DNA of 64,000 nt from Modestobacter sp. VKM Ac-2982 (GTDB lineage: Bacteria; Actinomycetota; Actinomycetes; Mycobacteriales; Geodermatophilaceae), in NCBI RefSeq assembly GCF_026967935.1, contig NZ_JAPVBL010000002.1, forward strand, positions 1 to 64,000. Reading direction: 5' to 3'. This document shows, piece after piece, positions 1 through 64,000 of this stretch. The notes beneath the pieces are model-generated. The model was given only the letters and a program-made list of their open reading frames with translations. It did no database searches and was not told where the DNA came from. The number at the start of each line of letters is the position of its first letter. The stretch's first letter is position 1. A program made the position numbers and the translations under genes.

Positions 1-28
1 GGCCGGTGACCCGATCGGGTCACCGGCC
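1..28. terminator. 28-bp perfect palindrome downstream of the IclR gene
   Basis: Two 12-base arms (GGCCGGTGACCC and its complement) flank GATC, giving a perfect palindrome. It lies 23 bases past the stop of the leftward IclR gene, so it could end that transcript or one entering from the left. There is no T-tract visible on the right; the left flank is outside the window. An operator role is possible. Confidence 0.45.
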
Positions 29-51
29 GCTGGTGTGTCCGGCGCTCGTCG

Positions 52-816
52 TCAGCTGGGGGCCGGGGCCGGCGCGCGCAGCGCGCGGGTGATGCCGCGC
101 GCCGCGGACAGCAGCAGCGGGACCAGATCGGCGCCCCGGCCGTCGTTGGGCACGACGACCGACAGGGCGGCCACCACCTCGTTCCGAGCGTCCCGGACCG
201 GGACCGCGACGCCCGTCGCGTCGGGGTGCTGGTGCCCGGCCAGCACCGCGGACTGGGTCCGCCGGACCTCGGCGAGCTGAGCCCGCAGCTGTGCGGGGGT
301 GTGGAGGCCGGCCGGGGTGACCGGCCGCAGCGGGCCGGCCAGGACCCGTTCCTGCACCGGGTGCGGCGCGTGGGCCAGCAGCACCAGGCCGGACGACGAG
401 GTGGCCAGCGGGAGCCGGCCGGCGATCCGCGAGAAGTTGATGACCGAGTCGCGGGCGCTCAGCCGCTCGACGAAGAGCACGTCCTCGGCGTCGATGATGC
501 CCAGCTGCGCGTGGTGGCCGACGACCGCGTGCACGTCCTCGAGGAAGGGCATGGCGGCGTCCCGCAGCGACACCGTGGGGGAGGCGCGGGCGCCGAGCTC
601 CCAGAGTCGGACGCCGATCCGCACCTGGCGCCCGGGGCCGCGTTCCAGCAACCCGTGGGCGACCAGCTCGGCGACCAGGCGGGACGCCGTGGCGACGTGC
701 AGGCCGCTCCGCCGGGCGACCTCCCCGACGGCCAGCGTGGGTTCGTCGGCGGTGAACGCGTCGAGCACCCGCACCGCGCGGGCGAGCACCGACTCTCCGG
801 TCGGGGTGCGGGCCAC
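52..816 (-). CDS. IclR family transcriptional regulator
   Basis: A 254-residue DNA-binding regulator. The N-terminal winged helix (residues about 5-65, with LAVGEVARRSGLHVATASRL) is followed by the IclR effector-binding domain (about 75-250, with VGHHAQLGIID and the region around SSSGLVLLAHAP). Family members bind small aromatic or organic acids and control the adjacent catabolic genes. It is divergent from the P450/reductase pair, which is therefore its likely target. The GTG start at 816 is chosen because it begins the conserved IclR N-terminus and is preceded, after 6 nt, by a CACACT -10-like hexamer with no Shine-Dalgarno site, as expected for a leaderless mRNA. The effector is unknown; a methoxy- or hydroxybenzoate is my inference. 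Confidence 0.9.
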   Translation of the reverse strand: MARTPTGESVLARAVRVLDAFTADEPTLAVGEVARRSGLHVATASRLVAELVAHGLLERGPGRQVRIGVRLWELGARASPTVSLRDAAMPFLEDVHAVVGHHAQLGIIDAEDVLFVERLSARDSVINFSRIAGRLPLATSSSGLVLLAHAPHPVQERVLAGPLRPVTPAGLHTPAQLRAQLAEVRRTQSAVLAGHQHPDATGVAVPVRDARNEVVAALSVVVPNDGRGADLVPLLLSAARGITRALRAPAPAPS

Positions 817-828
817 CCGGCGAGTGTG
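817..828 (-). promoter_or_regulatory. -10-like hexamer for a leaderless iclR transcript
   Basis: On the minus strand CACACT (823-828) is followed by six bases and then the GTG start at 816. Exactly the same arrangement (CACACT, two bases, CCGG, GTG) precedes the STAS gene starting at 25103. No -35 of note and no Shine-Dalgarno sequence is visible. Confidence 0.4.
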
Positions 829-886
829 ACACCGATCTCTCGTCCATTGAGAAGCGGCTGGGTCGGCGCGTGACCTGTGTCGCACG

Positions 887-906
887 CTCGTCGCAACGAC
901 GACGAG
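887..906. promoter_or_regulatory. inverted repeat overlapping the reductase ribosome-binding region
   Basis: CTCGTCG (887-893) and CGACGAG (900-906) form a 7-6-7 inverted repeat; an alternative 6-3-6 pairing (TCGTCG/CGACGA, 888-902) also exists. It sits in the iclR/reductase intergenic region and runs into the GGAGG of the reductase gene, so it could be the IclR operator or a translation-affecting hairpin. It is offered only as a candidate. Confidence 0.3.
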
Positions 907-915
907 GAGGTCGGT

Positions 916-1896
916 GTGCTCGGAGTGCAGCAACGGCGGGCTGGGGGCACGGGCGTGGACCGCGCGGTGGTCCGGGTGGAGGAGAAGACCCCGGTCGCCG
1001 ACGGCGTGGTCACCCTCACCCTGGCCGCGCCGGACGGCGGGCGGCTCCCGGACTGGACGCCGGGCGCGCACGTCGACCTGACCCTGGACAACGGCCTGAC
1101 CCGCCAGTACTCGCTGTGCGGGGATCGGTGGGACGCGCGCTCCTACCGGGTGGGCGTGCTGCTCGAGCCGGCCGGCCGGGGCGGGTCCGCCTACGTGCAC
1201 GAGCAGCTCGAACCCGGGCACGTGGTCGGCCTCGGCGGGCCGCGGAACAACTTCCCCCTGGTGCCCGCGGACTCCTACCTGTTCGTGGCCGGGGGCATCG
1301 GCATCACCCCGATCCTGCCGATGGTCGTGCAGGCCGAGCTGCTGGGTGCGGACTGGCGGCTGCTCTACGGCGGCCGGCAACGCAGCTCGATGGCCTTCCT
1401 CGACGAGCTCGCGGCCCACGGCGGCCGGGTCCAGGTGCGCCCGCAGGAGGAGCACGGCCTGCTGGACCTGCCCGGCTTCCTGGGCGAGCCCCGGGCCGGG
1501 ACGAGGGTGTACGGCTGTGGCCCCGCGCCCCTGCTCGGCGCGATCGAGAGAGCCTGCGCGGGCTGGCCGCCGCACACCCTGCACACCGAGCGGTTCGTCG
1601 CCGCCGAGCGGGGTGCACCCGTGCGGACGACGCCCTTCGAGGTCGAGCTGCACCGCTCCGGGCGGACCGTCGTCGTCGCACCGGGGACCTCGGTGCTGGA
1701 CGCGATCGCCGGCGCCGGGGTCGAGGTCCTCTCCTCCTGCCGGCAGGGCACCTGCGGCACCTGCGAGACCACCGTGCTCGCCGGGCAGCCCGACCACCGG
1801 GACGCACTGCTGGACGACGAGGAGCGGGCCGCGGCCGACTGCATGTACCCGTGCGTCTCTCGCTCCTGCAGCGACCGCCTCGTCCTCGACCTGTGA
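916..1896 (+). CDS. PDR-type three-domain oxidoreductase (FMN/NAD/[2Fe-2S]), P450 redox partner
   Basis: A 326-residue reductase of the phthalate dioxygenase reductase/VanB type. It has an N-terminal flavin domain (RQYSL, residues about 60-65), a nucleotide-binding domain (AGGIGITPILPM, and YGCGPAPLL) and a C-terminal plant-type ferredoxin. The iron-sulfur ligands are Cys275, Cys280, Cys283 and Cys313. Such proteins pass electrons from NAD(P)H via flavin and [2Fe-2S] to an oxygenase. The next gene, 31 bases downstream, is a P450, so this is most likely its single-protein electron donor. The GTG at 916 has GGAGG five bases upstream; an in-frame GTG at 877 would add 13 residues but has no such site. 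Cytoplasmic; no transport signal. Confidence 0.9.
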   Translation: MLGVQQRRAGGTGVDRAVVRVEEKTPVADGVVTLTLAAPDGGRLPDWTPGAHVDLTLDNGLTRQYSLCGDRWDARSYRVGVLLEPAGRGGSAYVHEQLEPGHVVGLGGPRNNFPLVPADSYLFVAGGIGITPILPMVVQAELLGADWRLLYGGRQRSSMAFLDELAAHGGRVQVRPQEEHGLLDLPGFLGEPRAGTRVYGCGPAPLLGAIERACAGWPPHTLHTERFVAAERGAPVRTTPFEVELHRSGRTVVVAPGTSVLDAIAGAGVEVLSSCRQGTCGTCETTVLAGQPDHRDALLDDEERAAADCMYPCVSRSCSDRLVLDL

Positions 1897-1927
1897 CCAC
1901 CGACCCCGCCCCGACGAGGAGCTCCGC

Positions 1928-3139
1928 ATGACCCGCACCGCGAGCCCGACGGCCGGCCTGCCGGTCAGCGACGCCGACCCCTTCAGTCACGAGGTCCTCG
2001 AGGACCCGCTGCCGCTGCACGAGCAGTTGCGCGAGGCCGGGCCGGTGACCTGGCTGAGCCGCTACGACGTCCACGCGCTCGCCCGGTACGAGGAGGTGCA
2101 CGCCGCGCTGGTCGACTGGCAGCAGTTCCAGTCCGCGGCCGGGGTGGGCCTGAGCAACTTCCGCACGGAGGAGCCGTGGCGGCCGCCGAGCCTGCTGCTC
2201 GAGGCCGACCCGCCCCGGCACGACGCACCGCGGCGGGTGCTGACGGCGGTGCTCGGTCCGCGGGCCCTCCGCCAGCTGCGGGAGCGCTGGGCGGCCGACG
2301 CCGAGGAGCTGGTCGACCAGGTGCTCGCCGAGGGCACCGAGTTCGACGCCGTGCCGGCGCTGTCCCAGGCCTTCCCGCTGCGGGTGTTCCCCGACGCGGT
2401 GGGCCTCGGCCCGGACGGCCGGGAGAACCTGCTGCCCTACGGCGACCACGCGTTCAACGCCTTCGGGCCGCCCAACGACCTGGTGGCCAGGGGCGCGCCG
2501 CGGGTGGCGGAGCTGTCGGCCTGGGTGGGGGAGCAGTGCCGGCGGGAGTCGCTGGCCGAGGGCGGCTTCGGTGCGGCGATCTGGGCCGCCGCCGACCGCG
2601 GTGATCTCACCCCGCAGCAGGCGCCGCTGGTCGTCCGGTCGCTGCTGACCGCCGGCGTGGACACCACGGTGCACGGCATCTCCGCCGTCCTGTACGCCTT
2701 CGCCACGAACCCGGCCCAGTGGGCGCGGCTGCGCGCCGACCCCGGGCTGGCCCGGGTCGCCTTCGACGAGGCGATCCGGTGGGAGTCGCCGGTGCAGACC
2801 TTCTTCCGGACGACGACCACCGCCGTGCGGATCGGGGAAACGGTCGTCCCGGAGGGCCACAAGGTCCTGATGTTCCTCGCGGCGGCGAACCGGGACCCGC
2901 GGCGCTGGACCGCCCCCGACGCCTTCGACCTCGGACGCGACCCCTCGGGCCACGTCGGCTTCGGGATGGGGCTGCACCAGTGCGTCGGGCAGCACGTCGC
3001 CAGGCTGGAGGCGGAGTCGGTGCTCACCGCGCTGGCCCGGCGGGTCGCCAGGATCGAGCTGGCCGGCCCGACGCGGCGCCACCACAACAACACCCTGCGC
3101 GCATGGGACAGCCTGCCGATGTCGGTGGAGCTGGCCTAG
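1928..3139 (+). CDS. cytochrome P450, CYP199 family, predicted para-methoxybenzoate O-demethylase
   Basis: A 403-residue P450. The heme thiolate is Cys352 in FGMGLHQCVG, and the I-helix oxygen-activation motif is AGVDTT (242-247). Many blocks match CYP199A2/A4 of Rhodopseudomonas as I remember them: PWRPPSLLLEADPP, FNAFGPPND, VRSLLTAG, ESPVQTFFRTTT and HHNNTLR. The residues corresponding to those that bind the substrate carboxylate in CYP199A4 (Arg92, Ser95, Arg243, Ser244) are present as Arg85, Ser88, Arg237 and Ser238, and the active-site phenylalanines in FNAF are also kept. This supports oxidation of para-substituted benzoates such as 4-methoxybenzoate, releasing formaldehyde and 4-hydroxybenzoate. 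ATG 1928 follows GAGGAG. The exact substrate range is inference. Confidence 0.9.
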   Translation: MTRTASPTAGLPVSDADPFSHEVLEDPLPLHEQLREAGPVTWLSRYDVHALARYEEVHAALVDWQQFQSAAGVGLSNFRTEEPWRPPSLLLEADPPRHDAPRRVLTAVLGPRALRQLRERWAADAEELVDQVLAEGTEFDAVPALSQAFPLRVFPDAVGLGPDGRENLLPYGDHAFNAFGPPNDLVARGAPRVAELSAWVGEQCRRESLAEGGFGAAIWAAADRGDLTPQQAPLVVRSLLTAGVDTTVHGISAVLYAFATNPAQWARLRADPGLARVAFDEAIRWESPVQTFFRTTTTAVRIGETVVPEGHKVLMFLAAANRDPRRWTAPDAFDLGRDPSGHVGFGMGLHQCVGQHVARLEAESVLTALARRVARIELAGPTRRHHNNTLRAWDSLPMSVELA

Positions 3140-3141
3140 CC

Positions 3142-3185
3142 CCCGGCTGCTGTGCACCCGGTTGCTGTGCTCCCGGTTGCTGTGG
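3142..3185. repeat. three tandem 15-bp repeats after the P450 gene
   Basis: Three head-to-tail copies of CCCGGYTGCTGTGNN occur at 3142-3156, 3157-3171 and 3172-3185, beginning two bases after the P450 stop. They are not part of any convincing gene. The unit length keeps reading frame, but the frames through it have no start context. Direct repeats of this kind can be protein-binding sites or replication-slippage products. Confidence 0.7.
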
Positions 3186-3266
3186 CCACGACCTTCCCCC
3201 CGGGTGAGTTGCCGACTGCGGTGGGTGACTGGCTCGGTGAATCCCGGTGTCACGGGGCCGAGCCGA

Positions 3267-3296
3267 TTGACAGCGATGGGTGACGTCCCGACGATC
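3267..3296 (+). promoter_or_regulatory. possible promoter of the SARP-type gene
   Basis: A perfect TTGACA -35 (3267-3272) is followed after 17-18 bases by only a weak -10 (around 3290-3296, GACGATC). It lies about 70 bases upstream of the GTG at 3363. The good -35 with a poor -10 would suit a promoter that needs an activator. Confidence 0.3.
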
Positions 3297-3362
3297 GCAG
3301 TCCTGCGGCACCCCAGCGCACGTTCCTCTCCCACCTCCGAGGGGTGCCGAGGAGAGTGACTC

Positions 3363-4103
3363 GTGGACGCCTCCCCGACCACGCACGTGGCCCTGCTCGA
3401 CGGGTTCGCCCTGCACCGGGACGGGTCGGGGCCCGACACCGCCCTGGGTGAGCTCCCGCACGGCGTCCAGCGGGTGGTGGCCCGGCTCGGCATGGTCGGC
3501 CGGCTGGCACGGACCGCCGCCGCCGGCCAGCTGTGGCCCGACGTCCCGGAGGAGCATGCGCTGGGGAGCCTGCGCTCGGCGCTCTGGCGCCTGCACAAGG
3601 TCGCCCCCGGCCTGGTGGTCGCGTCCGGGGGAGTCCTCAGCCTGGCGGCCGGCGTCCGCGTCGACGTCCGGGAGCTGACCGAGTGGGCGCAGGGCGTGCT
3701 CGGCCGGCAGGCCCCCGTGGACGGCGTCGCCGCCGTGCCGGACGTCGGGCTCCGCGGCGAGCTGCTCCCCGGCTGGTACGACGACTGGGTCCTGCTGGAG
3801 CGCGAGCGGCTGCGCCAGCTGCGGATCCACGCCCTGGAGGCGCTGGCCGACCGGCTGATCACCGCGGGCCGCTTCGGCGAGGCGTCCCAGGCTGCTTACG
3901 CCGCGGCCCAGGCCGAGCCGTTGCGGGAGAGCGCGCACCGCGCCGTCGTCCGGGTGCACCTGGCCGAGGGCAACGTGGTGGAGGCGGTGCGCGCCTACGA
4001 CTCGTTCCGGGTGTTGCTCGCCGCCGAGCTCGGCGTCGCCCCCACCCCGCAGATGGACCAGCTGGTCGGCGCCCTCCGGCGGGTGCGGACACCTGCGGTC
4101 TGA
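3363..4103 (+). CDS. SARP/BTAD-type transcriptional regulator
   Basis: A 246-residue protein resembling the Streptomyces antibiotic regulatory proteins without their ATPase extension. Residues about 5-95 look like the winged-helix DNA-binding part (LWPDVPEEHALGSLRSALWR), and residues about 100-240 form the helical BTAD domain (WVLLERERLRQLRIHALEALA, then TPR-like helices). GTG 3363 follows GAGGAG. It lies 135 bases before the peroxidase gene, on the same strand, at the head of the oxidative cluster. SARPs typically activate the cluster they sit in, so it is a candidate pathway-specific activator; this is inferred from position. Confidence 0.85.
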   Translation: MDASPTTHVALLDGFALHRDGSGPDTALGELPHGVQRVVARLGMVGRLARTAAAGQLWPDVPEEHALGSLRSALWRLHKVAPGLVVASGGVLSLAAGVRVDVRELTEWAQGVLGRQAPVDGVAAVPDVGLRGELLPGWYDDWVLLERERLRQLRIHALEALADRLITAGRFGEASQAAYAAAQAEPLRESAHRAVVRVHLAEGNVVEAVRAYDSFRVLLAAELGVAPTPQMDQLVGALRRVRTPAV

Positions 4104-4115
4104 GGGCCCGTCGGA

Positions 4116-4143
4116 ACGCCCCTCCTGGTGCAGACGGGGGCGT
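4116..4143 (+). terminator. weak hairpin after the SARP gene
   Basis: ACGCCCC (4116-4122) can pair with GGGGCGT (4137-4143) across a 14-base loop. There is no T-run. It may be a weak terminator separating the regulator from the peroxidase gene. Confidence 0.3.
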
Positions 4144-4238
4144 GACGCGGTGCTCACGCCGCGGTGACGGGAGCGTGGCGGTCCCGGCCGATGCTGTGCC
4201 ACGGACACCCGTCTGCCAGCCACCGGAGGGGGCACGTC

Positions 4239-5807
4239 ATGGCCCGTGACGCCGACGACGTCGAACGACCCGACACGATCTTCCCGTCGATCACCACGCC
4301 CACGGAGCCGAAGCACCACGCCCGCCCCCTGCGGGGTGTGGACGTGCTGCCCTCGTCGTCCCACGCGAGCGGGCCGTTCGGGCGGATGTTCCGGCACCTG
4401 CCGGTGTTCGAGCACCAGCCGCAGGCGCTCGCCGCGCTCGCGGCCCGGATGAACCCCGGCGGGCGTCCGGTGGAGAACCCGGGCATCCCGTCCGGCTACA
4501 CCTACCTGGGCCAGTTCATCGACCACGACATCACCTTCGACCCGGTCTCCAGCCTGCAGCGGCAGAACGACCCCGATGCGCTGCACAACTTCCGGACACC
4601 CCGCTTCGACCTGGACTCGCTCTACGGCCGCGGCCCGGCCGACCAGCCCTACCTGTACGACGACTCCGGCGGGCTCATGCGGTTCAGGCTCGGGGAGGAC
4701 GTCGGGGTGGTGCCCGACGAGCCGAGCGGCGCCGGACCCGACCTGCCGCGCAACGAGCCGCGCCGGCGGGGTGAGGAGGAGGTCTTCTTCGGCCGCGCGC
4801 TGATCGGCGACCCGCGCAACGACGAGAACACGCTGGTCTCCCAGCTGCACTGCACGATGCTGCGGTTCCACAACCAGGTGGCCGAGCTGGTGGTGGCGAC
4901 GACGCCGTTGACCGGTGACAACGCGTTCAAGGAGACCCAGCGGCTGGTGCGCTGGCACTACCAGTGGGTGGTGGTGCACGACTTCCTGACGCGCATCGTG
5001 GGCCGGGCGGTGGTCGACGACGTGCTGCGCCCGGAGACCCTCGTCGTCGGCACCCGGGGGGAGCAGGTGACCCTGCCCCGGCCGCACTTCCAGTTCTACG
5101 CACCGCAGCAGACCGCGTACGTCCCGGTCGAGTTCTCGGTCGCGGCCTACCGGTTCGGGCACTCGATGATCCGCGGCCGGTACGACATCAACCAGTTCGT
5201 CAAGGGCGCACGCGGTGACCAGGGACCGATCCCGGTCTTCGGGCCGGAGCTGCCACCGGACGAGCTGTCCAACCTCAACGGCTTCCGCCGTCTCCCGCCC
5301 CAGTGGGCGGTGGAGTGGGACCTGCTGTTCGACATGCCGGGATCGCAGGTCGAGGCGCAGCCGAGCCTGGCGATCGACACGTCGCTGGCCGGGCCGCTCG
5401 CCTCGCTGCCCGCATCGGTCGCCGCGGACCCGCCGCACTCGCTGGCCGAGCGGAACCTGCAGCGAGGCCTGCGCCTCGGGCTGCCGGCCGGCACCACGGT
5501 CGCCCGCGCGATGGGCATCACCCCGCTCACCGCGAAGGAGCTGGGCCTGGACGACCTGGACGGCGAGCTGGCGATGCACCCGCCGCTGTGGTTCTACGTG
5601 CTCAAGGAGGCCGAGCTGCTGGAGGGCGGCCGGGCGCTCGGGCCGGTGGGCGGGCGGATCGTCGCCGAGGTGCTCCTCGGGCTGCTGGCGCACGACCCGC
5701 TGTCCTACCTGAGCGTCGAACCGGCCTGGCGCCCGCAGCCGCCCCTGGCCCGGGACGACGGCTCGTTCGACATGCCGCAGCTCCTCCGTCTCGCCCAGCA
5801 GCCCTGA
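4239..5807 (+). CDS. animal-type heme peroxidase
   Basis: A 522-residue member of the peroxidase-cyclooxygenase superfamily. Gln92, Asp95 and His96 lie in GQFIDHD, matching the distal Gln-Asp-His of mammalian peroxidases; RNDEN matches the distal Arg/Glu segment; His308 in RFGHSMIRGRYDIN is the proximal heme ligand. Such enzymes use hydrogen peroxide to oxidise halides, phenols or lipids. ATG 4239 follows GGAGGGGG and begins MARDADD; no signal peptide is seen, so it is predicted cytoplasmic or exported unconventionally. It opens a run of three same-strand genes with the unknown 752-residue protein and a flavoprotein. The substrate cannot be read from the sequence. Confidence 0.93.
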   Translation: MARDADDVERPDTIFPSITTPTEPKHHARPLRGVDVLPSSSHASGPFGRMFRHLPVFEHQPQALAALAARMNPGGRPVENPGIPSGYTYLGQFIDHDITFDPVSSLQRQNDPDALHNFRTPRFDLDSLYGRGPADQPYLYDDSGGLMRFRLGEDVGVVPDEPSGAGPDLPRNEPRRRGEEEVFFGRALIGDPRNDENTLVSQLHCTMLRFHNQVAELVVATTPLTGDNAFKETQRLVRWHYQWVVVHDFLTRIVGRAVVDDVLRPETLVVGTRGEQVTLPRPHFQFYAPQQTAYVPVEFSVAAYRFGHSMIRGRYDINQFVKGARGDQGPIPVFGPELPPDELSNLNGFRRLPPQWAVEWDLLFDMPGSQVEAQPSLAIDTSLAGPLASLPASVAADPPHSLAERNLQRGLRLGLPAGTTVARAMGITPLTAKELGLDDLDGELAMHPPLWFYVLKEAELLEGGRALGPVGGRIVAEVLLGLLAHDPLSYLSVEPAWRPQPPLARDDGSFDMPQLLRLAQQP

Positions 5808-5819
5808 GCCGGAGCCACC

Positions 5820-8078
5820 GTGGCTCTGCTGGACGACGTCCGGGCCCTCTGCGACCGGCTGGCCCCGCACGGCTGGGCGGACCTGCTGGTCGCTCACGGC
5901 CTGGACATCGGCGCCGCGGACCTGGCCGCCGAGCTGGCCCGCCCGCTGCCCGGGGTCGACCGGGAGGTGCCCGGCTTCGAGGACTTCGCGGCGGAGGGGC
6001 GGCGCGGGGTGGAGCCCCGGTCGCCGGCGCGCAGCCTGCTCCTGCACGCGCTGGCCTCGCCGAACGTGACCCGGCGTCCGGACGGCCGGGAACTGACGGG
6101 GTTCGCGACGCCGGCCGAGCTGTCCGTGGTGGAGGACCACGTCTTCGGCGTGCGCCCACCGTCGCTGGCCGAGCTCCTCGTGGCGGCGGGCACGGGGAAC
6201 CTGGCGATCGTCGTGTTCGCCACCGAGTACCGCCCGTCCGCGCAGACACCGCACCAGCGGCACGCCGACCTGGTGTTCGCGCGCACCGGGGTCTCCCGGG
6301 TCGGTACGGCCCCGCCGCGCTGGGACGGCCGGCTGCGCGGCTTCCTGCCCACCGTGGCGGACGACCCGCACGGGGTGCGGGTGCTGCCCGCCCGATACGC
6401 CCCCTACCTGGCCGTCCTGGTCCCCGGGGACCAGGCAGGCGCCGTGCCGATGCGGTTCCGGCCGGCGGACGGGTCGGGTCCCGGGGACGCGGGCCGACGG
6501 TTCTGGGTACCGCTGCACAAGCTGTTCCCGGGTGCCGAGTGCATCCGCGGGCGGACGCTGTCGGTCCGGCTGACGGTCACGCACACCAACGAGAAGCTCC
6601 GCCGGATCCACCTGGCCCTGGGGCCGGACGCCTCGTGGGGGCGCCCTGACGTCGACCGCCCGCCCTTCCGGTTCTCCGACGGCATCGCCGAGCTGTCCGA
6701 GGACCCCGGGCTCGGGCCCGGCACGGTCGTACCGGTGCCGCACGCGCGGCTGGTCGAGCCGGCCGAGTACCAGGGCCGGCCGCTGACCTTCCGGGTGCCG
6801 CCGAACCAGCCGCTGTCCTCCAGCCTCAACATCCCGGCCGAGGGGTTGTGGCGGCACGGGCCGGAGTACGTGCACGTGCGCTCCGCGGTCGCCGACGACG
6901 GGACCGAGACCGACCTCAACACCCGCCCCGACGTGGCCGGCGTGGTGGCCGCCGGGGGCTATCGGGCCCGCCACCACGTGGACTTCACCGGGGACGGCTG
7001 GGTCGCCGCCGTCGTCCCGGAGCTCGCGCCCGAGCTGCCGCGCAGCCGCAGCGCCTACTCGTTGGTGGCCGCGCCGGACTTCTTCCCCAGCACCGACCAG
7101 CGGGAGCTGACCGAGTGGGCCGCGACCCGCGTGCCGAGCCGGCTGCGGACGACGATCTGGCGGGTCCCACCCGATCCGCTGTCCGACGAGCGGTTCCCGG
7201 CCAACCTGACCCTGTCCGGCAGCGGTTTCCGCCCCGACGACGACACCGTGACCGCGATCGTGTGCCGGCCCCAGTCCCCGCCGGGGGAGCGGACCCGGCT
7301 GGAGACGTCCCACACCGAGCGCCACTCCCACCTGCCCGACGACGCCGCCGGCGTCTTCGCCCCCGGCTGGGACGTCAGCGTCGACGGCCGGGTCGGTGGC
7401 CCGGTGCACCTGGCCGCCTACGGTCTGGGCAGCCCGTTCCCCGAGGACTCGAAGCTGTGCGCCGCGCTGAGCGCCTTCTGGCCGGCGGTGGCCCCGGACG
7501 CCGCGCGCACCTTCCAGCCGATGCCGGACTGGCCGACCGTGGCACCGCTGACCGACGAGGAGATCGGGGTCGTCGGAGACCTGCCGTGGGACGGCGTGCC
7601 CGGTCCGCGCCCGGCCCGGGTCGACGGCGCCGACGTCGTGGACTACCCGAGCCTGGACCACGCCGACTACGTGGCCACCTCGCTGCGCGGCGCCATGACC
7701 CTGGCCCTGACCGGCGCCGTCCGGGAGGACGAGTACCGGTCCCGGGTGCTGGCCATGGCCCGCGCCTACGAAGCGCTGGGGGTCGACACCACCCAGGACT
7801 TTCGCACCGTCGTCCGGGAGAAGGCCCGGTGGTCGGTGCTGTCGTTCCGGGCCCTGGACCCGGCCGACGCCGAGGCGGTGTCGGCCGGGACGGCGGCCGG
7901 CGTGCGGCTCACCGGGCCGCTGTACCGGGTGGTGGTCTTCCTCCGCGGCGCGGTGCGCCCGCATCCCACCGCGGTCGACCGGGTGCACGTCGAGGTCCGC
8001 CGCCGGGTCGACCTGCTCGTCGACCCGGTGGTCGTGCTGACCCGGGAGGAGCCGGGCGGGTGGGCGAGCAGCGGCTGA
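5820..8078 (+). CDS. uncharacterised 752-residue protein of the oxidative cluster
   Basis: I do not recognise this family with certainty. The protein is soluble-looking, without signal peptide or membrane segments, and rich in His, Trp and charged residues. Blocks that look conserved are HTNEKLRRIHLAL, APGWDVSVDG, and PEDSKLC (Asp543, Cys547) followed closely by AFWPAVAPDAARTF (Trp554). The next gene encodes a LodB-like flavoprotein, whose family matures the Cys-Trp quinone cofactor of LodA-type oxidases; the D-x3-C spacing recalls LodA, but the LodA signature IARVGNS is absent, so that link is speculative. GTG 5820 follows CGGAGCC, 12 bases after the peroxidase stop, indicating one operon. 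Confidence 0.75.
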   Translation: MALLDDVRALCDRLAPHGWADLLVAHGLDIGAADLAAELARPLPGVDREVPGFEDFAAEGRRGVEPRSPARSLLLHALASPNVTRRPDGRELTGFATPAELSVVEDHVFGVRPPSLAELLVAAGTGNLAIVVFATEYRPSAQTPHQRHADLVFARTGVSRVGTAPPRWDGRLRGFLPTVADDPHGVRVLPARYAPYLAVLVPGDQAGAVPMRFRPADGSGPGDAGRRFWVPLHKLFPGAECIRGRTLSVRLTVTHTNEKLRRIHLALGPDASWGRPDVDRPPFRFSDGIAELSEDPGLGPGTVVPVPHARLVEPAEYQGRPLTFRVPPNQPLSSSLNIPAEGLWRHGPEYVHVRSAVADDGTETDLNTRPDVAGVVAAGGYRARHHVDFTGDGWVAAVVPELAPELPRSRSAYSLVAAPDFFPSTDQRELTEWAATRVPSRLRTTIWRVPPDPLSDERFPANLTLSGSGFRPDDDTVTAIVCRPQSPPGERTRLETSHTERHSHLPDDAAGVFAPGWDVSVDGRVGGPVHLAAYGLGSPFPEDSKLCAALSAFWPAVAPDAARTFQPMPDWPTVAPLTDEEIGVVGDLPWDGVPGPRPARVDGADVVDYPSLDHADYVATSLRGAMTLALTGAVREDEYRSRVLAMARAYEALGVDTTQDFRTVVREKARWSVLSFRALDPADAEAVSAGTAAGVRLTGPLYRVVVFLRGAVRPHPTAVDRVHVEVRRRVDLLVDPVVVLTREEPGGWASSG

Positions 8079-9199
8079 CCGGCGGGCCCGTCGACCTGGT
8101 GGTCGTGGGCGCGGGGCCGGCCGGGACCGCGGCCGCCGTCACGGCGGCGGTCGCCGGGCTGTCGGTGGTCCTGGTCGAGGCCTCGGCGGTCACCCGGGAG
8201 CGGCCAGGGGAGACCCTGCACCCGGGCGCCGAGGGGGTGCTGCGGCAGCTCGGGATCACCCGGGAGGTCGCGGCCAGCGGGTGGCTGCGGCACCCCGGGC
8301 ACTGGGTCGCCTGGGGCGGACCGGCGCGTTTCGTGCCGTTCGGCGGGCCACCGGGAGCGCCCTGGACCGGGTACCAGGCGCCACGGCGGGAGCTGGCGGA
8401 GCTGCTGCTCGGGCGAGCGGCCGCGGTCGGGGTCACCGTGCACCGGGACTGCCGGGCCCTCCGGCCGACGGTGTCCCCGGCCGGGCGGGTCGACGGGGTG
8501 CACACCAGCCGGGGCTGGTTCCCCGCCGCCTGGGTGGTCGACGCCAGCGGTGGGCGGCACTGGTCGGCCCGTGCGCTCAGCCTCCCCGTCCACCGGGTCA
8601 GCCGGCCGCTGGTCGCGTCGTGGGGCCACCTCGCGGGCAGCTGGCCGGAGCGGGCCGTGCCCCACCTGCGGGCTGACCGGGCGGGCTGGACCTGGACCGC
8701 ACCGGTGCGTCCGGACGTGCACGCCTGGGTCCGCCTGGACGTGCGCCAAGGCGCAGGCCTGCCGGGTCCGCCGCCGCACCCGGGTCACCTGCAGCCGGTC
8801 ACCGGGCCGCACGCGGCCACGGTGACCTGGCGCCGCGCCACCGTCCCGGCGGTCCGGGGGCTGCTCGTCGCCGGTGACGCCGCGGGGCTGCTCGACCCGT
8901 GCTCCGGCTCGGGGGTGCTGCGGGCGCTGGTCACCGGGGCCGTGGCCGGTCGGGCGGTCGCGGACACGCTGCGAGGGCTGCTGCCGGAGGAGGCGGTGCT
9001 CGACGGGTACCGGCGCTGGCTCGCGGACTGGTTCGGCGCCGACGTGGCCCGGCTCGACCAGCGCTACGCCCTCTTCCCGGACTGGTCCCCGGCCCACCGG
9101 GCGGACTCCGACCCACTGCCTGACCGCGACCGGCCCGCCGTCAGGCCACGCACGGCAGCCGCACCGGGCGGTGCCCGGCGGGGTCCACCAGCGCGGTGA
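8060..9199 (+). CDS. FAD-dependent oxidoreductase, LodB/tryptophan-halogenase-like
   Basis: A 379-residue flavoprotein. VVVGAGPAGTAAA (residues about 13-25) is the dinucleotide-binding loop, GETLHPGAEGVLRQLG matches the GE(S/T)L region of LodB and halogenase-like enzymes, and LLVAGDAAGLLDPCSGSG is the second FAD motif. The lysine-rich tryptophan-halogenase motif (GGSGKS with WxWxIP) is not apparent, so chlorination is not supported. The GTG at 8060 overlaps the previous gene by 19 bases and has GGAGGA upstream, implying translational coupling. Its 3' end overlaps the convergent gene at 9141 by 59 bases. The likely role is oxidation or cofactor maturation of a partner in the cluster, by inference. 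Confidence 0.85.
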   Translation: MGEQRLTGGPVDLVVVGAGPAGTAAAVTAAVAGLSVVLVEASAVTRERPGETLHPGAEGVLRQLGITREVAASGWLRHPGHWVAWGGPARFVPFGGPPGAPWTGYQAPRRELAELLLGRAAAVGVTVHRDCRALRPTVSPAGRVDGVHTSRGWFPAAWVVDASGGRHWSARALSLPVHRVSRPLVASWGHLAGSWPERAVPHLRADRAGWTWTAPVRPDVHAWVRLDVRQGAGLPGPPPHPGHLQPVTGPHAATVTWRRATVPAVRGLLVAGDAAGLLDPCSGSGVLRALVTGAVAGRAVADTLRGLLPEEAVLDGYRRWLADWFGADVARLDQRYALFPDWSPAHRADSDPLPDRDRPAVRPRTAAAPGGARRGPPAR

Positions 9200-10139
9200 G
9201 CCGGACCCCGACCCGGTCGGCCAGCTGGGCGCCGAAGCGGATCGGCCGACCGTCGAGCGTGATGTCCCCGACCGCGTAGCCGCGCTCCGGGGGGACGGCG
9301 TAGCCGGCCCGCAGGGCGTGCTCGGCGTCGCCGCGCTCGATCGTCCAGAACGTGGCCGGGTCCTCCCCGTCGGGGGTGCGCATGCCGGCGGTGAGCAGGC
9401 CGTCGAGGTAGAGGCCCATCGGGTCCAGCAGCGACACCTCGGCACCGGTGGCCGCGGCGTCGTTGGTCGCCGCGGCGATCTGGGGGTCGCTGTTGCGCAG
9501 CGGCTCGCCGAGACCCCCGCACCGGACGAGGGCCTGGGCGGTGGTGACCGGCTCGCCGGCGGCGTCGTGCCGCAGCACGGTGGCCTCCGCGGCGAGCACG
9601 ATCGCCGCGCCCAGGGTGTTGTTCCGCTGGACCAGGTGGACCAGCCGGCCTTCGGTGGAGCGGTTGTGCACGTTCTCCCGGACGTACCGGCCGCCCACGA
9701 TCAGCTCGTCCGGCTGGACGTGCGGGCCGACGAGCTCCCGGTACAGCGCGAGGAGGCGGTCGGGGTCCTGCGCGGCCAGGTGCTCGTAGTACTCCGGCAC
9801 CTCGGTGGTGAAGGTGACCCGGGTGACGGTGCCCGCGCCGTCGCGCTCGACGCTCCACTCGCAGTACTCGTCCTGGCGGTGCCGGCTGGCGTCGGCGGTC
9901 CGCCAGCGCTGCTCCTGCGAGGTCGCGGACTGGAGCAGGGTGGCGGGGAACGCGTTCCACACGATCGGCGGTGCCACGGCATCGGCCGACACGTCGGTGG
10001 CCGTGGGGTCGAAGAACTGCGTGAACCGGGCCGCCAGCGGGGCCACGAGCCCCGCGACGCGCGCGCTCCACGCGTCCCGGCCCGCGTCGTCCGGCTCCGG
10101 CAGCCGCGCCGGGGTGTCGAACCTGTCCAGCACCGGCAC
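9141..10139 (-). CDS. uncharacterised 332-residue protein
   Basis: I do not recognise this protein. It has no signal peptide or membrane helices. Visible conserved-looking parts are PPIVWNAFPATLL, RQDEYCEWSVER followed by FTTEVPEYYEHLA, and the C-terminal RFGAQLADRVGVRLTALVDPAGH. The aromatic and acidic EYCEWSV/EVPEYY pair suggests a metal- or substrate-binding cleft, but no motif can be assigned. It starts (GTG) 3 bases after the stop of the upstream 527-residue gene and is the last gene of a four-gene leftward operon. Co-location with oxidases suggests it belongs to the same process. Confidence 0.75.
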   Translation of the reverse strand: MPVLDRFDTPARLPEPDDAGRDAWSARVAGLVAPLAARFTQFFDPTATDVSADAVAPPIVWNAFPATLLQSATSQEQRWRTADASRHRQDEYCEWSVERDGAGTVTRVTFTTEVPEYYEHLAAQDPDRLLALYRELVGPHVQPDELIVGGRYVRENVHNRSTEGRLVHLVQRNNTLGAAIVLAAEATVLRHDAAGEPVTTAQALVRCGGLGEPLRNSDPQIAAATNDAAATGAEVSLLDPMGLYLDGLLTAGMRTPDGEDPATFWTIERGDAEHALRAGYAVPPERGYAVGDITLDGRPIRFGAQLADRVGVRLTALVDPAGHRPVRLPCVA

Positions 10140-10142
10140 CGC

Positions 10143-11726
10143 TCAGCCCTCCACGATCGTGGCGTCGGCCCGCATCGTCCGGTCCCCGGGTGGGACGTCC
10201 GTGCGGGCGAACAGCAGGGGGGTCTCGGAGATCGGCATCGTGCGCACCCGGGCCCGTCGCGATTCCGCCAGCCGGACGACGTCGTCGTAGCCGTCCTGGG
10301 TCGCCAGCCGCGCCGTCACCGCTCCGTAGTAGTCCTGCAGCTCGGCGTCGAAGGACGCCTGGAAGTCCTCGCCGAGCGCCCACCGGGCCGCGAACTCCCG
10401 CTCCGGGCTGCCGGCCGGCGTGCCCTCCGCGGCTGCGGCCACCGCGTCGCCCATCTCCTGGGAGAAGCTGCTCGCCCCCTCGGTCACCACCGCACGCGCC
10501 GGCACGTGCGCCAGCAGGGCCTCCCGGCGGGCGGAGAACACGGGGTTGGGGAAGTCGGTCATGAGCAGGCAGGCGGCCAGCCGGCGGGTCAGCAGACCGG
10601 TGCGGAGGGCCTCCTCCAGCACGGCGCGGTCCTCGAAGGCCCGCTCCGGGACGGCGAAGGCGAAGTGCGTGTCGCCGGCGCGCTCGAAGCCCCGCCCGTC
10701 GGTCAGCCGCACCCGGAAGGAGGCCAGGTTGGCCGTGTAGAGGTCGCCGGAGACGGTGAACGGCGGCGGTTCCTGCAGTCCGAGCACCTCCGTCAGGCCC
10801 TCGGAGTCGACGAAGAACGTCTGCGGCAGGTCGACGACGCCGCCGGCGGCGGCCCGGCTCTCGGTCTGACTGCTGATGAGGTTGACACTCGGCGTGCCGA
10901 GCACCTGCACCATGACCCGGGCCGGGTCCTCGACGACGCCGCCGTCGGCCAGCAGCTGCTGGAACCGGGTCCTGGTCCACCGCAGGATGCCGGGCTTGGC
11001 GACCGCCACCTCACAGGTGAGCGCGCCCCGGGGGTCCCGGCCGGTGACCCAGGGGTGGTCGGCGAGCGGTGGGTCGCGGGGCAGCACCGAGGGGAGGACG
11101 TTGGCCGCCTGCGAGTGCCAGTGCAGCCACGGGAAGCGCAGCTCCTTCATGACGAAGTTGCCGCTGAGGTGGCTCTCGAACGGGCCCTTCCCCTGGGTCG
11201 GTGCGCGCAGCGCGTGCCGGGAGTTGCCCGCGAACACCCAGGCCGACGTCGCGCCCACCGTCTGGAAGTAGTTGAAGCCGCCGGTCCGCTGGTCCCAGGC
11301 CATCAGCTCGACGTCGCCCTCATCCGGGTGGAAGGCGCTGATCAGGACCTCCGCCCCGTCGGGCCCGGCCCCGCGGGTGGCCAGGAAGCGCAGCCGGCGG
11401 TCGACCGAGGCGGTGGCCGCGCTCATCGGGATCTGGCTGCCCTCACCGACCAGGAAGAAGAACCCCTGCCGCAGCGGGTCGTCCGCCGGGGTGGCCCGGT
11501 CGAGCTCGTCGAGCACCTCGCCGGCCGTCCGCGGGAACACGCCGCGCAGCAACAGCAGCGTGGCGAAGGGGTCCGCGAGCTCGGCCGCGGCCTCCTCGCC
11601 GGTCAGCACCCGCACGGCGTCGTCCTCGCCGACGACGAAGCGGTGCACGGCGCCGGGCCGCAGGGCCTCGGACGGCAGCCGCCGGAAGGCGGCGCAGCTG
11701 GTGTCGGTGGGAGCCGGGGAGCCCAT
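10143..11726 (-). CDS. uncharacterised 527-residue protein with a WLHWHS motif
   Basis: I do not recognise the family. The central region GGFNYFQTVG...WVFAGNSRHAL...GKGPFESHLSGN...FPWLHWHSQ (residues about 149-205) is rich in aromatic residues and histidines (His171, His186, His202, His204) and could bind a metal. The C-terminal part contains helices including FSQEMGDAVAAA and ELQDYYGAVTARLA. No signal peptide. The ATG at 11726 has GGAG about nine bases upstream. The gene is followed at once by the 332-residue gene, so the two are probably co-translated partners. Confidence 0.75.
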   Translation of the reverse strand: MGSPAPTDTSCAAFRRLPSEALRPGAVHRFVVGEDDAVRVLTGEEAAAELADPFATLLLLRGVFPRTAGEVLDELDRATPADDPLRQGFFFLVGEGSQIPMSAATASVDRRLRFLATRGAGPDGAEVLISAFHPDEGDVELMAWDQRTGGFNYFQTVGATSAWVFAGNSRHALRAPTQGKGPFESHLSGNFVMKELRFPWLHWHSQAANVLPSVLPRDPPLADHPWVTGRDPRGALTCEVAVAKPGILRWTRTRFQQLLADGGVVEDPARVMVQVLGTPSVNLISSQTESRAAAGGVVDLPQTFFVDSEGLTEVLGLQEPPPFTVSGDLYTANLASFRVRLTDGRGFERAGDTHFAFAVPERAFEDRAVLEEALRTGLLTRRLAACLLMTDFPNPVFSARREALLAHVPARAVVTEGASSFSQEMGDAVAAAAEGTPAGSPEREFAARWALGEDFQASFDAELQDYYGAVTARLATQDGYDDVVRLAESRRARVRTMPISETPLLFARTDVPPGDRTMRADATIVEG

Positions 11727-11767
11727 GGCGATCGCTCCAGGTGGCCGACGTGGCGGCCGGCCGGTGG

Positions 11768-12262
11768 TCAGAAGAGCGGGACCCGGAGGACCTGCCCCGG
11801 GAAGATGAGGTCCGGGTCCATCAGGCTGTCCCGGTTGGCCTCGAAGACGTCGCCGACGGTGGTGCCCTGCCCCTGGTCCCGGGCGATCGCCGAGAGGGTG
11901 TCGCCGGGCACGACCTCGTGCAGCCGCCAGCCCTGCATGCCGGTGAAGAGCGTCACCCGGACCTGGTTCAGGTCGGTGCCCGGCGGGTTCTCGCCGGACG
12001 CGTCGTCGCCGAACACCTGGAGGAGCGCGTGCTCGCCGCGGGCCTGCACCCCGCCTGGCAGCGCGACCTCGAGGGCGAAGTCGTCGACCACCCCCATGGA
12101 GCCGACCCCGGGGACCAGCCCCTCGCCCAGCGGCGCCCCGCCGGCGCCGAGCAGCCGCCAGGTGACGGTGGCCTCGAAGCCGGAGCCGAAGCCGGCCAGG
12201 GCGAACCTGGCGGCCACGAGGTCGTGCTCCCGGGGCTGCCGCACCTCGATCAGACGGGCCAC
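11768..12262 (-). CDS. Gmad2 immunoglobulin-like plus LysM domain protein
   Basis: A 164-residue protein with two domains. Residues about 1-105 look like the Gmad2 immunoglobulin-like fold of spore-germination proteins (VARFALAGFGSGFEATVTWRL...VRVTLFTG), and residues about 113-163 are a LysM repeat (VVPGDTLSAIA ... NPGQVLRVP-type ending FPGQVLRVPLF). LysM domains bind N-acetylglucosamine polymers such as peptidoglycan. There is no signal peptide, which is odd for a wall binder. GTG 12262 has a strong AAGGAGG. It lies in the leftward operon between the lipase-like gene and the 527-residue gene. Confidence 0.85.
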   Translation of the reverse strand: MARLIEVRQPREHDLVAARFALAGFGSGFEATVTWRLLGAGGAPLGEGLVPGVGSMGVVDDFALEVALPGGVQARGEHALLQVFGDDASGENPPGTDLNQVRVTLFTGMQGWRLHEVVPGDTLSAIARDQGQGTTVGDVFEANRDSLMDPDLIFPGQVLRVPLF

Positions 12263-12326
12263 CGTCCACCTCCTTGTCGTCAGGACCAGGCTCCGGTCGC
12301 GACGTCACCGGGTCGTCACCCGGCCG

Positions 12327-13835
12327 TCATCCCGCGGGTCGCACGGTGAGCACCACGGCCGCCCGGGGGCCGAGGAACGCGCCACCCGCGGGCAGCGGCA
12401 CCTCGGCCCGCCACGAGCCGGCGGCCGGGTCGAGGTCGGTCAGCGGTTCCCCGGCCGCCTCGTAAGCCCGCAGCGGGACCTCGATCCGGGAGCCCCACTC
12501 GGCCCAGGCGGCCAGGCCGCCACCGGGCCGTTGCCCCACGTCGACGACGAGGTGGTCCTCGAAGTCCAGGCTGCCCTCGGTGTGGTCGGTCCAGGAGAAG
12601 ACCCGGTGGTCCTCGCGCAGGGACAGCAGCCGCAGCGAGATGGTGTAGCGCATGCGCGCGACGGGGCGGGCGGCCCCGCTCCACAGGTAGGTGGTGATCA
12701 GCGGCACCGGGCGGTCCGCGGGGTCCTCAGGTGCGGGCTGCTCGATGAGGATCGGGCAGTGGTGTGCGGCCTTCTGCGCGTGCAGCAGGACCGGGAGGCC
12801 ACGCACCGAGACCCAGGCCTCGGCCTGCCAGGTCAGCTCCTCGTCGCAGGGCAGTCGCAGGCCCAGCAGGTCGGCGGTCACGCGCACGTCCCCGAACAGG
12901 AAGCGCACCAGGTTCTGGTAGCCCTCCTCGGAGTTCACCAGGCCGAACCGGCCGCTGTGGCTCCGGTGCACGTGGGCGGAGTTGGCCCCGGTCACCAGCG
13001 CGTTCTCCACCTGGACGAGGCCGTCGCTCTTCACGCCGACGACCCGGGCGGACAGCCCGTGGGCTGCGGCGTAGTCGGTGGCGTTGGTGCCGATCAGGCA
13101 GAAGATCCGTTCGGCCGGGAAGTTGTCCTCGTCCGGGTTGGTCCGCGGGTTCCAGTCGTCGGGCACCCGCGCCTGCCGCCGGGCGGTGGGGGTGAGGTAC
13201 TCGTACATCCGCTCCCGGCCGAAGACGTCCCCGCCGCCGATGCCGAACTCGTCCCGCAGCGCCTCGAGCAGCCCGAACCCCACCTCGAACTCGATCCCGC
13301 CGTGCGGGGTGCCGTAGGTGAACAGCCGGTCCACCAGGTCCCGGGCCCGGACGCCGTCCCGACGGTCGGGCACCACCCGCTGGATCATCGAGCGGCAGAT
13401 CAGCCCGCCCATCGAGTGCGCGACCAGGTGCACGCGGGGCGCCCCGGTCTTCGCCCGGACCTGCTCCACCAGGTCGAGCAGGTCCTCGGCCGCCTCCTCG
13501 ATGGAGAACGGCTGCGGGCGGGGTGCGCGCCACGTCGTGGCGGAGCGGTCGTAGAAGCGGTGGATCCACAGGGTGGCCGGCTCCAGGGACCCGTCCGGCT
13601 GGCACGCCAGGAACGTCTCCTGGCCGCCATCGACGTGCAGCCGGTAGCCCCGCTCGCCGAGCAGCCGCAGCAACGGGCCCTCGAACTGGTAGAAGACCGG
13701 GTCACCCTCGCCGCCGACCCGGACGTGGGTGGAGCCGAGGTTGAAGCCGTAGAGCGGGTCGTCGACCGCCTTGTCGATGCCGGACGTGTCGCCGGCGAAG
13801 CCACGGACGTAGACGATCGGCAGCGTTCCGGGCAC
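12327..13835 (-). CDS. alpha/beta-hydrolase, PGAP1/lipase-like
   Basis: A 502-residue protein. The N-terminal 330 residues form an alpha/beta-hydrolase: LPIVYVRGFAGDTSG oxyanion region, HLVAHSMGGLICRSM nucleophile elbow (Ser in HSMGG), then FTYGTPHGG and a late HVHRSHSG histidine segment. The order resembles PGAP1-like and triacylglycerol lipase families. The C-terminal ~170 residues look beta-rich (RYTISLRLLSL, SLDFEDHLVVDVG) and may be a C2- or Ig-like module. GTG 13835 is chosen because GGGAGG lies upstream and the hydrolase fold begins directly. First gene of the leftward operon, divergent from the GMC oxidoreductase. The substrate, ester or amide, is unknown. Confidence 0.85.
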   Translation of the reverse strand: MPGTLPIVYVRGFAGDTSGIDKAVDDPLYGFNLGSTHVRVGGEGDPVFYQFEGPLLRLLGERGYRLHVDGGQETFLACQPDGSLEPATLWIHRFYDRSATTWRAPRPQPFSIEEAAEDLLDLVEQVRAKTGAPRVHLVAHSMGGLICRSMIQRVVPDRRDGVRARDLVDRLFTYGTPHGGIEFEVGFGLLEALRDEFGIGGGDVFGRERMYEYLTPTARRQARVPDDWNPRTNPDEDNFPAERIFCLIGTNATDYAAAHGLSARVVGVKSDGLVQVENALVTGANSAHVHRSHSGRFGLVNSEEGYQNLVRFLFGDVRVTADLLGLRLPCDEELTWQAEAWVSVRGLPVLLHAQKAAHHCPILIEQPAPEDPADRPVPLITTYLWSGAARPVARMRYTISLRLLSLREDHRVFSWTDHTEGSLDFEDHLVVDVGQRPGGGLAAWAEWGSRIEVPLRAYEAAGEPLTDLDPAAGSWRAEVPLPAGGAFLGPRAAVVLTVRPAG

Positions 13836-14037
13836 CGCGCACCTCCCGTCGACCGGGCTCCACGCCGAGCCGGTCGGGCACCGTGACGCGCACGCACACC
13901 GGCTGCCGCCCATGCTCGGTCCCGGCCGTCACCGATCCGTCACGGCCGCCGGAGGGCCCGGCGTGGCGTCCGGCGGGTCCCTCGCCGGCGCGTGCACGGG
14001 TCTGGCGCCGGCCCGGCCGGACGCGGACACTCCGGCC

Positions 14038-15735
14038 ATGCCGCTGCCACAGCTGCAACCGACGGGCGGGCAGGTCGCCGTCCAGGAGACCGCGTTCAGC
14101 ACCGACGCGCTCGGCCGTTTCGCGTGCAGCACCTGGGCCGAGGCGACCGGCAACGGGGGAGCGCCGTTCACCACCGTGGTCGTCGGCGGGGGTGCCTACG
14201 GCGCCCACCTCGCGGCCGCGCTGTACCGGGCCCGGCCCACCGCGCGGGTGCTGCTGCTCGACGCGGGCAGCCTGCTGGTGGCCGAGCACGTGCAGAACCT
14301 CGGCCGCCTCGGCCTGGACGTCCCGGCACCGGTCGAGGTCGACCCCGGCACGGCGCGCGACCTGGTGTGGGGCCTGCCGTGGCGGGGGAACGTGGCCTTC
14401 CCGGGGCAGGCCTACTGCCTCGGCGGCAAGTCGCTGTACTGGGGTGGGTGGTGCCCCCGGCTGCTGGACGGCGACCTGGCCCGTTGGCCGGCCGCGACGG
14501 CGGCGGACCTGCGCACGCGCTACACCCGGCTGGAGAGCGAGACCGGCGTCGTCCCGGGGACGGACTTCGTCTTCGGGGAGCTGCACGACGCGCTCTCCCC
14601 GGCGGTCGCCGCCGGCGTGGCCGCGGTCGACGGGCTGACCGCGGTGGAGCCGGCGCCGCTGGCCGTCCAGGGGAGCTCACCGGTCTCCGGGCTGTTCGGC
14701 TTCGACAAGTTCAGCAGCCTGCCGTTGCTGATCGACATGGTCCGCCGGGACGTGCGCACCGCGGGCGGCTCGGACGCCGCGCGCCGGCTGTTCGTCGTCC
14801 CGCGGGCGCACGTCCTCGCGCTGCACGCCGGCGGCGGCCGGGTGCAGACCGTCGAGGTCGACGTGGCCGGGGACCGGCAGCTGCTCGGCCTCGGGGCGGA
14901 CTGCTCGGTGGTGCTGGCCGCCGGCGCGATCGAGAGCACCCGGCTGGCCCTGCACTCGTTCCCGACGCCGCTGATGGGGCGCAACCTCATGGCCCACCTG
15001 CGCAGCGACTTCGCCGTGCGGGTCCACCGGGACGCCCTCGGACCGGTGGGCGACCGGGTCCAGACCGCCGCCCTGCTGGTCCGCGGGCAGGCGCAGACCG
15101 GGGCGTTCCACCTGCAGCTGACCGCCTCGACCAGCCGCGGCGACTCCGACGACCTGCTCTTCAAGATGGTGCCCGACGTGGAGGAGCTCGAGGCGCACCT
15201 GGCCGACCCCGACCCGCAGTGGGTGCCGCTGACCCTGCGCGGCGTGGCGGAGATGACCGGCGACGCCGGGACGCCCGTGCCGCACCCGGAGCGCAGCTGG
15301 ATCGACCTCAGCCCGTTCGAGCACGACGAGTTCGGCGTCCCCCGCGCGTTCGTGCACCTGATGACCTCCGGCGCCGACCTGCAGACCTGGCGGGAGATGG
15401 ACGTGGCCGCGCTCGCGCTGGCCCAGCACCTCGCGGGCGGGCCCGGCCGCATCCAGTACCGGTACGACGGCGGCTGGCAGGACCAGCCCTTCCCGCTGGA
15501 GCGGCCTTTCCCGGAGTGGCACCGCGGGCTGGGCACGACCTACCACGAGTCCGGGACGCTGTGGATGGGCGAGGACGCCGCGACGTCGGTGACCGACCCA
15601 CTGGGCCGGTTCCACCACCTCGCCAACGCCTACAGCTGCGACCAGGCCGCCTTCCCGACCGTCGGCTCGGCCAACCCGGTGCTGACCGGGCTGACCCTCG
15701 CCGACCGGCTGGCCCACCAGCTGCCGGTCCCCTGA
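14038..15735 (+). CDS. GMC-type FAD oxidoreductase
   Basis: A 565-residue flavoenzyme. VVVGGGAYGAHLAAAL (residues about 44-59) binds the FAD ADP moiety; LGGKSLYWGGW matches the GMC signature near the isoalloxazine; LAAGAIESTRLAL is the second signature; TTYHESGTLWMG carries the catalytic His, and FPTVGSANPVLTGLTLADRLA is the C-terminal FAD contact. GMC enzymes oxidise alcohols or sugars and often yield hydrogen peroxide, which could feed the cluster's heme peroxidase (inference). ATG 14038 has no Shine-Dalgarno but a GACACT hexamer six bases upstream, suggesting a leaderless mRNA; an in-frame ATG at 13912 would add 42 low-complexity residues. Confidence 0.9.
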   Translation: MPLPQLQPTGGQVAVQETAFSTDALGRFACSTWAEATGNGGAPFTTVVVGGGAYGAHLAAALYRARPTARVLLLDAGSLLVAEHVQNLGRLGLDVPAPVEVDPGTARDLVWGLPWRGNVAFPGQAYCLGGKSLYWGGWCPRLLDGDLARWPAATAADLRTRYTRLESETGVVPGTDFVFGELHDALSPAVAAGVAAVDGLTAVEPAPLAVQGSSPVSGLFGFDKFSSLPLLIDMVRRDVRTAGGSDAARRLFVVPRAHVLALHAGGGRVQTVEVDVAGDRQLLGLGADCSVVLAAGAIESTRLALHSFPTPLMGRNLMAHLRSDFAVRVHRDALGPVGDRVQTAALLVRGQAQTGAFHLQLTASTSRGDSDDLLFKMVPDVEELEAHLADPDPQWVPLTLRGVAEMTGDAGTPVPHPERSWIDLSPFEHDEFGVPRAFVHLMTSGADLQTWREMDVAALALAQHLAGGPGRIQYRYDGGWQDQPFPLERPFPEWHRGLGTTYHESGTLWMGEDAATSVTDPLGRFHHLANAYSCDQAAFPTVGSANPVLTGLTLADRLAHQLPVP

Positions 15736-15792
15736 GCGGACGCACCGGGCAGGCGGCAGCGCGAGGACCGGGACCGAGCTGCTGAGCCGGGA

Positions 15793-16959
15793 TCAGGGGG
15801 CCAGGCGCTGGGCCTCGTACAGCTCTCCGTCCAGCCGGAAGGTGCGGTCGTCCAGGTCGAGGGGCGGTGCGGGGGCCTGCGCGCCGTCGAGGCTCACGAT
15901 CCCGACCTGGCTGCCGTCCGGGAGCACGGCCCAGCCGACCCGGGTGTCGGCCCCGTCCACCTGGACGTCCGCCCGGTAGACCCCGGCCGGCTCCTCCGCC
16001 GCCCGCGCCACGAACGGGGTCGTCACGTCCGGTGTGCTGACCTCGCCGGAGATCAGCTCGCCGCTGACGGTGCCGGTCAGGGTGGCGCCGTCCCGCCCGG
16101 TCAGCGCCAGGCGGTCACCGACGACCGTGCCCGTCAGCCAGGCCTCGATCGCCCGGCCGTCGCACAGGTACGCGGCCGCCTCCCCGTCCCCGGTCACGAT
16201 GGCCAGGCTGATCCCCGCCTCCGCCGTCCGGCCGCCGAACACGGCTTCGCCCACGGCAGCCGTGGGGGAGGGGGCCGGTCCGGCCGTCGGCGCCGGCGGG
16301 GCGGTCGGTGCCGGAGGCGCTGCCGGACCCGGCTCCGCCGCCGCCCCGGACATGCCACGGGCGAGCCCGACGAGCACGGCGAGCAGCAGGACGGCGGCGA
16401 CGATCGGGACGACCGCCAGGCGCGCCGCGGAGTCCGTCCAGCGCCGGCCGGCCCGCGCGCCACCGCCGCCCGCGGCTGACCCCGATCCCCGGTCCTGCCA
16501 CACCTCTCGGACGAAGGGGATCGTGGCCACGATCTCCCGGTACTCCGCGGCGGCGTCGGCGACCGCCAGCCCGCCGAACCGCAGCCGGGCGTCCAGGCCG
16601 TCCAGCAACGCGCCGGCCGTCTCCGCCGCGGCCAGCCGGGCGGTCAGGTCGTTCGCCTTGTTCAGGTTGGCCGAGACCGCGGCCGTCAGGGACACCGCCA
16701 GTGCGGCGAAGCACAGCACCCGCCACACCGTCTGCGACCGGTCCAGGGACAGGCCGTCCTGCACCGTCTCGGCGAAGCTCGGTCCGCCCAGCGCCGGTCC
16801 CGCCGTCAGCGCCGCCGCGACCGCGCTGCTGACGATGCTGATCGTCGACAGCCGCGAACTGGCGGGGGTCTTCTCGTCGACGTAGGCGTGGACGCCCTGG
16901 CGCCTCGCGCGGATGGCGTCGAGCAACCCCGCCTGCCCGTTCCCGCTCTGATCGTGCAC
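15793..16959 (-). CDS. membrane protein with SLATT-like 2TM N-terminus and outer beta domain
   Basis: A 388-residue protein. Two hydrophobic helices (about residues 33-58 and 75-96: TISIVSSAVAAALTAG and VLCFAALAVSLTAAV) followed by a long helix with LNKANDLTARLAAAE resemble the SLATT 2TM module found next to nucleotide-sensing defence genes. A third membrane helix (PIVAAVLLLAVLVGLARGM) precedes a Pro/Ala/Thr linker and a C-terminal domain with repeated small beta strands (LTGTVVGDRLALTGRDGATLTGTVSGELI). No sensor partner is adjacent. GTG 16959 has GGAG upstream. The SLATT assignment is a pattern match by eye. Confidence 0.7.
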   Translation of the reverse strand: MHDQSGNGQAGLLDAIRARRQGVHAYVDEKTPASSRLSTISIVSSAVAAALTAGPALGGPSFAETVQDGLSLDRSQTVWRVLCFAALAVSLTAAVSANLNKANDLTARLAAAETAGALLDGLDARLRFGGLAVADAAAEYREIVATIPFVREVWQDRGSGSAAGGGGARAGRRWTDSAARLAVVPIVAAVLLLAVLVGLARGMSGAAAEPGPAAPPAPTAPPAPTAGPAPSPTAAVGEAVFGGRTAEAGISLAIVTGDGEAAAYLCDGRAIEAWLTGTVVGDRLALTGRDGATLTGTVSGELISGEVSTPDVTTPFVARAAEEPAGVYRADVQVDGADTRVGWAVLPDGSQVGIVSLDGAQAPAPPLDLDDRTFRLDGELYEAQRLAP

Positions 16960-17109
16960 GGCCAGCTCCAGCGGTCCGCCGGGATCGTCGCGCCGCCGGC
17001 GCTGCACCCGTCCTGCGCAGGATCCCGTCTCGGCGCGTGCGACCAGTGTGCGCCCGCGGTCGCCGGTGCGGGGCCGTTCCGCTCGCGGGCGCACGGCCCC
17101 CAGCCGCAC

Positions 17110-18294
17110 TCAGCCGCGGGCGCCCTGGTGCTCGGCGAAGGTGTCGGCGACCCAGTCGGCGATGTAGGTGCTGACGTGCGGGAGGTGGTCCAGGCCGATG
17201 TGCTCGGTGGCCCCCTCCGCGGCGGTGAAGACGCGCAGCTCCCGCTTGGGGGAGTTGACCGCCTGGTCGTAGGAGCGGTGCGCCATGGACACCGGGATCT
17301 GCCGGTCGTCGGCGCCGTGGGCGACGAGGAACGGCACGGTGATCTGCTCGACCACGCCGTCGAGGTTCACCGCGTCGGCGAAGTCGAGGAACGCATCGAG
17401 GTGAGCCTCGTCGCCGTCGTGCCCCCACACCCAGAGCACGTGCGACCAGTAGTGGGGGACCGGCCGCTCGCCCTCACGCTCCCGCCGGCGGCGCTGCACC
17501 GCACCCCAGTCGTGGTTGGCGCCCCAGGCGACGCAGAGCGCGAAGCGCTTCTCGAAGGCCGCGGCCCGCGGGGCGTAGTAGCCGCCCAGCGACCAGCCGA
17601 CGATCCCGATCCGGCTGGCGTCGACGTCGTTGCGCGTCTCCAGCCAGTCGATGCACGCACCGGCCCACACCTCGGCGTCGATCCGGGCGGTGAGCCCCTG
17701 CAGCCGCAGCGCCTCACCGGTGCCGGGCTGGTCGAGCATCAGGCAGGAGATGCCGCGGGCGGCCAGCTCCGCCCAGTGGTCGGAGGCGTACATGTGCTCC
17801 TTGGTGGAGTCCAGCCCGTTGACCAGGACGACGACCGGGGCCGGCCCGTCGTCGGTGGCGGGGGCGGCGCTGAAGTACGCCGGCAGCGTGGTGCCCTCGT
17901 ACGGGATCTCCACCCGGCTGACCCGCGGGCTGTGCAGCTCGAACGCCTTCTGCGCGATCTCGAGCATCCGCCGGTAGGTGGGCACCCGGTTCGGGTCGGC
18001 GTGGGAGAGCATCCGCTCGGCCTGGGCCAGGTAGTTGCTGGCCCGGAACCACAGCTGGCCGGCGGTGCGGGTGTGCCCGGCCTTCTCCGCCTCCTCGGCC
18101 TGGCCGGCGAGCTGGTCGGTGAGTGCCCGCCAGGCGCGCAGGAAGTCCGGGGTCCCGGCGTCCTCGCCGGCGTTCGCGGCGTCCTTGATCGGCCGGCAGG
18201 CCCGGTCGACCTCGTCGATCAGGCCGCCGGAGTTCAGCGTCGCGACGACGCCGAGGTTCCAGGTGTAGGGGCCGGTGGGGAAGTACTCGAACAC
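17110..18294 (-). CDS. alpha/beta-hydrolase, DHPON-hydrolase/FrsA-like C-C hydrolase
   Basis: A 394-residue hydrolase with a helical N-terminal cap (about 1-125) and an alpha/beta-hydrolase domain: PVVVLVNGLDSTKEH oxyanion strand, GIVGWSLGGYYAPRAA nucleophile elbow, HGADDRQIPVSMA acidic residue and TEHIGLDH final His. This layout resembles 2,6-dihydroxypseudooxynicotine hydrolase, which breaks a carbon-carbon bond. It is the last gene of a five-gene leftward operon containing an extradiol dioxygenase, so cleavage of the ring-fission product is a fitting role; this is inference from context. Confidence 0.87.
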   Translation of the reverse strand: MFEYFPTGPYTWNLGVVATLNSGGLIDEVDRACRPIKDAANAGEDAGTPDFLRAWRALTDQLAGQAEEAEKAGHTRTAGQLWFRASNYLAQAERMLSHADPNRVPTYRRMLEIAQKAFELHSPRVSRVEIPYEGTTLPAYFSAAPATDDGPAPVVVLVNGLDSTKEHMYASDHWAELAARGISCLMLDQPGTGEALRLQGLTARIDAEVWAGACIDWLETRNDVDASRIGIVGWSLGGYYAPRAAAFEKRFALCVAWGANHDWGAVQRRRREREGERPVPHYWSHVLWVWGHDGDEAHLDAFLDFADAVNLDGVVEQITVPFLVAHGADDRQIPVSMAHRSYDQAVNSPKRELRVFTAAEGATEHIGLDHLPHVSTYIADWVADTFAEHQGARG

Positions 18295-18310
18295 GGTGTC
18301 TCTCTTCCGG

Positions 18311-19273
18311 TCAGGGAGTGCGCTGGCGGGTGCGCGGGCGGGCTGGGGCCACCGGCGGCAGCTGCACGCCGGGGACGACGCGGTTGCGGACGGTGCCGAT
18401 GCCCTCGACGGTCATCTCGACGACGTCGCCGGGTCGCAGCGGCGGCGGGGCCTGCTCGCCGCGGCGGCCCCACAGCTCGGCCAGGCAGCCGCCGTTGCCG
18501 CACGTGCCCGAGCCGAGCACGTCGCCGGCGCGGACGACGGTGCCGCGGGAGGCGTAGGCGATGAGCTCCTCGAACGGCCAGCCCATGTTGGACAGCAGGT
18601 CTCGGCCGATCTCGACGTCGTTGACACTGACCTGCATCTGCAGGGCCAGGAAGCCGTCGTCGTCCCGGTACGGCTCCAGTTCGTCGGCGGTGACCAGCCA
18701 GGGGCCGAGGGTCGTGGCCGAGTCCTTGCCCTTGGCCGGGCCGAGGTTCACCTTCATCTCCCGGGCCTGCAGGTCCCGGGCCGACCAGTCGTTGAGCACG
18801 GTGTAGCCGAAGACGTGCCCGCGGGCCTCCTCCGGCGTAAGGGACGCGCCGTCGATGCCGATGACGGCGGCGACCTCCAGCTCGAAGTCGAACCGCTGCG
18901 AGCCCGGCGGCACCGGGACGTCGTCGTGCGCGCCGACGAGCGCGTAGGGGTTGGTGAAGTAGAAGGTGGGCGCCTCGTACCACTCGGGCACCACGCCGCC
19001 GCCCTGTCCCATCCCCGCGACCACGCCCTCGACGTGCTCCTCGAACGCGACGAAGTCACGCACCGTCGGCGCCTCGAGCGGGGGGAGCAGCCGGACGTCG
19101 GCCAGCGCGACCGACGGGCCGTCCAGCGCGGCGGCGCCGGCCTCCAACGCGGCGGGCAACCCGGCCCGCACCAGGTCCAGCACGGAGGTCCCGGCAGGGA
19201 GGGCGTGGACGCCGGCGTCGGACACGACGCCCGCCCGGACCGAGCCGGCGTGTGCCCAGGTGGCGAACCGCAT
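18311..19273 (-). CDS. fumarylacetoacetate hydrolase (FAH) family protein
   Basis: A 320-residue FAH-superfamily enzyme. The catalytic core spans residues about 70-300, with VRDFVAFEEHVEG, a metal site in FDFELEVAAVIG (Glu pair), NDWSARDLQAREM and KGKDSATTLGPWLV, and SGTCGNGGCLAELWG near the end. Family members hydrolyse or decarboxylate beta-dicarbonyl acids at the end of aromatic pathways (fumarylpyruvate, fumarylacetoacetate, oxalocrotonate types). The start codon overlaps the stop of the dioxygenase gene by one base, indicating coupled translation. Confidence 0.92.
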   Translation of the reverse strand: MRFATWAHAGSVRAGVVSDAGVHALPAGTSVLDLVRAGLPAALEAGAAALDGPSVALADVRLLPPLEAPTVRDFVAFEEHVEGVVAGMGQGGGVVPEWYEAPTFYFTNPYALVGAHDDVPVPPGSQRFDFELEVAAVIGIDGASLTPEEARGHVFGYTVLNDWSARDLQAREMKVNLGPAKGKDSATTLGPWLVTADELEPYRDDDGFLALQMQVSVNDVEIGRDLLSNMGWPFEELIAYASRGTVVRAGDVLGSGTCGNGGCLAELWGRRGEQAPPPLRPGDVVEMTVEGIGTVRNRVVPGVQLPPVAPARPRTRQRTP

Positions 19274-20214
19274 CAGACCGGCGGGGCCACGAACAGGCCC
19301 GTGTCGGGGTCGTTGAACGAGCGCTGGGCGACGAACTCGTTCATCGCGTTGGCAGTGCCCCACTGGTCGGAGACCTCGTGGTCGCTGAAGTCGTACACGT
19401 GCGGGTGCCAGGTGTCCTCGTCCAGCACGTCGAGCTCCGTCGTGTACTCGACGGTGTTGCCGTGCGGGTCGAGGAAGTAGCTGAAGGTGTTGTTGCCGGC
19501 CAGGTGCCGACCCGGGCCCCAGATCTTCTCCACGCCCTGGCGCAGCAGCCGGCCGGTGCCGCGCATGTACTCGTCGATGCCGCGCAGCTCGAAGGAGGCG
19601 TGGTGCAGCGAGGGGTGCGGGCCGCGGGCGACCGCCATGCTGTGGTGCCAGGCGTTGGTGCGCAGGAACCACATCATGCTGCCCATCCGCGGGTGCATCA
19701 GGGTGTCGGACAGGGCGAAGGCCAGGTGCTTCTCGTAGAAGGCGACGGTGCCCTCGGGGTCGGCGGAGTTGAGGACGACGTGACTCAGCCGCACCGGGAT
19801 CGACTCGCCCTCCTCGACCGTCCGGTGCTGCCGCACGGCGACGTCGGAGCTGATCTCGACGGTGCGGCCCTCGTTGTCGAAGAACCGGAAGCCGTAGCCG
19901 CCGCCGGGGGTCTGCAGGGTGTCCGGCTCCCCGATCAGCTGCACCCCGTCGGCGGCGAGCTGCCCGGCGAGGGTGTCGACGTCGGCGGCGGCGGCCGTGC
20001 CGAAGGAGATCAGGTCGACCCGCTTGTCGGCCGACTGCCGCAGCCGCACGATGTACTGCTCCGGGGAGCCCTCAGCGGCGAGGAAGGCCAGGCCCGAGTC
20101 GGTGTGCTCGGTGCTCAGGCCCCAGGTGCCGGAGTAGAAGTCGAGCTGCTTGCCGAAGTCGGGCACGGCCAGGTCGACGTGCCGCAGGTGGGTGATCAGG
20201 CGCTGCTGGGTCAT
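19273..20214 (-). CDS. extradiol ring-cleavage dioxygenase, VOC fold
   Basis: A 313-residue type I extradiol dioxygenase with two tandem VOC halves. The N-terminal half begins LRHVDLAVPD; the catalytic half carries the probable iron ligands His in LSHVVLNS, His in SLHHASFEL and Glu in GNTVEYTTEL. Such enzymes open catechol-type rings next to the two hydroxyls. It follows the flavin hydroxylase gene by 14 bases, so the hydroxylase presumably makes its catecholic substrate. The nature of the ring substituents is unknown. Confidence 0.92.
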   Translation of the reverse strand: MTQQRLITHLRHVDLAVPDFGKQLDFYSGTWGLSTEHTDSGLAFLAAEGSPEQYIVRLRQSADKRVDLISFGTAAAADVDTLAGQLAADGVQLIGEPDTLQTPGGGYGFRFFDNEGRTVEISSDVAVRQHRTVEEGESIPVRLSHVVLNSADPEGTVAFYEKHLAFALSDTLMHPRMGSMMWFLRTNAWHHSMAVARGPHPSLHHASFELRGIDEYMRGTGRLLRQGVEKIWGPGRHLAGNNTFSYFLDPHGNTVEYTTELDVLDEDTWHPHVYDFSDHEVSDQWGTANAMNEFVAQRSFNDPDTGLFVAPPV

Positions 20215-20228
20215 GATGGTCCTCCCGT

Positions 20229-21359
20229 TCAGGCGGGCTGGCTGGTGAGCGTGGCGATCTGGCGGAAGAGCGCGGGCGCATCGCCCTGCACGTGGTCGAG
20301 CTGCCACTGGGCGAGGGTGTTGGAGGCGTCGACGACGGTCTTCGCGCGCTCGTACCGCCGGGCGTGGAAGGCGTCCCAGAGGTCCTCGTCCAGCGCGGTC
20401 CGCTCGGTGAGCAGCTCGGCCAGGACGACGGCGTCCTCCAGGGCCATCGCGCCGCCCTGCGCAATCGTCGGCGGGCAGGTGTGCGCGGCGTCGCCGATCA
20501 GCACGACGCGGCCGCGGTTCCACGGCTCGTCGAGCACGTGGGTCTCGAACCAGGTGTAGTTGACCCGCGAGGGGTCGGTGAGCGTCTCGCGGATCTCGTC
20601 CCACGGGCCGTGGTAGGCCTCCGACAGCTCCCGCATGGTGGCCAGCTGCTCGTCCGGGGAGAGGCCGCTGCGGTCCTGGGCGGGCTCGACGATGTAGGCG
20701 TAGAGCGAGTCGTCGCCGGTGGGGCAGTAGCCGGCGATGAACGACGGCCCGCCGTAGTACAGGTCGGTACGCGTGACGCTGGCCGGACGCGGGCCGAACG
20801 CCCGCCAGATGCCCATGCCGATCGAGCGGGTCTCCAGGTTGATCCCCAGCGCCCGGCGGGTCCAGGACCGGAGTCCGTCGGCGCCGACCACCAGGTCGTA
20901 GCGGCCGGTGGAGTGGTCGGAGAAGGTGACGTCGACGCCGTCGTCGTCCTGGGTGAGCTCGGTGAACGTGGTGCCGTGGCGGAGCTTCACGCCGACCTCG
21001 GTGGCCCGGTCGCAGAGGATCCGGGCCAGCTCCGGGCGGGGCATGCCCATCGCCGCGGGCAGGTCCGGGCCGCCGGTCTTCGCGTCCGGGATCTCCGCGA
21101 GCACGGAGCCGTGCGGGTCGGGGGCCCGGATGCCGGTGACGTCGAAGGCGTAGCCGGCCGCGGCGACCTGCTCCCAGACGCCCAGCGTGCGGAGCTCCCG
21201 CAGCGCATTGCCCTGCAGGGTGATGCCCGAGCCGAGGGCGGCGACGTCCGGCTTGATCTCGAGCAGGTCGACGGCGACACCGCGGCTGGCCAGGTGGATG
21301 GCCGTGGCGGCACCGGCCAGGCCGCTGCCGACGACGAGGACGTCGTTCACTGCGGGCAC
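20229..21359 (-). CDS. FAD-dependent aromatic hydroxylase
   Basis: A 376-residue class A flavin monooxygenase of the PHBH fold. VVGSGLAGAATAIHLA (residues about 9-24) binds the ADP part of FAD, YDLVVGADGLRSWTRR is the DG motif contacting FAD and NAD(P)H, and RVVLIGDAAHTCPPTIAQGGAMALEDA is the GD motif. It would hydroxylate an aromatic or pyridine acid using NAD(P)H and oxygen. GTG 21359 has AGGAG upstream and starts MPAVNDVLVV; the neighbouring in-frame GTG a few codons later is less well placed. Second gene of the operon. Confidence 0.93.
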   Translation of the reverse strand: MPAVNDVLVVGSGLAGAATAIHLASRGVAVDLLEIKPDVAALGSGITLQGNALRELRTLGVWEQVAAAGYAFDVTGIRAPDPHGSVLAEIPDAKTGGPDLPAAMGMPRPELARILCDRATEVGVKLRHGTTFTELTQDDDGVDVTFSDHSTGRYDLVVGADGLRSWTRRALGINLETRSIGMGIWRAFGPRPASVTRTDLYYGGPSFIAGYCPTGDDSLYAYIVEPAQDRSGLSPDEQLATMRELSEAYHGPWDEIRETLTDPSRVNYTWFETHVLDEPWNRGRVVLIGDAAHTCPPTIAQGGAMALEDAVVLAELLTERTALDEDLWDAFHARRYERAKTVVDASNTLAQWQLDHVQGDAPALFRQIATLTSQPA

Positions 21360-21373
21360 GGGGGACTCCTTCG

Positions 21374-22375
21374 TCACTTGACCGCGATGGGGTTGACCGG
21401 TGCGCCGACGGCGCCGGTCACGGGCAGGGGAGCGGCGGTGAGGAAGAACTCCCAGACGCCGTCGGCCGCGCAGTCGGCGGCGAGCGCGTCGAGGTCCCAC
21501 ATCTCGCCGAGGAACAGGCCCATGTTGGGGATGCACACCTGGTGCAGTGGCTGGAAGGCGACGTCGAACTCGTTGGGCCGCACCTCGAAGCCCCAGGTGT
21601 CGGTGGCGATGCCGGCGATCTCGGTGCCGTGCAGCCAGTCGGCGGTGGTGAACGACAGGCCGGGGGCGTCACCGCCGGCGTAGTCGCCCCAGCCGCGGCC
21701 CTCGGCGATGTCCCGCCGGGCGCGGGCGAGCCGGCCGGTGCGCACCAGCAGCAGGTCGCCGCGGCCGACCCGAGCGGTCTCGCCCTGTGCGGCGATCGTG
21801 GCCGCCAGGTGCTCGGTGGTGATCGCGAAGCCGTCGGGCAGCTCGCCGTCGGTGCCGAGCGCCCGGCCGACGTCGAGCAGGACGCCGCGGCCGGCGAGGA
21901 GTGCGGCGACGGTCTCGATCCCGGTGACCGCGTCGCCCGCGCTGGTGACCACGTCGCCGGCGCGGCGGCCGTTCCAGGCCATGCCGTGGTCGAAGATGTG
22001 GCCGAGCCCGTCCCACTGGGTGGAGGCCTGCAGCGGCATCGAGATGACGTCATCGGCTCCGCCGATGCCGTGCGGGAAGCCCTGCACGCCACGCTCGGCA
22101 TCGGTGCCGGTGTCCAGCATGGTGTGCACCGGGTTGGTGCGTCGCCGCCAGCCCTTCTGCGGGCCGTCCATGTCGAAGGACTGGGCGAGGGAGAAGCTCG
22201 CCCCGCGCCGGACCAGCCGGGCGCCCTCCAGACGCTTGGCCTCGTCGAGGAAGTTCAGCGTGCCGAGGACGTCGTCGGCACCCCAGCGGCCCCAGTTGGA
22301 GCAGCGCTTCGCAGCCGCGGCGATGGCGGACTCCGGGTCGGAACGGTCGAGCTCGGTCGGTGCATCGTGGGTCAC
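21374..22375 (-). CDS. cyclase family protein (kynurenine formamidase-like)
   Basis: A 333-residue member of the bacterial cyclase family (PF04199 type), which includes metal-dependent amide and lactone hydrolases. The metal-site region is ASTQWDGLGHIFDHGMAWNG, and GDLLLVRTGRL plus the late PNEFDVAFQPLHQVCIPNMGL are family blocks. First gene of the operon, so it may hydrolyse an early amide/lactone or a ring-opened intermediate. The GTG at 22375 is preferred because AAGGAGG lies 7 bases upstream; the in-frame ATG at 22402 lies upstream of that site. Confidence 0.88.
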   Translation of the reverse strand: MTHDAPTELDRSDPESAIAAAAKRCSNWGRWGADDVLGTLNFLDEAKRLEGARLVRRGASFSLAQSFDMDGPQKGWRRRTNPVHTMLDTGTDAERGVQGFPHGIGGADDVISMPLQASTQWDGLGHIFDHGMAWNGRRAGDVVTSAGDAVTGIETVAALLAGRGVLLDVGRALGTDGELPDGFAITTEHLAATIAAQGETARVGRGDLLLVRTGRLARARRDIAEGRGWGDYAGGDAPGLSFTTADWLHGTEIAGIATDTWGFEVRPNEFDVAFQPLHQVCIPNMGLFLGEMWDLDALAADCAADGVWEFFLTAAPLPVTGAVGAPVNPIAVK

Positions 22376-22398
22376 GTCGGTTTCCTCCTTGAAGCGAC

Positions 22399-22406
22399 TC
22401 ACGTGA
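22399..22406. promoter_or_regulatory. TCACGTGA palindrome in the cyclase/lysR intergenic region
   Basis: A perfect 8-base palindrome lies just upstream of the cyclase ribosome-binding site, between the two divergent genes. It could be part of a LysR-type regulatory site, but it is short and may be chance. Confidence 0.2.
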
Positions 22407-22456
22407 CGTTCGGCGACGGCGAGCGATCAGGGAAGACGAGAGTGCTGATGCGCGGC

Positions 22457-22484
22457 ATAGACGGCGTGGATACTCGCCGTCCAT
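22457..22484 (+). promoter_or_regulatory. inverted repeat containing the lysR -10 and reaching its start codon
   Basis: GACGGCG (22460-22466) and CGCCGTC (22475-22481) form a perfect inverted repeat around TGGATACT. The loop holds GATACT (22469-22474), a good -10 eight bases before the ATG at 22483. The arrangement predicts a leaderless lysR mRNA whose promoter lies inside a dyad, as expected for self-repression by a LysR regulator. Confidence 0.5.
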
Positions 22485-23439
22485 GAACCTGGCCCGGCTG
22501 GACCTCAACCTGCTGGTCTCCCTCGACGCCCTCCTGCAGGAGCGCAGCGTGACCCGGGCTGCGGCGCGGATGGGCCTGAGCCAGCCGGCGCTGTCGGCGT
22601 CGCTGGCCCGGCTCCGCCGGCACTTCGACGACGAGCTGCTGACCCGGGCGGGGAACGAGTACCGGCTGACCCCGCTCGCCGTCCAGCTGCGGGAGCTGTC
22701 CCGGTTGGCGCTCGCCGGGGCGGAACGGGTGTTCACCGCCCAGCCGGAGTTCGACCCGTCGTCCTCGACACGGGAGTTCACCGTGCTGGTCAGCGACTAC
22801 GTGGTGGTGGTGCTGGGCGACACCCTCGCCGGGCTGCTCGGCGAGGAGGCGCCGCACACCCGGCTGCGCCTCACCCCGCACTCACCGGCCCTGGTCGAGC
22901 GGGCGGAGCAGACGCTGCTGGGCGCCGACGTGATGCTGCTGCCGCACGGCTTCGTCAGCGACCTCTCCCACCAGGACCTCTACCGCGACGAGTGGGTGTG
23001 CGTGGTCTCGTCGGACAACCCCGTGGCCGACGAGGGGCTCACCGTGGACCACCTGCGGACGCTGCCGTGGGTGGTGACCTACCACGGGCAGACCGCCTCC
23101 ACCCCGGCCGCGCGGCAGATGCGGATGCTCGGGATCGAACCGCGGGTGCAGGTGGTGACCGAGGACTTCATCACCGTGCCGACCCTGGTCGCCGGCAGCA
23201 ACCGGATCGCGCTGCTGCAACGGCGGCTGGTGGACATGCTCCCGCTCGGCGTCGGGATCCGGGCCCTGCCCTGCCCGTTCGAGGCCGGCCCGCTGGTCGA
23301 GGCCATGTGGTGGCACCCGGCACTGGACGACGACCCCGAGCACCGCTACCTGCGCGACGTCATCGCCCGGGCCGCCCGGCAGGCCGTCGACGGCCCGCTG
23401 GGCATCGACGGAGCTGATGGCCGACCCCAGGAGAAGTGA
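22483..23439 (+). CDS. LysR family transcriptional regulator
   Basis: A 318-residue LysR regulator. Residues 5-64 form the winged helix (LDLNLLVSLDALLQERSVTRAAARMGLSQPALS region), and the rest is the periplasmic-binding-like effector domain (FTVLVSDYVVVVL, VADEGLTVDHLRTLPWVV). The N-terminus resembles the NodD/nitrobenzoate-type subgroup. It is divergent from the ring-cleavage operon and followed by an MFS permease gene; LysR proteins in this position usually activate the catabolic operon in response to a pathway intermediate and repress themselves. No Shine-Dalgarno is present; a -10-like GATACT lies 8 bases upstream. Confidence 0.94.
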   Translation: MNLARLDLNLLVSLDALLQERSVTRAAARMGLSQPALSASLARLRRHFDDELLTRAGNEYRLTPLAVQLRELSRLALAGAERVFTAQPEFDPSSSTREFTVLVSDYVVVVLGDTLAGLLGEEAPHTRLRLTPHSPALVERAEQTLLGADVMLLPHGFVSDLSHQDLYRDEWVCVVSSDNPVADEGLTVDHLRTLPWVVTYHGQTASTPAARQMRMLGIEPRVQVVTEDFITVPTLVAGSNRIALLQRRLVDMLPLGVGIRALPCPFEAGPLVEAMWWHPALDDDPEHRYLRDVIARAARQAVDGPLGIDGADGRPQEK

Positions 23440-23483
23440 TTTCCGCTCGCCCGGCGCCGTCCTGACACTCCTCGGTCAGTGCT

Positions 23484-23503
23484 GCCGGTCACCGCCGACC
23501 GGC
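23484..23503. promoter_or_regulatory. inverted repeat upstream of the MFS gene
   Basis: GCCGGTC (23484-23490) and GACCGGC (23497-23503) are a perfect 7-6-7 inverted repeat located between lysR and the permease, just before the GAGGAG ribosome-binding site. It may be an operator or a short leader hairpin. Confidence 0.3.
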
Positions 23504-23524
23504 GCCGAACCCGAGGAGACGCCC

Positions 23525-25915
<2,391 letters not shown>

Positions 25916-25916
<1 letters not shown>

Positions 25917-26695
25917 TGGGCATTCTGGACGGCAAGAAGATCCTGGTCGCCGGCGTGCTGACCGAGCAGTCGATCGCGTTCTCGGTCGCACGGCTGGCGC
26001 AGGAGCAGGGCGCCACCGTCGTCCTGTCCAACTTCGGCCGGGCCCTGTCGCTGTGCCAGCGGATCGCCAAGCGGCTGCCGCAGGAGGCGGCGGTGGTCGA
26101 GCTGGACGTGACGAACACCGAGCACCTGGCCACGCTGGCCGACCGGCTGCGCCCGCACCTGGGCGACGACGGTGCTGTTCTCGACGGCGTCGTCCACTCC
26201 ATCGGCTTCGCCCCGCAGGAGGCGATGGGCGACGGCTTCCCGGAGGTGGCGTGGGAGCACGCGGCGACCGCGTTCCAGGTCTCGTCCTGGTCGCTGGCCT
26301 CGCTGACCCAGGCCTGCCGCCCGCTGTTCGGCGACACCGCCTCGGTGGTCGGGCTGACCTTCGACGCTACCGTCGCGTGGCCGGTCTACGGCTGGATGGG
26401 CGCGGCCAAGGCCGCCCTGGAGTCGACCTCCCGCTACCTGGCCCGGGAGCTCGGTCCCGAGGGCGTCCGGGTGAACCTCGTCGCCGCCGGCCCGCTGCGC
26501 ACCATGGCGATGAAGTCGATCCCGGGCAGCGCGCAGTTCGAGGAGGCATGGGAGGGCCGCGCGCCGCTGGGCTGGTCGGTCACCGACACCGAGCCGGCCG
26601 GCAAGGCCGTCACCGCGCTGCTCTCGGACTGGTTCCCGGCCACGACGGGTGAGATCGTGCACGTCGACGGCGGCTTCCACGCTGTGGGGGTATGA
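25916..26695 (+). CDS. inhA: enoyl-ACP reductase InhA/FabI
   Basis: A 259-residue NADH-dependent enoyl-ACP reductase, the last step of each fatty-acid elongation cycle. GKKILVAGVLTEQSIAFSVARLAQEQGA is the cofactor region, and VVHSIGF is the family block. The catalytic pair falls at Tyr158 and Lys165, the same numbers as in M. tuberculosis InhA. The ATG overlaps the fabG stop, so the two are co-translated. In organisms without mycolic acids this is simply FabI of type II fatty-acid synthesis; mycolate synthesis is not implied. Confidence 0.95.
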
Positions 26696-26702
26696 CGGTC
26701 TC

Positions 26703-27872
26703 GTGACCGACCTCGCAAGCCCCGGGAACCCCCTCCCCGCAGGTGCCTCCATCACCCCTCCCGGCCAGCAGCCCGACCAGGAACCGTCGCTGGCCGTGCG
26801 CAACAACGGCGGCGTGGCCCCCTCGGCCGAGCCGGCCCCGGCCGGGCGCCGCGAGGCGCTACTGGTGCTCGGCTTCGGCGGCCCCGAGGGCCACGACGAC
26901 GTGATGCCGTTCCTGCTCAACGTCACCCGCGGCCGGGGCATCCCACCCGAGCGGCTGGAGGCCGTCGCCGAGCACTACCACCACTTCGGCGGGGTCAGCC
27001 CGATCAACGACCAGAACAAGGCGTTGGTCGCCGCGCTGGAGGCCGAGCTCGCCGGGGCCGGCATCGACCTGCCGGTGTACTGGGGCAACCGCAACTGGGC
27101 GCCCTACGTGGAGGACGCCTGGCGGCAGATGGCCGAGGACGGCATCGAGCACGCCTACGTGCTCGCCACCTCCGCCTACGCCTCGTTCTCCGGCTGCCGG
27201 CAGTACCACGAGGACGTCGCCCGGGCCCGCGTCGCGCTGGAGCTCGACCCCACCGCGCCGACCGGCCCCACCGCCGAGAAGCTGCCGCACTACTTCGACG
27301 CACCGGGGTTCGTCCAGGCCAACGCCGAGGCGCTGGCCGCCGCGATGGCCTCGCTGCCCGAGGAGGTCCGCGGCACCGCCCGGCTGGTGGCGACCGCGCA
27401 CAGCATCCCGAACGCGATGGCCGCGGTGGCCGGGCCGGACGGCGGGGCCTACGAGGCCGAGCTGCAGCGGGCCGCCGAGCTGGTCGTCGAGGCGGCGGCA
27501 CCGGGGCGGGGCTTCGACCTGGTGTGGCAGAGCCGCAGCGGGCCGCCGTCGGTGCCCTGGCTGGAGCCGGACGTGAACGACCACCTGCGGGCGCTGGCCG
27601 AGTCGGGGGAGACCGCCGTCGTCCTCTTCCCGGTCGGCTTCATCTCCGACCACCTCGAGGTCATCTGGGACCTGGACAACGAGGCGGAGGAGACCGCCGG
27701 CGAGCTGGGGCTGACCTTCGCCCGGGCGGCGACCGCGGGCACGCACCCGGCGTTCGTGGCGTCGCTGCGGGAGCTGCTGGCCGAGCGCCGGTCCGGCGGA
27801 GAGCCCCGGCTGGGCACCAACTGCCCGGCCAGCTGCTGCTTCGTGAAGCGCCCGGCCCGCCCGGCCGCCTGA
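26703..27872 (+). CDS. hemH: ferrochelatase (coproporphyrin ferrochelatase type)
   Basis: A 389-residue ferrochelatase. In actinobacteria this enzyme inserts iron into coproporphyrin III (CpfC role). GREALLVLGFGGPEGHDDVMPFL opens the fold; the catalytic His is in VATAHSIP and the Glu in FISDHLEVIWDLD. Cysteines in SGCRQY and in the C-terminal NCPASCC are placed as in the [2Fe-2S] ferrochelatases of mycobacteria. A 45-residue Pro/Ala-rich N-terminus precedes the fold. It lies 7 bases after inhA, so it is part of the operon. The GTG 26703 start is supported by operon spacing; a later start near the fold cannot be excluded. Confidence 0.93.
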   Translation: MTDLASPGNPLPAGASITPPGQQPDQEPSLAVRNNGGVAPSAEPAPAGRREALLVLGFGGPEGHDDVMPFLLNVTRGRGIPPERLEAVAEHYHHFGGVSPINDQNKALVAALEAELAGAGIDLPVYWGNRNWAPYVEDAWRQMAEDGIEHAYVLATSAYASFSGCRQYHEDVARARVALELDPTAPTGPTAEKLPHYFDAPGFVQANAEALAAAMASLPEEVRGTARLVATAHSIPNAMAAVAGPDGGAYEAELQRAAELVVEAAAPGRGFDLVWQSRSGPPSVPWLEPDVNDHLRALAESGETAVVLFPVGFISDHLEVIWDLDNEAEETAGELGLTFARAATAGTHPAFVASLRELLAERRSGGEPRLGTNCPASCCFVKRPARPAA

Positions 27873-27894
27873 GAGTCGCTCTCGCGCACCCCCG

Positions 27895-27930
27895 CCCGCT
27901 CTGACGCGACTGAAGCGGCGTCAGAGCGGG
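27895..27930. terminator. terminator between hemH and the convergent gene
   Basis: CCCGCTCTGACGC (27895-27907) pairs perfectly with 27918-27930 across a 10-base loop. It separates two convergent genes and is likely bidirectional. Confidence 0.75.
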
Positions 27931-27955
27931 TGGAACGGCGGGAGAGCGCCGCGGC

Positions 27956-28696
27956 TCAGCCGCGCGGGACCCAGTTGTAGGCGGCGACCGTCGCCTCGCG
28001 GACGGCGGTGGCCAGCGGGCGCAGCGCCTCGTCGCGGGCCGCTGCCTGGGCGTGGGTGACCGCAGCCCCCGGCGCGTCGGCCATCGCCAGGTCCAGCACC
28101 TGGGACAACCGCTGCGCCCGGCCCAGCACCGACAGCGCCACCGGGTCGTGGTCGGCTGGCAGCCCCGGGGCGTGCACCGTGCGGGCCAGCCCGGCCAGCA
28201 GCCCGGGGACCTCGGGGTTCCACCGCGCCAGGTCCAGCGAGGCGAGCGTCCGGGCCGCGTCACCGACGGCGAGGTCCAGTGCCCCGGAGACCGCCCGCAG
28301 GTTGCCCTCCGCCGGCGGCGCCAGGGGCGGGCCGCCGTCGAGGGAGACCGCCGCCCAGGAGACCGCCTCGGGCCCCAGCGCCTCCGGGACCAGGGCGAGC
28401 CGGGACCCCACGGCGGCCTGCCCGGACTCCAGGCCGAGCGCCACCAGCTCCGGCACCGCCGGCAGACCGCGGGTGTCACCGGGGACCGGCAGCACCAGCC
28501 GCAGCCGTTGCTCGCCCAGCCCGCGCAGGGCGCTCAGCGCCCAGCCCAGCGGCACCGCCTCGTCGGTGCCGGGCAGCCCGACGACCCGGTGGGCGGTCTC
28601 GCCCAGCAGGACGTCGAGCGCCTCGTCGTAGGAACTGCGGCCGGTGAGCCAGGCGGTGGCCCAGACGGCGAACCGGCCGGCGGCGATGTCGTGCAC
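27956..28696 (-). CDS. conserved uncharacterised protein (Rv1486c-position gene)
   Basis: A 246-residue protein of unknown function, Ala- and Leu-rich and without membrane helices. Visible blocks are VWATAWLTGRSSYDEALD, LGWALSALRGLGEQRLRLVLPVPGD and the C-terminal AAYNWVPRG. It lies opposite to hemH and nfeD, exactly the place and orientation of Rv1486c in M. tuberculosis, which is likewise unknown. GTG 28696 is preceded after 8 bases by TAGCCT, a good -10, suggesting an almost leaderless mRNA. Confidence 0.78.
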   Translation of the reverse strand: MHDIAAGRFAVWATAWLTGRSSYDEALDVLLGETAHRVVGLPGTDEAVPLGWALSALRGLGEQRLRLVLPVPGDTRGLPAVPELVALGLESGQAAVGSRLALVPEALGPEAVSWAAVSLDGGPPLAPPAEGNLRAVSGALDLAVGDAARTLASLDLARWNPEVPGLLAGLARTVHAPGLPADHDPVALSVLGRAQRLSQVLDLAMADAPGAAVTHAQAAARDEALRPLATAVREATVAAYNWVPRG

Positions 28697-28832
28697 GGTG
28701 AACGAGGCTACGACGGTCCCGCCACCGTCCGGCACAGACCGATCACGCCGGTGCGCCGCCGCGGCGGAGCCCGGTGCACCGCCGGGCGTGGGACGGGAGC
28801 CGGATCGCGCCTCCTCGTGCCAGACTCGGAGC

Positions 28833-29264
28833 GTGCCCGCCTGGTTGCTCTGGTTGATCGCCTCAGGCCTGTTCGCGGCCGGTGAGGTCGCCAGCCTGGA
28901 CCTGGTCCTGCTGATGTTCGCCGGTGGCGCGCTGGGTGGCATGGGCGTTGCGCTGCTGGGCGGGCCGGTGCTGCTGCAGGTGATCGCCTTCATCGTCGTC
29001 TCGGTCGGGCTGCTCGTGCTCGTCCGGCCGGTCGCGAAGCGGCACCTGGTCGACCGGACGCCCGAGCAGATCGACGGCGTCGCGACCTACGTGGGCCGCG
29101 AGGCCGTGGTCAGCCAGCGGGTCGACAACGACGAGGGGCGCATCCGGCTCGGCGACGACGAGTGGACGGCGCGCACCCAGCTCGACGACGAGGCCTACGA
29201 GGTCGGTGCCGAGGTCCGCATCGTGCAGATCGAGGGCCCGATCGCCTACGTCAGCCACCTCTGA
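28833..29264 (+). CDS. nfeD: NfeD-like membrane protein
   Basis: A 143-residue protein with about three N-terminal membrane helices (LLWLIASGLFAAGEV; LVLLMFAGGALGGMGVALLG; LLQVIAFIVVSVGLLVLVRPV) and a C-terminal OB-fold domain (GVATYVGREAVVSQRVDNDEGRIRLGDDEWTAR). NfeD proteins pair with SPFH/stomatin proteins in membrane microdomains; the SPFH gene is next. GTG 28833 is preceded by CAGACT and six bases with no Shine-Dalgarno, fitting leaderless expression. Confidence 0.92.
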   Translation: MPAWLLWLIASGLFAAGEVASLDLVLLMFAGGALGGMGVALLGGPVLLQVIAFIVVSVGLLVLVRPVAKRHLVDRTPEQIDGVATYVGREAVVSQRVDNDEGRIRLGDDEWTARTQLDDEAYEVGAEVRIVQIEGPIAYVSHL

Positions 29265-29365
29265 GCCCGCGATCGGGTGACCGGGGGCCCCAGGGGTGCC
29301 CGCGGGAAGCCGGACGGGGGAGGATCGGTTCGCCGCACCACTCCTAGGAACGGAGCACCGCCCTC

Positions 29366-30613
29366 GTGGAACCCGCCCTCATCGCTCTGATCGTGATCGC
29401 CGTGCTCGTGGCCTTCATCCTGGCCAAGAGCGTGACGATCGTCCCCCAGGCGCAGGCGAAGGTGGTCGAGCGCCTGGGCCGGTACAGTCGCACCCTCTCA
29501 CCCGGTCTGGCGCTCCTCGTGCCGTTCGTCGACCGGGTGCGCGCCACGATCGACCTGCGCGAGCAGGTCATCTCCTTCCCGCCGCAGCCGGTGATCACCG
29601 CCGACAACCTGCAGGTCGGCATCGACACGGTCCTGTACTTCCAGGTGACCGACCCGCGGCTGGCGGTCTACGGGATCGCGAACTACATCACCGGCATGGA
29701 GCAGCTCACCACCACGACGCTGCGCAACGTCGTCGGCGGGCTGAACCTCGAGGGGGCGCTGACCGGCCGGGACGGCATCAACTCCCAGCTGCGCGACGTG
29801 CTCGACGGCACCACCGGTCCTTGGGGGCTGAGGGTGGCCAGGGTGGAGATCAAGGCCATCGACCCGCCGGCCTCCATCCAGGACTCCATGGAGAAGCAGA
29901 TGCGCGCCGACCGCGACAAGCGCGCGGTCATCCTGACCGCCGAGGGGCAGCGGCAGTCGGCGATCACCACCGCCGAGGGCCAGAAGGCCGCCTCGATCCT
30001 CTCCGCGGAGGGCAAGAAGCAGGCCGCGATCCTGGACGCCGAGGCCGAGCGGCAGAGCCGGATCCTGCGCGCCGAGGGTGAGCGCGCCGCGCTCTTCCTG
30101 CAGGCGCAGGGGCAGGCGAAGAGCATCGAGACGGTGTTCCAGGCCATCCACGACGGCAAGCCCGACCAGGGGCTGCTGGCCTACCAGTACCTGCAGACGC
30201 TGCCGAAGATCGCCCAGGGCGACGCCAACAAGATGTGGATCGTGCCCAGCGAGTTCAGCAAGGCGCTGGAGGGGCTGTCCAAGCTGGGTGGCGGCGACGA
30301 CGGCGAGGGGCAGCGCAGCTGGCTGGACGTCGACGCTCCCTCCGGCGGGCAGGGTGCTGGGGCGACCCAGCCGCCGGCGTCGTCGCTGGACACCAGCAGC
30401 TGGTTCGACTCGAACCTGCCGCCGGCCGCCGACCAGCCCGAGGCCAAGATCTCGCTGTCCAGCATCGTCGACCAGGCGGAGGGGACGGCGCCGCAGATCC
30501 CCAAGCCGCCGCCGCTGTCCCAGGTCAAGCAGGACGTGCAGGAGAGCGGCCCGGCCGCCGACCCGCGCAACCGCCCCGCGGACGACGACCCGCTGGAGCT
30601 GCCGCCCTCCTGA
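29366..30613 (+). CDS. SPFH/band 7 (stomatin/paraslipin) protein
   Basis: A 415-residue stomatin-like protein. One N-terminal membrane helix (ALIALIVIAVLVAFILA) is followed by the band 7 domain (about 25-190, ERLGRYSRTLSPGLALLVPFVD), a charged coiled coil with AEGQ/AEGK repeats (about 190-270), and an unstructured Pro/Asp-rich tail of about 100 residues. It oligomerises on the membrane and organises microdomains with NfeD. The same gene order occurs in Mycobacterium (Rv1487-Rv1488). GTG 29366 has CGGAG upstream. Confidence 0.93.
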   Translation: MEPALIALIVIAVLVAFILAKSVTIVPQAQAKVVERLGRYSRTLSPGLALLVPFVDRVRATIDLREQVISFPPQPVITADNLQVGIDTVLYFQVTDPRLAVYGIANYITGMEQLTTTTLRNVVGGLNLEGALTGRDGINSQLRDVLDGTTGPWGLRVARVEIKAIDPPASIQDSMEKQMRADRDKRAVILTAEGQRQSAITTAEGQKAASILSAEGKKQAAILDAEAERQSRILRAEGERAALFLQAQGQAKSIETVFQAIHDGKPDQGLLAYQYLQTLPKIAQGDANKMWIVPSEFSKALEGLSKLGGGDDGEGQRSWLDVDAPSGGQGAGATQPPASSLDTSSWFDSNLPPAADQPEAKISLSSIVDQAEGTAPQIPKPPPLSQVKQDVQESGPAADPRNRPADDDPLELPPS

Positions 30614-30621
30614 CGCACGGA

Positions 30622-30666
30622 GACGCCGATGGCCCAGGACTCGACGAGTCCTGGGCCATCGGCGTC
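30622..30666. terminator. perfect 20-bp hairpin between SPFH and sigma-factor genes
   Basis: Arms 30622-30641 and 30647-30666 are perfectly complementary around CGACG. It lies between convergent genes and is the strongest hairpin in the window. It lacks a T-tract, which is normal for actinobacterial terminators, and should work in both directions. Confidence 0.85.
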
Positions 30667-30727
30667 CGGCCCCCTTGCAGGGTCCCGCCGCGAGCCTGCG
30701 AGCGGTGGGGGGCAAGGGGGTCCTTCG

Positions 30728-31714
30728 TCAGTCCTTGAGCAGGCCCTCGCGGAGCTTGGCCAGGGTCTGGCTGAGCAGCCGGGACACGTGCATCTGGGAG
30801 ATGCCGATGTCCGCGGCGATCTGCGACTGGGTCATGTTGCCGAAGAACCGCAGGATCAGGATCCGGCGCTCCCGCGGCGGGATGGTGGCCAGCAGCGGCT
30901 GCAGCGATTCGCGGTACTCCACGCCCTCCAGGGCGGCGTCCTCCTCGCCGAGCGTCGCCGCCAGGGTGGGGGAGTCCTCCTCGCCGGAGAGGCGCTCGTC
31001 CAGCGAGCTGCTGCGGTAGGCGTTGGCCACCGCGAGGCCCTCGAGGACCTCCGCCCGGGGGATGCCGAGGTGCTCGGCGAGCTCGGACGGCGTCGGTGCG
31101 TGGCCGTTCTTCTGGGACAGCTCGCTGACCGCTGCGTTGAGCGAGAGGTGCAGCTCCTGCAGGCGCCGCGGCACCCGCACCGACCAGCCCTGGTCGCGGA
31201 AGTGCCGCTTGATCTCACCGGTGATGGTCGGCACGGCGAAGGAGAGGAACTCCACCCCGCGGCTCGGGTCGAACCGGTCGATCGCCGCGATCAGGCCGAG
31301 GGTGCCGACCTGGAGGAGGTCGTCGAACGGCTCACCACGGTTGCTGAACCGGCGGGCGAAGTGCCGGACCAGCGGGAGGTGCTCCTCGACCAGGATCTCC
31401 CGCAACCGCTCGCGGCGCGGGTCGCCCTTGTCCAGCGTGGCCAACTCGGCGAACAGGGGCGCGGTCCGTTCGGCCCGCTTCCGGTTGTCCGACATGGGCG
31501 CCGGGTCGGCGGCAGCCTCCGAGGCGACCGCAGGGGTCTCGGCAGCGGACTCCGTGGGGGTCGGCTCCGTGGGTTCCGTCGTCATCTGGGTCTCCGGGGC
31601 AGCGCCGGCGCCCGCAGGGGTCTCGGCGGCCGGGGTCGGGGACCCGGTGGGCTCACCCGGGCCGAGGACGGCGTCGTCGGCAGCCGGGGAGTCCGGAGCA
31701 GCCGACCGGGTCAC
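30728..31714 (-). CDS. sigF: general-stress sigma factor, SigB/SigF family
   Basis: A 328-residue alternative sigma factor. After a 73-residue Ala/Pro/Thr/Glu-rich extension come region 2 (LVRHFARRFSNRGEPFDDLLQVGTLGLI, FLSFAVPTITGEIKRHFRDQGW), region 3 (HAPTPSELAEHLGI) and region 4 with the recognition helix (MTQSQIAADIGISQMHVSRLLS). The family controls stress and stationary-phase genes and is held by an RsbW anti-sigma factor. The GTG overlaps the stop of the RsbW-like gene by four bases, which supports the long form. A shorter start at Met74 would remove the extension. Confidence 0.93.
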   Translation of the reverse strand: MTRSAAPDSPAADDAVLGPGEPTGSPTPAAETPAGAGAAPETQMTTEPTEPTPTESAAETPAVASEAAADPAPMSDNRKRAERTAPLFAELATLDKGDPRRERLREILVEEHLPLVRHFARRFSNRGEPFDDLLQVGTLGLIAAIDRFDPSRGVEFLSFAVPTITGEIKRHFRDQGWSVRVPRRLQELHLSLNAAVSELSQKNGHAPTPSELAEHLGIPRAEVLEGLAVANAYRSSSLDERLSGEEDSPTLAATLGEEDAALEGVEYRESLQPLLATIPPRERRILILRFFGNMTQSQIAADIGISQMHVSRLLSQTLAKLREGLLKD

Positions 31715-32208
31715 CGTGCGACCGACACGTCGGGGTCGGACTGCTCGGGCAGGGCGTCGATCGGGCTGTAGCGCCGCAGCTTCTTGACCAGGCTGATGCA
31801 GGCGACCGGCGTGGCCTGGCCGTTGCCGGCCGGCACGGCCGACTGGTTGCTCGGCCCGGCCTCGACCGTGTCGACCAGGGTGTGCAGCACCGCCCAGCCG
31901 AAGCCGTCCCGCGGCACGTCGACACCGGGCGCCGTCGGCACCCAGGCATCGATCCGCAGGCCGTCGCGCGCAGCCTCGAACACGACCGTCAGCGGTGCAT
32001 CGCCCAGGGCGACGGAGGAGAGCGTCGCGCAGGCCTCGTCGACGGCCAGGCGGAGGTCCTCGACCGCGTCGAGGTCGAAGTCCATCCGCATCGCCAGATC
32101 ACCCGTCATCGCCCGCACCGCGGGCAGCTGGGTGGGCGAGGTGGGGACCCGCAGCTCCAGCCGCTCGGTGCGCCGCTCGCCGGTGGCGGCGCCCGTCGTG
32201 TCGACCAT
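31711..32208 (-). CDS. rsbW: RsbW-like anti-sigma factor (HATPase)
   Basis: A 165-residue GHKL-type protein. The N box (LRLAVDEACATLSSVA) is clear; the G-box region (DGFGWAVLHTLVDTVEA) is short, as in RsbW/SpoIIAB proteins. These bind and inactivate SigB/SigF and release it when an unphosphorylated STAS antagonist takes over. It is coupled to the sigma gene by a GTGA overlap. The antagonist could be the STAS protein at 33601. ATG 32208 has AAGGAG upstream. Kinase activity is not assured by sequence alone. Confidence 0.9.
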   Translation of the reverse strand: MVDTTGAATGERRTERLELRVPTSPTQLPAVRAMTGDLAMRMDFDLDAVEDLRLAVDEACATLSSVALGDAPLTVVFEAARDGLRIDAWVPTAPGVDVPRDGFGWAVLHTLVDTVEAGPSNQSAVPAGNGQATPVACISLVKKLRRYSPIDALPEQSDPDVSVAR

Positions 32209-32262
32209 GCGTCGTTCGCTCCTTCTTTCGCCTCCGCACCCCCGGACGGGAGCGCGGCTGTT

Positions 32263-32313
32263 CGTCGTCGCGCACCCGCCCTCGCGGCTCCAGCTCGGAG
32301 CGCGAACGACGAA
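32263..32313 (-). other. long-range complementary arms in the rsbW leader
   Basis: GTTCGTCGTCGCG and a nearly complementary CGCGAACGACGAAC (about 32300-32313) lie between the predicted promoter and rsbW and could form a leader stem with one bulge. A second compact palindrome, GCCGGGCC-A-GGCCCGGC, lies at 32333-32349. The long leader (about 165 bases) could be structured, but no function is known. Confidence 0.3.
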
Positions 32314-32381
32314 CGGTCGCTCGGCGACGGGTGCCGGGCCAGGCCCGGCTCCCTTGACGGTAGACCGACCGCCTGGCTGCG

Positions 32382-32407
32382 TTGCCCGCTGGGGCATCTC
32401 GTCAAAC
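32382..32407 (-). promoter_or_regulatory. SigB/SigF-type promoter upstream of rsbW-sigF
   Basis: On the minus strand GTTT (32404-32407) is followed by a 16-base spacer and GGGCAA (32382-32387). The SigB/SigF consensus is GTTT, 15-17 bases, GGGTA(T/C), so only one or two -10 positions deviate. It predicts that the sigma factor drives its own operon. Confidence 0.6.
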
Positions 32408-32503
32408 GTCCCGCCGGCGGTCACCGTGCACGACGACCGCCCGACCGGGAAGCGTGGTGACCGCCCGTGTTTGGGCCGACCCGGTCGTGCGCATCCTCCG
32501 GTC

Positions 32504-33511
32504 GTGAGACTGCGGCGCAGTGACGTGAACGCCCCGGGCTGGACCCGGCGTCGCGCCGGCAAGGGCTTCTCCTACCTCGATGAGGCCGGTGTCCCCATCA
32601 AGGACGACCGGCTGGACCGGTTGCGGGCGCTGGCGATCCCCCCGGCCTGGAAGGACGTCTGGATCTGCCCCTGGCCCAACGGCCACATCCAGGCCGTCGG
32701 CACCGACGCCGCCGGGCGGCGGCAGTACCGCTACCACGACGAGTGGCGAGTCAAGCGGGACGCCGCCAAGCACCAGCGGGTGCTGGAGATCTCCCACCAG
32801 CTGCCCGACGTCCGGGACGAGGTGGCGTCCGCGCTGCGCACCCGGGGGCTCAACCGTGAGCGGGTGCTGGCGTGCGCCGTCCGGCTCCTGGACCTGGGCG
32901 CCTTCCGGGTGGGCAGCGAGCAGTACGCCGAGGACAACGGCACCTACGGGCTCGCCACGCTGCGCCGCGAGCACGTCGAGGTGCGCGGGGAGCGGGTGTT
33001 CTTCCACTACACCGCCAAGGGCGGCATCGACCGGGAGGTCGAGCTGCTCGACCGGCCGACCGCGACCGTCGTCCGGCAGCTGCTGGAGCGGCCGGCGGAG
33101 GAGGGCGAAGAGCTCCTCGGCTACCGGCTGGCGGACGGGAACTGGCACGACGTGACCAGCGACGAGGTCAACGCCTTCCTGAAGGAGGTCAGCGGGGCGG
33201 AGATCACCGCCAAGGACTTCCGCACCTGGACGGCGACGGTGATGATGGCCGCCACGCTGGCCGAGAGCCCCACGCCGAGCAGTCGGACAGCGCGCAAGCG
33301 GGCGGTGCGGGAGGCCTACGTCAAGGTCTCCGAGCAGCTGGGCAACACCCCGACGGTCTGCAAGAACAGCTACGTCGACCCTCGCGTGGTCGACCGCTAC
33401 GAGCATGGCGAGACGGTCGCCGAGGCACTGTCGGACGCCGCGCAGGCCCCGGACGACCGGACCGCGCAGAGGAAGATCGAGGCGGCGGTCTGCCAGCTGC
33501 TCAGCGCCTGA
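32504..33511 (+). CDS. DNA topoisomerase IB
   Basis: A 335-residue eukaryote-like type IB topoisomerase, which relaxes supercoils through a 3'-phosphotyrosine. RRAGKGFSYLDEAG begins the N-terminal domain; the catalytic domain has FRVGSEQYAEDNGTYGLATL, HYTAKGG, AKDFRTWTATV with the Arg, and nucleophile Tyr290 in CKNSYVDP. The usual length of the bacterial family is about 330-380. GTG 32504 is preceded by CATCCT and six bases with no Shine-Dalgarno, suggesting leaderless expression. It is not essential in bacteria; here it is embedded between stress-sigma regulators and repair genes. Confidence 0.95.
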   Translation: MRLRRSDVNAPGWTRRRAGKGFSYLDEAGVPIKDDRLDRLRALAIPPAWKDVWICPWPNGHIQAVGTDAAGRRQYRYHDEWRVKRDAAKHQRVLEISHQLPDVRDEVASALRTRGLNRERVLACAVRLLDLGAFRVGSEQYAEDNGTYGLATLRREHVEVRGERVFFHYTAKGGIDREVELLDRPTATVVRQLLERPAEEGEELLGYRLADGNWHDVTSDEVNAFLKEVSGAEITAKDFRTWTATVMMAATLAESPTPSSRTARKRAVREAYVKVSEQLGNTPTVCKNSYVDPRVVDRYEHGETVAEALSDAAQAPDDRTAQRKIEAAVCQLLSA

Positions 33512-33525
33512 AGAACGACCCCGGA

Positions 33526-33569
33526 CACGACGACGGCGCCCCACCCGGAGGTGGAGCGCCGTCGTCGTG
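33526..33569. terminator. terminator between topoisomerase IB and STAS genes
   Basis: A 20-base stem (33526-33545 with 33550-33569, one mismatch) closes on a four-base CCGG loop between convergent genes. Confidence 0.75.
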
Positions 33570-33600
33570 GTGTGTGCGGCCCCTGGAGAGGGGGCCTTCC

Positions 33601-33999
33601 TCAGGCCTTCTCGGCGATCGTGAACAGGTCGATGAGGCCGGTGACCTCGAGCGGCCGGGTCACGGCGCGGGTGTTGGCCACCAGTCGCAGGCCGACGTCG
33701 CGGGAGCGCGCCGACTTCTGGGTCTCCACGAGCACGGCCAGGCCGGCCGAGCCGAGGAACTGGACGCCGCACAGGTCGATGACCAGCGCGGTCGGCTGCT
33801 GCTCGAGCTGGGTGTCCAGGGACGCCCGGAGGACGGGGGCGGTGAAGGTGTCGACCTCGCCGACGACCGTCACGGTGACCGTGCCGTCGTCGTCGGTGGA
33901 CGTCGACAGCGTGATCACGTCGTCGAAGGGCGCGTCGTTCGAGTCAGCCGGGGCTGACACGTCGCGCGAGCCCTCGGCGGGTGAGTCGGATGAGGTCAC
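33601..33999 (-). CDS. anti-anti-sigma factor (STAS domain)
   Basis: A 132-residue protein with a disordered acidic N-terminus (about 1-27) and a STAS domain. ALVIDLCGVQFLGSAGLAVLVE is the classic phosphorylation segment, with Ser in FLGSAGL matching the RsbV/SpoIIAA site. Unphosphorylated, it would bind RsbW and free the sigma factor. It lies about 1.4 kb from rsbW, separated by topoisomerase IB, so it is transcribed separately but is the natural partner. A TTGGTG/TAGGTT promoter is visible upstream. Confidence 0.92.
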   Translation of the reverse strand: MTSSDSPAEGSRDVSAPADSNDAPFDDVITLSTSTDDDGTVTVTVVGEVDTFTAPVLRASLDTQLEQQPTALVIDLCGVQFLGSAGLAVLVETQKSARSRDVGLRLVANTRAVTRPLEVTGLIDLFTIAEKA

Positions 34000-34046
34000 G
34001 GACTGCAGCTCCTCTCAGCGGCGATGCCTGGCGGGCACGCGGGTGC

Positions 34047-34076
34047 CCGGACAATGTACTGCGGTACACCGTCCGG
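34047..34076. promoter_or_regulatory. imperfect inverted repeat in the STAS gene leader
   Basis: CCGGACAATGTAC (34047-34059) and GTACACCGTCCGG (34064-34076) are complementary except for two positions. It lies 48-77 bases upstream of the STAS start, between the candidate promoter and the gene, and could be an operator or leader hairpin. Confidence 0.4.
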
Positions 34077-34165
34077 ACCAGACGCGGCCCGGGACACCGA
34101 GGTTCGTGAACACCTCCCGAGGAGTCCTCGGGCAGGCCACGGCTGGCTGCTCAACCGTGGCGCCC

Positions 34166-34195
34166 AACCTAGCCGCGTCATGATCGCGGCACCAA
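34166..34195 (-). promoter_or_regulatory. sigma-70-like promoter of the STAS gene
   Basis: On the minus strand TTGGTG (34190-34195) and TAGGTT (34166-34171) are spaced by 18 bases. This looks like a housekeeping promoter rather than a SigF one. The rest of the 259-base gap (34000-34258) holds only the inverted repeat listed separately. Confidence 0.45.
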
Positions 34196-34258
34196 TCCAG
34201 TGCTCAACCGCTCGACCGACCGGCCACACCGGGCCGGTCCGTCGGGCAACGGCAGGGC

Positions 34259-34777
34259 TCAGGTGCCCTCGACGACGTGCACCGCGCTCTCCTCGGGGCC
34301 CTCGCCCCCGACCGGCGCATCGGCGAACGCCTCGACGTCGTCGCCGGTGCGGTTGGTCCCGGAGTCGCTGAGCCGGTCGGTGTCCTCGTCCTGGTCCAGC
34401 TGGGCGACGGCCCGGTCGGGGTCCTCGGCGGGGCGCACGTCGGGCGCGTCCTCCGGGATCTCCCGCTCCAGCCGGCCGCTCAGCGACTCGCCCTCGGACT
34501 GCTCGCGTGCCGTCGTCCCGAAGTCGACGGCCTGGTGCGCGCGGTCGCCGGGCTCGGGGGCGAACTCCGGGTCCTCGGCGCGGGCCATGGTGGGGCTGTC
34601 GTCCTGGGAGACCTCGGGGATGCCGTTGTCCTCGGGGAAGACGTCGCGGGCGGTCTGACCCTCGGGGCCGACGTCGCCGCGGGGGCCGTCCGCCGTGCCG
34701 GTGAGCCCACGCTCGTCGTCGGGGAACTCGGCGTCGTTGAGTGCGGAGTCGCGGGCGGCGCGGTCCGGGTCGGTCAT
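34259..34777 (-). CDS. acidic DUF5709-like protein
   Basis: A 172-residue, very acidic, probably disordered protein. The part GESLSGRLEREIPEDAPDV and the C-terminal EESAVHVVEG match the pattern I know from actinobacterial DUF5709 proteins, whose function is unknown. Start ATG has CGGAGG upstream. No membrane segment. It lies alone between the sigma-regulator and the DUF1360 gene. Confidence 0.75.
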   Translation of the reverse strand: MTDPDRAARDSALNDAEFPDDERGLTGTADGPRGDVGPEGQTARDVFPEDNGIPEVSQDDSPTMARAEDPEFAPEPGDRAHQAVDFGTTAREQSEGESLSGRLEREIPEDAPDVRPAEDPDRAVAQLDQDEDTDRLSDSGTNRTGDDVEAFADAPVGGEGPEESAVHVVEGT

Positions 34778-34952
34778 GGGAGTGCCTCCGTTCTGCGCGC
34801 CACAGGGGCGGGCGCGCTCGTCCGTCCGGGGGGACGGGGGAGCCGGTCGGGCGACCGGCGTCGTGGTCGGCCCCTACCCGAGGCCCTGCCGGGCATGCGT
34901 GATCTGCCTCCCGCCGCCGCATGGCACCGGGGGGCGCGGGTACCGGCGCGGC

Positions 34953-35543
34953 ATGGCGATCACAGACGAGGTCCAGCGGATCGGGCGGCCGGTCCGCCGC
35001 TGGGCCCGCACCCAGCAGGAGGAGTACACGCAGGGAGAGGCCCGGCCGCTGGCCGCGGACCTGGGGGCGATGAGCGTCTACGTGGGCCTGGTGGGCGCGG
35101 CGGCCACGGCGATCCGGGTGTCGGGGCGCGAGCTCCCCAGCCGGATCCCCCTGGGTGACGCCGTCCTGCTGACCGTCGGCACCTTCCGGCTGGCCCGGCG
35201 GATCGCCAAGGACCCGGTCACCGCCCCGGTGCGCGCGCCGTTCGTCAGCTACCAGGGGACGTCGGGTGAGGCCGAGGTCGCCGAGGAGGTGCGCGAGCAC
35301 GGGGGCGTCAAGCACGCCGTGGGGGAGCTGCTGACCTGCCCGTTCTGCATGGCGCAGTGGGTCGGCACGGGTTTCGTGCTCGGCTACGTGACCGCACCGC
35401 GGGCCACCCGGCTGGCCGCGCTGACGATGACCATGGTGGCCGGCTCCGACGTCCTCCAGTTCGTCTACGACGCCATCCAGAACGGCGGGCTGCGGCCCGG
35501 TGGCGACGAGGACGCGGAGAGCCTCACCGGCCAGGAGGTCTGA
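34953..35543 (+). CDS. DUF1360 membrane protein
   Basis: A 196-residue protein. Hydrophobic stretches (AMSVYVGLVGAAATAIRV, DAVLLTVGTFRLAR, WVGTGFVLGYV, LAALTMTMVAGSDVLQF) and the motif ELLTCPFCMAQWVG identify the DUF1360 family. The two cysteines in CPFC could form a disulfide or bind metal. The function is unknown; homologues are found in spore or stress gene sets. ATG 34953 has no clear ribosome-binding site. Confidence 0.8.
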   Translation: MAITDEVQRIGRPVRRWARTQQEEYTQGEARPLAADLGAMSVYVGLVGAAATAIRVSGRELPSRIPLGDAVLLTVGTFRLARRIAKDPVTAPVRAPFVSYQGTSGEAEVAEEVREHGGVKHAVGELLTCPFCMAQWVGTGFVLGYVTAPRATRLAALTMTMVAGSDVLQFVYDAIQNGGLRPGGDEDAESLTGQEV

Positions 35544-35739
35544 CCACGAGGCGGGCGTCACGCTGCGTGGCCGCCGGGTGCCGGCGATCCGCGGCGTGCC
35601 GCCGGGCTCCGTGGTCCCCGACCGGGTGAGGCGCTGCGCTCCGTGACCGTCTCGGGCTGCCGCGCCGGCACCCGGGCACCTATCCTGTGATCTTGTCGAG
35701 ACGGCGGGCGTCACCGGACCCCGCGGACAGGAGGCGGTC

Positions 35740-36744
35740 ATGCGGTCGATCTGGCGCGGCGCGGTCTCCTTCGGTCTGGTCAGCATCGCGGTGAAGCTGT
35801 ACTCGGCCACCGAGGACCACGACATCCGGTTCCACCAGGTGCACAAGGCCGACGGTGGCCGGGTCAAGTACCGCCGGGTCTGCTCGGTCGACGGCGAGGA
35901 GCTCGAGTACGGCGACATCGCCAAGGGCTACGAGCTCCCCGACGGCCAGCTGGTCGTGCTGACCGACGAGGACTTCGACCAGCTGCCGCTGGGCACCACG
36001 CACGAGATCGAGGTGCTCCAGTTCGTCGACCAGGAGCAGATCGACCCGATCCACTTCGAGAAGACGTACTACCTGGAGCCCGACGGCGTCGCGACCCGCC
36101 CCTACGTGCTGCTGCGCACCGCGCTGGAGAACGCCGGCCAGGTGGCGATCACCAAGATCGCCATCCGGCAGCGGGAGTCACTGGCCGCGCTGCGGGTCCG
36201 GGAGGGCGTGCTGGTGCTGCACACCATGCGCTGGCCCGACGAGATCCGCCGGCCCGCGTTCAGCTTCCTCGACGAGGAGGTGGCCGTCCGCCCGCAGGAG
36301 CTGGCCATGGCGGAGTCGCTGATCTCCACGATGGCCGGGGACTTCGACGCCACCCAGTTCACCGACGACTACCGCGAGGCGATGACCGCGCTGCTGGAGG
36401 CCAAGCAGTCCGGCGGTGAGGTCCAGCCCGCGCCCGACGCCGCCGACGACGGCGGTGGCGCGGTGGTCGACCTGATGAGCGCGCTGCGGCGGAGCGTCGA
36501 GCGCGCCGGCGGCAGCACCCCCGCCGCCGGTCCGGACGACGGCGCGGACGACGAGACCGACGCCGCCCCGGCGAAGAAGACGACCGCGCGCAAGGCACCG
36601 GCGAAGAAGGCGGCCGCCGGGGAGAAGACCCCGGCGAAGAAGGCCCCGGCCCGGAAGGCGGCGCCGAAGAAGGCCGCGGCGGAGGAGGGCGACGAGCCGG
36701 CGAAGCCGGCCAAGCGCGCCTCCCGCCCGCGCAAGACCGCCTGA
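35740..36744 (+). CDS. ku: Ku protein, non-homologous end joining
   Basis: A 334-residue bacterial Ku. It binds broken DNA ends as a homodimeric ring and recruits LigD. MRSIWRGAVSFGLVSIAVKLYSAT is the canonical start and DHDIRFHQVHKADGGRVKYRR follows; the core ends near residue 255. The last ~80 residues are a Lys/Ala/Pro tail with repeated AKKxxxRK units, like histone H1, which in other Ku proteins aids DNA binding. LigD follows after 6 bases. A TATCCT -10-like element lies at 35681. Confidence 0.96.
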   Translation: MRSIWRGAVSFGLVSIAVKLYSATEDHDIRFHQVHKADGGRVKYRRVCSVDGEELEYGDIAKGYELPDGQLVVLTDEDFDQLPLGTTHEIEVLQFVDQEQIDPIHFEKTYYLEPDGVATRPYVLLRTALENAGQVAITKIAIRQRESLAALRVREGVLVLHTMRWPDEIRRPAFSFLDEEVAVRPQELAMAESLISTMAGDFDATQFTDDYREAMTALLEAKQSGGEVQPAPDAADDGGGAVVDLMSALRRSVERAGGSTPAAGPDDGADDETDAAPAKKTTARKAPAKKAAAGEKTPAKKAPARKAAPKKAAAEEGDEPAKPAKRASRPRKTA

Positions 36745-36750
36745 CCCGCG

Positions 36751-38235
36751 GTGGCCGCCGCCGACCCGCTGGCGTCCTACCGGGCCAAGCGGGACCCGAC
36801 CCGTACCGCCGAGCCGGTCCCGCCGGCCGGGCAACCCCTGCCGATCGGGGACGACGACACCTTCGTCGTCCACGAGCACCGCACGCCGCGCGGCCGCACC
36901 GGCGAGCGGGTGCACTGGGACCTGCGGCTGGAACGCGGCGGCGTGCTGAAGAGCTGGGCGGTGCCGAAGGGTCCGCCGACCGAGCCGGGGGTGAACCGGC
37001 TCGCCGTCCCCACGGAGGACCACCCGCTGGAGTACGCGTCCTTCTCCGGCACGATCGCCGCCGGCGAGTACGGCGCGGGCGTGTCGACCATCTGGGACGC
37101 CGGCCGCTACGCCGCCGAGACGTGGAAGGACGACCACGTCACCGTGGCGTTCGACGGGCAGCGGCTGACCGGGCGGCACGTGCTGTTCCGGCTGCCCGAC
37201 GGCAGCTGGGCGCTGCGCAAGCTCGATCCCGACCCGGTGGTCGCCGGGCCCGTCGCCGACGGCGTGCCGGAGGACCTGCCGCCGATGCTGGCCGCGATCG
37301 GGGAGCTCCCTGCGGCCGGTGACCTGCGCTGGGGCTACGAGTTCAAGTGGGACGGCGTCCGGGCGCTGGCGCACGTGCGCTCCGGGCGGGTCCGGCTGCG
37401 GGCCCGCAGCGGCAACGACGTCACCGCCAGCTACCCCGAGCTGGGCCCGCTGCCGGATGCCCTGGCCGGGCACGACGCGGTGGTCGACGGCGAGGTCGTC
37501 GCGCTCGACGCGCGGGGCCGGCCGGACTTCGGGCTGCTCCAGGGCCGGATGCACCGCACCGGGCCGGAGGTGGCCCGGCTGGCCGCGGCCGCCCCGGTCA
37601 GCTACCTGGTCTTCGACCTGCTGGCGCTGGACGGCGAGAGCCTGCTCGGGCTGCCCTACACCGCCCGCCGCGAGCGGCTGGACGCGCTCGGCCTGGGCTC
37701 GGACCGCTGGGTCACCACCCCCTGGTTCCGCGGCGACACCGCCGGCGTGGGGCAGCAGGTGCAGGCGGCCAGCCGGGAGAACGGGCTGGAGGGCGTCGTC
37801 GCCAAGCGGCTGGACTCCGTCTACCGGCCGGGTGGCCGCGGACCGGACTGGCGCAAGGTCAAGAACCTGCGCACCCAGTCGGTCGTCGTCGGCGGCTGGC
37901 GCCCCGGGGCCGGGCGGCGGGCCGGCGGCATCGGCTCCCTGCTGCTCGGGGTGCACGACGAGGAAGGCCGGCTGGTCTTCGCCGGGCACGTGGGCACCGG
38001 CTTCACCGCGAAGGCGCTGGCCGACCTCGAGCCGCTGCTCACCCCGCGGGGGTCCGCGCCGTTCGCCGACCCGCTGCCGCGCGAGGTGACCCGGGACGCG
38101 CACTGGGTCGAGCCGGTGCTGGTCGGCGAGGTCGCGTTCACCGAGTGGACCCGCGAGGGCAAGCTGCGGCACCCGGCCTGGCGCGGGCTGCGCGAGGACG
38201 TGGCCCCGGCCGACGTCGTGGTGGAGCCCGGATGA
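36751..38235 (+). CDS. ligD: LigD phosphoesterase-ligase (no polymerase domain)
   Basis: A 494-residue ATP-dependent ligase for double-strand-break repair. Residues about 35-150 are the 3'-phosphoesterase domain (VVHEHRTP, RVHWDLRLERGGVLKSWAVPKGP). Residues about 175-490 are the ligase: Lys199 in EFKWDGVRA is the adenylation site, with DGEVV, YLVFDLL and EGVVAKR as further nucleotidyltransferase motifs and an OB fold at the end. The polymerase domain is encoded by the next gene, with an ATGA overlap. GTG start. Confidence 0.95.
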   Translation: MAAADPLASYRAKRDPTRTAEPVPPAGQPLPIGDDDTFVVHEHRTPRGRTGERVHWDLRLERGGVLKSWAVPKGPPTEPGVNRLAVPTEDHPLEYASFSGTIAAGEYGAGVSTIWDAGRYAAETWKDDHVTVAFDGQRLTGRHVLFRLPDGSWALRKLDPDPVVAGPVADGVPEDLPPMLAAIGELPAAGDLRWGYEFKWDGVRALAHVRSGRVRLRARSGNDVTASYPELGPLPDALAGHDAVVDGEVVALDARGRPDFGLLQGRMHRTGPEVARLAAAAPVSYLVFDLLALDGESLLGLPYTARRERLDALGLGSDRWVTTPWFRGDTAGVGQQVQAASRENGLEGVVAKRLDSVYRPGGRGPDWRKVKNLRTQSVVVGGWRPGAGRRAGGIGSLLLGVHDEEGRLVFAGHVGTGFTAKALADLEPLLTPRGSAPFADPLPREVTRDAHWVEPVLVGEVAFTEWTREGKLRHPAWRGLREDVAPADVVVEPG

Positions 38236-39146
38236 GCCGGCAGCGGGTGCAGATCGAGGGCCGCCAGCTGGAGGTCTCCAACCTGGAGAAGGTGCTCTTC
38301 CCCGAGGTGGGGTTCACCAAGGCCCAGGTGATCGACTACTACGTGCGGATCGCGCCGGTGCTGCTCCCGCACGTGGCGCACCGGCCGGTCACCTTCACCC
38401 GCTGGCCGTCCGGCGTCGAGGGCAAGGCGTTCTTCGAGAAGAACAGCGCCCGGCACGCCCCCGAGTGGGTGCGGTCGGTGACGGTGCCCTCGCCCGGCTC
38501 GTCCCGGGGGCGGGAGACGCTGGACATGGTGCTGCTCTCTGCCGTCCCGGACCTGGCCTGGTCGGCCAACCTCGCCGCGTTGGAGGTGCACGTGCCGCAG
38601 TGGCAGGTCGACGACGCCGGGACGGCGCAGCTGCCCGACCTGCTGGTCCTCGACCTCGACCCGGGCCCGGGAGCCGGGGTGGTCGAGTGCGCGCAGGTCG
38701 CGCACCGGCTGCGGGACCGACTGGTCGCCGACGGGCTGGACCCGGTGGTGAAGACGTCGGGGTCCAAGGGGATGCAGGTCTACGCGCCGATCGAGTGCGC
38801 CGACAAGGACCACCCCAGCCGGTACGCCAAGGCGCTGGCCCAGGAGCTCGCCCGGCAGACGCCGGAGGCGGTGGTCTGGCGGATGGAGAAGGCGCTGCGG
38901 CCGGGCAAGGTGCTGGTCGACTGGAGCCAGAACAACACCGCGAAGACGACGGTCGCGCCCTACTCGCTGCGGGCCCGGCCGTTCGCCACGGTGTCCACCC
39001 CGCTGCGCTGGGCCGAGGTCGACGCGCTGCGCGAGGGCGGCGACCCCGAGTCGGTTCGGTTCCGCACCGACGACGTGTTGGCCCGGGTCGCCGAGCACGG
39101 CGACCTGTTCGACGTCGCCGCCCGCACCCGCGCCGCCCTGCCCTGA
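38232..39146 (+). CDS. LigD-type DNA polymerase/primase (NHEJ)
   Basis: A 304-residue archaeo-eukaryotic primase-like polymerase corresponding to the LigD Pol domain. VSNLEKVLFPEVGFTKAQVIDYY starts the family; LLVLDLDPGPG carries the catalytic aspartates; KTSGSKGMQVYAPI and RMEKALRPGKVLVDWSQNN are Pol-domain motifs. It fills gaps, preferring ribonucleotides, during end joining. It overlaps the ligase gene by four bases, so PE-Lig and Pol are made together as separate chains. Confidence 0.95.
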   Translation: MSRQRVQIEGRQLEVSNLEKVLFPEVGFTKAQVIDYYVRIAPVLLPHVAHRPVTFTRWPSGVEGKAFFEKNSARHAPEWVRSVTVPSPGSSRGRETLDMVLLSAVPDLAWSANLAALEVHVPQWQVDDAGTAQLPDLLVLDLDPGPGAGVVECAQVAHRLRDRLVADGLDPVVKTSGSKGMQVYAPIECADKDHPSRYAKALAQELARQTPEAVVWRMEKALRPGKVLVDWSQNNTAKTTVAPYSLRARPFATVSTPLRWAEVDALREGGDPESVRFRTDDVLARVAEHGDLFDVAARTRAALP

Positions 39147-39194
39147 CCGACCCACCCAGCGGCGCGGCGCGTCGCTGTTGAGACCATCTGGTGC

Positions 39195-40070
39195 ATGTCA
39201 GCGCCACGAGAGCCCCACACGACCGACCTGGGGCGGCTGGTCGTCCGCTGCCCCGACCGGCCGGGCATCGTCGCGGTGCTCTCCGGGCTGATGGCCGAGG
39301 CCGGCGCCAACATCACCGAGTCCCAGCAGCACTCCTCGGACCCGCTGGGCGGCACCTTCACCCTGCGGCTGGAGTTCGTCCTCGCCGACCTGGCGACCCG
39401 ACGCACCGAGCTGGAGGCCGCGCTCGCCGGCCTGGCGGGGGAGTGGCAGTTCACCTGGCGGCTGACCGAGGCGGCCCACACCCCGCGACTGGCGGTGTTC
39501 GTCTCCAAGGCCGACCACGTGCTGCAGGAGCTGCTCTACCGGGTCGACGCAGGTGACCTGCGGGCCGAGATCGCCGCCATCGTGTCCAACCACCCCGACC
39601 TGGAGCCCGTGGCCCGGGCTCACGGAGTGCCGTTCCACCACGTGCCGGTCACCCCCGACACCAAGGACGCCGCCGAGGCCCGCGCCCTGGAGCTGATCGG
39701 CGACGTCGACCTCGTCGTGCTGGCCCGCTACATGCAGATCGTCTCGGCCGACTTCTGCAGCCGCTTCCCGGAGCGGCTGATCAACATCCACCACAGCTTC
39801 CTGCCGGCCTTCGTCGGCGCGAACCCGTACCGGGCCGCCCACGACCGCGGCGTGAAGCTGATCGGGGCGACCGCGCACTACGTGACCGCGGAGCTGGACG
39901 CCGGCCCGATCATCGAGCAGGAGGTGGCCCGGGTCGACCACCGCGCCACGGTCGAGGACATGCGCCGCATCGGTCGCTACGTCGAGCGCCAGGTGCTGGC
40001 CCAGGCGGTCACCTGGCACGTCGAGGACCGCGTCGTCGTCGAAGGCGACCGCACCATCGTCTTCGCATAG
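39195..40070 (+). CDS. purU: formyltetrahydrofolate deformylase
   Basis: A 291-residue enzyme that hydrolyses 10-formyl-tetrahydrofolate to formate and tetrahydrofolate. Residues about 10-85 are an ACT regulatory domain ([29 protein letters not shown]), and the rest a formyltransferase fold with [20 protein letters not shown] (catalytic Asn/His) and [19 protein letters not shown] (Asp). It balances the one-carbon pool; formaldehyde-derived formate from the P450 demethylase would enter the same pool, but that is only a thought. Independent gene before furA. Confidence 0.96.
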
Positions 40071-40119
40071 TCACGGCCGGCCCCGTGCAGGGCCACCCGA
40101 GTGGCAAGGGGCACGTCCG

Positions 40120-40144
40120 CTTGTCTTGACTGAGTCAAGACAAG
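40120..40144. promoter_or_regulatory. FurA operator, perfect 25-bp palindrome
   Basis: CTTGTCTTGACT-G-AGTCAAGACAAG is a perfect 12-1-12 dyad, 18 bases before the furA ATG. Its TTGACT (40126-40131) makes a -35 with TTCACT (40149-40154) at 17-base spacing as -10. Repressor bound here would block the promoter, as expected for peroxide-sensing FurA/CatR autoregulation. Confidence 0.8.
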
Positions 40145-40162
40145 AGCGTTCACTGGTTGCTG

Positions 40163-40633
40163 ATGGAGACGACCTGGGAAGAGCAGCTGCGGACGGCGGG
40201 GCTGCGCGTCACGCGGCCGCGGCTGTCCGTGCTCGGGGTGCTCGCCGAGCACCCGCACGTCGACGCCGACACCATCGCCACCGCCGCGCGCACCGTCCAC
40301 CCCTCGATCTCGCCGCAGGCGGTCTACGGGGTGCTCAAGGCGCTCGTCGGCAGCGGGCTCGCCCGCCGCATCGAGCCGGCCGGTGGGCCGGCGCTGTACG
40401 AGCTGCGGGTCGGCGACAACCACCACCACCTGGTCTGCCGGGGGTGTGGGCTGATCGCCGACGTCGACTGCGTCGTGGGCCAGGCGCCCTGCCTGGCGCC
40501 CTCGGACGCGGCGGGTTTCGCCGTGGACGAGGCCGAGGTCGTCTTCTGGGGACTCTGCGCGAGCTGTCAGGTGTCGCGCGGAACGCACGGGTACGGAACG
40601 AGCAGTGCCACCGAAGAAGGAGTGATCGCATGA
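40163..40633 (+). CDS. furA: Fur family peroxide/iron regulator (FurA/CatR type)
   Basis: A 156-residue Fur-family repressor. The winged helix spans residues about 8-80 ([44 protein letters not shown]), followed by the metal-binding dimer domain with [12 protein letters not shown] and a final CASC zinc pair. It precedes catalase with an ATGA overlap, the classic furA-catalase arrangement in which oxidation of the repressor induces the catalase. ATG 40163 lacks a Shine-Dalgarno and lies about 8 bases after the -10, so the mRNA is probably leaderless. Confidence 0.94.
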
Positions 40634-42297
40634 CCGACGTCGCATCGCAGGGCCCTGCGGCCACTGAGGCCGAGCGGGCCGTCCTGACCAACCGTCAGGG
40701 ACACCCGATCTACGACAACCAGAACCAGCGCACGGTGGGCTCGCGTGGCCCGGCCACGCTGGAGAACTACCAGTTTCTGGAGAAGATCAGCCACTTCGAC
40801 CGGGAGCGCATCCCGGAGCGTGTCGTGCACGCCCGTGGCGCCACCGCCTTCGGCGTCTTCGTGGCCGACGGCACCGTCGGCGACGAGCCGATCAGCAAGT
40901 ACACCCGCGCCAAGCTCTTCCAGGAGCAGGGCAAGGAGACCGAGGTCGCGCTGCGCTTCTCCACCGTCGCCGGTGGCCGGGACTCCTCGGAGGCGGCGCG
41001 TGACCCGCGCGGCTTCGCGGTGAAGTTCTACACCGAGGACGGCAACTGGGACCTCGTCGGCAACAACCTGGGTGTCTTCTTCATCCGGGACGCCATCAAG
41101 TTCCCCGACTTCATCCACTCGCAGAAGCCCGACCCGGTCACCTTCGAGCGCCAGGTCGCCAACCGGGTCTTCGACTTCTGGTCGCAGTCGCCCGAGGCGC
41201 TGCACATGATGACGCTCGTCCTCAGCCCCCGCGGCCTGCCGGCGAGCTACCGCACCATGCAGGGCTTCGGCGTGAACACCTACAAGTGGGTCAACGCCGC
41301 CGGTGAGACCAAGCTGGTCAAGTACCACTGGCTGCCCAAGCAGGGCGTCAAGTCCTGGACCGAGGCCGACGCCGCGGTCGCGCAGGGCAAGGAGCTCGGC
41401 GTGCACACGAAGGACCTCTACGAGGCCATCGAGCGCGGCGAGTTCCCGTCCTGGGACCTGCACGTCCAGCTGATGGACGACCACGACCACCCGGAGCTGG
41501 ACTTCGACCCGCTGGACGACACCAAGGTGTGGCCGGAGAACGAGTTCCCGCTGCGCAAGGTCGGCACCATGACGCTGAACCGCACGCCGCAGGACTTCTT
41601 CACCGAGAGCGAGCAGATCGCCTTCGGCACCGGTGTGCTCGTCGACGGGCTGGACTTCTCCGACGACAAGATGCTGGTCGGCCGGACGTTCTCCTACTCC
41701 GACACCCAGCGCTACCGGGTGGGCCCGAACTACCTGCAGCTGCCGGTGAACCAGCCCAAGGGCGTCAAGGTCGCCACCAACCAGCGCGACGGGGCGATGG
41801 CCTACGGCGTGGACCTGGGTCCCGGGCAGAACCCGCACGTCAACTACGAGCCGTCGATCCTGGGCGGCCTGCGCGAGGCCGAGTACCCCACGCACGACGA
41901 GCAGGGCCCGGAGATCACCGGCCGGCTGACCCGCAAGCGGATCGAGCGCACCGACGACTACACCCAGGCCGGCCAGCGCTACCTGCTGTCCGAGCAGTGG
42001 GAGAAGGACGACCTCGTCGCCAACCTGATCGCCAACCTGTCGCAGTGCGACCGGCCGATCCAGGAGCGGATGATGTGGCACCTCTTCATGGTCGAGGACG
42101 AGCTGGGTCAGCGCGTCGGCGAGGGCCTGGGCATCTCCGCGGACGACGTCCGGGGGATGCAGCCGCTGCAGACCCAGACGCTGACCGAGGCGGAGCTGCA
42201 GCGTGCGGCCAACCTCGGCAAGAACGGCCCGCGCGACGTCTCGAGCCTGACGATGACGCACTGCGTGCCCAACGAGCACGTCGTCCTGGCGGGGTGA
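40630..42297 (+). CDS. katA: monofunctional heme catalase
   Basis: A 555-residue catalase converting hydrogen peroxide to water and oxygen. [14 protein letters not shown] holds the distal His; [42 protein letters not shown] is the family signature block with the distal Asn; the proximal heme-ligand Tyr is in [15 protein letters not shown]. It is of the small-subunit type with a slightly long C-terminus. Coupled to furA and controlled by the palindrome at 40120. A bifunctional KatG is not seen here, unlike mycobacterial furA loci. Confidence 0.97.
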
Positions 42298-42327
42298 CCC
42301 ACCGGGGCTGAGGCCCCATCGCAGGAC

Positions 42328-42366
42328 CTGCGGGCCGCGTCCGGGAGTTCCGGACGCGGCCCGCAG
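42328..42366. terminator. terminator between catalase and hmp
   Basis: A perfect 17-base stem (42328-42344 with 42350-42366) closes on GAGTT, between convergent genes. Confidence 0.85.
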
Positions 42367-42382
42367 TGCTGTGCAGGGTCGG

Positions 42383-43642
42383 TCAGGCCTGCGCGGCGAC
42401 CGGGTGGGCGGTGGCGTCCGGCGTCGGCTCGGCGGCCAGGTCGGCCTGCCACAGGTCGGGGCCGAACACCTCGTACTGGATGTCCCGGCCCGGCACGCCG
42501 CGGTCGATGAGCGCGCTGCGCACGGCGCGCATGAACGGCAGCGGACCGCACAGGTAGTACGCCGCCCCCTCGGGCAGGTCGATCGCCCCGACGTCCATCA
42601 TCCCGGCGTGCATGCCGGCGACGGGCAGCGAGCCCTCCGCACCCTGCTCGTACCAGACGTGCAGCGAGGCGTTGGGCAGCTGCTGCACATCAGCGCTGAT
42701 CTGCTCCCGCAGGGCGAAGGAGCTCTCGTCGACGTCGGCGTGCAGCAGGGTGATCGGCAGCCGCGAACCGGCCGCGGTCAGGTGCGAGATCATCCCGGCC
42801 ATCGGGGTGATCCCGATGCCGGCGCTGGCGAAGACGACCGGGCGGCCGGAGTCGTCGAGGACGACGTCCCCGAACGGCAGCGACATCGTGAGGACGTCGC
42901 CGACCTGGACCTGGTCGCACAGCAGGTTCGAGACCTCGCCGCCGGGCTTGTCGCCGCCGCGCACCCGCTTGACCGAGAACTGGCGGTGCTCGCCGTCGTC
43001 GGCCCGGGTCAGGCTGTACTGCCGGGGCTGGTGGACGCCGTCGGGCATCAGCATCTTCACCGAGACGTACTGGCCGGGCAGGGAGGTCTTCACCAGCCGG
43101 TCGTCGATCCGCTTCACCCGGAAGGTGACGACGTCGGCGGTCTCCGCGGTCTTCTCGGCGACCTCCCACTCGCGCCACACGGTCTCCGGCCGCACCCCGC
43201 GGGAGCTGTAGAGGCCGCGCTCCATGTTGATCAGCGCGTAGGCCATCAGCCAGTAGACCTCGTCCCAGGCTGCGGCCACCTCCGGGGTGACGGCCTCACC
43301 GAGCACGTCGACGATCGCCCAGAACAGGTTGTCGTGGACGACGTCGTACTGCGCCGGGGTGATGCCCAGCGAGGCGTGCTTGTGCGCGATCCGGGCCAGC
43401 AGGTGCTCGGGGACCTGCTCCGGGTCCTGGACGAGTGCGCTGGCGAAGACGGCGACCGAGCCGGCCAGGGCCACCTGCTGGGTGCCCTCGGCCTGGTTGC
43501 CGCGGTTGAACGTCCCGTCGAGCAGCTCCGGGTGGGCGCCGAACAGGTGCGCGTAGAAGCGCCGGGCGATCTCCTCGATGTTCTCGGCGACGACCGGCAG
43601 GGTCGCCTCGATGACCGGACGTGATCGATCGGACAGCAACAT
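42383..43642 (-). CDS. hmp: flavohemoglobin, nitric oxide dioxygenase
   Basis: A 419-residue flavohemoprotein that converts nitric oxide to nitrate with NAD(P)H and oxygen. The N-terminal globin (1-140) has the proximal His89 in IAHKHASLGI; the FAD domain has QPRQYSLT and GEVSNLL; the NAD domain has FASAGIGITPMAGM and YLCGPLPFM. Length and domain order are normal for Hmp. ATG 43642 has AAGGAG. A strong hairpin lies 29-55 bases upstream in the leader. No NsrR-type gene is adjacent. Confidence 0.96.
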   Translation of the reverse strand: MLLSDRSRPVIEATLPVVAENIEEIARRFYAHLFGAHPELLDGTFNRGNQAEGTQQVALAGSVAVFASALVQDPEQVPEHLLARIAHKHASLGITPAQYDVVHDNLFWAIVDVLGEAVTPEVAAAWDEVYWLMAYALINMERGLYSSRGVRPETVWREWEVAEKTAETADVVTFRVKRIDDRLVKTSLPGQYVSVKMLMPDGVHQPRQYSLTRADDGEHRQFSVKRVRGGDKPGGEVSNLLCDQVQVGDVLTMSLPFGDVVLDDSGRPVVFASAGIGITPMAGMISHLTAAGSRLPITLLHADVDESSFALREQISADVQQLPNASLHVWYEQGAEGSLPVAGMHAGMMDVGAIDLPEGAAYYLCGPLPFMRAVRSALIDRGVPGRDIQYEVFGPDLWQADLAAEPTPDATAHPVAAQA

Positions 43643-43670
43643 GAGCTCCTTGCGTCGGGGTCGTGCTCTT

Positions 43671-43697
43671 CCCGCCCACCGGGTCCCGGTGGGCGGG
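43671..43697 (-). other. strong hairpin in the hmp leader
   Basis: CCCGCCCACCGG (43671-43682) and its complement (43686-43697) pair around three bases. It is 28 bases upstream of the hmp start, so it may act as an attenuator, an mRNA stabiliser or an operator. The remainder of the 280-base gap to the cupin gene (43643-43922) shows nothing else I can name. Confidence 0.45.
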
Positions 43698-43922
43698 GGC
43701 ACCCCGAGTCTGGTGGGGGTCGCCCGGTTCCGCAGCAGGTCTTTGGTCATCACCGACGGTGGGCGCTCCGGTCGGGACCTGCTGTGAGGGCCGGCGCCGA
43801 CCGAACGGGTTGCCAGGACCGGCAGGCAGCGGGCATGGTCCGGGGCGGTGCCGGGCCCAGTCCTCGCGCCGGGCGCGGGTCGTACCGGCCGCCCGAGGTC
43901 CCGGACGATGGAGAGGACGCGC

Positions 43923-44264
43923 ATGAACGGCGAACGACAGGACGTGTGGGGGATGACCCGTGACCTGGCCGCCGCGGCGGCCGACGCGCACAGCGGCCGG
44001 GCGGCACACACGGTCCACGGCGGCCACGAGGCGACCCTGCGGCAGACCGTGATCGCGTTGCGCGGGGGCACGGGGCTCGCCGAGCACGAGAACCCCGGCG
44101 AGGCGACCCTGCTGGTGCTGGAGGGGCGGGTCCGGCTGACCTCCACCGCCGCTCCCCAGGAGCTCGGGAAGGGCGAGCTGCTCGCCGTCCCGGCCGAGCG
44201 GCACGCCCTGGAGGCGCTCGAGGACTCCGTCGTCCTGCTGACGGTGGCGAAGCTCCCGGCCTGA
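43923..44264 (+). CDS. small cupin-domain protein
   Basis: A 113-residue single-cupin protein. The core runs TLRQTVIALRGGTGLAEHENPGEATLLVLEGRVRLTS followed by KGELLAVPAERHALEALEDSVVLLTV; it has a His (LAEHENPGE) and a Glu at the usual first cupin motif but a shortened second motif. Such proteins may sense or bind a small molecule or metal. ATG 43923 has GAGAGGA upstream. Divergent from hmp; a link to NO stress is possible but unproven. Confidence 0.82.
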   Translation: MNGERQDVWGMTRDLAAAAADAHSGRAAHTVHGGHEATLRQTVIALRGGTGLAEHENPGEATLLVLEGRVRLTSTAAPQELGKGELLAVPAERHALEALEDSVVLLTVAKLPA

Positions 44265-44316
44265 GCGCCCACACGTTCCGGTGACCGACGGACCTCAGGG
44301 AGCGGAGACCGAGGCC

Positions 44317-44619
44317 ATGGGCGACTCGGACGCGGCAGTGCTGCTGGCCGCAGCCGGCCGGCTCGAGGAGCTGGCGGCGCGGACCACCGGGGGCAGCTGG
44401 ACGGTCGGCGGGTTGCTGGCCTCCCGGCCGGAGGTGGTCGCCCGCTCGGCGGACGGCAGCACCGAGCACGTGGCCGAGGCCCGGGCACGGACGGCGGAGT
44501 GGATCGTCACCCTGTCCCCGGTGGTGGCCGGCCCGCTGGCCGCCTGGCTGCGCTCGGCCGCCACCGGGACGCCGGTCGACCCGCAGGCGCTCGCGGTCGC
44601 CCGGGTGCTCGCCGGCTGA
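44317..44619 (+). CDS. uncharacterised small protein
   Basis: A 100-residue helical protein: AGRLEELAARTTGGSWTVGGLLASRPEVV and EHVAEARARTAEWIVTLSPVVAGPLAAWLRSAA. The N-terminal LAARTTGGSWTV resembles a short motif seen in many actinobacterial and phage hypotheticals. No signal peptide. The ATG at 44317 is favoured (GGAG-like sequence upstream); a GTG at 44281 would add 12 residues. It lies 52 bases after the cupin gene. Confidence 0.65.
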   Translation: MGDSDAAVLLAAAGRLEELAARTTGGSWTVGGLLASRPEVVARSADGSTEHVAEARARTAEWIVTLSPVVAGPLAAWLRSAATGTPVDPQALAVARVLAG

Positions 44620-44628
44620 GCCGCGGCG

Positions 44629-45582
44629 TCACTCGGCGGGGCGGTCGCCGTCCTGCTCGGCGAGGAACCGCTCGATCTGCGCGCCGAGCTCATCGCCGGT
44701 GGGCATCTCGCCACTGAACCCGAGCAGCCCGGTCTCCTCGCGGGAGGCGGCGAAGGAGTCGAACTGCTCCTCCAGGGCGTTGACCACCGCGGTGTTCTCA
44801 CTGGAGCGGGCGATCTGCTCGTCGACCTCGGTGCGGTGTGCCTCGGCCGCCTCGCGCAGCGTCTCGACCGGCACGTGCAGGCCGGTGAGCCGCGTCAGGT
44901 GCTCCAGCAGGGTGAGCGAGGCCGCCGGGTAGGTGGCCTGGGTCAGGTAGTGCGGGACGTGCGCGGCGATGCCCAGGGCGTCGACGCCGGCCTCCCCGAG
45001 CCGCAGCTCCAGCAACGCCCCGACGCTCCCGGGGATCCGCATCTCCCCCCAGTAGAGCGGATAGGACTCGATGAGCTGCCGCCGCGTCGCGTGCGCGGTC
45101 ACGGTCACCGGGCGGGTGTGCGGCACCGGCATCGGGATCGCGTGCAGCGCGACCGCCGAGGTCACGCCCAGCCGGTCGACCAGCTGCAGCACGGCGGCGA
45201 CGAACCGCTCCCAGGCGTAGTCGGGCTCGGCGCCGTGCAGCAGCAGGAACGGCGTCCCGCCGTCGTCCTCCAGCGCGTACAGCCCGATCTCGGGGGAGGA
45301 GATCGACACGTACCGGTCGCCGGAGAACGTCATCCGCGGCCGGTGGCCCCGGTAGTCGACCAGCGCGTCGACGTCGAAGCGGGCGATGAGCCGGTTGGGC
45401 AGCGCATCGAGCAGGTGAGCTCCGGTGAGCGCCCCCGCGTGCGCGGCGTCGAACTCACCGGCCAGGTCGTGGACGAGCACCAGGCCCGTGCGCTGCTCGG
45501 GCGCGGACACGGCCGCCTCGCGGGCGAGGAACGGCTCTGCCTCGGGGAGCACCTCGACGAGGTCCTCCGGTCGCTGCGGCAC
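44629..45582 (-). CDS. PAC2 family protein (proteasome-assembly-chaperone-like)
   Basis: A 317-residue PAC2-family protein. GLVLVHDLAGEFDAAHAGALTGAHLLDAL and YALEDDGGTPFLLLHGAEPDYAWERF are typical blocks, and IPMPVPHTRPVTVTAHAT is the central conserved segment. In actinobacteria the family is common and its role uncertain; a proteasome link is known only for relatives. GTG 45582 has AGGAGG. The C-terminal ~80 residues are helical and acidic (ETLREAAEAHRTEVDEQI). Confidence 0.88.
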   Translation of the reverse strand: MPQRPEDLVEVLPEAEPFLAREAAVSAPEQRTGLVLVHDLAGEFDAAHAGALTGAHLLDALPNRLIARFDVDALVDYRGHRPRMTFSGDRYVSISSPEIGLYALEDDGGTPFLLLHGAEPDYAWERFVAAVLQLVDRLGVTSAVALHAIPMPVPHTRPVTVTAHATRRQLIESYPLYWGEMRIPGSVGALLELRLGEAGVDALGIAAHVPHYLTQATYPAASLTLLEHLTRLTGLHVPVETLREAAEAHRTEVDEQIARSSENTAVVNALEEQFDSFAASREETGLLGFSGEMPTGDELGAQIERFLAEQDGDRPAE

Positions 45583-45677
45583 GGGGCGTCCTCCTGACGG
45601 CTGGTCGGGCTGCACGTGGTCACCAGCCCCGCGGGCGGCCGGTGCATTCCCATCGTCCTCCCGCCGGGGGAGGTCGG

Positions 45678-46982
45678 TCAGCTGCCGGGCGTCGTGTCGG
45701 CCGGTTCGCGCACCAGGTGGGTGCCGGCGGCGTCGCGGGTCAGCTGCCCCCGGGTGCCGTCGTCGTCGACCTCGGGGTTGTTGCCGTCGAGCACGTCGCG
45801 GCCGTAGCGGTAGGCGACCGCGATCAGCGCGGCGACCGGCACCGCCAGGAAGGCCCCGATGATCCCGGCCAGGCTGGCCCCGGCCGTCACCGCCAGGATC
45901 ACCACGGCGGCGTGCAGGTTCAGGCCGCGGCCCTGCAGGATCGGCTGCAGCACGTTCCCCTCGATCTGCTGCACCACGATGATCAGGCCGAGGACGATCA
46001 GCGCCGTGGTCAGGCCACTGTCGACCAGCGCGATGAGGACGGCGAAGCCACCGGCGACGAAGGCACCGATGATCGGGATGAACGCACCGAAGAAGGTCAG
46101 CACGGCCAGCGGCACCACCAGCGGCACGCCGAGCACGAGCAGCCCGACGCCGATGAAGAAGGCGTCCACGAAACCGACGATCGCCTGCTGGCGGATGAAC
46201 TCCGACAGCGTGCGCCACGTCTTCAGCGACAGCGCCGCGACGTGCGGGGCGGCCTGCGGGCCGGTCTGCGCCGCCAGCCACGGCACCCACTTCGGGCCGT
46301 CCTTGAGGAAGAAGAAGGTCAGCACCAGCGCGAGCACCAGGTTGATCAGCAGGCCGCCGATCGTGGTCGCGGTCGTGACGGCGTAGCCGGCGATGTTCTG
46401 CGCGTTGCTCTGCACCGAGTCGACGATGGAGTTGACGGCGTTGCCGATCTGGTCGTCGTCGACGTTGAACGGCGGGCCGGCCAGGTAGTCCTGCACCTGC
46501 TCCAGGCCCTCGGTCACGCCGTCGGCGACCTCCTCGACCTGCCCGACCACCTGGGGCGCGATGACGGCGACGATCCCGCCGAACGCGCCCAGGAAGAGCA
46601 GCAGGACGACCAGTGACGCCAGCGCCGGCGGCCAGGAGTGGTTGCGCAGGAAGCGGGCCACCGGCCACAGCACGGTGGTGAAGAGCAGCGCGAGGACGAC
46701 GGGGAGCAGGACGACCCACAGCTCGCCGATGACCCGCCCGATGATGAGCAGGGCGACGACGATGAGGATCAGTTCGCCCGAGACGACCGCCACCCGGCGG
46801 CTCGCGGCCTGCAGGCGCCGGGCCCGTTCCGGACCGGGGATCGGCGCACGGGTCGTCGCCACGTCGGGATCGTCGGTGGGCCCCGCCGCGGTCTCGGTGC
46901 TGACCCGGCTCGCGCCGGTGTCCCCGCCGTGCTCGTCGTCGGGGATCTCGGCGGCGGGGTCGGGGCGGCGTTCGTCGGGCAT
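45678..46982 (-). CDS. AI-2E family (PerM/TqsA-like) transporter
   Basis: A 434-residue membrane protein with about eight helices. A 65-residue acidic N-terminus precedes VSGELILIVVALLIIGRVIG; LVLALVLTFFFLKDGPKW is the characteristic family segment, followed by FVDAFFIGVGLLVLGVPL and IPIIGAFVAGGFAVLIAL and QIEGNVLQPILQGRGLNLHA. The family includes the AI-2 exporter TqsA and Na/H antiporters; the substrate cannot be told. It is followed by the PAC2 gene 95 bases downstream. Confidence 0.9.
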   Translation of the reverse strand: MPDERRPDPAAEIPDDEHGGDTGASRVSTETAAGPTDDPDVATTRAPIPGPERARRLQAASRRVAVVSGELILIVVALLIIGRVIGELWVVLLPVVLALLFTTVLWPVARFLRNHSWPPALASLVVLLLFLGAFGGIVAVIAPQVVGQVEEVADGVTEGLEQVQDYLAGPPFNVDDDQIGNAVNSIVDSVQSNAQNIAGYAVTTATTIGGLLINLVLALVLTFFFLKDGPKWVPWLAAQTGPQAAPHVAALSLKTWRTLSEFIRQQAIVGFVDAFFIGVGLLVLGVPLVVPLAVLTFFGAFIPIIGAFVAGGFAVLIALVDSGLTTALIVLGLIIVVQQIEGNVLQPILQGRGLNLHAAVVILAVTAGASLAGIIGAFLAVPVAALIAVAYRYGRDVLDGNNPEVDDDGTRGQLTRDAAGTHLVREPADTTPGS

Positions 46983-47085
46983 GGCCTGATCCCAACACAC
47001 CCGGCCGTGTCCCACCGATCGGCTGGACGTGATCCTGTGCGGAGTGCGGGCCGACGCCGGGGCGCGGACCGTCGGAGGCACGTCG

Positions 47086-47091
47086 TAGGTT
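47086..47091 (+). promoter_or_regulatory. -10 element of a leaderless PPOX gene
   Basis: TAGGTT ends six bases before the ATG at 47098, and no Shine-Dalgarno is present. Transcription would start at or next to the start codon. Confidence 0.5.
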
Positions 47092-47097
47092 CCGGGC

Positions 47098-47562
47098 ATG
47101 CCGAAGACCGCCACCGCCGACCGGGTGGACCGTGACGAACTGCTCGCCTTCCTGCGCCCCCGGCACAAGGCCCTCCTGCTCACCCGCCGCAGCGAGGGGA
47201 GCCCGCAGCTGTCCCCGGTGACCTGTGGCGTCGACGACCAGGGGCGGGTGGTGGTCTCCACCTACCCGCAGCGGGCCAAGGCGGTCAACGCCCGGCGCGA
47301 CCCCCGGGTCTCGCTCTGCGTGCTGTCCGACGACTTCGACGGCCCCTGGGTCCAGGTCGACGGCCAGGCCGAGGTGCTCGACCTGCCGGAAGCGCTCGAC
47401 CCGCTGGTCGACTACTTCCGGTCGATCAGCGGTGAGCACCCCGACTGGGACGAGTACCGGGCGGCGATGCAGCGCCAGGGCAAGGCGCTGCTGCGGGTCA
47501 CCATCGAGCGGTGGGGGCCGGTGGCCACCGGCGGCTTCCCGCCGGCTCCGGCCGACTCCTGA
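47098..47562 (+). CDS. PPOX-fold F420/FMN-dependent oxidoreductase family protein
   Basis: A 154-residue split-barrel flavin/F420-binding protein. RHKALLLTRRSEGSPQLSPVTCGVDDQGRVVVST and the AKAVNARRDPRVSLCVL cofactor-contact region match the PPOX-class F420-dependent enzymes of actinobacteria, which reduce a variety of quinones, biliverdin or others. Substrate unknown. Single gene with a leaderless promoter. Confidence 0.9.
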   Translation: MPKTATADRVDRDELLAFLRPRHKALLLTRRSEGSPQLSPVTCGVDDQGRVVVSTYPQRAKAVNARRDPRVSLCVLSDDFDGPWVQVDGQAEVLDLPEALDPLVDYFRSISGEHPDWDEYRAAMQRQGKALLRVTIERWGPVATGGFPPAPADS

Positions 47563-47600
47563 CCCGACGCTCCGGTCCGCGCCGCGCCGACAAGGTCAGG

Positions 47601-47624
47601 AGCTTGCTTCCAGCCGAGCAAGCT
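47601..47624. promoter_or_regulatory. inverted repeat before the SatD-like gene
   Basis: AGCTTGCT (47601-47608) and AGCAAGCT (47617-47624) form a perfect 8-8-8 dyad ending 15 bases before the ATG at 47639. The gene it precedes encodes a C-terminal helix-turn-helix, so it is a probable autoregulatory operator. Confidence 0.6.
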
Positions 47625-47638
47625 GATGGACTTGCCCC

Positions 47639-48223
47639 ATGCCCTTCGTGCTCACGGTCGACCAGCGGGACAGTCGCAGCAGCCCGGACCGGGTGCCCGA
47701 GGTGCTGAGCGCACTGGCTGACGTGCCCACCGTGCTCCGCTTCGAGCGCACCGCCGGTGACGAGTTCCAGGGCCTGCTCGACGACCCGGCCGTGGTGGTC
47801 GACGTCGTCCGCCGGTTGGCGCGGGACGGGGGGTGGAGCCTCGGGATCGGGGTGGGCCCGGTGCACACGCCGCTGCCGGGCAGCACCCGGGCGGGGGCCG
47901 GCCCGGCGTTCGTCGCCGCCCGGGCCGCCGTGGAGGCGGCCAAGCGCCGCCCCGTGCGGCTCGCCGTGCGGGGGCCGGTGCCCGAGTCGGCCGCTGATGC
48001 GCAGGCGGTGCTGAGCGCGCTCGCCGTGCTTGTCGAGCGGCGCAGCGACCAGGCGTGGGAGGCGATCGAGCTGGTCGAGGCCGGGCGCACCCAGGCCCAG
48101 GCGGCCACCGAGCTGGGGGTCACCCGGCAGGCGGTGGGGCAGCGGCTGGGCGCCGGCCTGTGGGACGTCGAGCGGGACCTGCACCCGACGGCGGCACGTC
48201 TGCTGGCCCGGGCGGCGGGATGA
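47639..48223 (+). CDS. SatD-like protein with C-terminal helix-turn-helix
   Basis: A 194-residue protein. The N-terminal ~130 residues (FVLTVDQRDSRSSPDRV, RFERTAGDEFQGLLDDP, LGIGVGPVHTPLP) look like the SatD/nucleotide-cyclase-like ferredoxin fold, with a GDEF-like tetrad in TAGDEFQG. The C-terminal part has a sigma-region-4-like HTH (AGRTQAQAATELGVTRQAVGQRLG). It overlaps the following membrane-protein gene by four bases. The combination suggests a sensor-repressor of its own two-gene operon. Function beyond this is unknown. Confidence 0.75.
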   Translation: MPFVLTVDQRDSRSSPDRVPEVLSALADVPTVLRFERTAGDEFQGLLDDPAVVVDVVRRLARDGGWSLGIGVGPVHTPLPGSTRAGAGPAFVAARAAVEAAKRRPVRLAVRGPVPESAADAQAVLSALAVLVERRSDQAWEAIELVEAGRTQAQAATELGVTRQAVGQRLGAGLWDVERDLHPTAARLLARAAG

Positions 48224-48762
48224 GCGCAGTGGGCGGTGGGATGGGCATCGCGGCACTCGTGTGCCTCGGCGTCCTGGCCGTGGCCGGAGGCGCACTGACC
48301 CCGCAGACCGACCGGCGGGGCAGCCGGTTCGGCGGGCTGCTGCTGGTCCTGCTGCTGGGCGCCGCGGCCGCGCTCGCCTGGCGGGCGGGTCGGGTCGGCG
48401 ACGGGGCGGCGATCGGCGGGGTGCTGCTGGCGGTCGCCTCGGCCGCGTTGGGCGGGGGGCCGGTGGCCACCGCCGTCCTCCGGGCGGCCGACCCCGACCG
48501 GGTGCCCGGGCGGCGGCGCGCCTCGGACCCGGAGGTGCTCCGGGGCGGCGCCTGGATCGGCGTGCTCGAGCGCACCGCCATCGCCGTCACCGTGCTGGCC
48601 GGGTTCGCCGAGGGGCTCGCCGTGCTGATCGCGGTGAAGGGGCTGGGCCGGTTCAACGAGCTGAAGGCCCCGGTCGCGTCCGAGCGGTTCATCATCGGCA
48701 CGCTGGCCAGCGGTCTCTGGGCCCTCGGCTGCGTCGGCGTCGCCGTCCTGCTGCGCGTCTGA
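48220..48762 (+). CDS. membrane protein paired with the SatD-like regulator
   Basis: A 180-residue protein with about five hydrophobic segments (AALVCLGVLAVAGGAL, LLLVLLLGAAAALAW, AAIGGVLLAVASAALG, TAIAVTVLAGFAEGLAVLIAVKGLG, FIIGTLASGLWALGCVGVAVLL). The C-terminal KGLGRFNELK...ERFIIGTLAS resembles the C-terminal part of DUF3307 proteins, which often follow SatD genes. It is translationally coupled to the SatD-like gene. Confidence 0.75.
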   Translation: MSAVGGGMGIAALVCLGVLAVAGGALTPQTDRRGSRFGGLLLVLLLGAAAALAWRAGRVGDGAAIGGVLLAVASAALGGGPVATAVLRAADPDRVPGRRRASDPEVLRGGAWIGVLERTAIAVTVLAGFAEGLAVLIAVKGLGRFNELKAPVASERFIIGTLASGLWALGCVGVAVLLRV

Positions 48763-48766
48763 CCGG

Positions 48767-48781
48767 GCCCCCTGTGGGGGC
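48767..48781. terminator. short hairpin between convergent genes
   Basis: GCCCCC-TGT-GGGGGC lies between the membrane-protein stop and the murA-like stop. It is short but pure GC and may terminate both transcripts. Confidence 0.4.
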
Positions 48782-50325
48782 TAGTCCGAGAAGACCTCGA
48801 TCCGGGCGCCCATCTCGACCAGCCGCTCGTAGAGCTGCTCGTAGCCGCGGGCGATGATGTCCACGTTCCGCAGCACCGAGTCGCCCTTGGCCGCCAGCAT
48901 CGCCAGCAGGATGCAGACCGCCGGGCGCAGCGCGGGCGGGCAGACGATCTCCGCCGCCGACCAGCGCGTCGGCCCCTCCACCAGCACCCGGTGCGGGTCG
49001 AGCAGGCGCACGTCAGCGCCCAGCCGGGTCAGGTCGGAGAGGTGGATCGCCCGGTTGTCGTAGACCCAGTCGTGGATCAGCGTGCTGCCGGTGGCGGTCG
49101 CGGCGATCACTGCGAAGAAGGGCAGGTTGTCGATGTTGAGCCCCGGGAAGGGCATCGGGTGCACCTTGTCGATGGGCGCCCGCAGCTGGGAGGGGTGCAG
49201 GGTGATGTCGACGAGCCGGGTGCGCCCGTTGTCGGCCGGGTACTCCGGGGACAGGTCGAACTGCAGCCCCATCTCGGCGAGGATCGCCAGCTCGATCTCC
49301 AGGAACTCGATCGGCGCCCGGCGCACGGTGAGCTCCGAGCTGGTCACGATCCCGGCGGTCAGCAGGCTCATCGCCTCCACCGGGTCCTCCGAGAGCGGGT
49401 AGTCGACGTCGGCGTCGAGCACGGGCTTGCCGGTGACCACCAGGGTCGTCGTCCCGAAGCCCTCGATCCGTACGCCGAGCAGCTCCAGGTACAGGCAGAG
49501 GTCCTGGACCATGTAGTTCGGGCTGGCGTTGCGGATCGTCGTCGTCCCGTCGTGCCGGGCCGCGGCCAGCAGCGCGTTCTCCGTCACCGTGTCGCCGCGC
49601 TCGGTCAGCACGATCGTCCGGTCCCGGGCCACGGGCGGGGCGACGGTTGCCCGGTACTCCCCGGCGTGCGCCTCGACCTCCAGCCCGAAGGGGCGCAGCG
49701 CGATCATGTGCGGCTCGACGGTGCGGGTGCCCAGGTCGCAGCCGCCGGCGTAGGGGAGCCGGAAGTCCTCGGCCCGGTGCAGCAGCGGCCCCAGGAACAT
49801 GATGATGCTGCGCGTGCGCCGGGCCGCATCGGCGTCGATGGCGGAGAGGTCGAGCTGCTCGGGGACGACGAGGGTGAGGTCCCGGCCGGCGGCGTCCCAG
49901 GTGGCCGAGACGCCGATCGAGGTGAGCACGGCCAGGATCCGGTCCACCTCGACGATGCGGGAGACGTTGCGCAACGTCGTCCGGCCGCGGTTGAGCAGTG
50001 CGGCGCAGAGCAGCGCGACGGCGGCGTTCTTCGAGGACTTGACCGTGACGCTGCCCGACAGCGGCGTGCCGCCGCTGACCCGCAGGTGGGTGGGGCCGCT
50101 GCGGCCGACGGTGATCAGCTCGCTGTCCAGCGCGGCCGACAACCGGCCCAGCAGTTCCAGGGTGAGGTTCTGGTTGCCCTGTTCGATCCGGGCGATCGCG
50201 CTCTGGCTGGTGCCCAGGCGCTCGCCCAGCTGCGTCTGGGTGAGCCCGTGGTGTCGCCGGGCGTCCCGGACGAGCGCACCGATCTGGCGCAGGGACTGGG
50301 TCGTCGTCTCCTCGGTCAGCGTCAT
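48781..50325 (-). CDS. XRE-type HTH fused to MurA-like enolpyruvyl transferase
   Basis: A 514-residue fusion. Residues about 10-70 are an XRE helix-turn-helix (LGERLGTSQSAIARIEQGNQNLTLELLGRL). Residues about 78-510 are a MurA-fold transferase adding enolpyruvate to UDP-GlcNAc: Lys99-Asn100 in SSKNAAV and the phosphoenolpyruvate-binding Cys196 in GGCDLGTR are kept, as is HPMPFPGLNIDNLPFF. So catalysis is possible, and the HTH implies DNA binding. A dyad (50339-50354) lies just upstream of the start, suggesting self-control. Whether it is the main MurA or a regulatory paralogue cannot be decided from this window. Confidence 0.92.
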   Translation of the reverse strand: MTLTEETTTQSLRQIGALVRDARRHHGLTQTQLGERLGTSQSAIARIEQGNQNLTLELLGRLSAALDSELITVGRSGPTHLRVSGGTPLSGSVTVKSSKNAAVALLCAALLNRGRTTLRNVSRIVEVDRILAVLTSIGVSATWDAAGRDLTLVVPEQLDLSAIDADAARRTRSIIMFLGPLLHRAEDFRLPYAGGCDLGTRTVEPHMIALRPFGLEVEAHAGEYRATVAPPVARDRTIVLTERGDTVTENALLAAARHDGTTTIRNASPNYMVQDLCLYLELLGVRIEGFGTTTLVVTGKPVLDADVDYPLSEDPVEAMSLLTAGIVTSSELTVRRAPIEFLEIELAILAEMGLQFDLSPEYPADNGRTRLVDITLHPSQLRAPIDKVHPMPFPGLNIDNLPFFAVIAATATGSTLIHDWVYDNRAIHLSDLTRLGADVRLLDPHRVLVEGPTRWSAAEIVCPPALRPAVCILLAMLAAKGDSVLRNVDIIARGYEQLYERLVEMGARIEVFSD

Positions 50326-50338
50326 CGCGGGCCAAGGT

Positions 50339-50354
50339 ATCTCACAGATGAGAT
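50339..50354. promoter_or_regulatory. operator-like dyad upstream of the XRE-MurA gene
   Basis: ATCTCA-CAGA-TGAGAT is a perfect inverted repeat 14 bases before the XRE-murA start and overlaps a GATACC-like -10 on the minus strand. It is AT-rich against its surroundings and sits between divergent genes, as expected for a binding site of the fused HTH. Confidence 0.6.
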
Positions 50355-50399
50355 CCGGCCGATCGAGGTGCGGAGCTGTCCGGTCGGTCAGGATGGGTC

Positions 50400-50612
50400 A
50401 TGGTCTTCTGGGTGGTGGTCGGCGTCGTGGTGACCCTCCTGCTCGGGGCGGCCTGGTGGATGGACCACTCGGCCCGCCGGCGCGGATCCCGCTCGCTGCA
50501 CCACTCCGACGTCTGGCGCGAGGTCCGGGAGGGCCGGCGGGACGCCGAGGTCGTCAGCCCCTTCATCCGGGACCACTCGTGGACCAGCTGGAACCGGCGG
50601 AACCGTCGCTAG
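50400..50612 (+). CDS. small single-pass membrane protein
   Basis: A 70-residue protein: one N-terminal helix (VFWVVVGVVVTLLLGAAWWM) followed by a basic cytoplasmic tail (DHSARRRGSRSLHHSDVWREVREGRRDAEV) ending in RRNRR. Only a weak AGGATG precedes the ATG. It is divergent from XRE-murA and precedes the 200-residue gene by 88 bases. Real by codon pattern and clear topology; function unknown. Confidence 0.6.
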   Translation: MVFWVVVGVVVTLLLGAAWWMDHSARRRGSRSLHHSDVWREVREGRRDAEVVSPFIRDHSWTSWNRRNRR

Positions 50613-50700
50613 GCCCTTCCCGAGGGTGCCGGGTGTCGAACCGGTGGTCACCGGACATGATGGGGTGGCCGGAAACGGCCCTGCCTGCGAGGAGAACCCC

Positions 50701-51303
50701 GTGACCCAGACCCCGGCGCCGACCGGTTCCGTGTCCCACCCAGAGCTGCTGGCCGTCTACGTCAACGACCACCTCGCTGCGGCCGCCGGTGGCATCGAGC
50801 TGGTCTCCCGGATGATCGGGGTGCACCGCGGGACGGAGCGCGAGCAGCCCCTCCGCCAGCTGCTCGACGAGCTCCGTGAGGAGAAGGCCGCGATCACCGG
50901 GGTCGCGCAGGCGCTGGGCTTCCCGGTGCGCCAGTACAAGCAGGTGGCCACCTGGATCGCGGAGAAGGCGAGCCGGGCGAAGCTGAACGGGCACCTGCTC
51001 AGCCGGTCCCCGTCCAGCGAGCTGGTCGAGTTCGAGTTCCTCGCCTCCGCGGTGCGGGGCAAGCGGAGCGGCTTCGAGACGTTGCGGATCGCGGCCACCG
51101 TGGACAGCCGGATCGACGCCGACCTGCTGGACCGGCTGATCCGGCAGGCGAACCGCCAGCACGACTGGGTCACCGAGGTGCGCCGGGACGTCGCGGCGAG
51201 CGTCTTCGGGGGCGACCCGAGCGCACCGGACCGTGCCGCCGACGGCGGCAACGGGGACGGCGGTGGCGGCGACGCCGGCGGCGGGGCCGGCGACCAGGGC
51301 TGA
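50701..51303 (+). CDS. uncharacterised helical protein
   Basis: A 200-residue, mainly alpha-helical soluble protein (LLAVYVNDHLAAAAGGIELVSRMIG, LRQLLDELREEKAAITGVAQALG, LVEFEFLASAVRGKRSGFETLRIAA) with a Gly/Asp-rich tail. It resembles a ferritin-like four-helix bundle in length, with His/Glu pairs, but the ligand set is incomplete, so I do not assign metal binding. GTG 50701 has GAGGAG upstream. Confidence 0.75.
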   Translation: MTQTPAPTGSVSHPELLAVYVNDHLAAAAGGIELVSRMIGVHRGTEREQPLRQLLDELREEKAAITGVAQALGFPVRQYKQVATWIAEKASRAKLNGHLLSRSPSSELVEFEFLASAVRGKRSGFETLRIAATVDSRIDADLLDRLIRQANRQHDWVTEVRRDVAASVFGGDPSAPDRAADGGNGDGGGGDAGGGAGDQG

Positions 51304-51346
51304 GCTCCGGCTGCGCGCCGCGGGGGGCGGCGGTAGACACGTCGGC

Positions 51347-52099
51347 ATGTGCCACGACCACGACAGCCGCCCGCCCGCGCCGCCCACCGTCGGGGCGGTC
51401 GCCGAGCGGGGCACCCTCACGCTGACCGCCGCCGACGGCACCCGGTTCTCCGCCGCCTACGCCGCCCCGGCCACCGCACCGCGCGCCGGCGTCGTCCTGC
51501 TGCCCGACATCCGCGGCCTGCACCCGTACTACGTCGCCCTGGCGGAGCGGTTCGCCGAGGCCGGGCTGGCCGCGGTCGCGGTGGACTGGTTCGGCCGCAC
51601 CGCGGGGATCGCCGAGAACGGCACCCGCGAGGAGGACTTCGACTGGGGGGTGCACATCCCGCAGACCACGTCGGCCGGCGTCGACGCGGACACCACCGCC
51701 GGGATCGAGTACCTGCGCAGCCGTACCGACCCGGCGCTGCCGGTGGTCACCGTCGGGTTCTGCTTCGGCGGCAGCCACGCCTGGCGGCAGTCGGCCGGGG
51801 ACCTGGACCTGGCCGGCAGCGCCGGCTTCTACGGCCGGCCCAGCCTGGTGGGCGATGCCGCGGACGGCGCCCGCAAGCCGGTGGTGATGATCATCGCCGG
51901 GGCGGACAGCGCCACCCCGGTGGCGGAGCAGCAGCAGCTGGCCGCGCGGATGCGCGCGGCCGGGGCCGAGGTGGACGAGGTGGTCTACGAGGGGGCGCCG
52001 CACTCCTTCTTCGACCGGTCGTTCGACGAGTGGGCCGAGGCCTGCGAGGACGCCTGGCGGCACGTGCTCGCCCTCACCGATCGGGTGAGTGGCTCCTGA
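51347..52099 (+). CDS. dienelactone hydrolase family protein
   Basis: A 250-residue alpha/beta-hydrolase. VVLLPDIRGLHPYYVALAERFAEAGLAAVAVDWFGRT starts the fold, the nucleophile is Cys in GFCFGG as in true dienelactone hydrolases, and the His is in EGAPHSFFDRSF; the Asp is in IIAGADSATPV. The N-terminal MCHDHDSRP is His/Cys-rich. Dienelactone hydrolases act in chlorocatechol and related routes, but the family is broad. ATG 51347 is preceded by TAGACA and no Shine-Dalgarno, so it is probably leaderless. Confidence 0.9.
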   Translation: MCHDHDSRPPAPPTVGAVAERGTLTLTAADGTRFSAAYAAPATAPRAGVVLLPDIRGLHPYYVALAERFAEAGLAAVAVDWFGRTAGIAENGTREEDFDWGVHIPQTTSAGVDADTTAGIEYLRSRTDPALPVVTVGFCFGGSHAWRQSAGDLDLAGSAGFYGRPSLVGDAADGARKPVVMIIAGADSATPVAEQQQLAARMRAAGAEVDEVVYEGAPHSFFDRSFDEWAEACEDAWRHVLALTDRVSGS

Positions 52100-52142
52100 G
52101 CGGGCGGTCGACCCACGCCACCGGGCCCCTACGCTCGGTGGC

Positions 52143-52559
52143 GTGACCGAGCCGCAGCCTCCTCAGCAGCCCATCGACCCGGGCGTCATCGCGCTCGCCG
52201 CGAAGGTCTTCGACCTGGCGCGGGAGGGCGACACCGAGCAGTTGGTGGCCTACCTCGACGCCGGGGTGCCGGCCAACCTGACCAACGACAAGGGCGACAC
52301 GCTGCTCATCCTCTCCGCCTACCAGGGCCGGGCGTCGACGGTCGCGGCACTGCTGGAGCGCGGGGCGGACCACATCCGGGCGAACGACCGTGGGCAGACG
52401 GCGCTGGCCGCCGCCGTGTTCAAGCAGTCGGCCGAGACGGTGCGCCTCCTGCTGGCCGCCGGGGCCGACCCGGACCACGGCCAGCCCAGTGCCCGGGCGA
52501 CGGCGCAGTTCTTCGACCTGCCGGAGATGACCGCCCTGCTGGAGCGCCCCACCGCCTGA
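52143..52559 (+). CDS. ankyrin-repeat protein
   Basis: A 138-residue protein with about three ankyrin repeats: REGDTEQLVAYLDAGVPANLTNDKGDTLLILSAYQG, RASTVAALLERGADHIRANDRGQTALAAAVFKQ and SAETVRLLLAAGADPDHG. These bind partner proteins; none is adjacent. GTG 52143 is preceded by TACGCT and seven bases without Shine-Dalgarno, fitting a leaderless mRNA. In other bacteria such small ankyrin proteins sit beside catalase genes. Confidence 0.9.
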   Translation: MTEPQPPQQPIDPGVIALAAKVFDLAREGDTEQLVAYLDAGVPANLTNDKGDTLLILSAYQGRASTVAALLERGADHIRANDRGQTALAAAVFKQSAETVRLLLAAGADPDHGQPSARATAQFFDLPEMTALLERPTA

Positions 52560-52574
52560 CCGCCGCGCGGGCGA

Positions 52575-53084
52575 TCAGCTCTCGTCGTCCTGCTCGCGCA
52601 GGGCCCGCAGGACGCCGGAGAGACCCCCGTGCAGGGCCGCGAGCTCGGTCGGGTCCAGGGCCTGCAGCACGGCTGCGTCGGTCTCCACGTCCGAGGCCAT
52701 CAGCCGCCGGACCACCCGGACCCCGGCCCGGGTGGGGGTGAGCACCCGGCCCCGGCCGTCCCGGCTGTCCGGGGTCCGGTCGACCATGCCGGCGCGGACC
52801 AGCCGGTCGACCAGGCCGGTGATGGTGGCCGGGCTCACCTCCAGCAGCTCGCTGAGGTGCTGCGGGGTCATCGACTCCTCGATCACCAGAAAGGTCAGCC
52901 CGCGCAGCTGCTGGAGGGTGAGCGGGGTGTCCAACAGCGGCCCGAGGCGGCGACGCATGCTGTAGTCGCCGATCTGCGCGCCGAGGCACAGCACCGCCAG
53001 GACCTCGGCGGGGAGGTCGCGCCAGCCCTCGGGCCAGTCGTCGGGCACGTCCTTGGGGTCGGGCACGCGGGGCTCGGTGGTCAT
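52575..53084 (-). CDS. MarR family repressor
   Basis: A 169-residue MarR-type regulator. The winged helix spans residues about 60-125 (MTPQHLSELLEVSPATITGLVDRLVRAGMVDRTPDSRDGRGRVLTPTRAG, which includes the wing Asp-Arg). It is divergent from the RND pump with a 29-base palindrome in between, so it most likely represses the pump and itself and is released by a transported compound. Confidence 0.93.
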   Translation of the reverse strand: MTTEPRVPDPKDVPDDWPEGWRDLPAEVLAVLCLGAQIGDYSMRRRLGPLLDTPLTLQQLRGLTFLVIEESMTPQHLSELLEVSPATITGLVDRLVRAGMVDRTPDSRDGRGRVLTPTRAGVRVVRRLMASDVETDAAVLQALDPTELAALHGGLSGVLRALREQDDES

Positions 53085-53117
53085 CGTCGCCTCCTTCAGA
53101 GGGGTCGCCGGCGTGGA

Positions 53118-53146
53118 CGAGTAGTTTGCTCGAAGCTAACTACTCG
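53118..53146. promoter_or_regulatory. MarR operator, 29-bp near-perfect palindrome
   Basis: Arms of 13 bases (53118-53130 and 53134-53146) with one mismatch surround CGA. The outer CGAGTAGTT/AACTACTCG is perfect. It is noticeably AT-richer than its surroundings and lies 34 bases upstream of marR and 57 upstream of the pump gene. Confidence 0.75.
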
Positions 53147-53202
53147 GGGCAAGCTGAGCGGGAAGTCCACTCCCGACACCGGCCCCGGCCGTGGAGGAAC
53201 GC

Positions 53203-56200
53203 GTGTCCCGTCTCGCCGTCCTGTCCTTGCGCAACCGAGCCCTGGTGGCGCTGGCCACCATCGCGGTGCTCGTGTTCGGACTGATCTCGGCCGGCTCGCT
53301 GAAGCAGGAACTGATCCCCAGCCTGCAGATCCCCGCGGCCGCCGTCGTCGCCGCTCAGCCCGGCGCCTCGCCCGACGTGGTGGAGCGCCAGGTCGTGCTG
53401 CCACTCGAGCAGGCGATCAGCACCGTGGACGGCGTGGTCGCCACGACCTCCACGGCCAGCACCGGGTTGGGCACGGTCACCGTCGAGCTGGAGTACGGGT
53501 CCGACCTCGACCGGGCCACCGCCGCGCTGCAGACCGCGGTCAGCCGGGTGCAGGCACAGCTCCCCGCCGACGTCGAGCCGCAGGTGCTCGCCGGGTCACT
53601 GGCCGATCTCCCCGTCGTGCAGCTGGCGATCGCCGCGCCGGGCGACGCCGCCGCCCTGTCCGACCGCATCGAGGCAGCCGTCGTCCCGCTGTTCGAGCAG
53701 GTCGAGGGGGTCCGCGACGTGACGGTCACCGGGGCCAGCGAGCCCCGGGTGCAGATCGCGCTGGACGCCGCCGCGCTCGCGGCAGCCGGGATCCCGGCTG
53801 CCGCGGTCACGACCGTGCTGGAGGAGAACGGCGTGGTGCTGCCCGCCGGCACGGTGACGGAGGGGGAGCAGACCCTCTCGGTGCAGGCCGGTGACCGGCT
53901 CACCTCGGTCGAGGAGCTCCGCGCCGTCCCGCTGACCGGCGCCGACGGTGCCGTCGTCCCGCTGGGCGAGGTCGCCACGGTCGAGCTGGGCGAGGCGCCG
54001 GCGACGTCCTACTCGCGGGTCGACGGCCAGCCCGCCCTCTCGGTCGGGCTCACCCAGACCCCGGACGGCAACACCGTCGACATCTCGAACGCCGTGGCCG
54101 ACCTGCTGCCGCAGGTGCGGGAGCTGCTGGGTGCGGGCAGCACGGTCGCCGTGGTGTTCGACCAGGCGCCGTTCATCGAGGAGTCGATCGAGGGCCTGGC
54201 CACCGAGGGCGGGCTCGGGCTGCTGTTCGCCCTCGTCGTGATCCTGGTCTTCCTGGGCTCCGTGCGCTCCACGCTGATCTCGGCGATCTCGATCCCGGTG
54301 TCGCTGTGCGTGACCTTCATCGGCCTGCAGGTGGCCGGCTTCTCGCTGAACATCCTCACCCTGGGCGCGCTGACCGTCTCGATCGGCCGCGTGGTCGACG
54401 ACTCGATCGTGGTCATCGAGAACATCAAGCGGCACCTGTCCTACGGCGAGGGGCGCACCCGGGCGATCCTCGGCGGGGTCCGCGAGGTGGCCGGGGCGAT
54501 CACCTCCTCGACCATCGCCACCGCCGCGGTCTTCCTGCCGATCGCGCTGGTGGGGGGCCTGGTCGGTGAGCTCTTCCGGCCGTTCGCGCTCACCGTCGCG
54601 ATCGCCCTCCTCGCCTCCCTGGTCGTCTCGTTGACCATCGTCCCGGTCATCGCCTCGGCGTTCCTCAAGGCGCCGGAGACCGACCGCGAGGAGACCGCCG
54701 AGCTGGCCCGGGAGCGGGAGGCGGCCGAGGCGGTGGAACGGCGTACCTGGTTGCAGCGGCTGTACGTCCCGGCACTGCGCGGCGTGCTGGCGCACCGCCG
54801 CTGGACCGTCGCCGGTGCGCTGGCCGTCTTCGTCGGCACCCTGGCGCTCACCCCGCTGCTGCAGACCAACTTCATCGGCGACGCCGGCGAGGACACCGTC
54901 ACCGTGACCGCCGCCTACCCGGCCGGCACCAGCCTGGCCGCGCAGGACGAGCGGGCCCGCGTGCTGGAGGAGGCGCTGGGTGAGCTGGCCGGGGTGGAGA
55001 CCGTGCAGACCACGGTCGGCTCGGCCGGCGGGTTCGCCGCGTTTAACGGGGGCGGCGGCACGCCCACGGCGACCTTCTCCCTGACCCTGGCCGAGGACGG
55101 CGGCCCCGAGGAGACCCGCGCGGAGATCCGGACGGTCGCCGGGGACCTCGCCGACGTCGGTGACGTGACGGTGGCGGCGGCCGGGTCCGGGTTCGGCAGC
55201 TCCACGGTCGACGTGCTGGTCCAGGCGGCCGACGCCAACGTGCTGGCCGACGCCGCCGACCAGGTGCAGCAGGCCGTGGCGGAGGTCCCCGGGGCCACCG
55301 ACGTGACCAACGACCTGTCGGCCGGGCTGCCGGTTGTGCGGGTCGACGTCGACCCGGTCGCGGCGGCCCAGGTCGGGCTGACCCAGGCGCAGGTGACCCG
55401 CACCCTGGCCGGGCTGACCAACGCCGTCCCGCTGGGGGAGATCGACGTCGACGACGCGACCACCCCGGTCTACCTGGACCCGGTGCAGGCCCCGGAGACG
55501 GTCGAGCAGCTCCGCGCGGTCGTGCTGCCGACGGCCGGGGGCCTGGTGCCGCTGACCCAGCTGGCGACCGTCGAGGAGGCCCAGGCACCGAGCTCGATCA
55601 CCCGGGTCGACGGCGAGCGCAGCGCGACCGTGTCAGCGACCCCGGCCGACGCCGACCTCGGCGCGCTGACCACCGCGCTGCAGGCGGCGATCGACGACCT
55701 GGAGCTGCCGGCCGGTGCCGAGGTGTCGATCGGCGGTGTCGCCGCCGACCAGGGCGAGGCCTTCGCCGACCTGGGCCTGGCGCTGGTGATCGCGGTGGTG
55801 ATCGTCTACCTGGTGATGGTGGCGACCTTCCGCAGCCTGGCCCAGCCGTTCATCCTGCTCGTCTCCGTGCCGTTCGCCGCGACCGGTGCGCTGCTGATGC
55901 TGCTGGTCACGGGCACCCCGCTGGGCGTGCCCGCGCTGATCGGCGTCCTCATGCTGATCGGCATCGTGGTGACGAACGCGATCGTGCTGATCGACCTGGT
56001 CAACCAGTACCGCGAGCGCGGCCGCCCGCTGGCCGAGGCGGTCAGCGAGGGGGCCCGTCAGCGGCTGCGGCCGATCGTGATGACGGCGGCGGCCACGGTG
56101 CTGGCGTTGACCCCGATGGCGTTCGGGCTCACCGGCGGCGGGGTGTTCATCTCCCAGCCGCTGGCCCTGGTCGTGATCGGCGGGCTGATCAGCTCCACGG

Positions 56201-56328
56201 TGCTGACCCTGCTGCTGGTGCCGGTGCTCTACACCTCGCTGGAGACCCGCCGCGAGCGGCGGGCGGCGAAGCGCGCAGGTGCCGGGCAGTCGGAGCCGGC
56301 GGTGGAGGAGGAGCTGCAGCCGGCCTGA
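53203..56328 (+). CDS. RND family efflux pump (HAE1/AcrB-like)
   Basis: A 1041-residue resistance-nodulation-division transporter with the usual 12-helix plan: a helix near the N-terminus (VALATIAVLVFGLISAG), a large outer loop, helices with ALVVILVFLGSVRSTLI, and the proton-relay aspartates in GRVVDDSIVVIENIKRHL; the second half repeats this (VTNAIVLIDLVNQYRERG). It exports lipophilic compounds by proton motive force. No periplasmic adaptor gene is next to it, as in SwrC/YerP of Gram-positives. GTG 53203 has GGAGG; a GTG at 53191 would add four residues. Confidence 0.95.
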   Translation: MSRLAVLSLRNRALVALATIAVLVFGLISAGSLKQELIPSLQIPAAAVVAAQPGASPDVVERQVVLPLEQAISTVDGVVATTSTASTGLGTVTVELEYGSDLDRATAALQTAVSRVQAQLPADVEPQVLAGSLADLPVVQLAIAAPGDAAALSDRIEAAVVPLFEQVEGVRDVTVTGASEPRVQIALDAAALAAAGIPAAAVTTVLEENGVVLPAGTVTEGEQTLSVQAGDRLTSVEELRAVPLTGADGAVVPLGEVATVELGEAPATSYSRVDGQPALSVGLTQTPDGNTVDISNAVADLLPQVRELLGAGSTVAVVFDQAPFIEESIEGLATEGGLGLLFALVVILVFLGSVRSTLISAISIPVSLCVTFIGLQVAGFSLNILTLGALTVSIGRVVDDSIVVIENIKRHLSYGEGRTRAILGGVREVAGAITSSTIATAAVFLPIALVGGLVGELFRPFALTVAIALLASLVVSLTIVPVIASAFLKAPETDREETAELAREREAAEAVERRTWLQRLYVPALRGVLAHRRWTVAGALAVFVGTLALTPLLQTNFIGDAGEDTVTVTAAYPAGTSLAAQDERARVLEEALGELAGVETVQTTVGSAGGFAAFNGGGGTPTATFSLTLAEDGGPEETRAEIRTVAGDLADVGDVTVAAAGSGFGSSTVDVLVQAADANVLADAADQVQQAVAEVPGATDVTNDLSAGLPVVRVDVDPVAAAQVGLTQAQVTRTLAGLTNAVPLGEIDVDDATTPVYLDPVQAPETVEQLRAVVLPTAGGLVPLTQLATVEEAQAPSSITRVDGERSATVSATPADADLGALTTALQAAIDDLELPAGAEVSIGGVAADQGEAFADLGLALVIAVVIVYLVMVATFRSLAQPFILLVSVPFAATGALLMLLVTGTPLGVPALIGVLMLIGIVVTNAIVLIDLVNQYRERGRPLAEAVSEGARQRLRPIVMTAAATVLALTPMAFGLTGGGVFISQPLALVVIGGLISSTVLTLLLVPVLYTSLETRRERRAAKRAGAGQSEPAVEEELQPA

Positions 56329-56332
56329 CGCC

Positions 56333-56398
56333 GAGTGCGCAGTTCCGGTCGCCCGACGCGGCGTGTCCACGCGTGTCGGCGACCGGAACTGCTCACTC
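56333..56398. terminator. long hairpin between convergent RND and MFS genes
   Basis: GCAGTTCCGGTCGCC (56339-56353) pairs perfectly with 56378-56392, and the stem extends outward through GAGTG/CACTC; the loop itself can fold further. It overlaps the stop of the MFS gene. Confidence 0.75.
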
Positions 56399-57853
56399 GG
56401 ACGCGGAGGCGGCGGGGAGGGGTGCGGGCACCGGGTCGGCAGCGCGGGCCCGGCCGGGCAGGAAGGCGGTCAGTACCGCCAGCGCGAGGCACGCCCCGCA
56501 GCCGATCGCGGCCAGGGCGGTGTAGCCGCTGGACGGCGGGAAGTCGGCGCCGGCCGGGGTCAGCGCCTCCAGCACCGTCGCGCTCAGCGCGCTGCCGAGG
56601 GCGAACCCGATGTAGCGCAGCACCTGGTTCAGGCTCATCGCACTGCCGGTCTCCCCGGCCGGCACGGCGCCGACGATGAGCCCGGGCAGCGCCGCGAAGG
56701 TGAGGCCCACGCCGAACCCGGCGACCGCCATCGCGACGAACAGCTGCCACAGCTCCTCGCGCACCAGGCCGAACAGCACCGTGCCCAGCAGCAGGACGAT
56801 GGCGCCGGCCGGCAGGACCACCCGCGGCCCGGCGGCGCGGTCCAGCGGCCGGCCGACCCGGCTGGCCAGGAAGCTGGCGACGGAGAACGGCAGCAGGATC
56901 AGTCCGGCCACCACGATCGAGGTGCCGAAGCCGTAGCCGGTGGACTCGGGGGTCTGCGCGAGTCGGGGCACCGAGGACAGCAGCAGGTAGTTGGCCAGGC
57001 CGACGAGCAGGGCGGCGCCGTGCGCGGTCGCCGGGACCCGGCCGCGGGCCAGCCGCAGGTCGACCAGCGGGGCCTGCGCGCGCAGCTGCCACACCACCCA
57101 GGCGACCAGGGCGAGGACGGCGACCACGGCCAGCCCGAGCACCGAGGGCGAGGTCCAGCCCCAGGTGCCGGCCTCGCCGAGGGCCAGCAGCCCGGTGGAC
57201 AGCGCGATCCCGAGCAGCACCGCGCCGGCGACGTCGAGCCGGCGGGGCGGCACGTCGGGCGAGGGCGGGTACACCAGTGCCGCGGCGGCCAGCGCCAGCA
57301 CGCTGGCGCCGGCGCCGAACCAGAAGGCGGCGTGCACCCCGCCGAACTCGGCGATCGCCCCGGTCAGCGGGTACCCCACACCGACACCGGCGGCGACGGT
57401 CACCGACAGCGCCGCGACCGTGGTCCGGGACCGCTCCCCGGTCAGGGCGGTGCGGGCGGTGGCGATCGCGAGCGGGGTCAGCCCCAGACCGACCCCCTGC
57501 AGCCCGCGGCCGGCGATCAGCCAGCCCAGGCCCAGCGGCAGCGCGGCGAGCACGTTGCCCAGCAGCACCACGGTGAGCACGACGAGCACCACCGTGCGCC
57601 GGTGCCGGCCGTCGCCGAGCCGCCCGATCACCGGCGTGGCCACCGCGCCGACCACGAGGGTGACGGTGAGCGACCACTGCGCGCTGGTGATCGAGACGTC
57701 GTTGGCCGCGGCGATCGCCGGGACCAGCGGTGCACCGAGGCTGCTGATGACCGCGACGAGCATGGCCAGGTAGATCAGCACCGGCACGAGGGCCGGCCGG
57801 GCCGGCGATGCGGGAGGAGCGCTCACGCCGGCGACGGTAGTTGCGTTCTGCAC
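56393..57853 (-). CDS. MFS drug-efflux-type transporter
   Basis: A 486-residue permease with about 14 helices, consistent with the DHA2 (EmrB/QacA) group. VIGRLGDGRHRRTVVLV is motif A, and ALSVTVAAGVGVGYPLTGAIAEFGG is the motif C antiporter signature in helix 5. It likely exports a drug or metabolite. GTG 57853 gives MQNATTVAG; no ribosome-binding site is evident and a GTG ten codons later is possible. Confidence 0.9.
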   Translation of the reverse strand: MQNATTVAGVSAPPASPARPALVPVLIYLAMLVAVISSLGAPLVPAIAAANDVSITSAQWSLTVTLVVGAVATPVIGRLGDGRHRRTVVLVVLTVVLLGNVLAALPLGLGWLIAGRGLQGVGLGLTPLAIATARTALTGERSRTTVAALSVTVAAGVGVGYPLTGAIAEFGGVHAAFWFGAGASVLALAAAALVYPPSPDVPPRRLDVAGAVLLGIALSTGLLALGEAGTWGWTSPSVLGLAVVAVLALVAWVVWQLRAQAPLVDLRLARGRVPATAHGAALLVGLANYLLLSSVPRLAQTPESTGYGFGTSIVVAGLILLPFSVASFLASRVGRPLDRAAGPRVVLPAGAIVLLLGTVLFGLVREELWQLFVAMAVAGFGVGLTFAALPGLIVGAVPAGETGSAMSLNQVLRYIGFALGSALSATVLEALTPAGADFPPSSGYTALAAIGCGACLALAVLTAFLPGRARAADPVPAPLPAASASE

Positions 57854-57948
57854 AGAAGAGGGGGTGTCGCTTCCGCCCAGCGGCGTACCGGTGCCGACCG
57901 CTGGGTAGCGTCGCCGGTGCTGGTGGAGGTCGACGACGAGGGAGCGGG

Positions 57949-59271
57949 ATGCCGGACTGGGTGCAGGACGCGGTGTGGTGGCACGTCTACCCGCTGGGCT
58001 TCGTGGGCGCGGAGCGGGAGGCGACCGACGTCGTGACGCACCGGCTTGACCGGCTCACCGCCTGGCTGGACTACGCGGTCGAGCTGGGCGCCAACGGCCT
58101 GGCCCTGGGTCCGGTTTTCGCCTCCAGCACGCACGGCTACGACACCGTCGACCACGGTCGGATCGACCCGCGGCTCGGCGACGACGACGACTTCGACGAG
58201 CTGGTGGCGGCCGCCCACGAGCGCGGCCTGCGGGTGCTGCTCGACGGGGTGTTCAACCACGTCGGCCGCGAGCACCCGGCGTTCCAGGCGGTCGTCGACC
58301 GGGGGCCCGACGCGCCCTCGGCGGCCTGGTTCCGGCTGCGCTGGCCGGACGGCTGGCAGCCCGGCGTCGTCCCGGAGTACGACACCTTCGAGGGCCACGG
58401 CCAGCTGGTCGCGCTCGACCACTCCGCCCCCGTGGTCGCCGACTGGGTGGCCGAGGTGATGACGCACTGGCTGGACCGCGGCGCCGACGGCTGGCGACTG
58501 GACGCGGCCTACGCCGTCCCGTCCTCGTTCTGGGCGACCGTGCTGCCCCGGGTCCGCGAGCAGCACCCCGAGGCCTACCTGGTCGGTGAGGTGATCCACG
58601 GCGACTACGCGCAGGTGGTGCGTGAGTCGACTATGGACGCGGTCACCCAGTACGAGCTGTGGAAGGCGATCTGGAGCTCACTCAACGACGGCAACCTGCA
58701 CGAGCTCGCCCACGCCCTCGGCCGGCACGACGGGTTCCTGGACACGTTCGTGCCGCTGACCTTCGTCGGCAACCACGACGTCACCCGGATCGCCAGCCGA
58801 CTCGACGACGTCCGCCACCTGCCGCACGCGCTGGCGGTGCTGTTCACCGTGGGCGGCACGCCGTCGGTCTACGCCGGCGACGAACAGGCCTTCACCGGGG
58901 TCAAGGAGGACCGGGCCGGCGGGGACGACGCCGTCCGGCCGCCCTTCCCCGACTCGCCGGAGGAGCTGGCGCCCTTCGGCGAGCCCACCCGCCGGCTGCA
59001 CCAGGAGCTGATCGGGCTGCGCCGGCGGCACCGCTGGCTGCACACCGCCCGGGTCACGCCGCTGCACCGGGACAACCGGCAGCTCAGCTACGCCGTGACC
59101 GGCGACGGGCAGCGGCTGGTGGTGGCGCTGAACCTGGCCGACGGCGAGGTGACGCTGCCGGCGGGCGGGGCGGGGGAGCTGTTGGCCGGAGCAGGCGCCG
59201 TGCGGCAGCCGGGCACCGACCGCGCGGCCGTCTCGCTGCCCGCGCACGGGTGGGCCATCCTGACCGGGTGA
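57949..59271 (+). CDS. GH13 alpha-amylase family glycoside hydrolase
   Basis: A 440-residue GH13 enzyme of short length. The catalytic set is Asp185 (GWRLDAAY), Glu214 (LVGEVIHG) and Asp277 (FVGNHDV); DGVFNHVG is conserved region I. A barrel with a short C-terminal beta domain (residues about 370-440) is predicted. It may be a maltogenic amylase or trehalose-metabolism-related hydrolase, but the subfamily is not clear. ATG 57949 has GGAG and a TAGCGT promoter element about 40 bases upstream. No signal peptide, so it acts inside the cell. Confidence 0.9.
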   Translation: MPDWVQDAVWWHVYPLGFVGAEREATDVVTHRLDRLTAWLDYAVELGANGLALGPVFASSTHGYDTVDHGRIDPRLGDDDDFDELVAAAHERGLRVLLDGVFNHVGREHPAFQAVVDRGPDAPSAAWFRLRWPDGWQPGVVPEYDTFEGHGQLVALDHSAPVVADWVAEVMTHWLDRGADGWRLDAAYAVPSSFWATVLPRVREQHPEAYLVGEVIHGDYAQVVRESTMDAVTQYELWKAIWSSLNDGNLHELAHALGRHDGFLDTFVPLTFVGNHDVTRIASRLDDVRHLPHALAVLFTVGGTPSVYAGDEQAFTGVKEDRAGGDDAVRPPFPDSPEELAPFGEPTRRLHQELIGLRRRHRWLHTARVTPLHRDNRQLSYAVTGDGQRLVVALNLADGEVTLPAGGAGELLAGAGAVRQPGTDRAAVSLPAHGWAILTG

Positions 59272-59328
59272 GCAAGTGCACAGCCCGGTTCGGGAAGGGT
59301 GGCGGGTGGGACGGCGTCGTCCCTGTAC

Positions 59329-60678
59329 GTGACTGAGTCAGCGATCCGGACGCCCTCCCGCGCCTACGTGATCTGGCTGATCGGCCTGGTCGCGTACGCG
59401 GTCGCGATCTTCCACCGCGCCTCGCTCGGGGTCGCCGGGATCGAGGCGCAGGAGCGGTTCTCCGCCGGGGCGTCGGCGATCTCGCTGTTCCTGGTCCTGC
59501 AGCTGGCCGTCTACGCCGGCCTGCAGGTGCCGGTCGGTGTGCTGCTGGACCGGTTCGGCTCGCGGAAGATGATCGTCGCCGGCGCGCTCACGATGGCCGT
59601 GGGGCAGTTGGTGCTCGCCCTGGCCGACAGCGTCCCCACCGCGGTCGTGGCCCGGGTGCTGGTGGGCGCCGGTGACGCGATGACCTTCATCAGCGTGCTC
59701 CGGTTGGTGCCGCTGTGGTTCCCCGGCCGCACCGTCCCGGTGGTCACCCAACTGACCGGGATCCTCGGTCAGGTCGGCCAGATCGTGGCCGCCTACCCGC
59801 TGGTCGCGCTGCTGCACACCGCCGGCTGGACGCCGACCTTCCTGGGCGCCGCCGCGGTCAGCGTGCTGGTCGGCATCCTGGTGCTGGTCGCGCTGCGCGA
59901 CGCCCCGCCCGGCACCCCGCCTCCGACCGTGGCCGGGATGGCCGCCGTCCGGGCGAACCTGGCGGCTGCCTGGCGCGAGCCGGGCACCCGGATCGGGCTC
60001 TACACGCACCTGGTCACCCAGTTCTCCGGCACCGTCTTCGCGCTGCTGTGGGGCTACCCGTTCCTGACCGTGGGCCAGGGGCTGGCGCCCGGGACGGCGG
60101 CCGGGCTGCTGACCCTGCTGGTGTTGGTCGGGATGGCCTTCGGTCCGCTGCTCGGCCGGCTGGTCGGGAAGTGGCCGTTGCGCCGCTCCAACCTGGTCTT
60201 CGGCATCCTCACCGTCACCGCGGCGATCTGGACCGTCGTGCTGCTGTGGCCGGGCCGTGCGCCGCTGTGGCTGCTCGTCATCCTGGTCGTGGTGCTGGGC
60301 ACCAACGGCCCCGGCTCGATGATCGGCTTCGACTACGCCCGCACCGAGAACCCGGTCGAGCGGTCCGGCAGCGCCACCGGGTTCGTCAACGTGGGCGGCT
60401 TCTTCGCCTCGCTGTGCACCGTGCTGGCGATCGGCTTCGTGCTCGACGCGATGACCCCCGGCAGCTCCACCGACTACTCGCTGGACGCCTTCCGGGCGGC
60501 GTTCGCCGTGCAGTACGTCTTCTGGGCGATCGGGCTGTTCGGGGTGCTGACCCACCGGCGGCACCTGCGCGCCCGGATGGCCCGGGACGGCGTCGTCATG
60601 GTGCCGCTGGTGACCGCGGTGAACGCCCGGCTGCGCGGCCGGTCGGCCTACGACACCCCACCGCGGGAGAAGGACTGA
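59329..60678 (+). CDS. MFS transporter
   Basis: A 449-residue permease with about 12 helices. AYVIWLIGLVAYAVAIFHRASLGVAG is helix 1 with a conserved FHR motif; GVLLDRFGSRKMIVAG is motif A; GDAMTFISVLRLVPLWFPGRTVPVV is helix 5. It looks like the nitrate/organic-anion type MFS members. Start is uncertain: GTG 59329 and GTG 59299 are both without a good ribosome-binding site. Its gene converges on DUF2254 with a 4-base gap. Confidence 0.85.
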   Translation: MTESAIRTPSRAYVIWLIGLVAYAVAIFHRASLGVAGIEAQERFSAGASAISLFLVLQLAVYAGLQVPVGVLLDRFGSRKMIVAGALTMAVGQLVLALADSVPTAVVARVLVGAGDAMTFISVLRLVPLWFPGRTVPVVTQLTGILGQVGQIVAAYPLVALLHTAGWTPTFLGAAAVSVLVGILVLVALRDAPPGTPPPTVAGMAAVRANLAAAWREPGTRIGLYTHLVTQFSGTVFALLWGYPFLTVGQGLAPGTAAGLLTLLVLVGMAFGPLLGRLVGKWPLRRSNLVFGILTVTAAIWTVVLLWPGRAPLWLLVILVVVLGTNGPGSMIGFDYARTENPVERSGSATGFVNVGGFFASLCTVLAIGFVLDAMTPGSSTDYSLDAFRAAFAVQYVFWAIGLFGVLTHRRHLRARMARDGVVMVPLVTAVNARLRGRSAYDTPPREKD

Positions 60679-60682
60679 CCGC

Positions 60683-62005
60683 TCAGATCGAGCGGGTCTC
60701 CCCGGCCCGGTCGGCGTAGGCGGCCACCAGGTCGCCGTCCAGGGCCAGCTGCACCCGCCGGCGCATGTCCTGCACCGCGTCGGCGTCGTCCTGCGCCGCC
60801 TGTTCGGGCAGCTGCACGACGGTGGCCTCCGCCGCCCGGGCGATCTCGGCCCGCTGGACGTCGTCCCGGCAGGAGACGGCGACGTCCCGGAGCGTCTGCA
60901 GGATCGAGGTGAGGACGCTGGGCTCGGCGCCGCCGAAGCGGCGCAGCTGCCCGCAGGTCAGCTCCAGGTAGTAGTGCAGGTCCCGGTCGGGGACGACCGC
61001 ACGCCCCACGCCGTCCGGGTCCCGGTGCAGCGTGGGGCCCAGGTGCGAGCCGACGACCCGGCTCAGCAGGTCTCCCATGTGGCCGAGTGCGGTGGCCGCC
61101 GTCACCGGGTCGTTGATGCTCGGGGACACCGCCTTGACCGCGATGTCCTCCAGCTGCCGGAACCCGAACCCGGCGTCCTGGTCCAGCGTCCGCTCGTAGC
61201 CCAGGTCGACCGCGGCCCGCACCTCGTCGGCGAGTCGGTCGGGCACGCCGCCGCCGGCACCGGACCAGACCGTCGCGATCGGGGTCAGCCGGACGACGTG
61301 GTCGCCCGGCCGGGTCTCGATCCGGACCACCGCGTCGTGCTCGCGGGCGAGCTGGACCAGCCGCTCGACGTCGACCGACCGCACGTACCCGCTGGCCGTC
61401 GCGTGCACCAGCTCACCGGCGGCCTGGTCCAGGTCCAGCTGGCCGGGGTCGTCGATCGGCTCGTCGTAGCGGGGGTAGAACTCCTCGATTGCCTTCTTCG
61501 TCTCGTCGTGCACCTTGAGCATCAGCGTGTCCACCCGCAGCAGCCGGGTCATGTGCGAGATGAACGTGAGGCCGGCGGCGAAGGCGGCGATGCCGAGCAG
61601 CAGGGCGACCAGCGCGCTGACCACCGGCACCGGTGAGCTGCTGTCCAGCTGGCGGATCGCCACGATGCTGAAGACGAACGCGGCCGTGAGCACCGACAGC
61701 ACGCCCTTGGAGATGCGGTCCCGGGTGACCTCGCGCAGCAGCCGGGGCGAGAACTGCTGGGAGGCGAGCTGCAGGGCGACGACGGTGAGGCTGAACGTCA
61801 GGGTGGTCACGGTCACCACCGCGGTGGCCACCACCTCGAACATGCTCGACGCTGCGGCTTGGTCACCCGGCCAGAGGTGCGTCAGCCAGCCGTCGGTCGG
61901 GCGGATCCGGGTCAGCCCGAGCGAGGCGAGTGCGGCCACCACCCCGGCCACCGTCGGCCACAGCCACAGCGGCGACCGGGAGCTCTCCGCGCTGCCCCCC
62001 GTCAC
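60683..62005 (-). CDS. DUF2254 membrane protein
   Basis: A 440-residue protein with four N-terminal membrane helices (PLWLWPTVAGVVAALASLGLT; FEVVATAVVTVTTLTFSLTVVALQL; GVLSVLTAAFVFSIVAI; VVSALVALLLGIAAFAAGLTFI) and a long cytoplasmic domain with LRVDTLMLKVHDETKKAIEE and DAGFGFRQLEDIAVKAVSPSINDPVTA, the DUF2254 signature. Function unknown. Its GTG start overlaps the upstream spermidine-synthase-like gene by four bases. Confidence 0.9.
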   Translation of the reverse strand: MTGGSAESSRSPLWLWPTVAGVVAALASLGLTRIRPTDGWLTHLWPGDQAAASSMFEVVATAVVTVTTLTFSLTVVALQLASQQFSPRLLREVTRDRISKGVLSVLTAAFVFSIVAIRQLDSSSPVPVVSALVALLLGIAAFAAGLTFISHMTRLLRVDTLMLKVHDETKKAIEEFYPRYDEPIDDPGQLDLDQAAGELVHATASGYVRSVDVERLVQLAREHDAVVRIETRPGDHVVRLTPIATVWSGAGGGVPDRLADEVRAAVDLGYERTLDQDAGFGFRQLEDIAVKAVSPSINDPVTAATALGHMGDLLSRVVGSHLGPTLHRDPDGVGRAVVPDRDLHYYLELTCGQLRRFGGAEPSVLTSILQTLRDVAVSCRDDVQRAEIARAAEATVVQLPEQAAQDDADAVQDMRRRVQLALDGDLVAAYADRAGETRSI

Positions 62006-62688
62006 CGCTGTCCACCGGCCCGGCGGGCGACGGTGATCGCGTAGTCGAAGCGCCGGCCGTCACGCTGCACCGGCAGCACCAGGTGCGCGGCGTCGACCGC
62101 GTCGGGCAGCGCGGACAGCCGGCCGGCGAGCTCCGGCGCAGGGTCGCTGGACCAGACGGCCAGCACGCCACCGGGCCGCAGTGCGGCGATCGCGGTGGCC
62201 AGCCCGGCCTCCTCGTACAGCGGCGCGTTCGTGTGGTGGACGAGGAACGCAGGCCCGTTGTCGACGTCCAGCAGCACCGCGTCGTAGCGGCCGGGGGAGC
62301 CGGCGAGGTGGTCGGCCACGTCGGTCACGTGCAGCCTCAGCCGCCGGTCGACGCCGCTCAGCGCGGGCAGCAGGCCGCGGCCCGCCCACCCCACCAGTGC
62401 ACCCTGCAACTCCGCCACGTCGACCGCGGCCACCCGGGGGTCGGCCAGTGCGGTGGCCGCGGTCCAGCCCAGGCCCAGCCCGCCGACCAGCACCCGGAGC
62501 CGGTCGCCGGCGCAGCGGGCCAGTGCCTCGGTCGCCAGCGCCCGCTCGGTCGAGGTGTCCACGTCGTCCATCGCGAAGACGCCGTCCACGATGAGCTCGA
62601 GGTGCGTGGCGCCGTCCTCGGCGGTGCGCCGGCGCAGGACGACCTCGCCGTGCGGGCCGCTCGCCCGGCCGAGCTCGGTGACCGTCAT
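62002..62688 (-). CDS. spermidine-synthase-like methyltransferase-fold protein
   Basis: A 228-residue Rossmann protein of the polyamine-synthase family. RVLVGGLGLGWTAATAL is the nucleotide-binding loop, VDVAELQGALVGW the acidic residue after strand 2, and YDAVLLDVDNGPAFLVHHTN matches the DxxD region of spermidine synthases. The polyamine-site residues are reduced, so true aminopropyl transfer is uncertain. It is the first gene of an operon with DUF2254. ATG 62688. Confidence 0.85.
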   Translation of the reverse strand: MTVTELGRASGPHGEVVLRRRTAEDGATHLELIVDGVFAMDDVDTSTERALATEALARCAGDRLRVLVGGLGLGWTAATALADPRVAAVDVAELQGALVGWAGRGLLPALSGVDRRLRLHVTDVADHLAGSPGRYDAVLLDVDNGPAFLVHHTNAPLYEEAGLATAIAALRPGGVLAVWSSDPAPELAGRLSALPDAVDAAHLVLPVQRDGRRFDYAITVARRAGGQR

Positions 62689-62846
62689 CGCGCGCTGCCC
62701 GGGCGGAGCCGGCCAGAGGAGGGTGCGGGGCGGGGGAGCAGCGGGGCCTCCGGGGGTGGTTCCGCGTCGGCGTGGCTGACCGAGCAGGACGGACTCTGCC
62801 ACGGGGCCGACCCCCGCACCCACCGGCGTCGCGTGCCGGGGGCAGC

Positions 62847-63686
62847 TCAGCGGGCCGGGCGCAGCCGCAGGGTCTGGCCAGGGCGCAGCTGCGCGCACCG
62901 GTCGACGTCCGCGTCGGTGACGTACCCGATCACCGGGTAGCCGCCGGTCACCGGGTGGTCGGCGAGGAACAGCACCGGCAGCCCGGACGGCGGCACCTGC
63001 AGCGCCCCGCGGACCATCCCCTCGCTGGGCAGCTCACCCGAGCGCAGCCGGTCCAGCGGCGTGCCGTCCAGCCGCAGGCCGACCCGGTTGCTCTCGCTGG
63101 TGACCGCCCAGGCCTGACCGATGAGCGCGGCCCAGACGGCCTCGCCGAACCAGTCGGCCCGCGGGCCGGGCAGCACGGTGACGGTGAGCTCGCCCGCGGC
63201 CGGCTCGGGCACCGGGGCCAGGTCGACCCCGGGGGCCGGGTCGACCGGCTCGCCGACCGGCAGCACGTCACCGACGGCGACCACCGCGGGGCCGAGACCG
63301 GCCAGGACGTCGGTGGCCCGGGAACCCAGCACCGGCGGGACGGCGATGCCGCCGCGGACCGCCAGGTAGGTGCGCAGCCCGGCGACCGGTGGGCCGAGCC
63401 GGAGCTCCTGTCCCCGGCGCAGCACCGTCGGGGCGGCGTGCGGGGCACCGGGGCAGCGCGCCCCGGCGGTCACCACGAGCAGGTCGGCCTCGGCGCGGAC
63501 GGCCAGCCCGCCGAACGTCACCTCGAGCACCGCGGCGTCGGTGCGGTTGCCGAGCAGCCGGTTGGCCAGTGCGGCCGACGCCCGGTCGCAGACGCCGGAG
63601 CGGCCGATGCCCAGTGCGGCCTGTCCCGGGCGGCCGAGGTCCTGCACGGTGGTCAGCGGCCCGGTGGCCAGCACGGTCAGGCTCAT
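62847..63686 (-). CDS. pxpC: 5-oxoprolinase subunit C (KipA-like)
   Basis: A 279-residue member of the biotin-dependent-carboxyltransferase-like family. [45 protein letters not shown] is the conserved start, with [16 protein letters not shown] and [13 protein letters not shown] and [28 protein letters not shown] as further blocks. With PxpA and PxpB it opens 5-oxoproline to glutamate. Coupled to pxpB by an ATGA overlap. Confidence 0.95.
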
Positions 63687-64000
63687 CGCGGTGCCGCCAC
63701 GAAACGCACCCGGGTGCCCGGCCGGAGCAGCGCGGCCGGTTCACGACCGAGGTCGAACACGGCGACGTCGGTGCGCCCGATCAGCTGCCAGCCGCCGGGC
63801 GACTCGCGCGGGTAAACGCCACTGAACTCCCCGGCCAGCGCGACCGAGCCCGGCGGCACCTTGGTGCGCGGGGTGGCCCGGCGGGGCACGTCCCACTGCC
63901 CGCCGGGCTCGGTGAGGTAGCCGAAGCCGGGCGCGAAGCCGCAGAAGGCCACCGTCCACTCGGCGCCGGTGTGCCGCTCGACCAGCCCGGCCGGGGTGAG
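63683..64000 (-). CDS. pxpB: 5-oxoprolinase subunit B (KipI-like), 5' part outside the window
   Basis: The C-terminal 105 residues of a PxpB/KipI protein. [32 protein letters not shown] matches the core, followed by [39 protein letters not shown], the classic block. The reading frame is open to the right end of the window, so the N-terminus is missing. It forms the two-subunit carboxyltransferase-like unit with PxpC. Confidence 0.93.

Follow-up and report, generated by a model that had tools for sequence, protein, structure and literature searches.

A candidate family of CTQ-type quinoproteins with its own putative flavin maturase in a Modestobacter gene cluster

The core of the gene cluster at positions 3363-15735 of the window (the whole analysed stretch of 64,000 nucleotides from Modestobacter sp. 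VKM Ac-2982) is probably, at a rough probability of 0.7, a new family of CTQ-type quinoproteins, represented by a protein of 752 residues with a candidate cofactor site and accompanied by its own flavin maturase. Our computations support the homology of this protein to CTQ enzymes, the conservation of its triad, its pairing with a LodB-type flavoprotein and the sharing of two further neighbours, of 527 and 332 residues, with some LodA loci. The first-pass annotation rightly proposed an oxidative system, of unspecified type, but did not recognise that the 752-residue protein is most likely, judging from its sequence, itself the LodA/GoxA-like partner of the flavoprotein. To our knowledge, few enzymes make a quinone out of their own side chains, namely LodA/GoxA, QHNDH and the tryptophan-tryptophylquinone dehydrogenases; if our reading is true, the 752-residue family, spread over several phyla, would extend the known reach of this self-made quinone chemistry. 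Together with the flavoprotein, it would also offer a maturase-substrate pair for studying the formation of tryptophylquinone by flavin enzymes, and the 527- and 332-residue proteins represent two families without a Pfam model that also accompany some known LodA enzymes.

Nine ORFs, a putative SARP-type regulator plus eight others, span the cluster at the positions given by the first-pass annotation, and the lengths of 752, 527 and 332 residues were confirmed. On the plus strand lie the regulator (3363-4103, 246 aa), an animal-type haem peroxidase (4239-5807, 522 aa) ending 12 bases upstream of the next gene, the 752-residue protein (5820-8078) and the flavoprotein (8060-9199, 379 aa), followed further on by a GMC-type oxidoreductase (13912-15735). 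On the minus strand, a lipase-like alpha/beta hydrolase (12327-13913, 528 aa), a Gmad2-LysM protein (11768-12262, 164 aa), the 527-residue protein (10143-11726) and the 332-residue protein (9141-10139) converge tail to tail on the regulator-flavoprotein group. The tight spacings previously described do hold, with overlaps of 19 bases between the 752-residue and flavoprotein genes (8060-8078) and of 59 bases, tail to tail, between the flavoprotein and 332-residue genes (9141-9199), and gaps of 3 (10140-10142) and 41 bases (11727-11767) on either side of the 527-residue gene; the eight genes nevertheless occupy two strands instead of a single run behind the regulator, and gaps of 64 (LysM-lipase) and 135 bases (regulator-peroxidase) are also present. 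Pfam models exceeded their cut-offs in six proteins (BTAD, An_peroxidase, FAD_binding_3/Trp_halogenase, LysM and Gmad2, Abhydrolase, GMC_oxred_C), and the 752-, 527- and 332-residue proteins had no Pfam match; their comparison with known families, as the first-pass annotation had proposed, matched no well-known unrelated family. No hydrophobic stretch was seen in the N-termini as read, PADLOC assigned none of the nine proteins to a defence family, and promoter and terminator scans of the cluster gave nothing above chance.

The proposed cofactor triad of the 752-residue protein (D543, C547 and W554) lies in a CTQ-like motif, D-x3-C-x6-W-P-x3-P-D (codons 543-560, plus strand 7446-7499). Among 233 sequences (229 of the 234 homologues listed, that of the window and those of three loci), D543, W554, P559, D560, G157, R160 and G162 never vary, and 232 have C547. 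The seven LodA proteins compared share G-x2-R-x-G near the N-terminus, D-x3-D-G, P-G-x-E, P-x3-D-x3-C and W-x4-P, and the Asp, Cys and Trp of our triad fall in register with the D, C and W of LodA. Profile comparisons with hhalign were negative with narrow first profiles (P 0.29) and later gave P 0.013, then P 0.0025 at a weak probability of 12% with the 233 sequences. The hhalign realignment, which is of low confidence, places GVSRVG over GICRVG, DFTGDG over DDWCDG, AYSLVAAPDFFP over SWVACVGPNFAP, FPEDSKLC over WQPDAFSC and FWPAVAPD over WWPALLPV (752-residue protein over LodA). In a block-shuffle control, the real score of an intermediate profile was reached once in 200 shuffles. A chain test using only invariant residues recovered the same register unaided, reached by none of 300 label shuffles in any of six settings; as unrelated proteins should, the 527- and 332-residue proteins gave 192/300 and 194/300 in the same test. 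Finally, we ran HMM searches without filters against 1,594 frames and as many reversed decoys. The nine best matches of the 752-residue profile outside its family were all LodA-type (E 0.015-0.97; first decoy at 1.3), and the ten rows of the LodA profile between 1e-5 and 10 comprised eight rows of 752-type proteins, two duplicates included, plus a split LodA-type protein and an antisense frame.

By its sequence, the 752-residue family is most likely a homologous sister of LodA/GoxA that would work similarly, lying outside LodA/GoxA by the rule of the 2015 survey, namely a BLASTP match with LodA/GoxA at E < 1e-10 (PMC4417212). Like these lysine epsilon-oxidases and glycine oxidases, it has a chain of similar size, invariant residues in the same order, Asp-x3-Cys and Trp-Pro-x3-Pro at the cofactor site, an adjoining LodB-type flavoprotein and, at some loci, the same 527/332 neighbours. 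In contrast, it shows no BLAST- or Pfam-level similarity to them, is extended at the N-terminus by about 125 residues ahead of the region that matches, and has PFPED where seven aligned LodA members have PWxxD. LodA and the 752-residue proteins formed separate BLAST components (E 1e-8, 55 bits), and the Pfam LodA model matched none of 47 family members at E up to 10 with HMMER filters on. The best sub-threshold Pfam family was the CTQ subunit of QHNDH, at E 0.02 in 2 of the 47. Searches of PDB sequences with the 752-residue sequence, its profile and its motif region returned nothing credible. A possible match to the LodA/GoxA fold was moderate, and Foldseek alone, at E 0.001, returned no match for the 752- or 527-residue protein. 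One homologue of 1,291 residues (P0302) carries a ferritin-like domain (PF12902), and annotated ferritin-like genes adjoin LodA genes in L014 and lie close to such genes in L019 and L040.

The LodB-likeness of the flavoprotein, pointed out in the first-pass annotation, proved the decisive clue. The best-scoring names for this candidate CTQ maturase, all well under cut-off, were a reductase superfamily model, QhpG (64.6 bits), CmlS (60.5), GoxB (52.1), MenJ and LodB (47.9); QhpG is thus the best equivalog name, and QhpG, GoxB and LodB lie far below their equivalog cut-offs. A LodB-type flavoprotein is described as required for the cofactor in LodA systems (PMC4417212), and QhpG as dihydroxylating the precursor Trp of CTQ (PMC7876137). 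In eight of the nine 752-type loci compared (the window, L001, L002, Burkholderia, Cupriavidus, G223, G421 and G446, but not Acaryochloris), the flavoprotein adjoins the 752-type gene, although that of G446 is split into two pieces about 1.1 kb apart. These flavoproteins are homologous to those at LodA loci (one BLAST component), and form their own clade in a tree of 19 rows without outgroup, in which 752-linked and LodA-linked rows separate with support of 98/95.

The halogenase CmlS outscores GoxB and LodB on this flavoprotein, and C547 and W554 are 7 residues apart, against cofactor residues at 516/581 in LodA (PMC4417212). Both points would suit a LodA-fold relative devoid of CTQ, with another Trp modification (hydroxylation or halogenation, for instance) or a structural Cys-Trp pair, a reading that we consider improbable given the near-complete conservation of the triad and the homology of the flavoproteins to those adjoining LodA genes. 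Moreover, three short LodA-type members have C-x3-WW, and the spacing in QhpC, the gamma subunit of QHNDH, is 6: its Asp33-x3-Cys37-x5-Trp43 is the closest known arrangement to D543-x3-C547-x6-W554, its Asp is described as conserved in all tryptophylquinone enzymes, and a mass gain of about 28 Da is reported for it (PMC7876137). Compared with CmlS-type halogenases, the window flavoprotein has similarity at a comparable score, but its genomic partner bears a CTQ-like motif and no small-molecule pathway is recognisable. Unlike in QhpC, the motif of the 752-residue protein lies inside a single long chain and not in a small subunit. QHNDH has a separate small CTQ subunit, the radical SAM protein QhpD and a dihaem alpha subunit, none of which was present among the nine Pfam/NCBIfam results. 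These features are partly described in PMC7876137.

We infer how the cofactor forms, the substrate class, the use of O2, the coupling to the peroxidase and a role for the 527/332 pair. The flavoprotein would hydroxylate Trp554 of the nascent 752-residue protein, whose ring would then cross-link to Cys547, beside Asp543, to form a CTQ-like quinone. Once mature, the enzyme would oxidise an amine or amino-acid group, O2 would re-oxidise the reduced quinone to yield H2O2, and the neighbouring haem peroxidase may consume it. Amine oxidases releasing H2O2 are described as potentially antimicrobial and as used in biosensing. The peroxidase itself is well supported (PF03098, 78.1 bits against a cut-off of 25), and a pattern search found QFIDHD and RFHN, which we take to be catalytic motifs. 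Animal-type or DyP peroxidases were also found at L010, L028, L036, L040, L041 and L042, weakly at L039, and a search with five queries found no haem peroxidase at L001, L002, L011, L012, L027, L037, L038 or L043-L047; the pairing of 752-type and peroxidase genes occurs in three of the nine compared loci (the window, L028 and L010).

In the proposed scheme, the 527/332 pair would be an optional partner module common to some LodA-type loci, possibly acting in electron transfer, assembly or substrate delivery. Profiles of both proteins against PDB and Pfam gave nothing credible. The invariant H186 of the 527-residue protein lines up with the His of the CMACH motif in the homologue from Acidobacteria, the only one of eight aligned members with a CxxCH haem site, which is absent from the window protein. 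The main rival reading is a CTQ dehydrogenase instead of an oxidase, with quinone electrons passing to a cytochrome-derived 527-residue protein and not to O2, as QHNDH passes them to haem; we regard it as unlikely. A related and equally doubtful idea is a third tryptophylquinone architecture between LodA/GoxA and QHNDH, in which the 752-residue protein, with its own flavin maturase, would be complexed with the 527/332 pair, the 527-residue protein being a former cytochrome with a redox centre at H186 that accepts electrons, and the peroxidase would use any H2O2. Its odds were lowered because the pair was found alone in two more genomes.

The 527- and 332-residue proteins are fused in a single ORF in L043 and L047, and 5 of 25 plasmid records have a 332-type gene no more than 8 kb from LodA. 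A tight tie of the pair to CTQ enzymes is weakened by G450, G056, G083 and G111. In the last three (L027, L052 and L053), the pair has no 752-type or LodA gene nearby and is joined by a second, more distant 332-like frame, making two such frames with the 527-type gene in G083 and G111; the 15 kb read at G083 and G111 held no LodA, 752-type or adjacent maturase gene, bar one weak flavoprotein frame (E 3e-6). These loci are perhaps a system of their own. A 513-residue neighbour in Acaryochloris, considered as a 527-type protein, is not a homologue. Upstream of the 527/332 genes, L040:836-6258 (Bradyrhizobium barranii), L047:884-5714 (Microvirga) and L043:2132-4359 (Azospirillum) hold split LodA-like systems, with a LodA N-half protein and a separate SPWxxDFxxCGC(Y/F)YWAxxxPD protein (the latter in L040 and L047). 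Radical SAM proteins are annotated in L040 and L043, with a homologous ORF in L047, and a tryptophan-halogenase-like flavoprotein occurs in L040. These split systems look intermediate between LodA and QHNDH. In rhizobia (L044 and L046), S8 peptidases and phospholipase-D-like proteins are encoded close to 332 homologues, and in L044 a 332 homologue shares one annotated gene with a phospholipase-D-like protein; in L028, a 332-like frame continues across a masked stretch into a part resembling S8 peptidases.

For the remaining genes, the regulator has a strong BTAD match (E 7e-18, over cut-off) and a weak AfsR profile match over residues 47-235, and no Pfam HTH model matched. It is kept in the congeners G009 and G001, and in G421 the 332/527/LysM/peroxidase cluster likewise has BTAD-like proteins at its flanks. 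The Gmad2-LysM gene (both Pfam models over cut-off) is retained in G009, G001 and G421, and the hydrolase (Abhydrolase_6 over cut-off) in G009 and G001; different hydrolases lie close to the L028 and L010 clusters. The GMC gene, present in G001, was found neither beside the otherwise complete G009 cluster nor at the other 752-type loci searched, some of them short. The earlier suggestion that it supplies peroxide is therefore weakened, and we dropped it as an essential source and treat the gene as peripheral. The combination of SARP, haem peroxidase and hydrolase, the latter two together again at L028 and L010, could instead belong to a SARP-driven biosynthetic cluster, in which lipase, peroxidase and GMC would act one after another to make an oxidised small molecule or oxylipin-like lipid. 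We find this quite improbable: in agreement with the first-pass annotation, no PKS or NRPS, and likewise no carrier or ligase, was present among the nine Pfam results, the 752-type and 527/332 cores are found elsewhere with no SARP or GMC homologue, and homology to CTQ systems accounts for the 752-flavoprotein pair with no small molecule needed.

The entire block from regulator to lipase (window 3201-13952) is conserved in G009 at 89% identity, with the flavoprotein intact, and pairs of these genes reappear in a different class or family of actinobacteria and also in other phyla, which is more than chance. Pairings recur in Acidobacteria and in the same-phylum G223. That unrelated oxidative genes lie together by chance, as the absence of GMC in G009 and the separability of the two modules might suggest, is thus largely refuted and very improbable, also in view of the two single-ORF 527-332 fusions. 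The predicted co-occurrence holds in part: the 752-flavoprotein and 527-332 pairs are each stable, but the two can lie apart (G446, G450, G421, G056, G083 and G111). Among 112 genomes of the taxonomic family, the 752-type protein was matched in five, one of them the G001 remnant, and the 527-type in five, with both in four when the remnant is counted; G446 has only the former, G450 only the latter, and G421 both, 45 kb apart. In the phylum samples, they occur in 2/346 and 5/396 genomes (one of the latter a fragment), respectively, and both in the window's genome and G223. LodA_C was found in 1 of 149 genomes and not in the window's genome, and a scan of genome contigs with one protein as query gave only two loci. 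Homologues of the 752-residue protein occur in Actinomycetota, Cyanobacteria, Acidobacteria, Burkholderiales and Bacillus, a scatter over phyla that fits horizontal spread; the closest named one (Modestobacter marinus) is 88% identical. Nearly all homologues listed are named hypothetical or uncharacterized, and the name of one Streptomyces member refers only to a Tat signal. Titles and opening lines of abstracts in the accessible literature, which excludes subscription journals and preprints, gave no description of this family, and an earlier one is possible. In G001, about 3.0 kb are missing in one deletion (window 5936-8978, flanks 96-97% identical), which removes nearly all of the 752-type gene and most of the flavoprotein gene, and the 332-type gene there (L025) is split between two frames close to its end; given both, the cluster of this congener may be decaying.

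Around the cluster, ORFs read by eye encode an IclR-type regulator, a ferredoxin-reductase-like protein and a cytochrome P450 upstream (1-3140), and hydrolase, fumarylacetoacetate-hydrolase-like and extradiol-dioxygenase-like proteins downstream (17110-20600), which suggests that it is surrounded by genes of aromatic catabolism.
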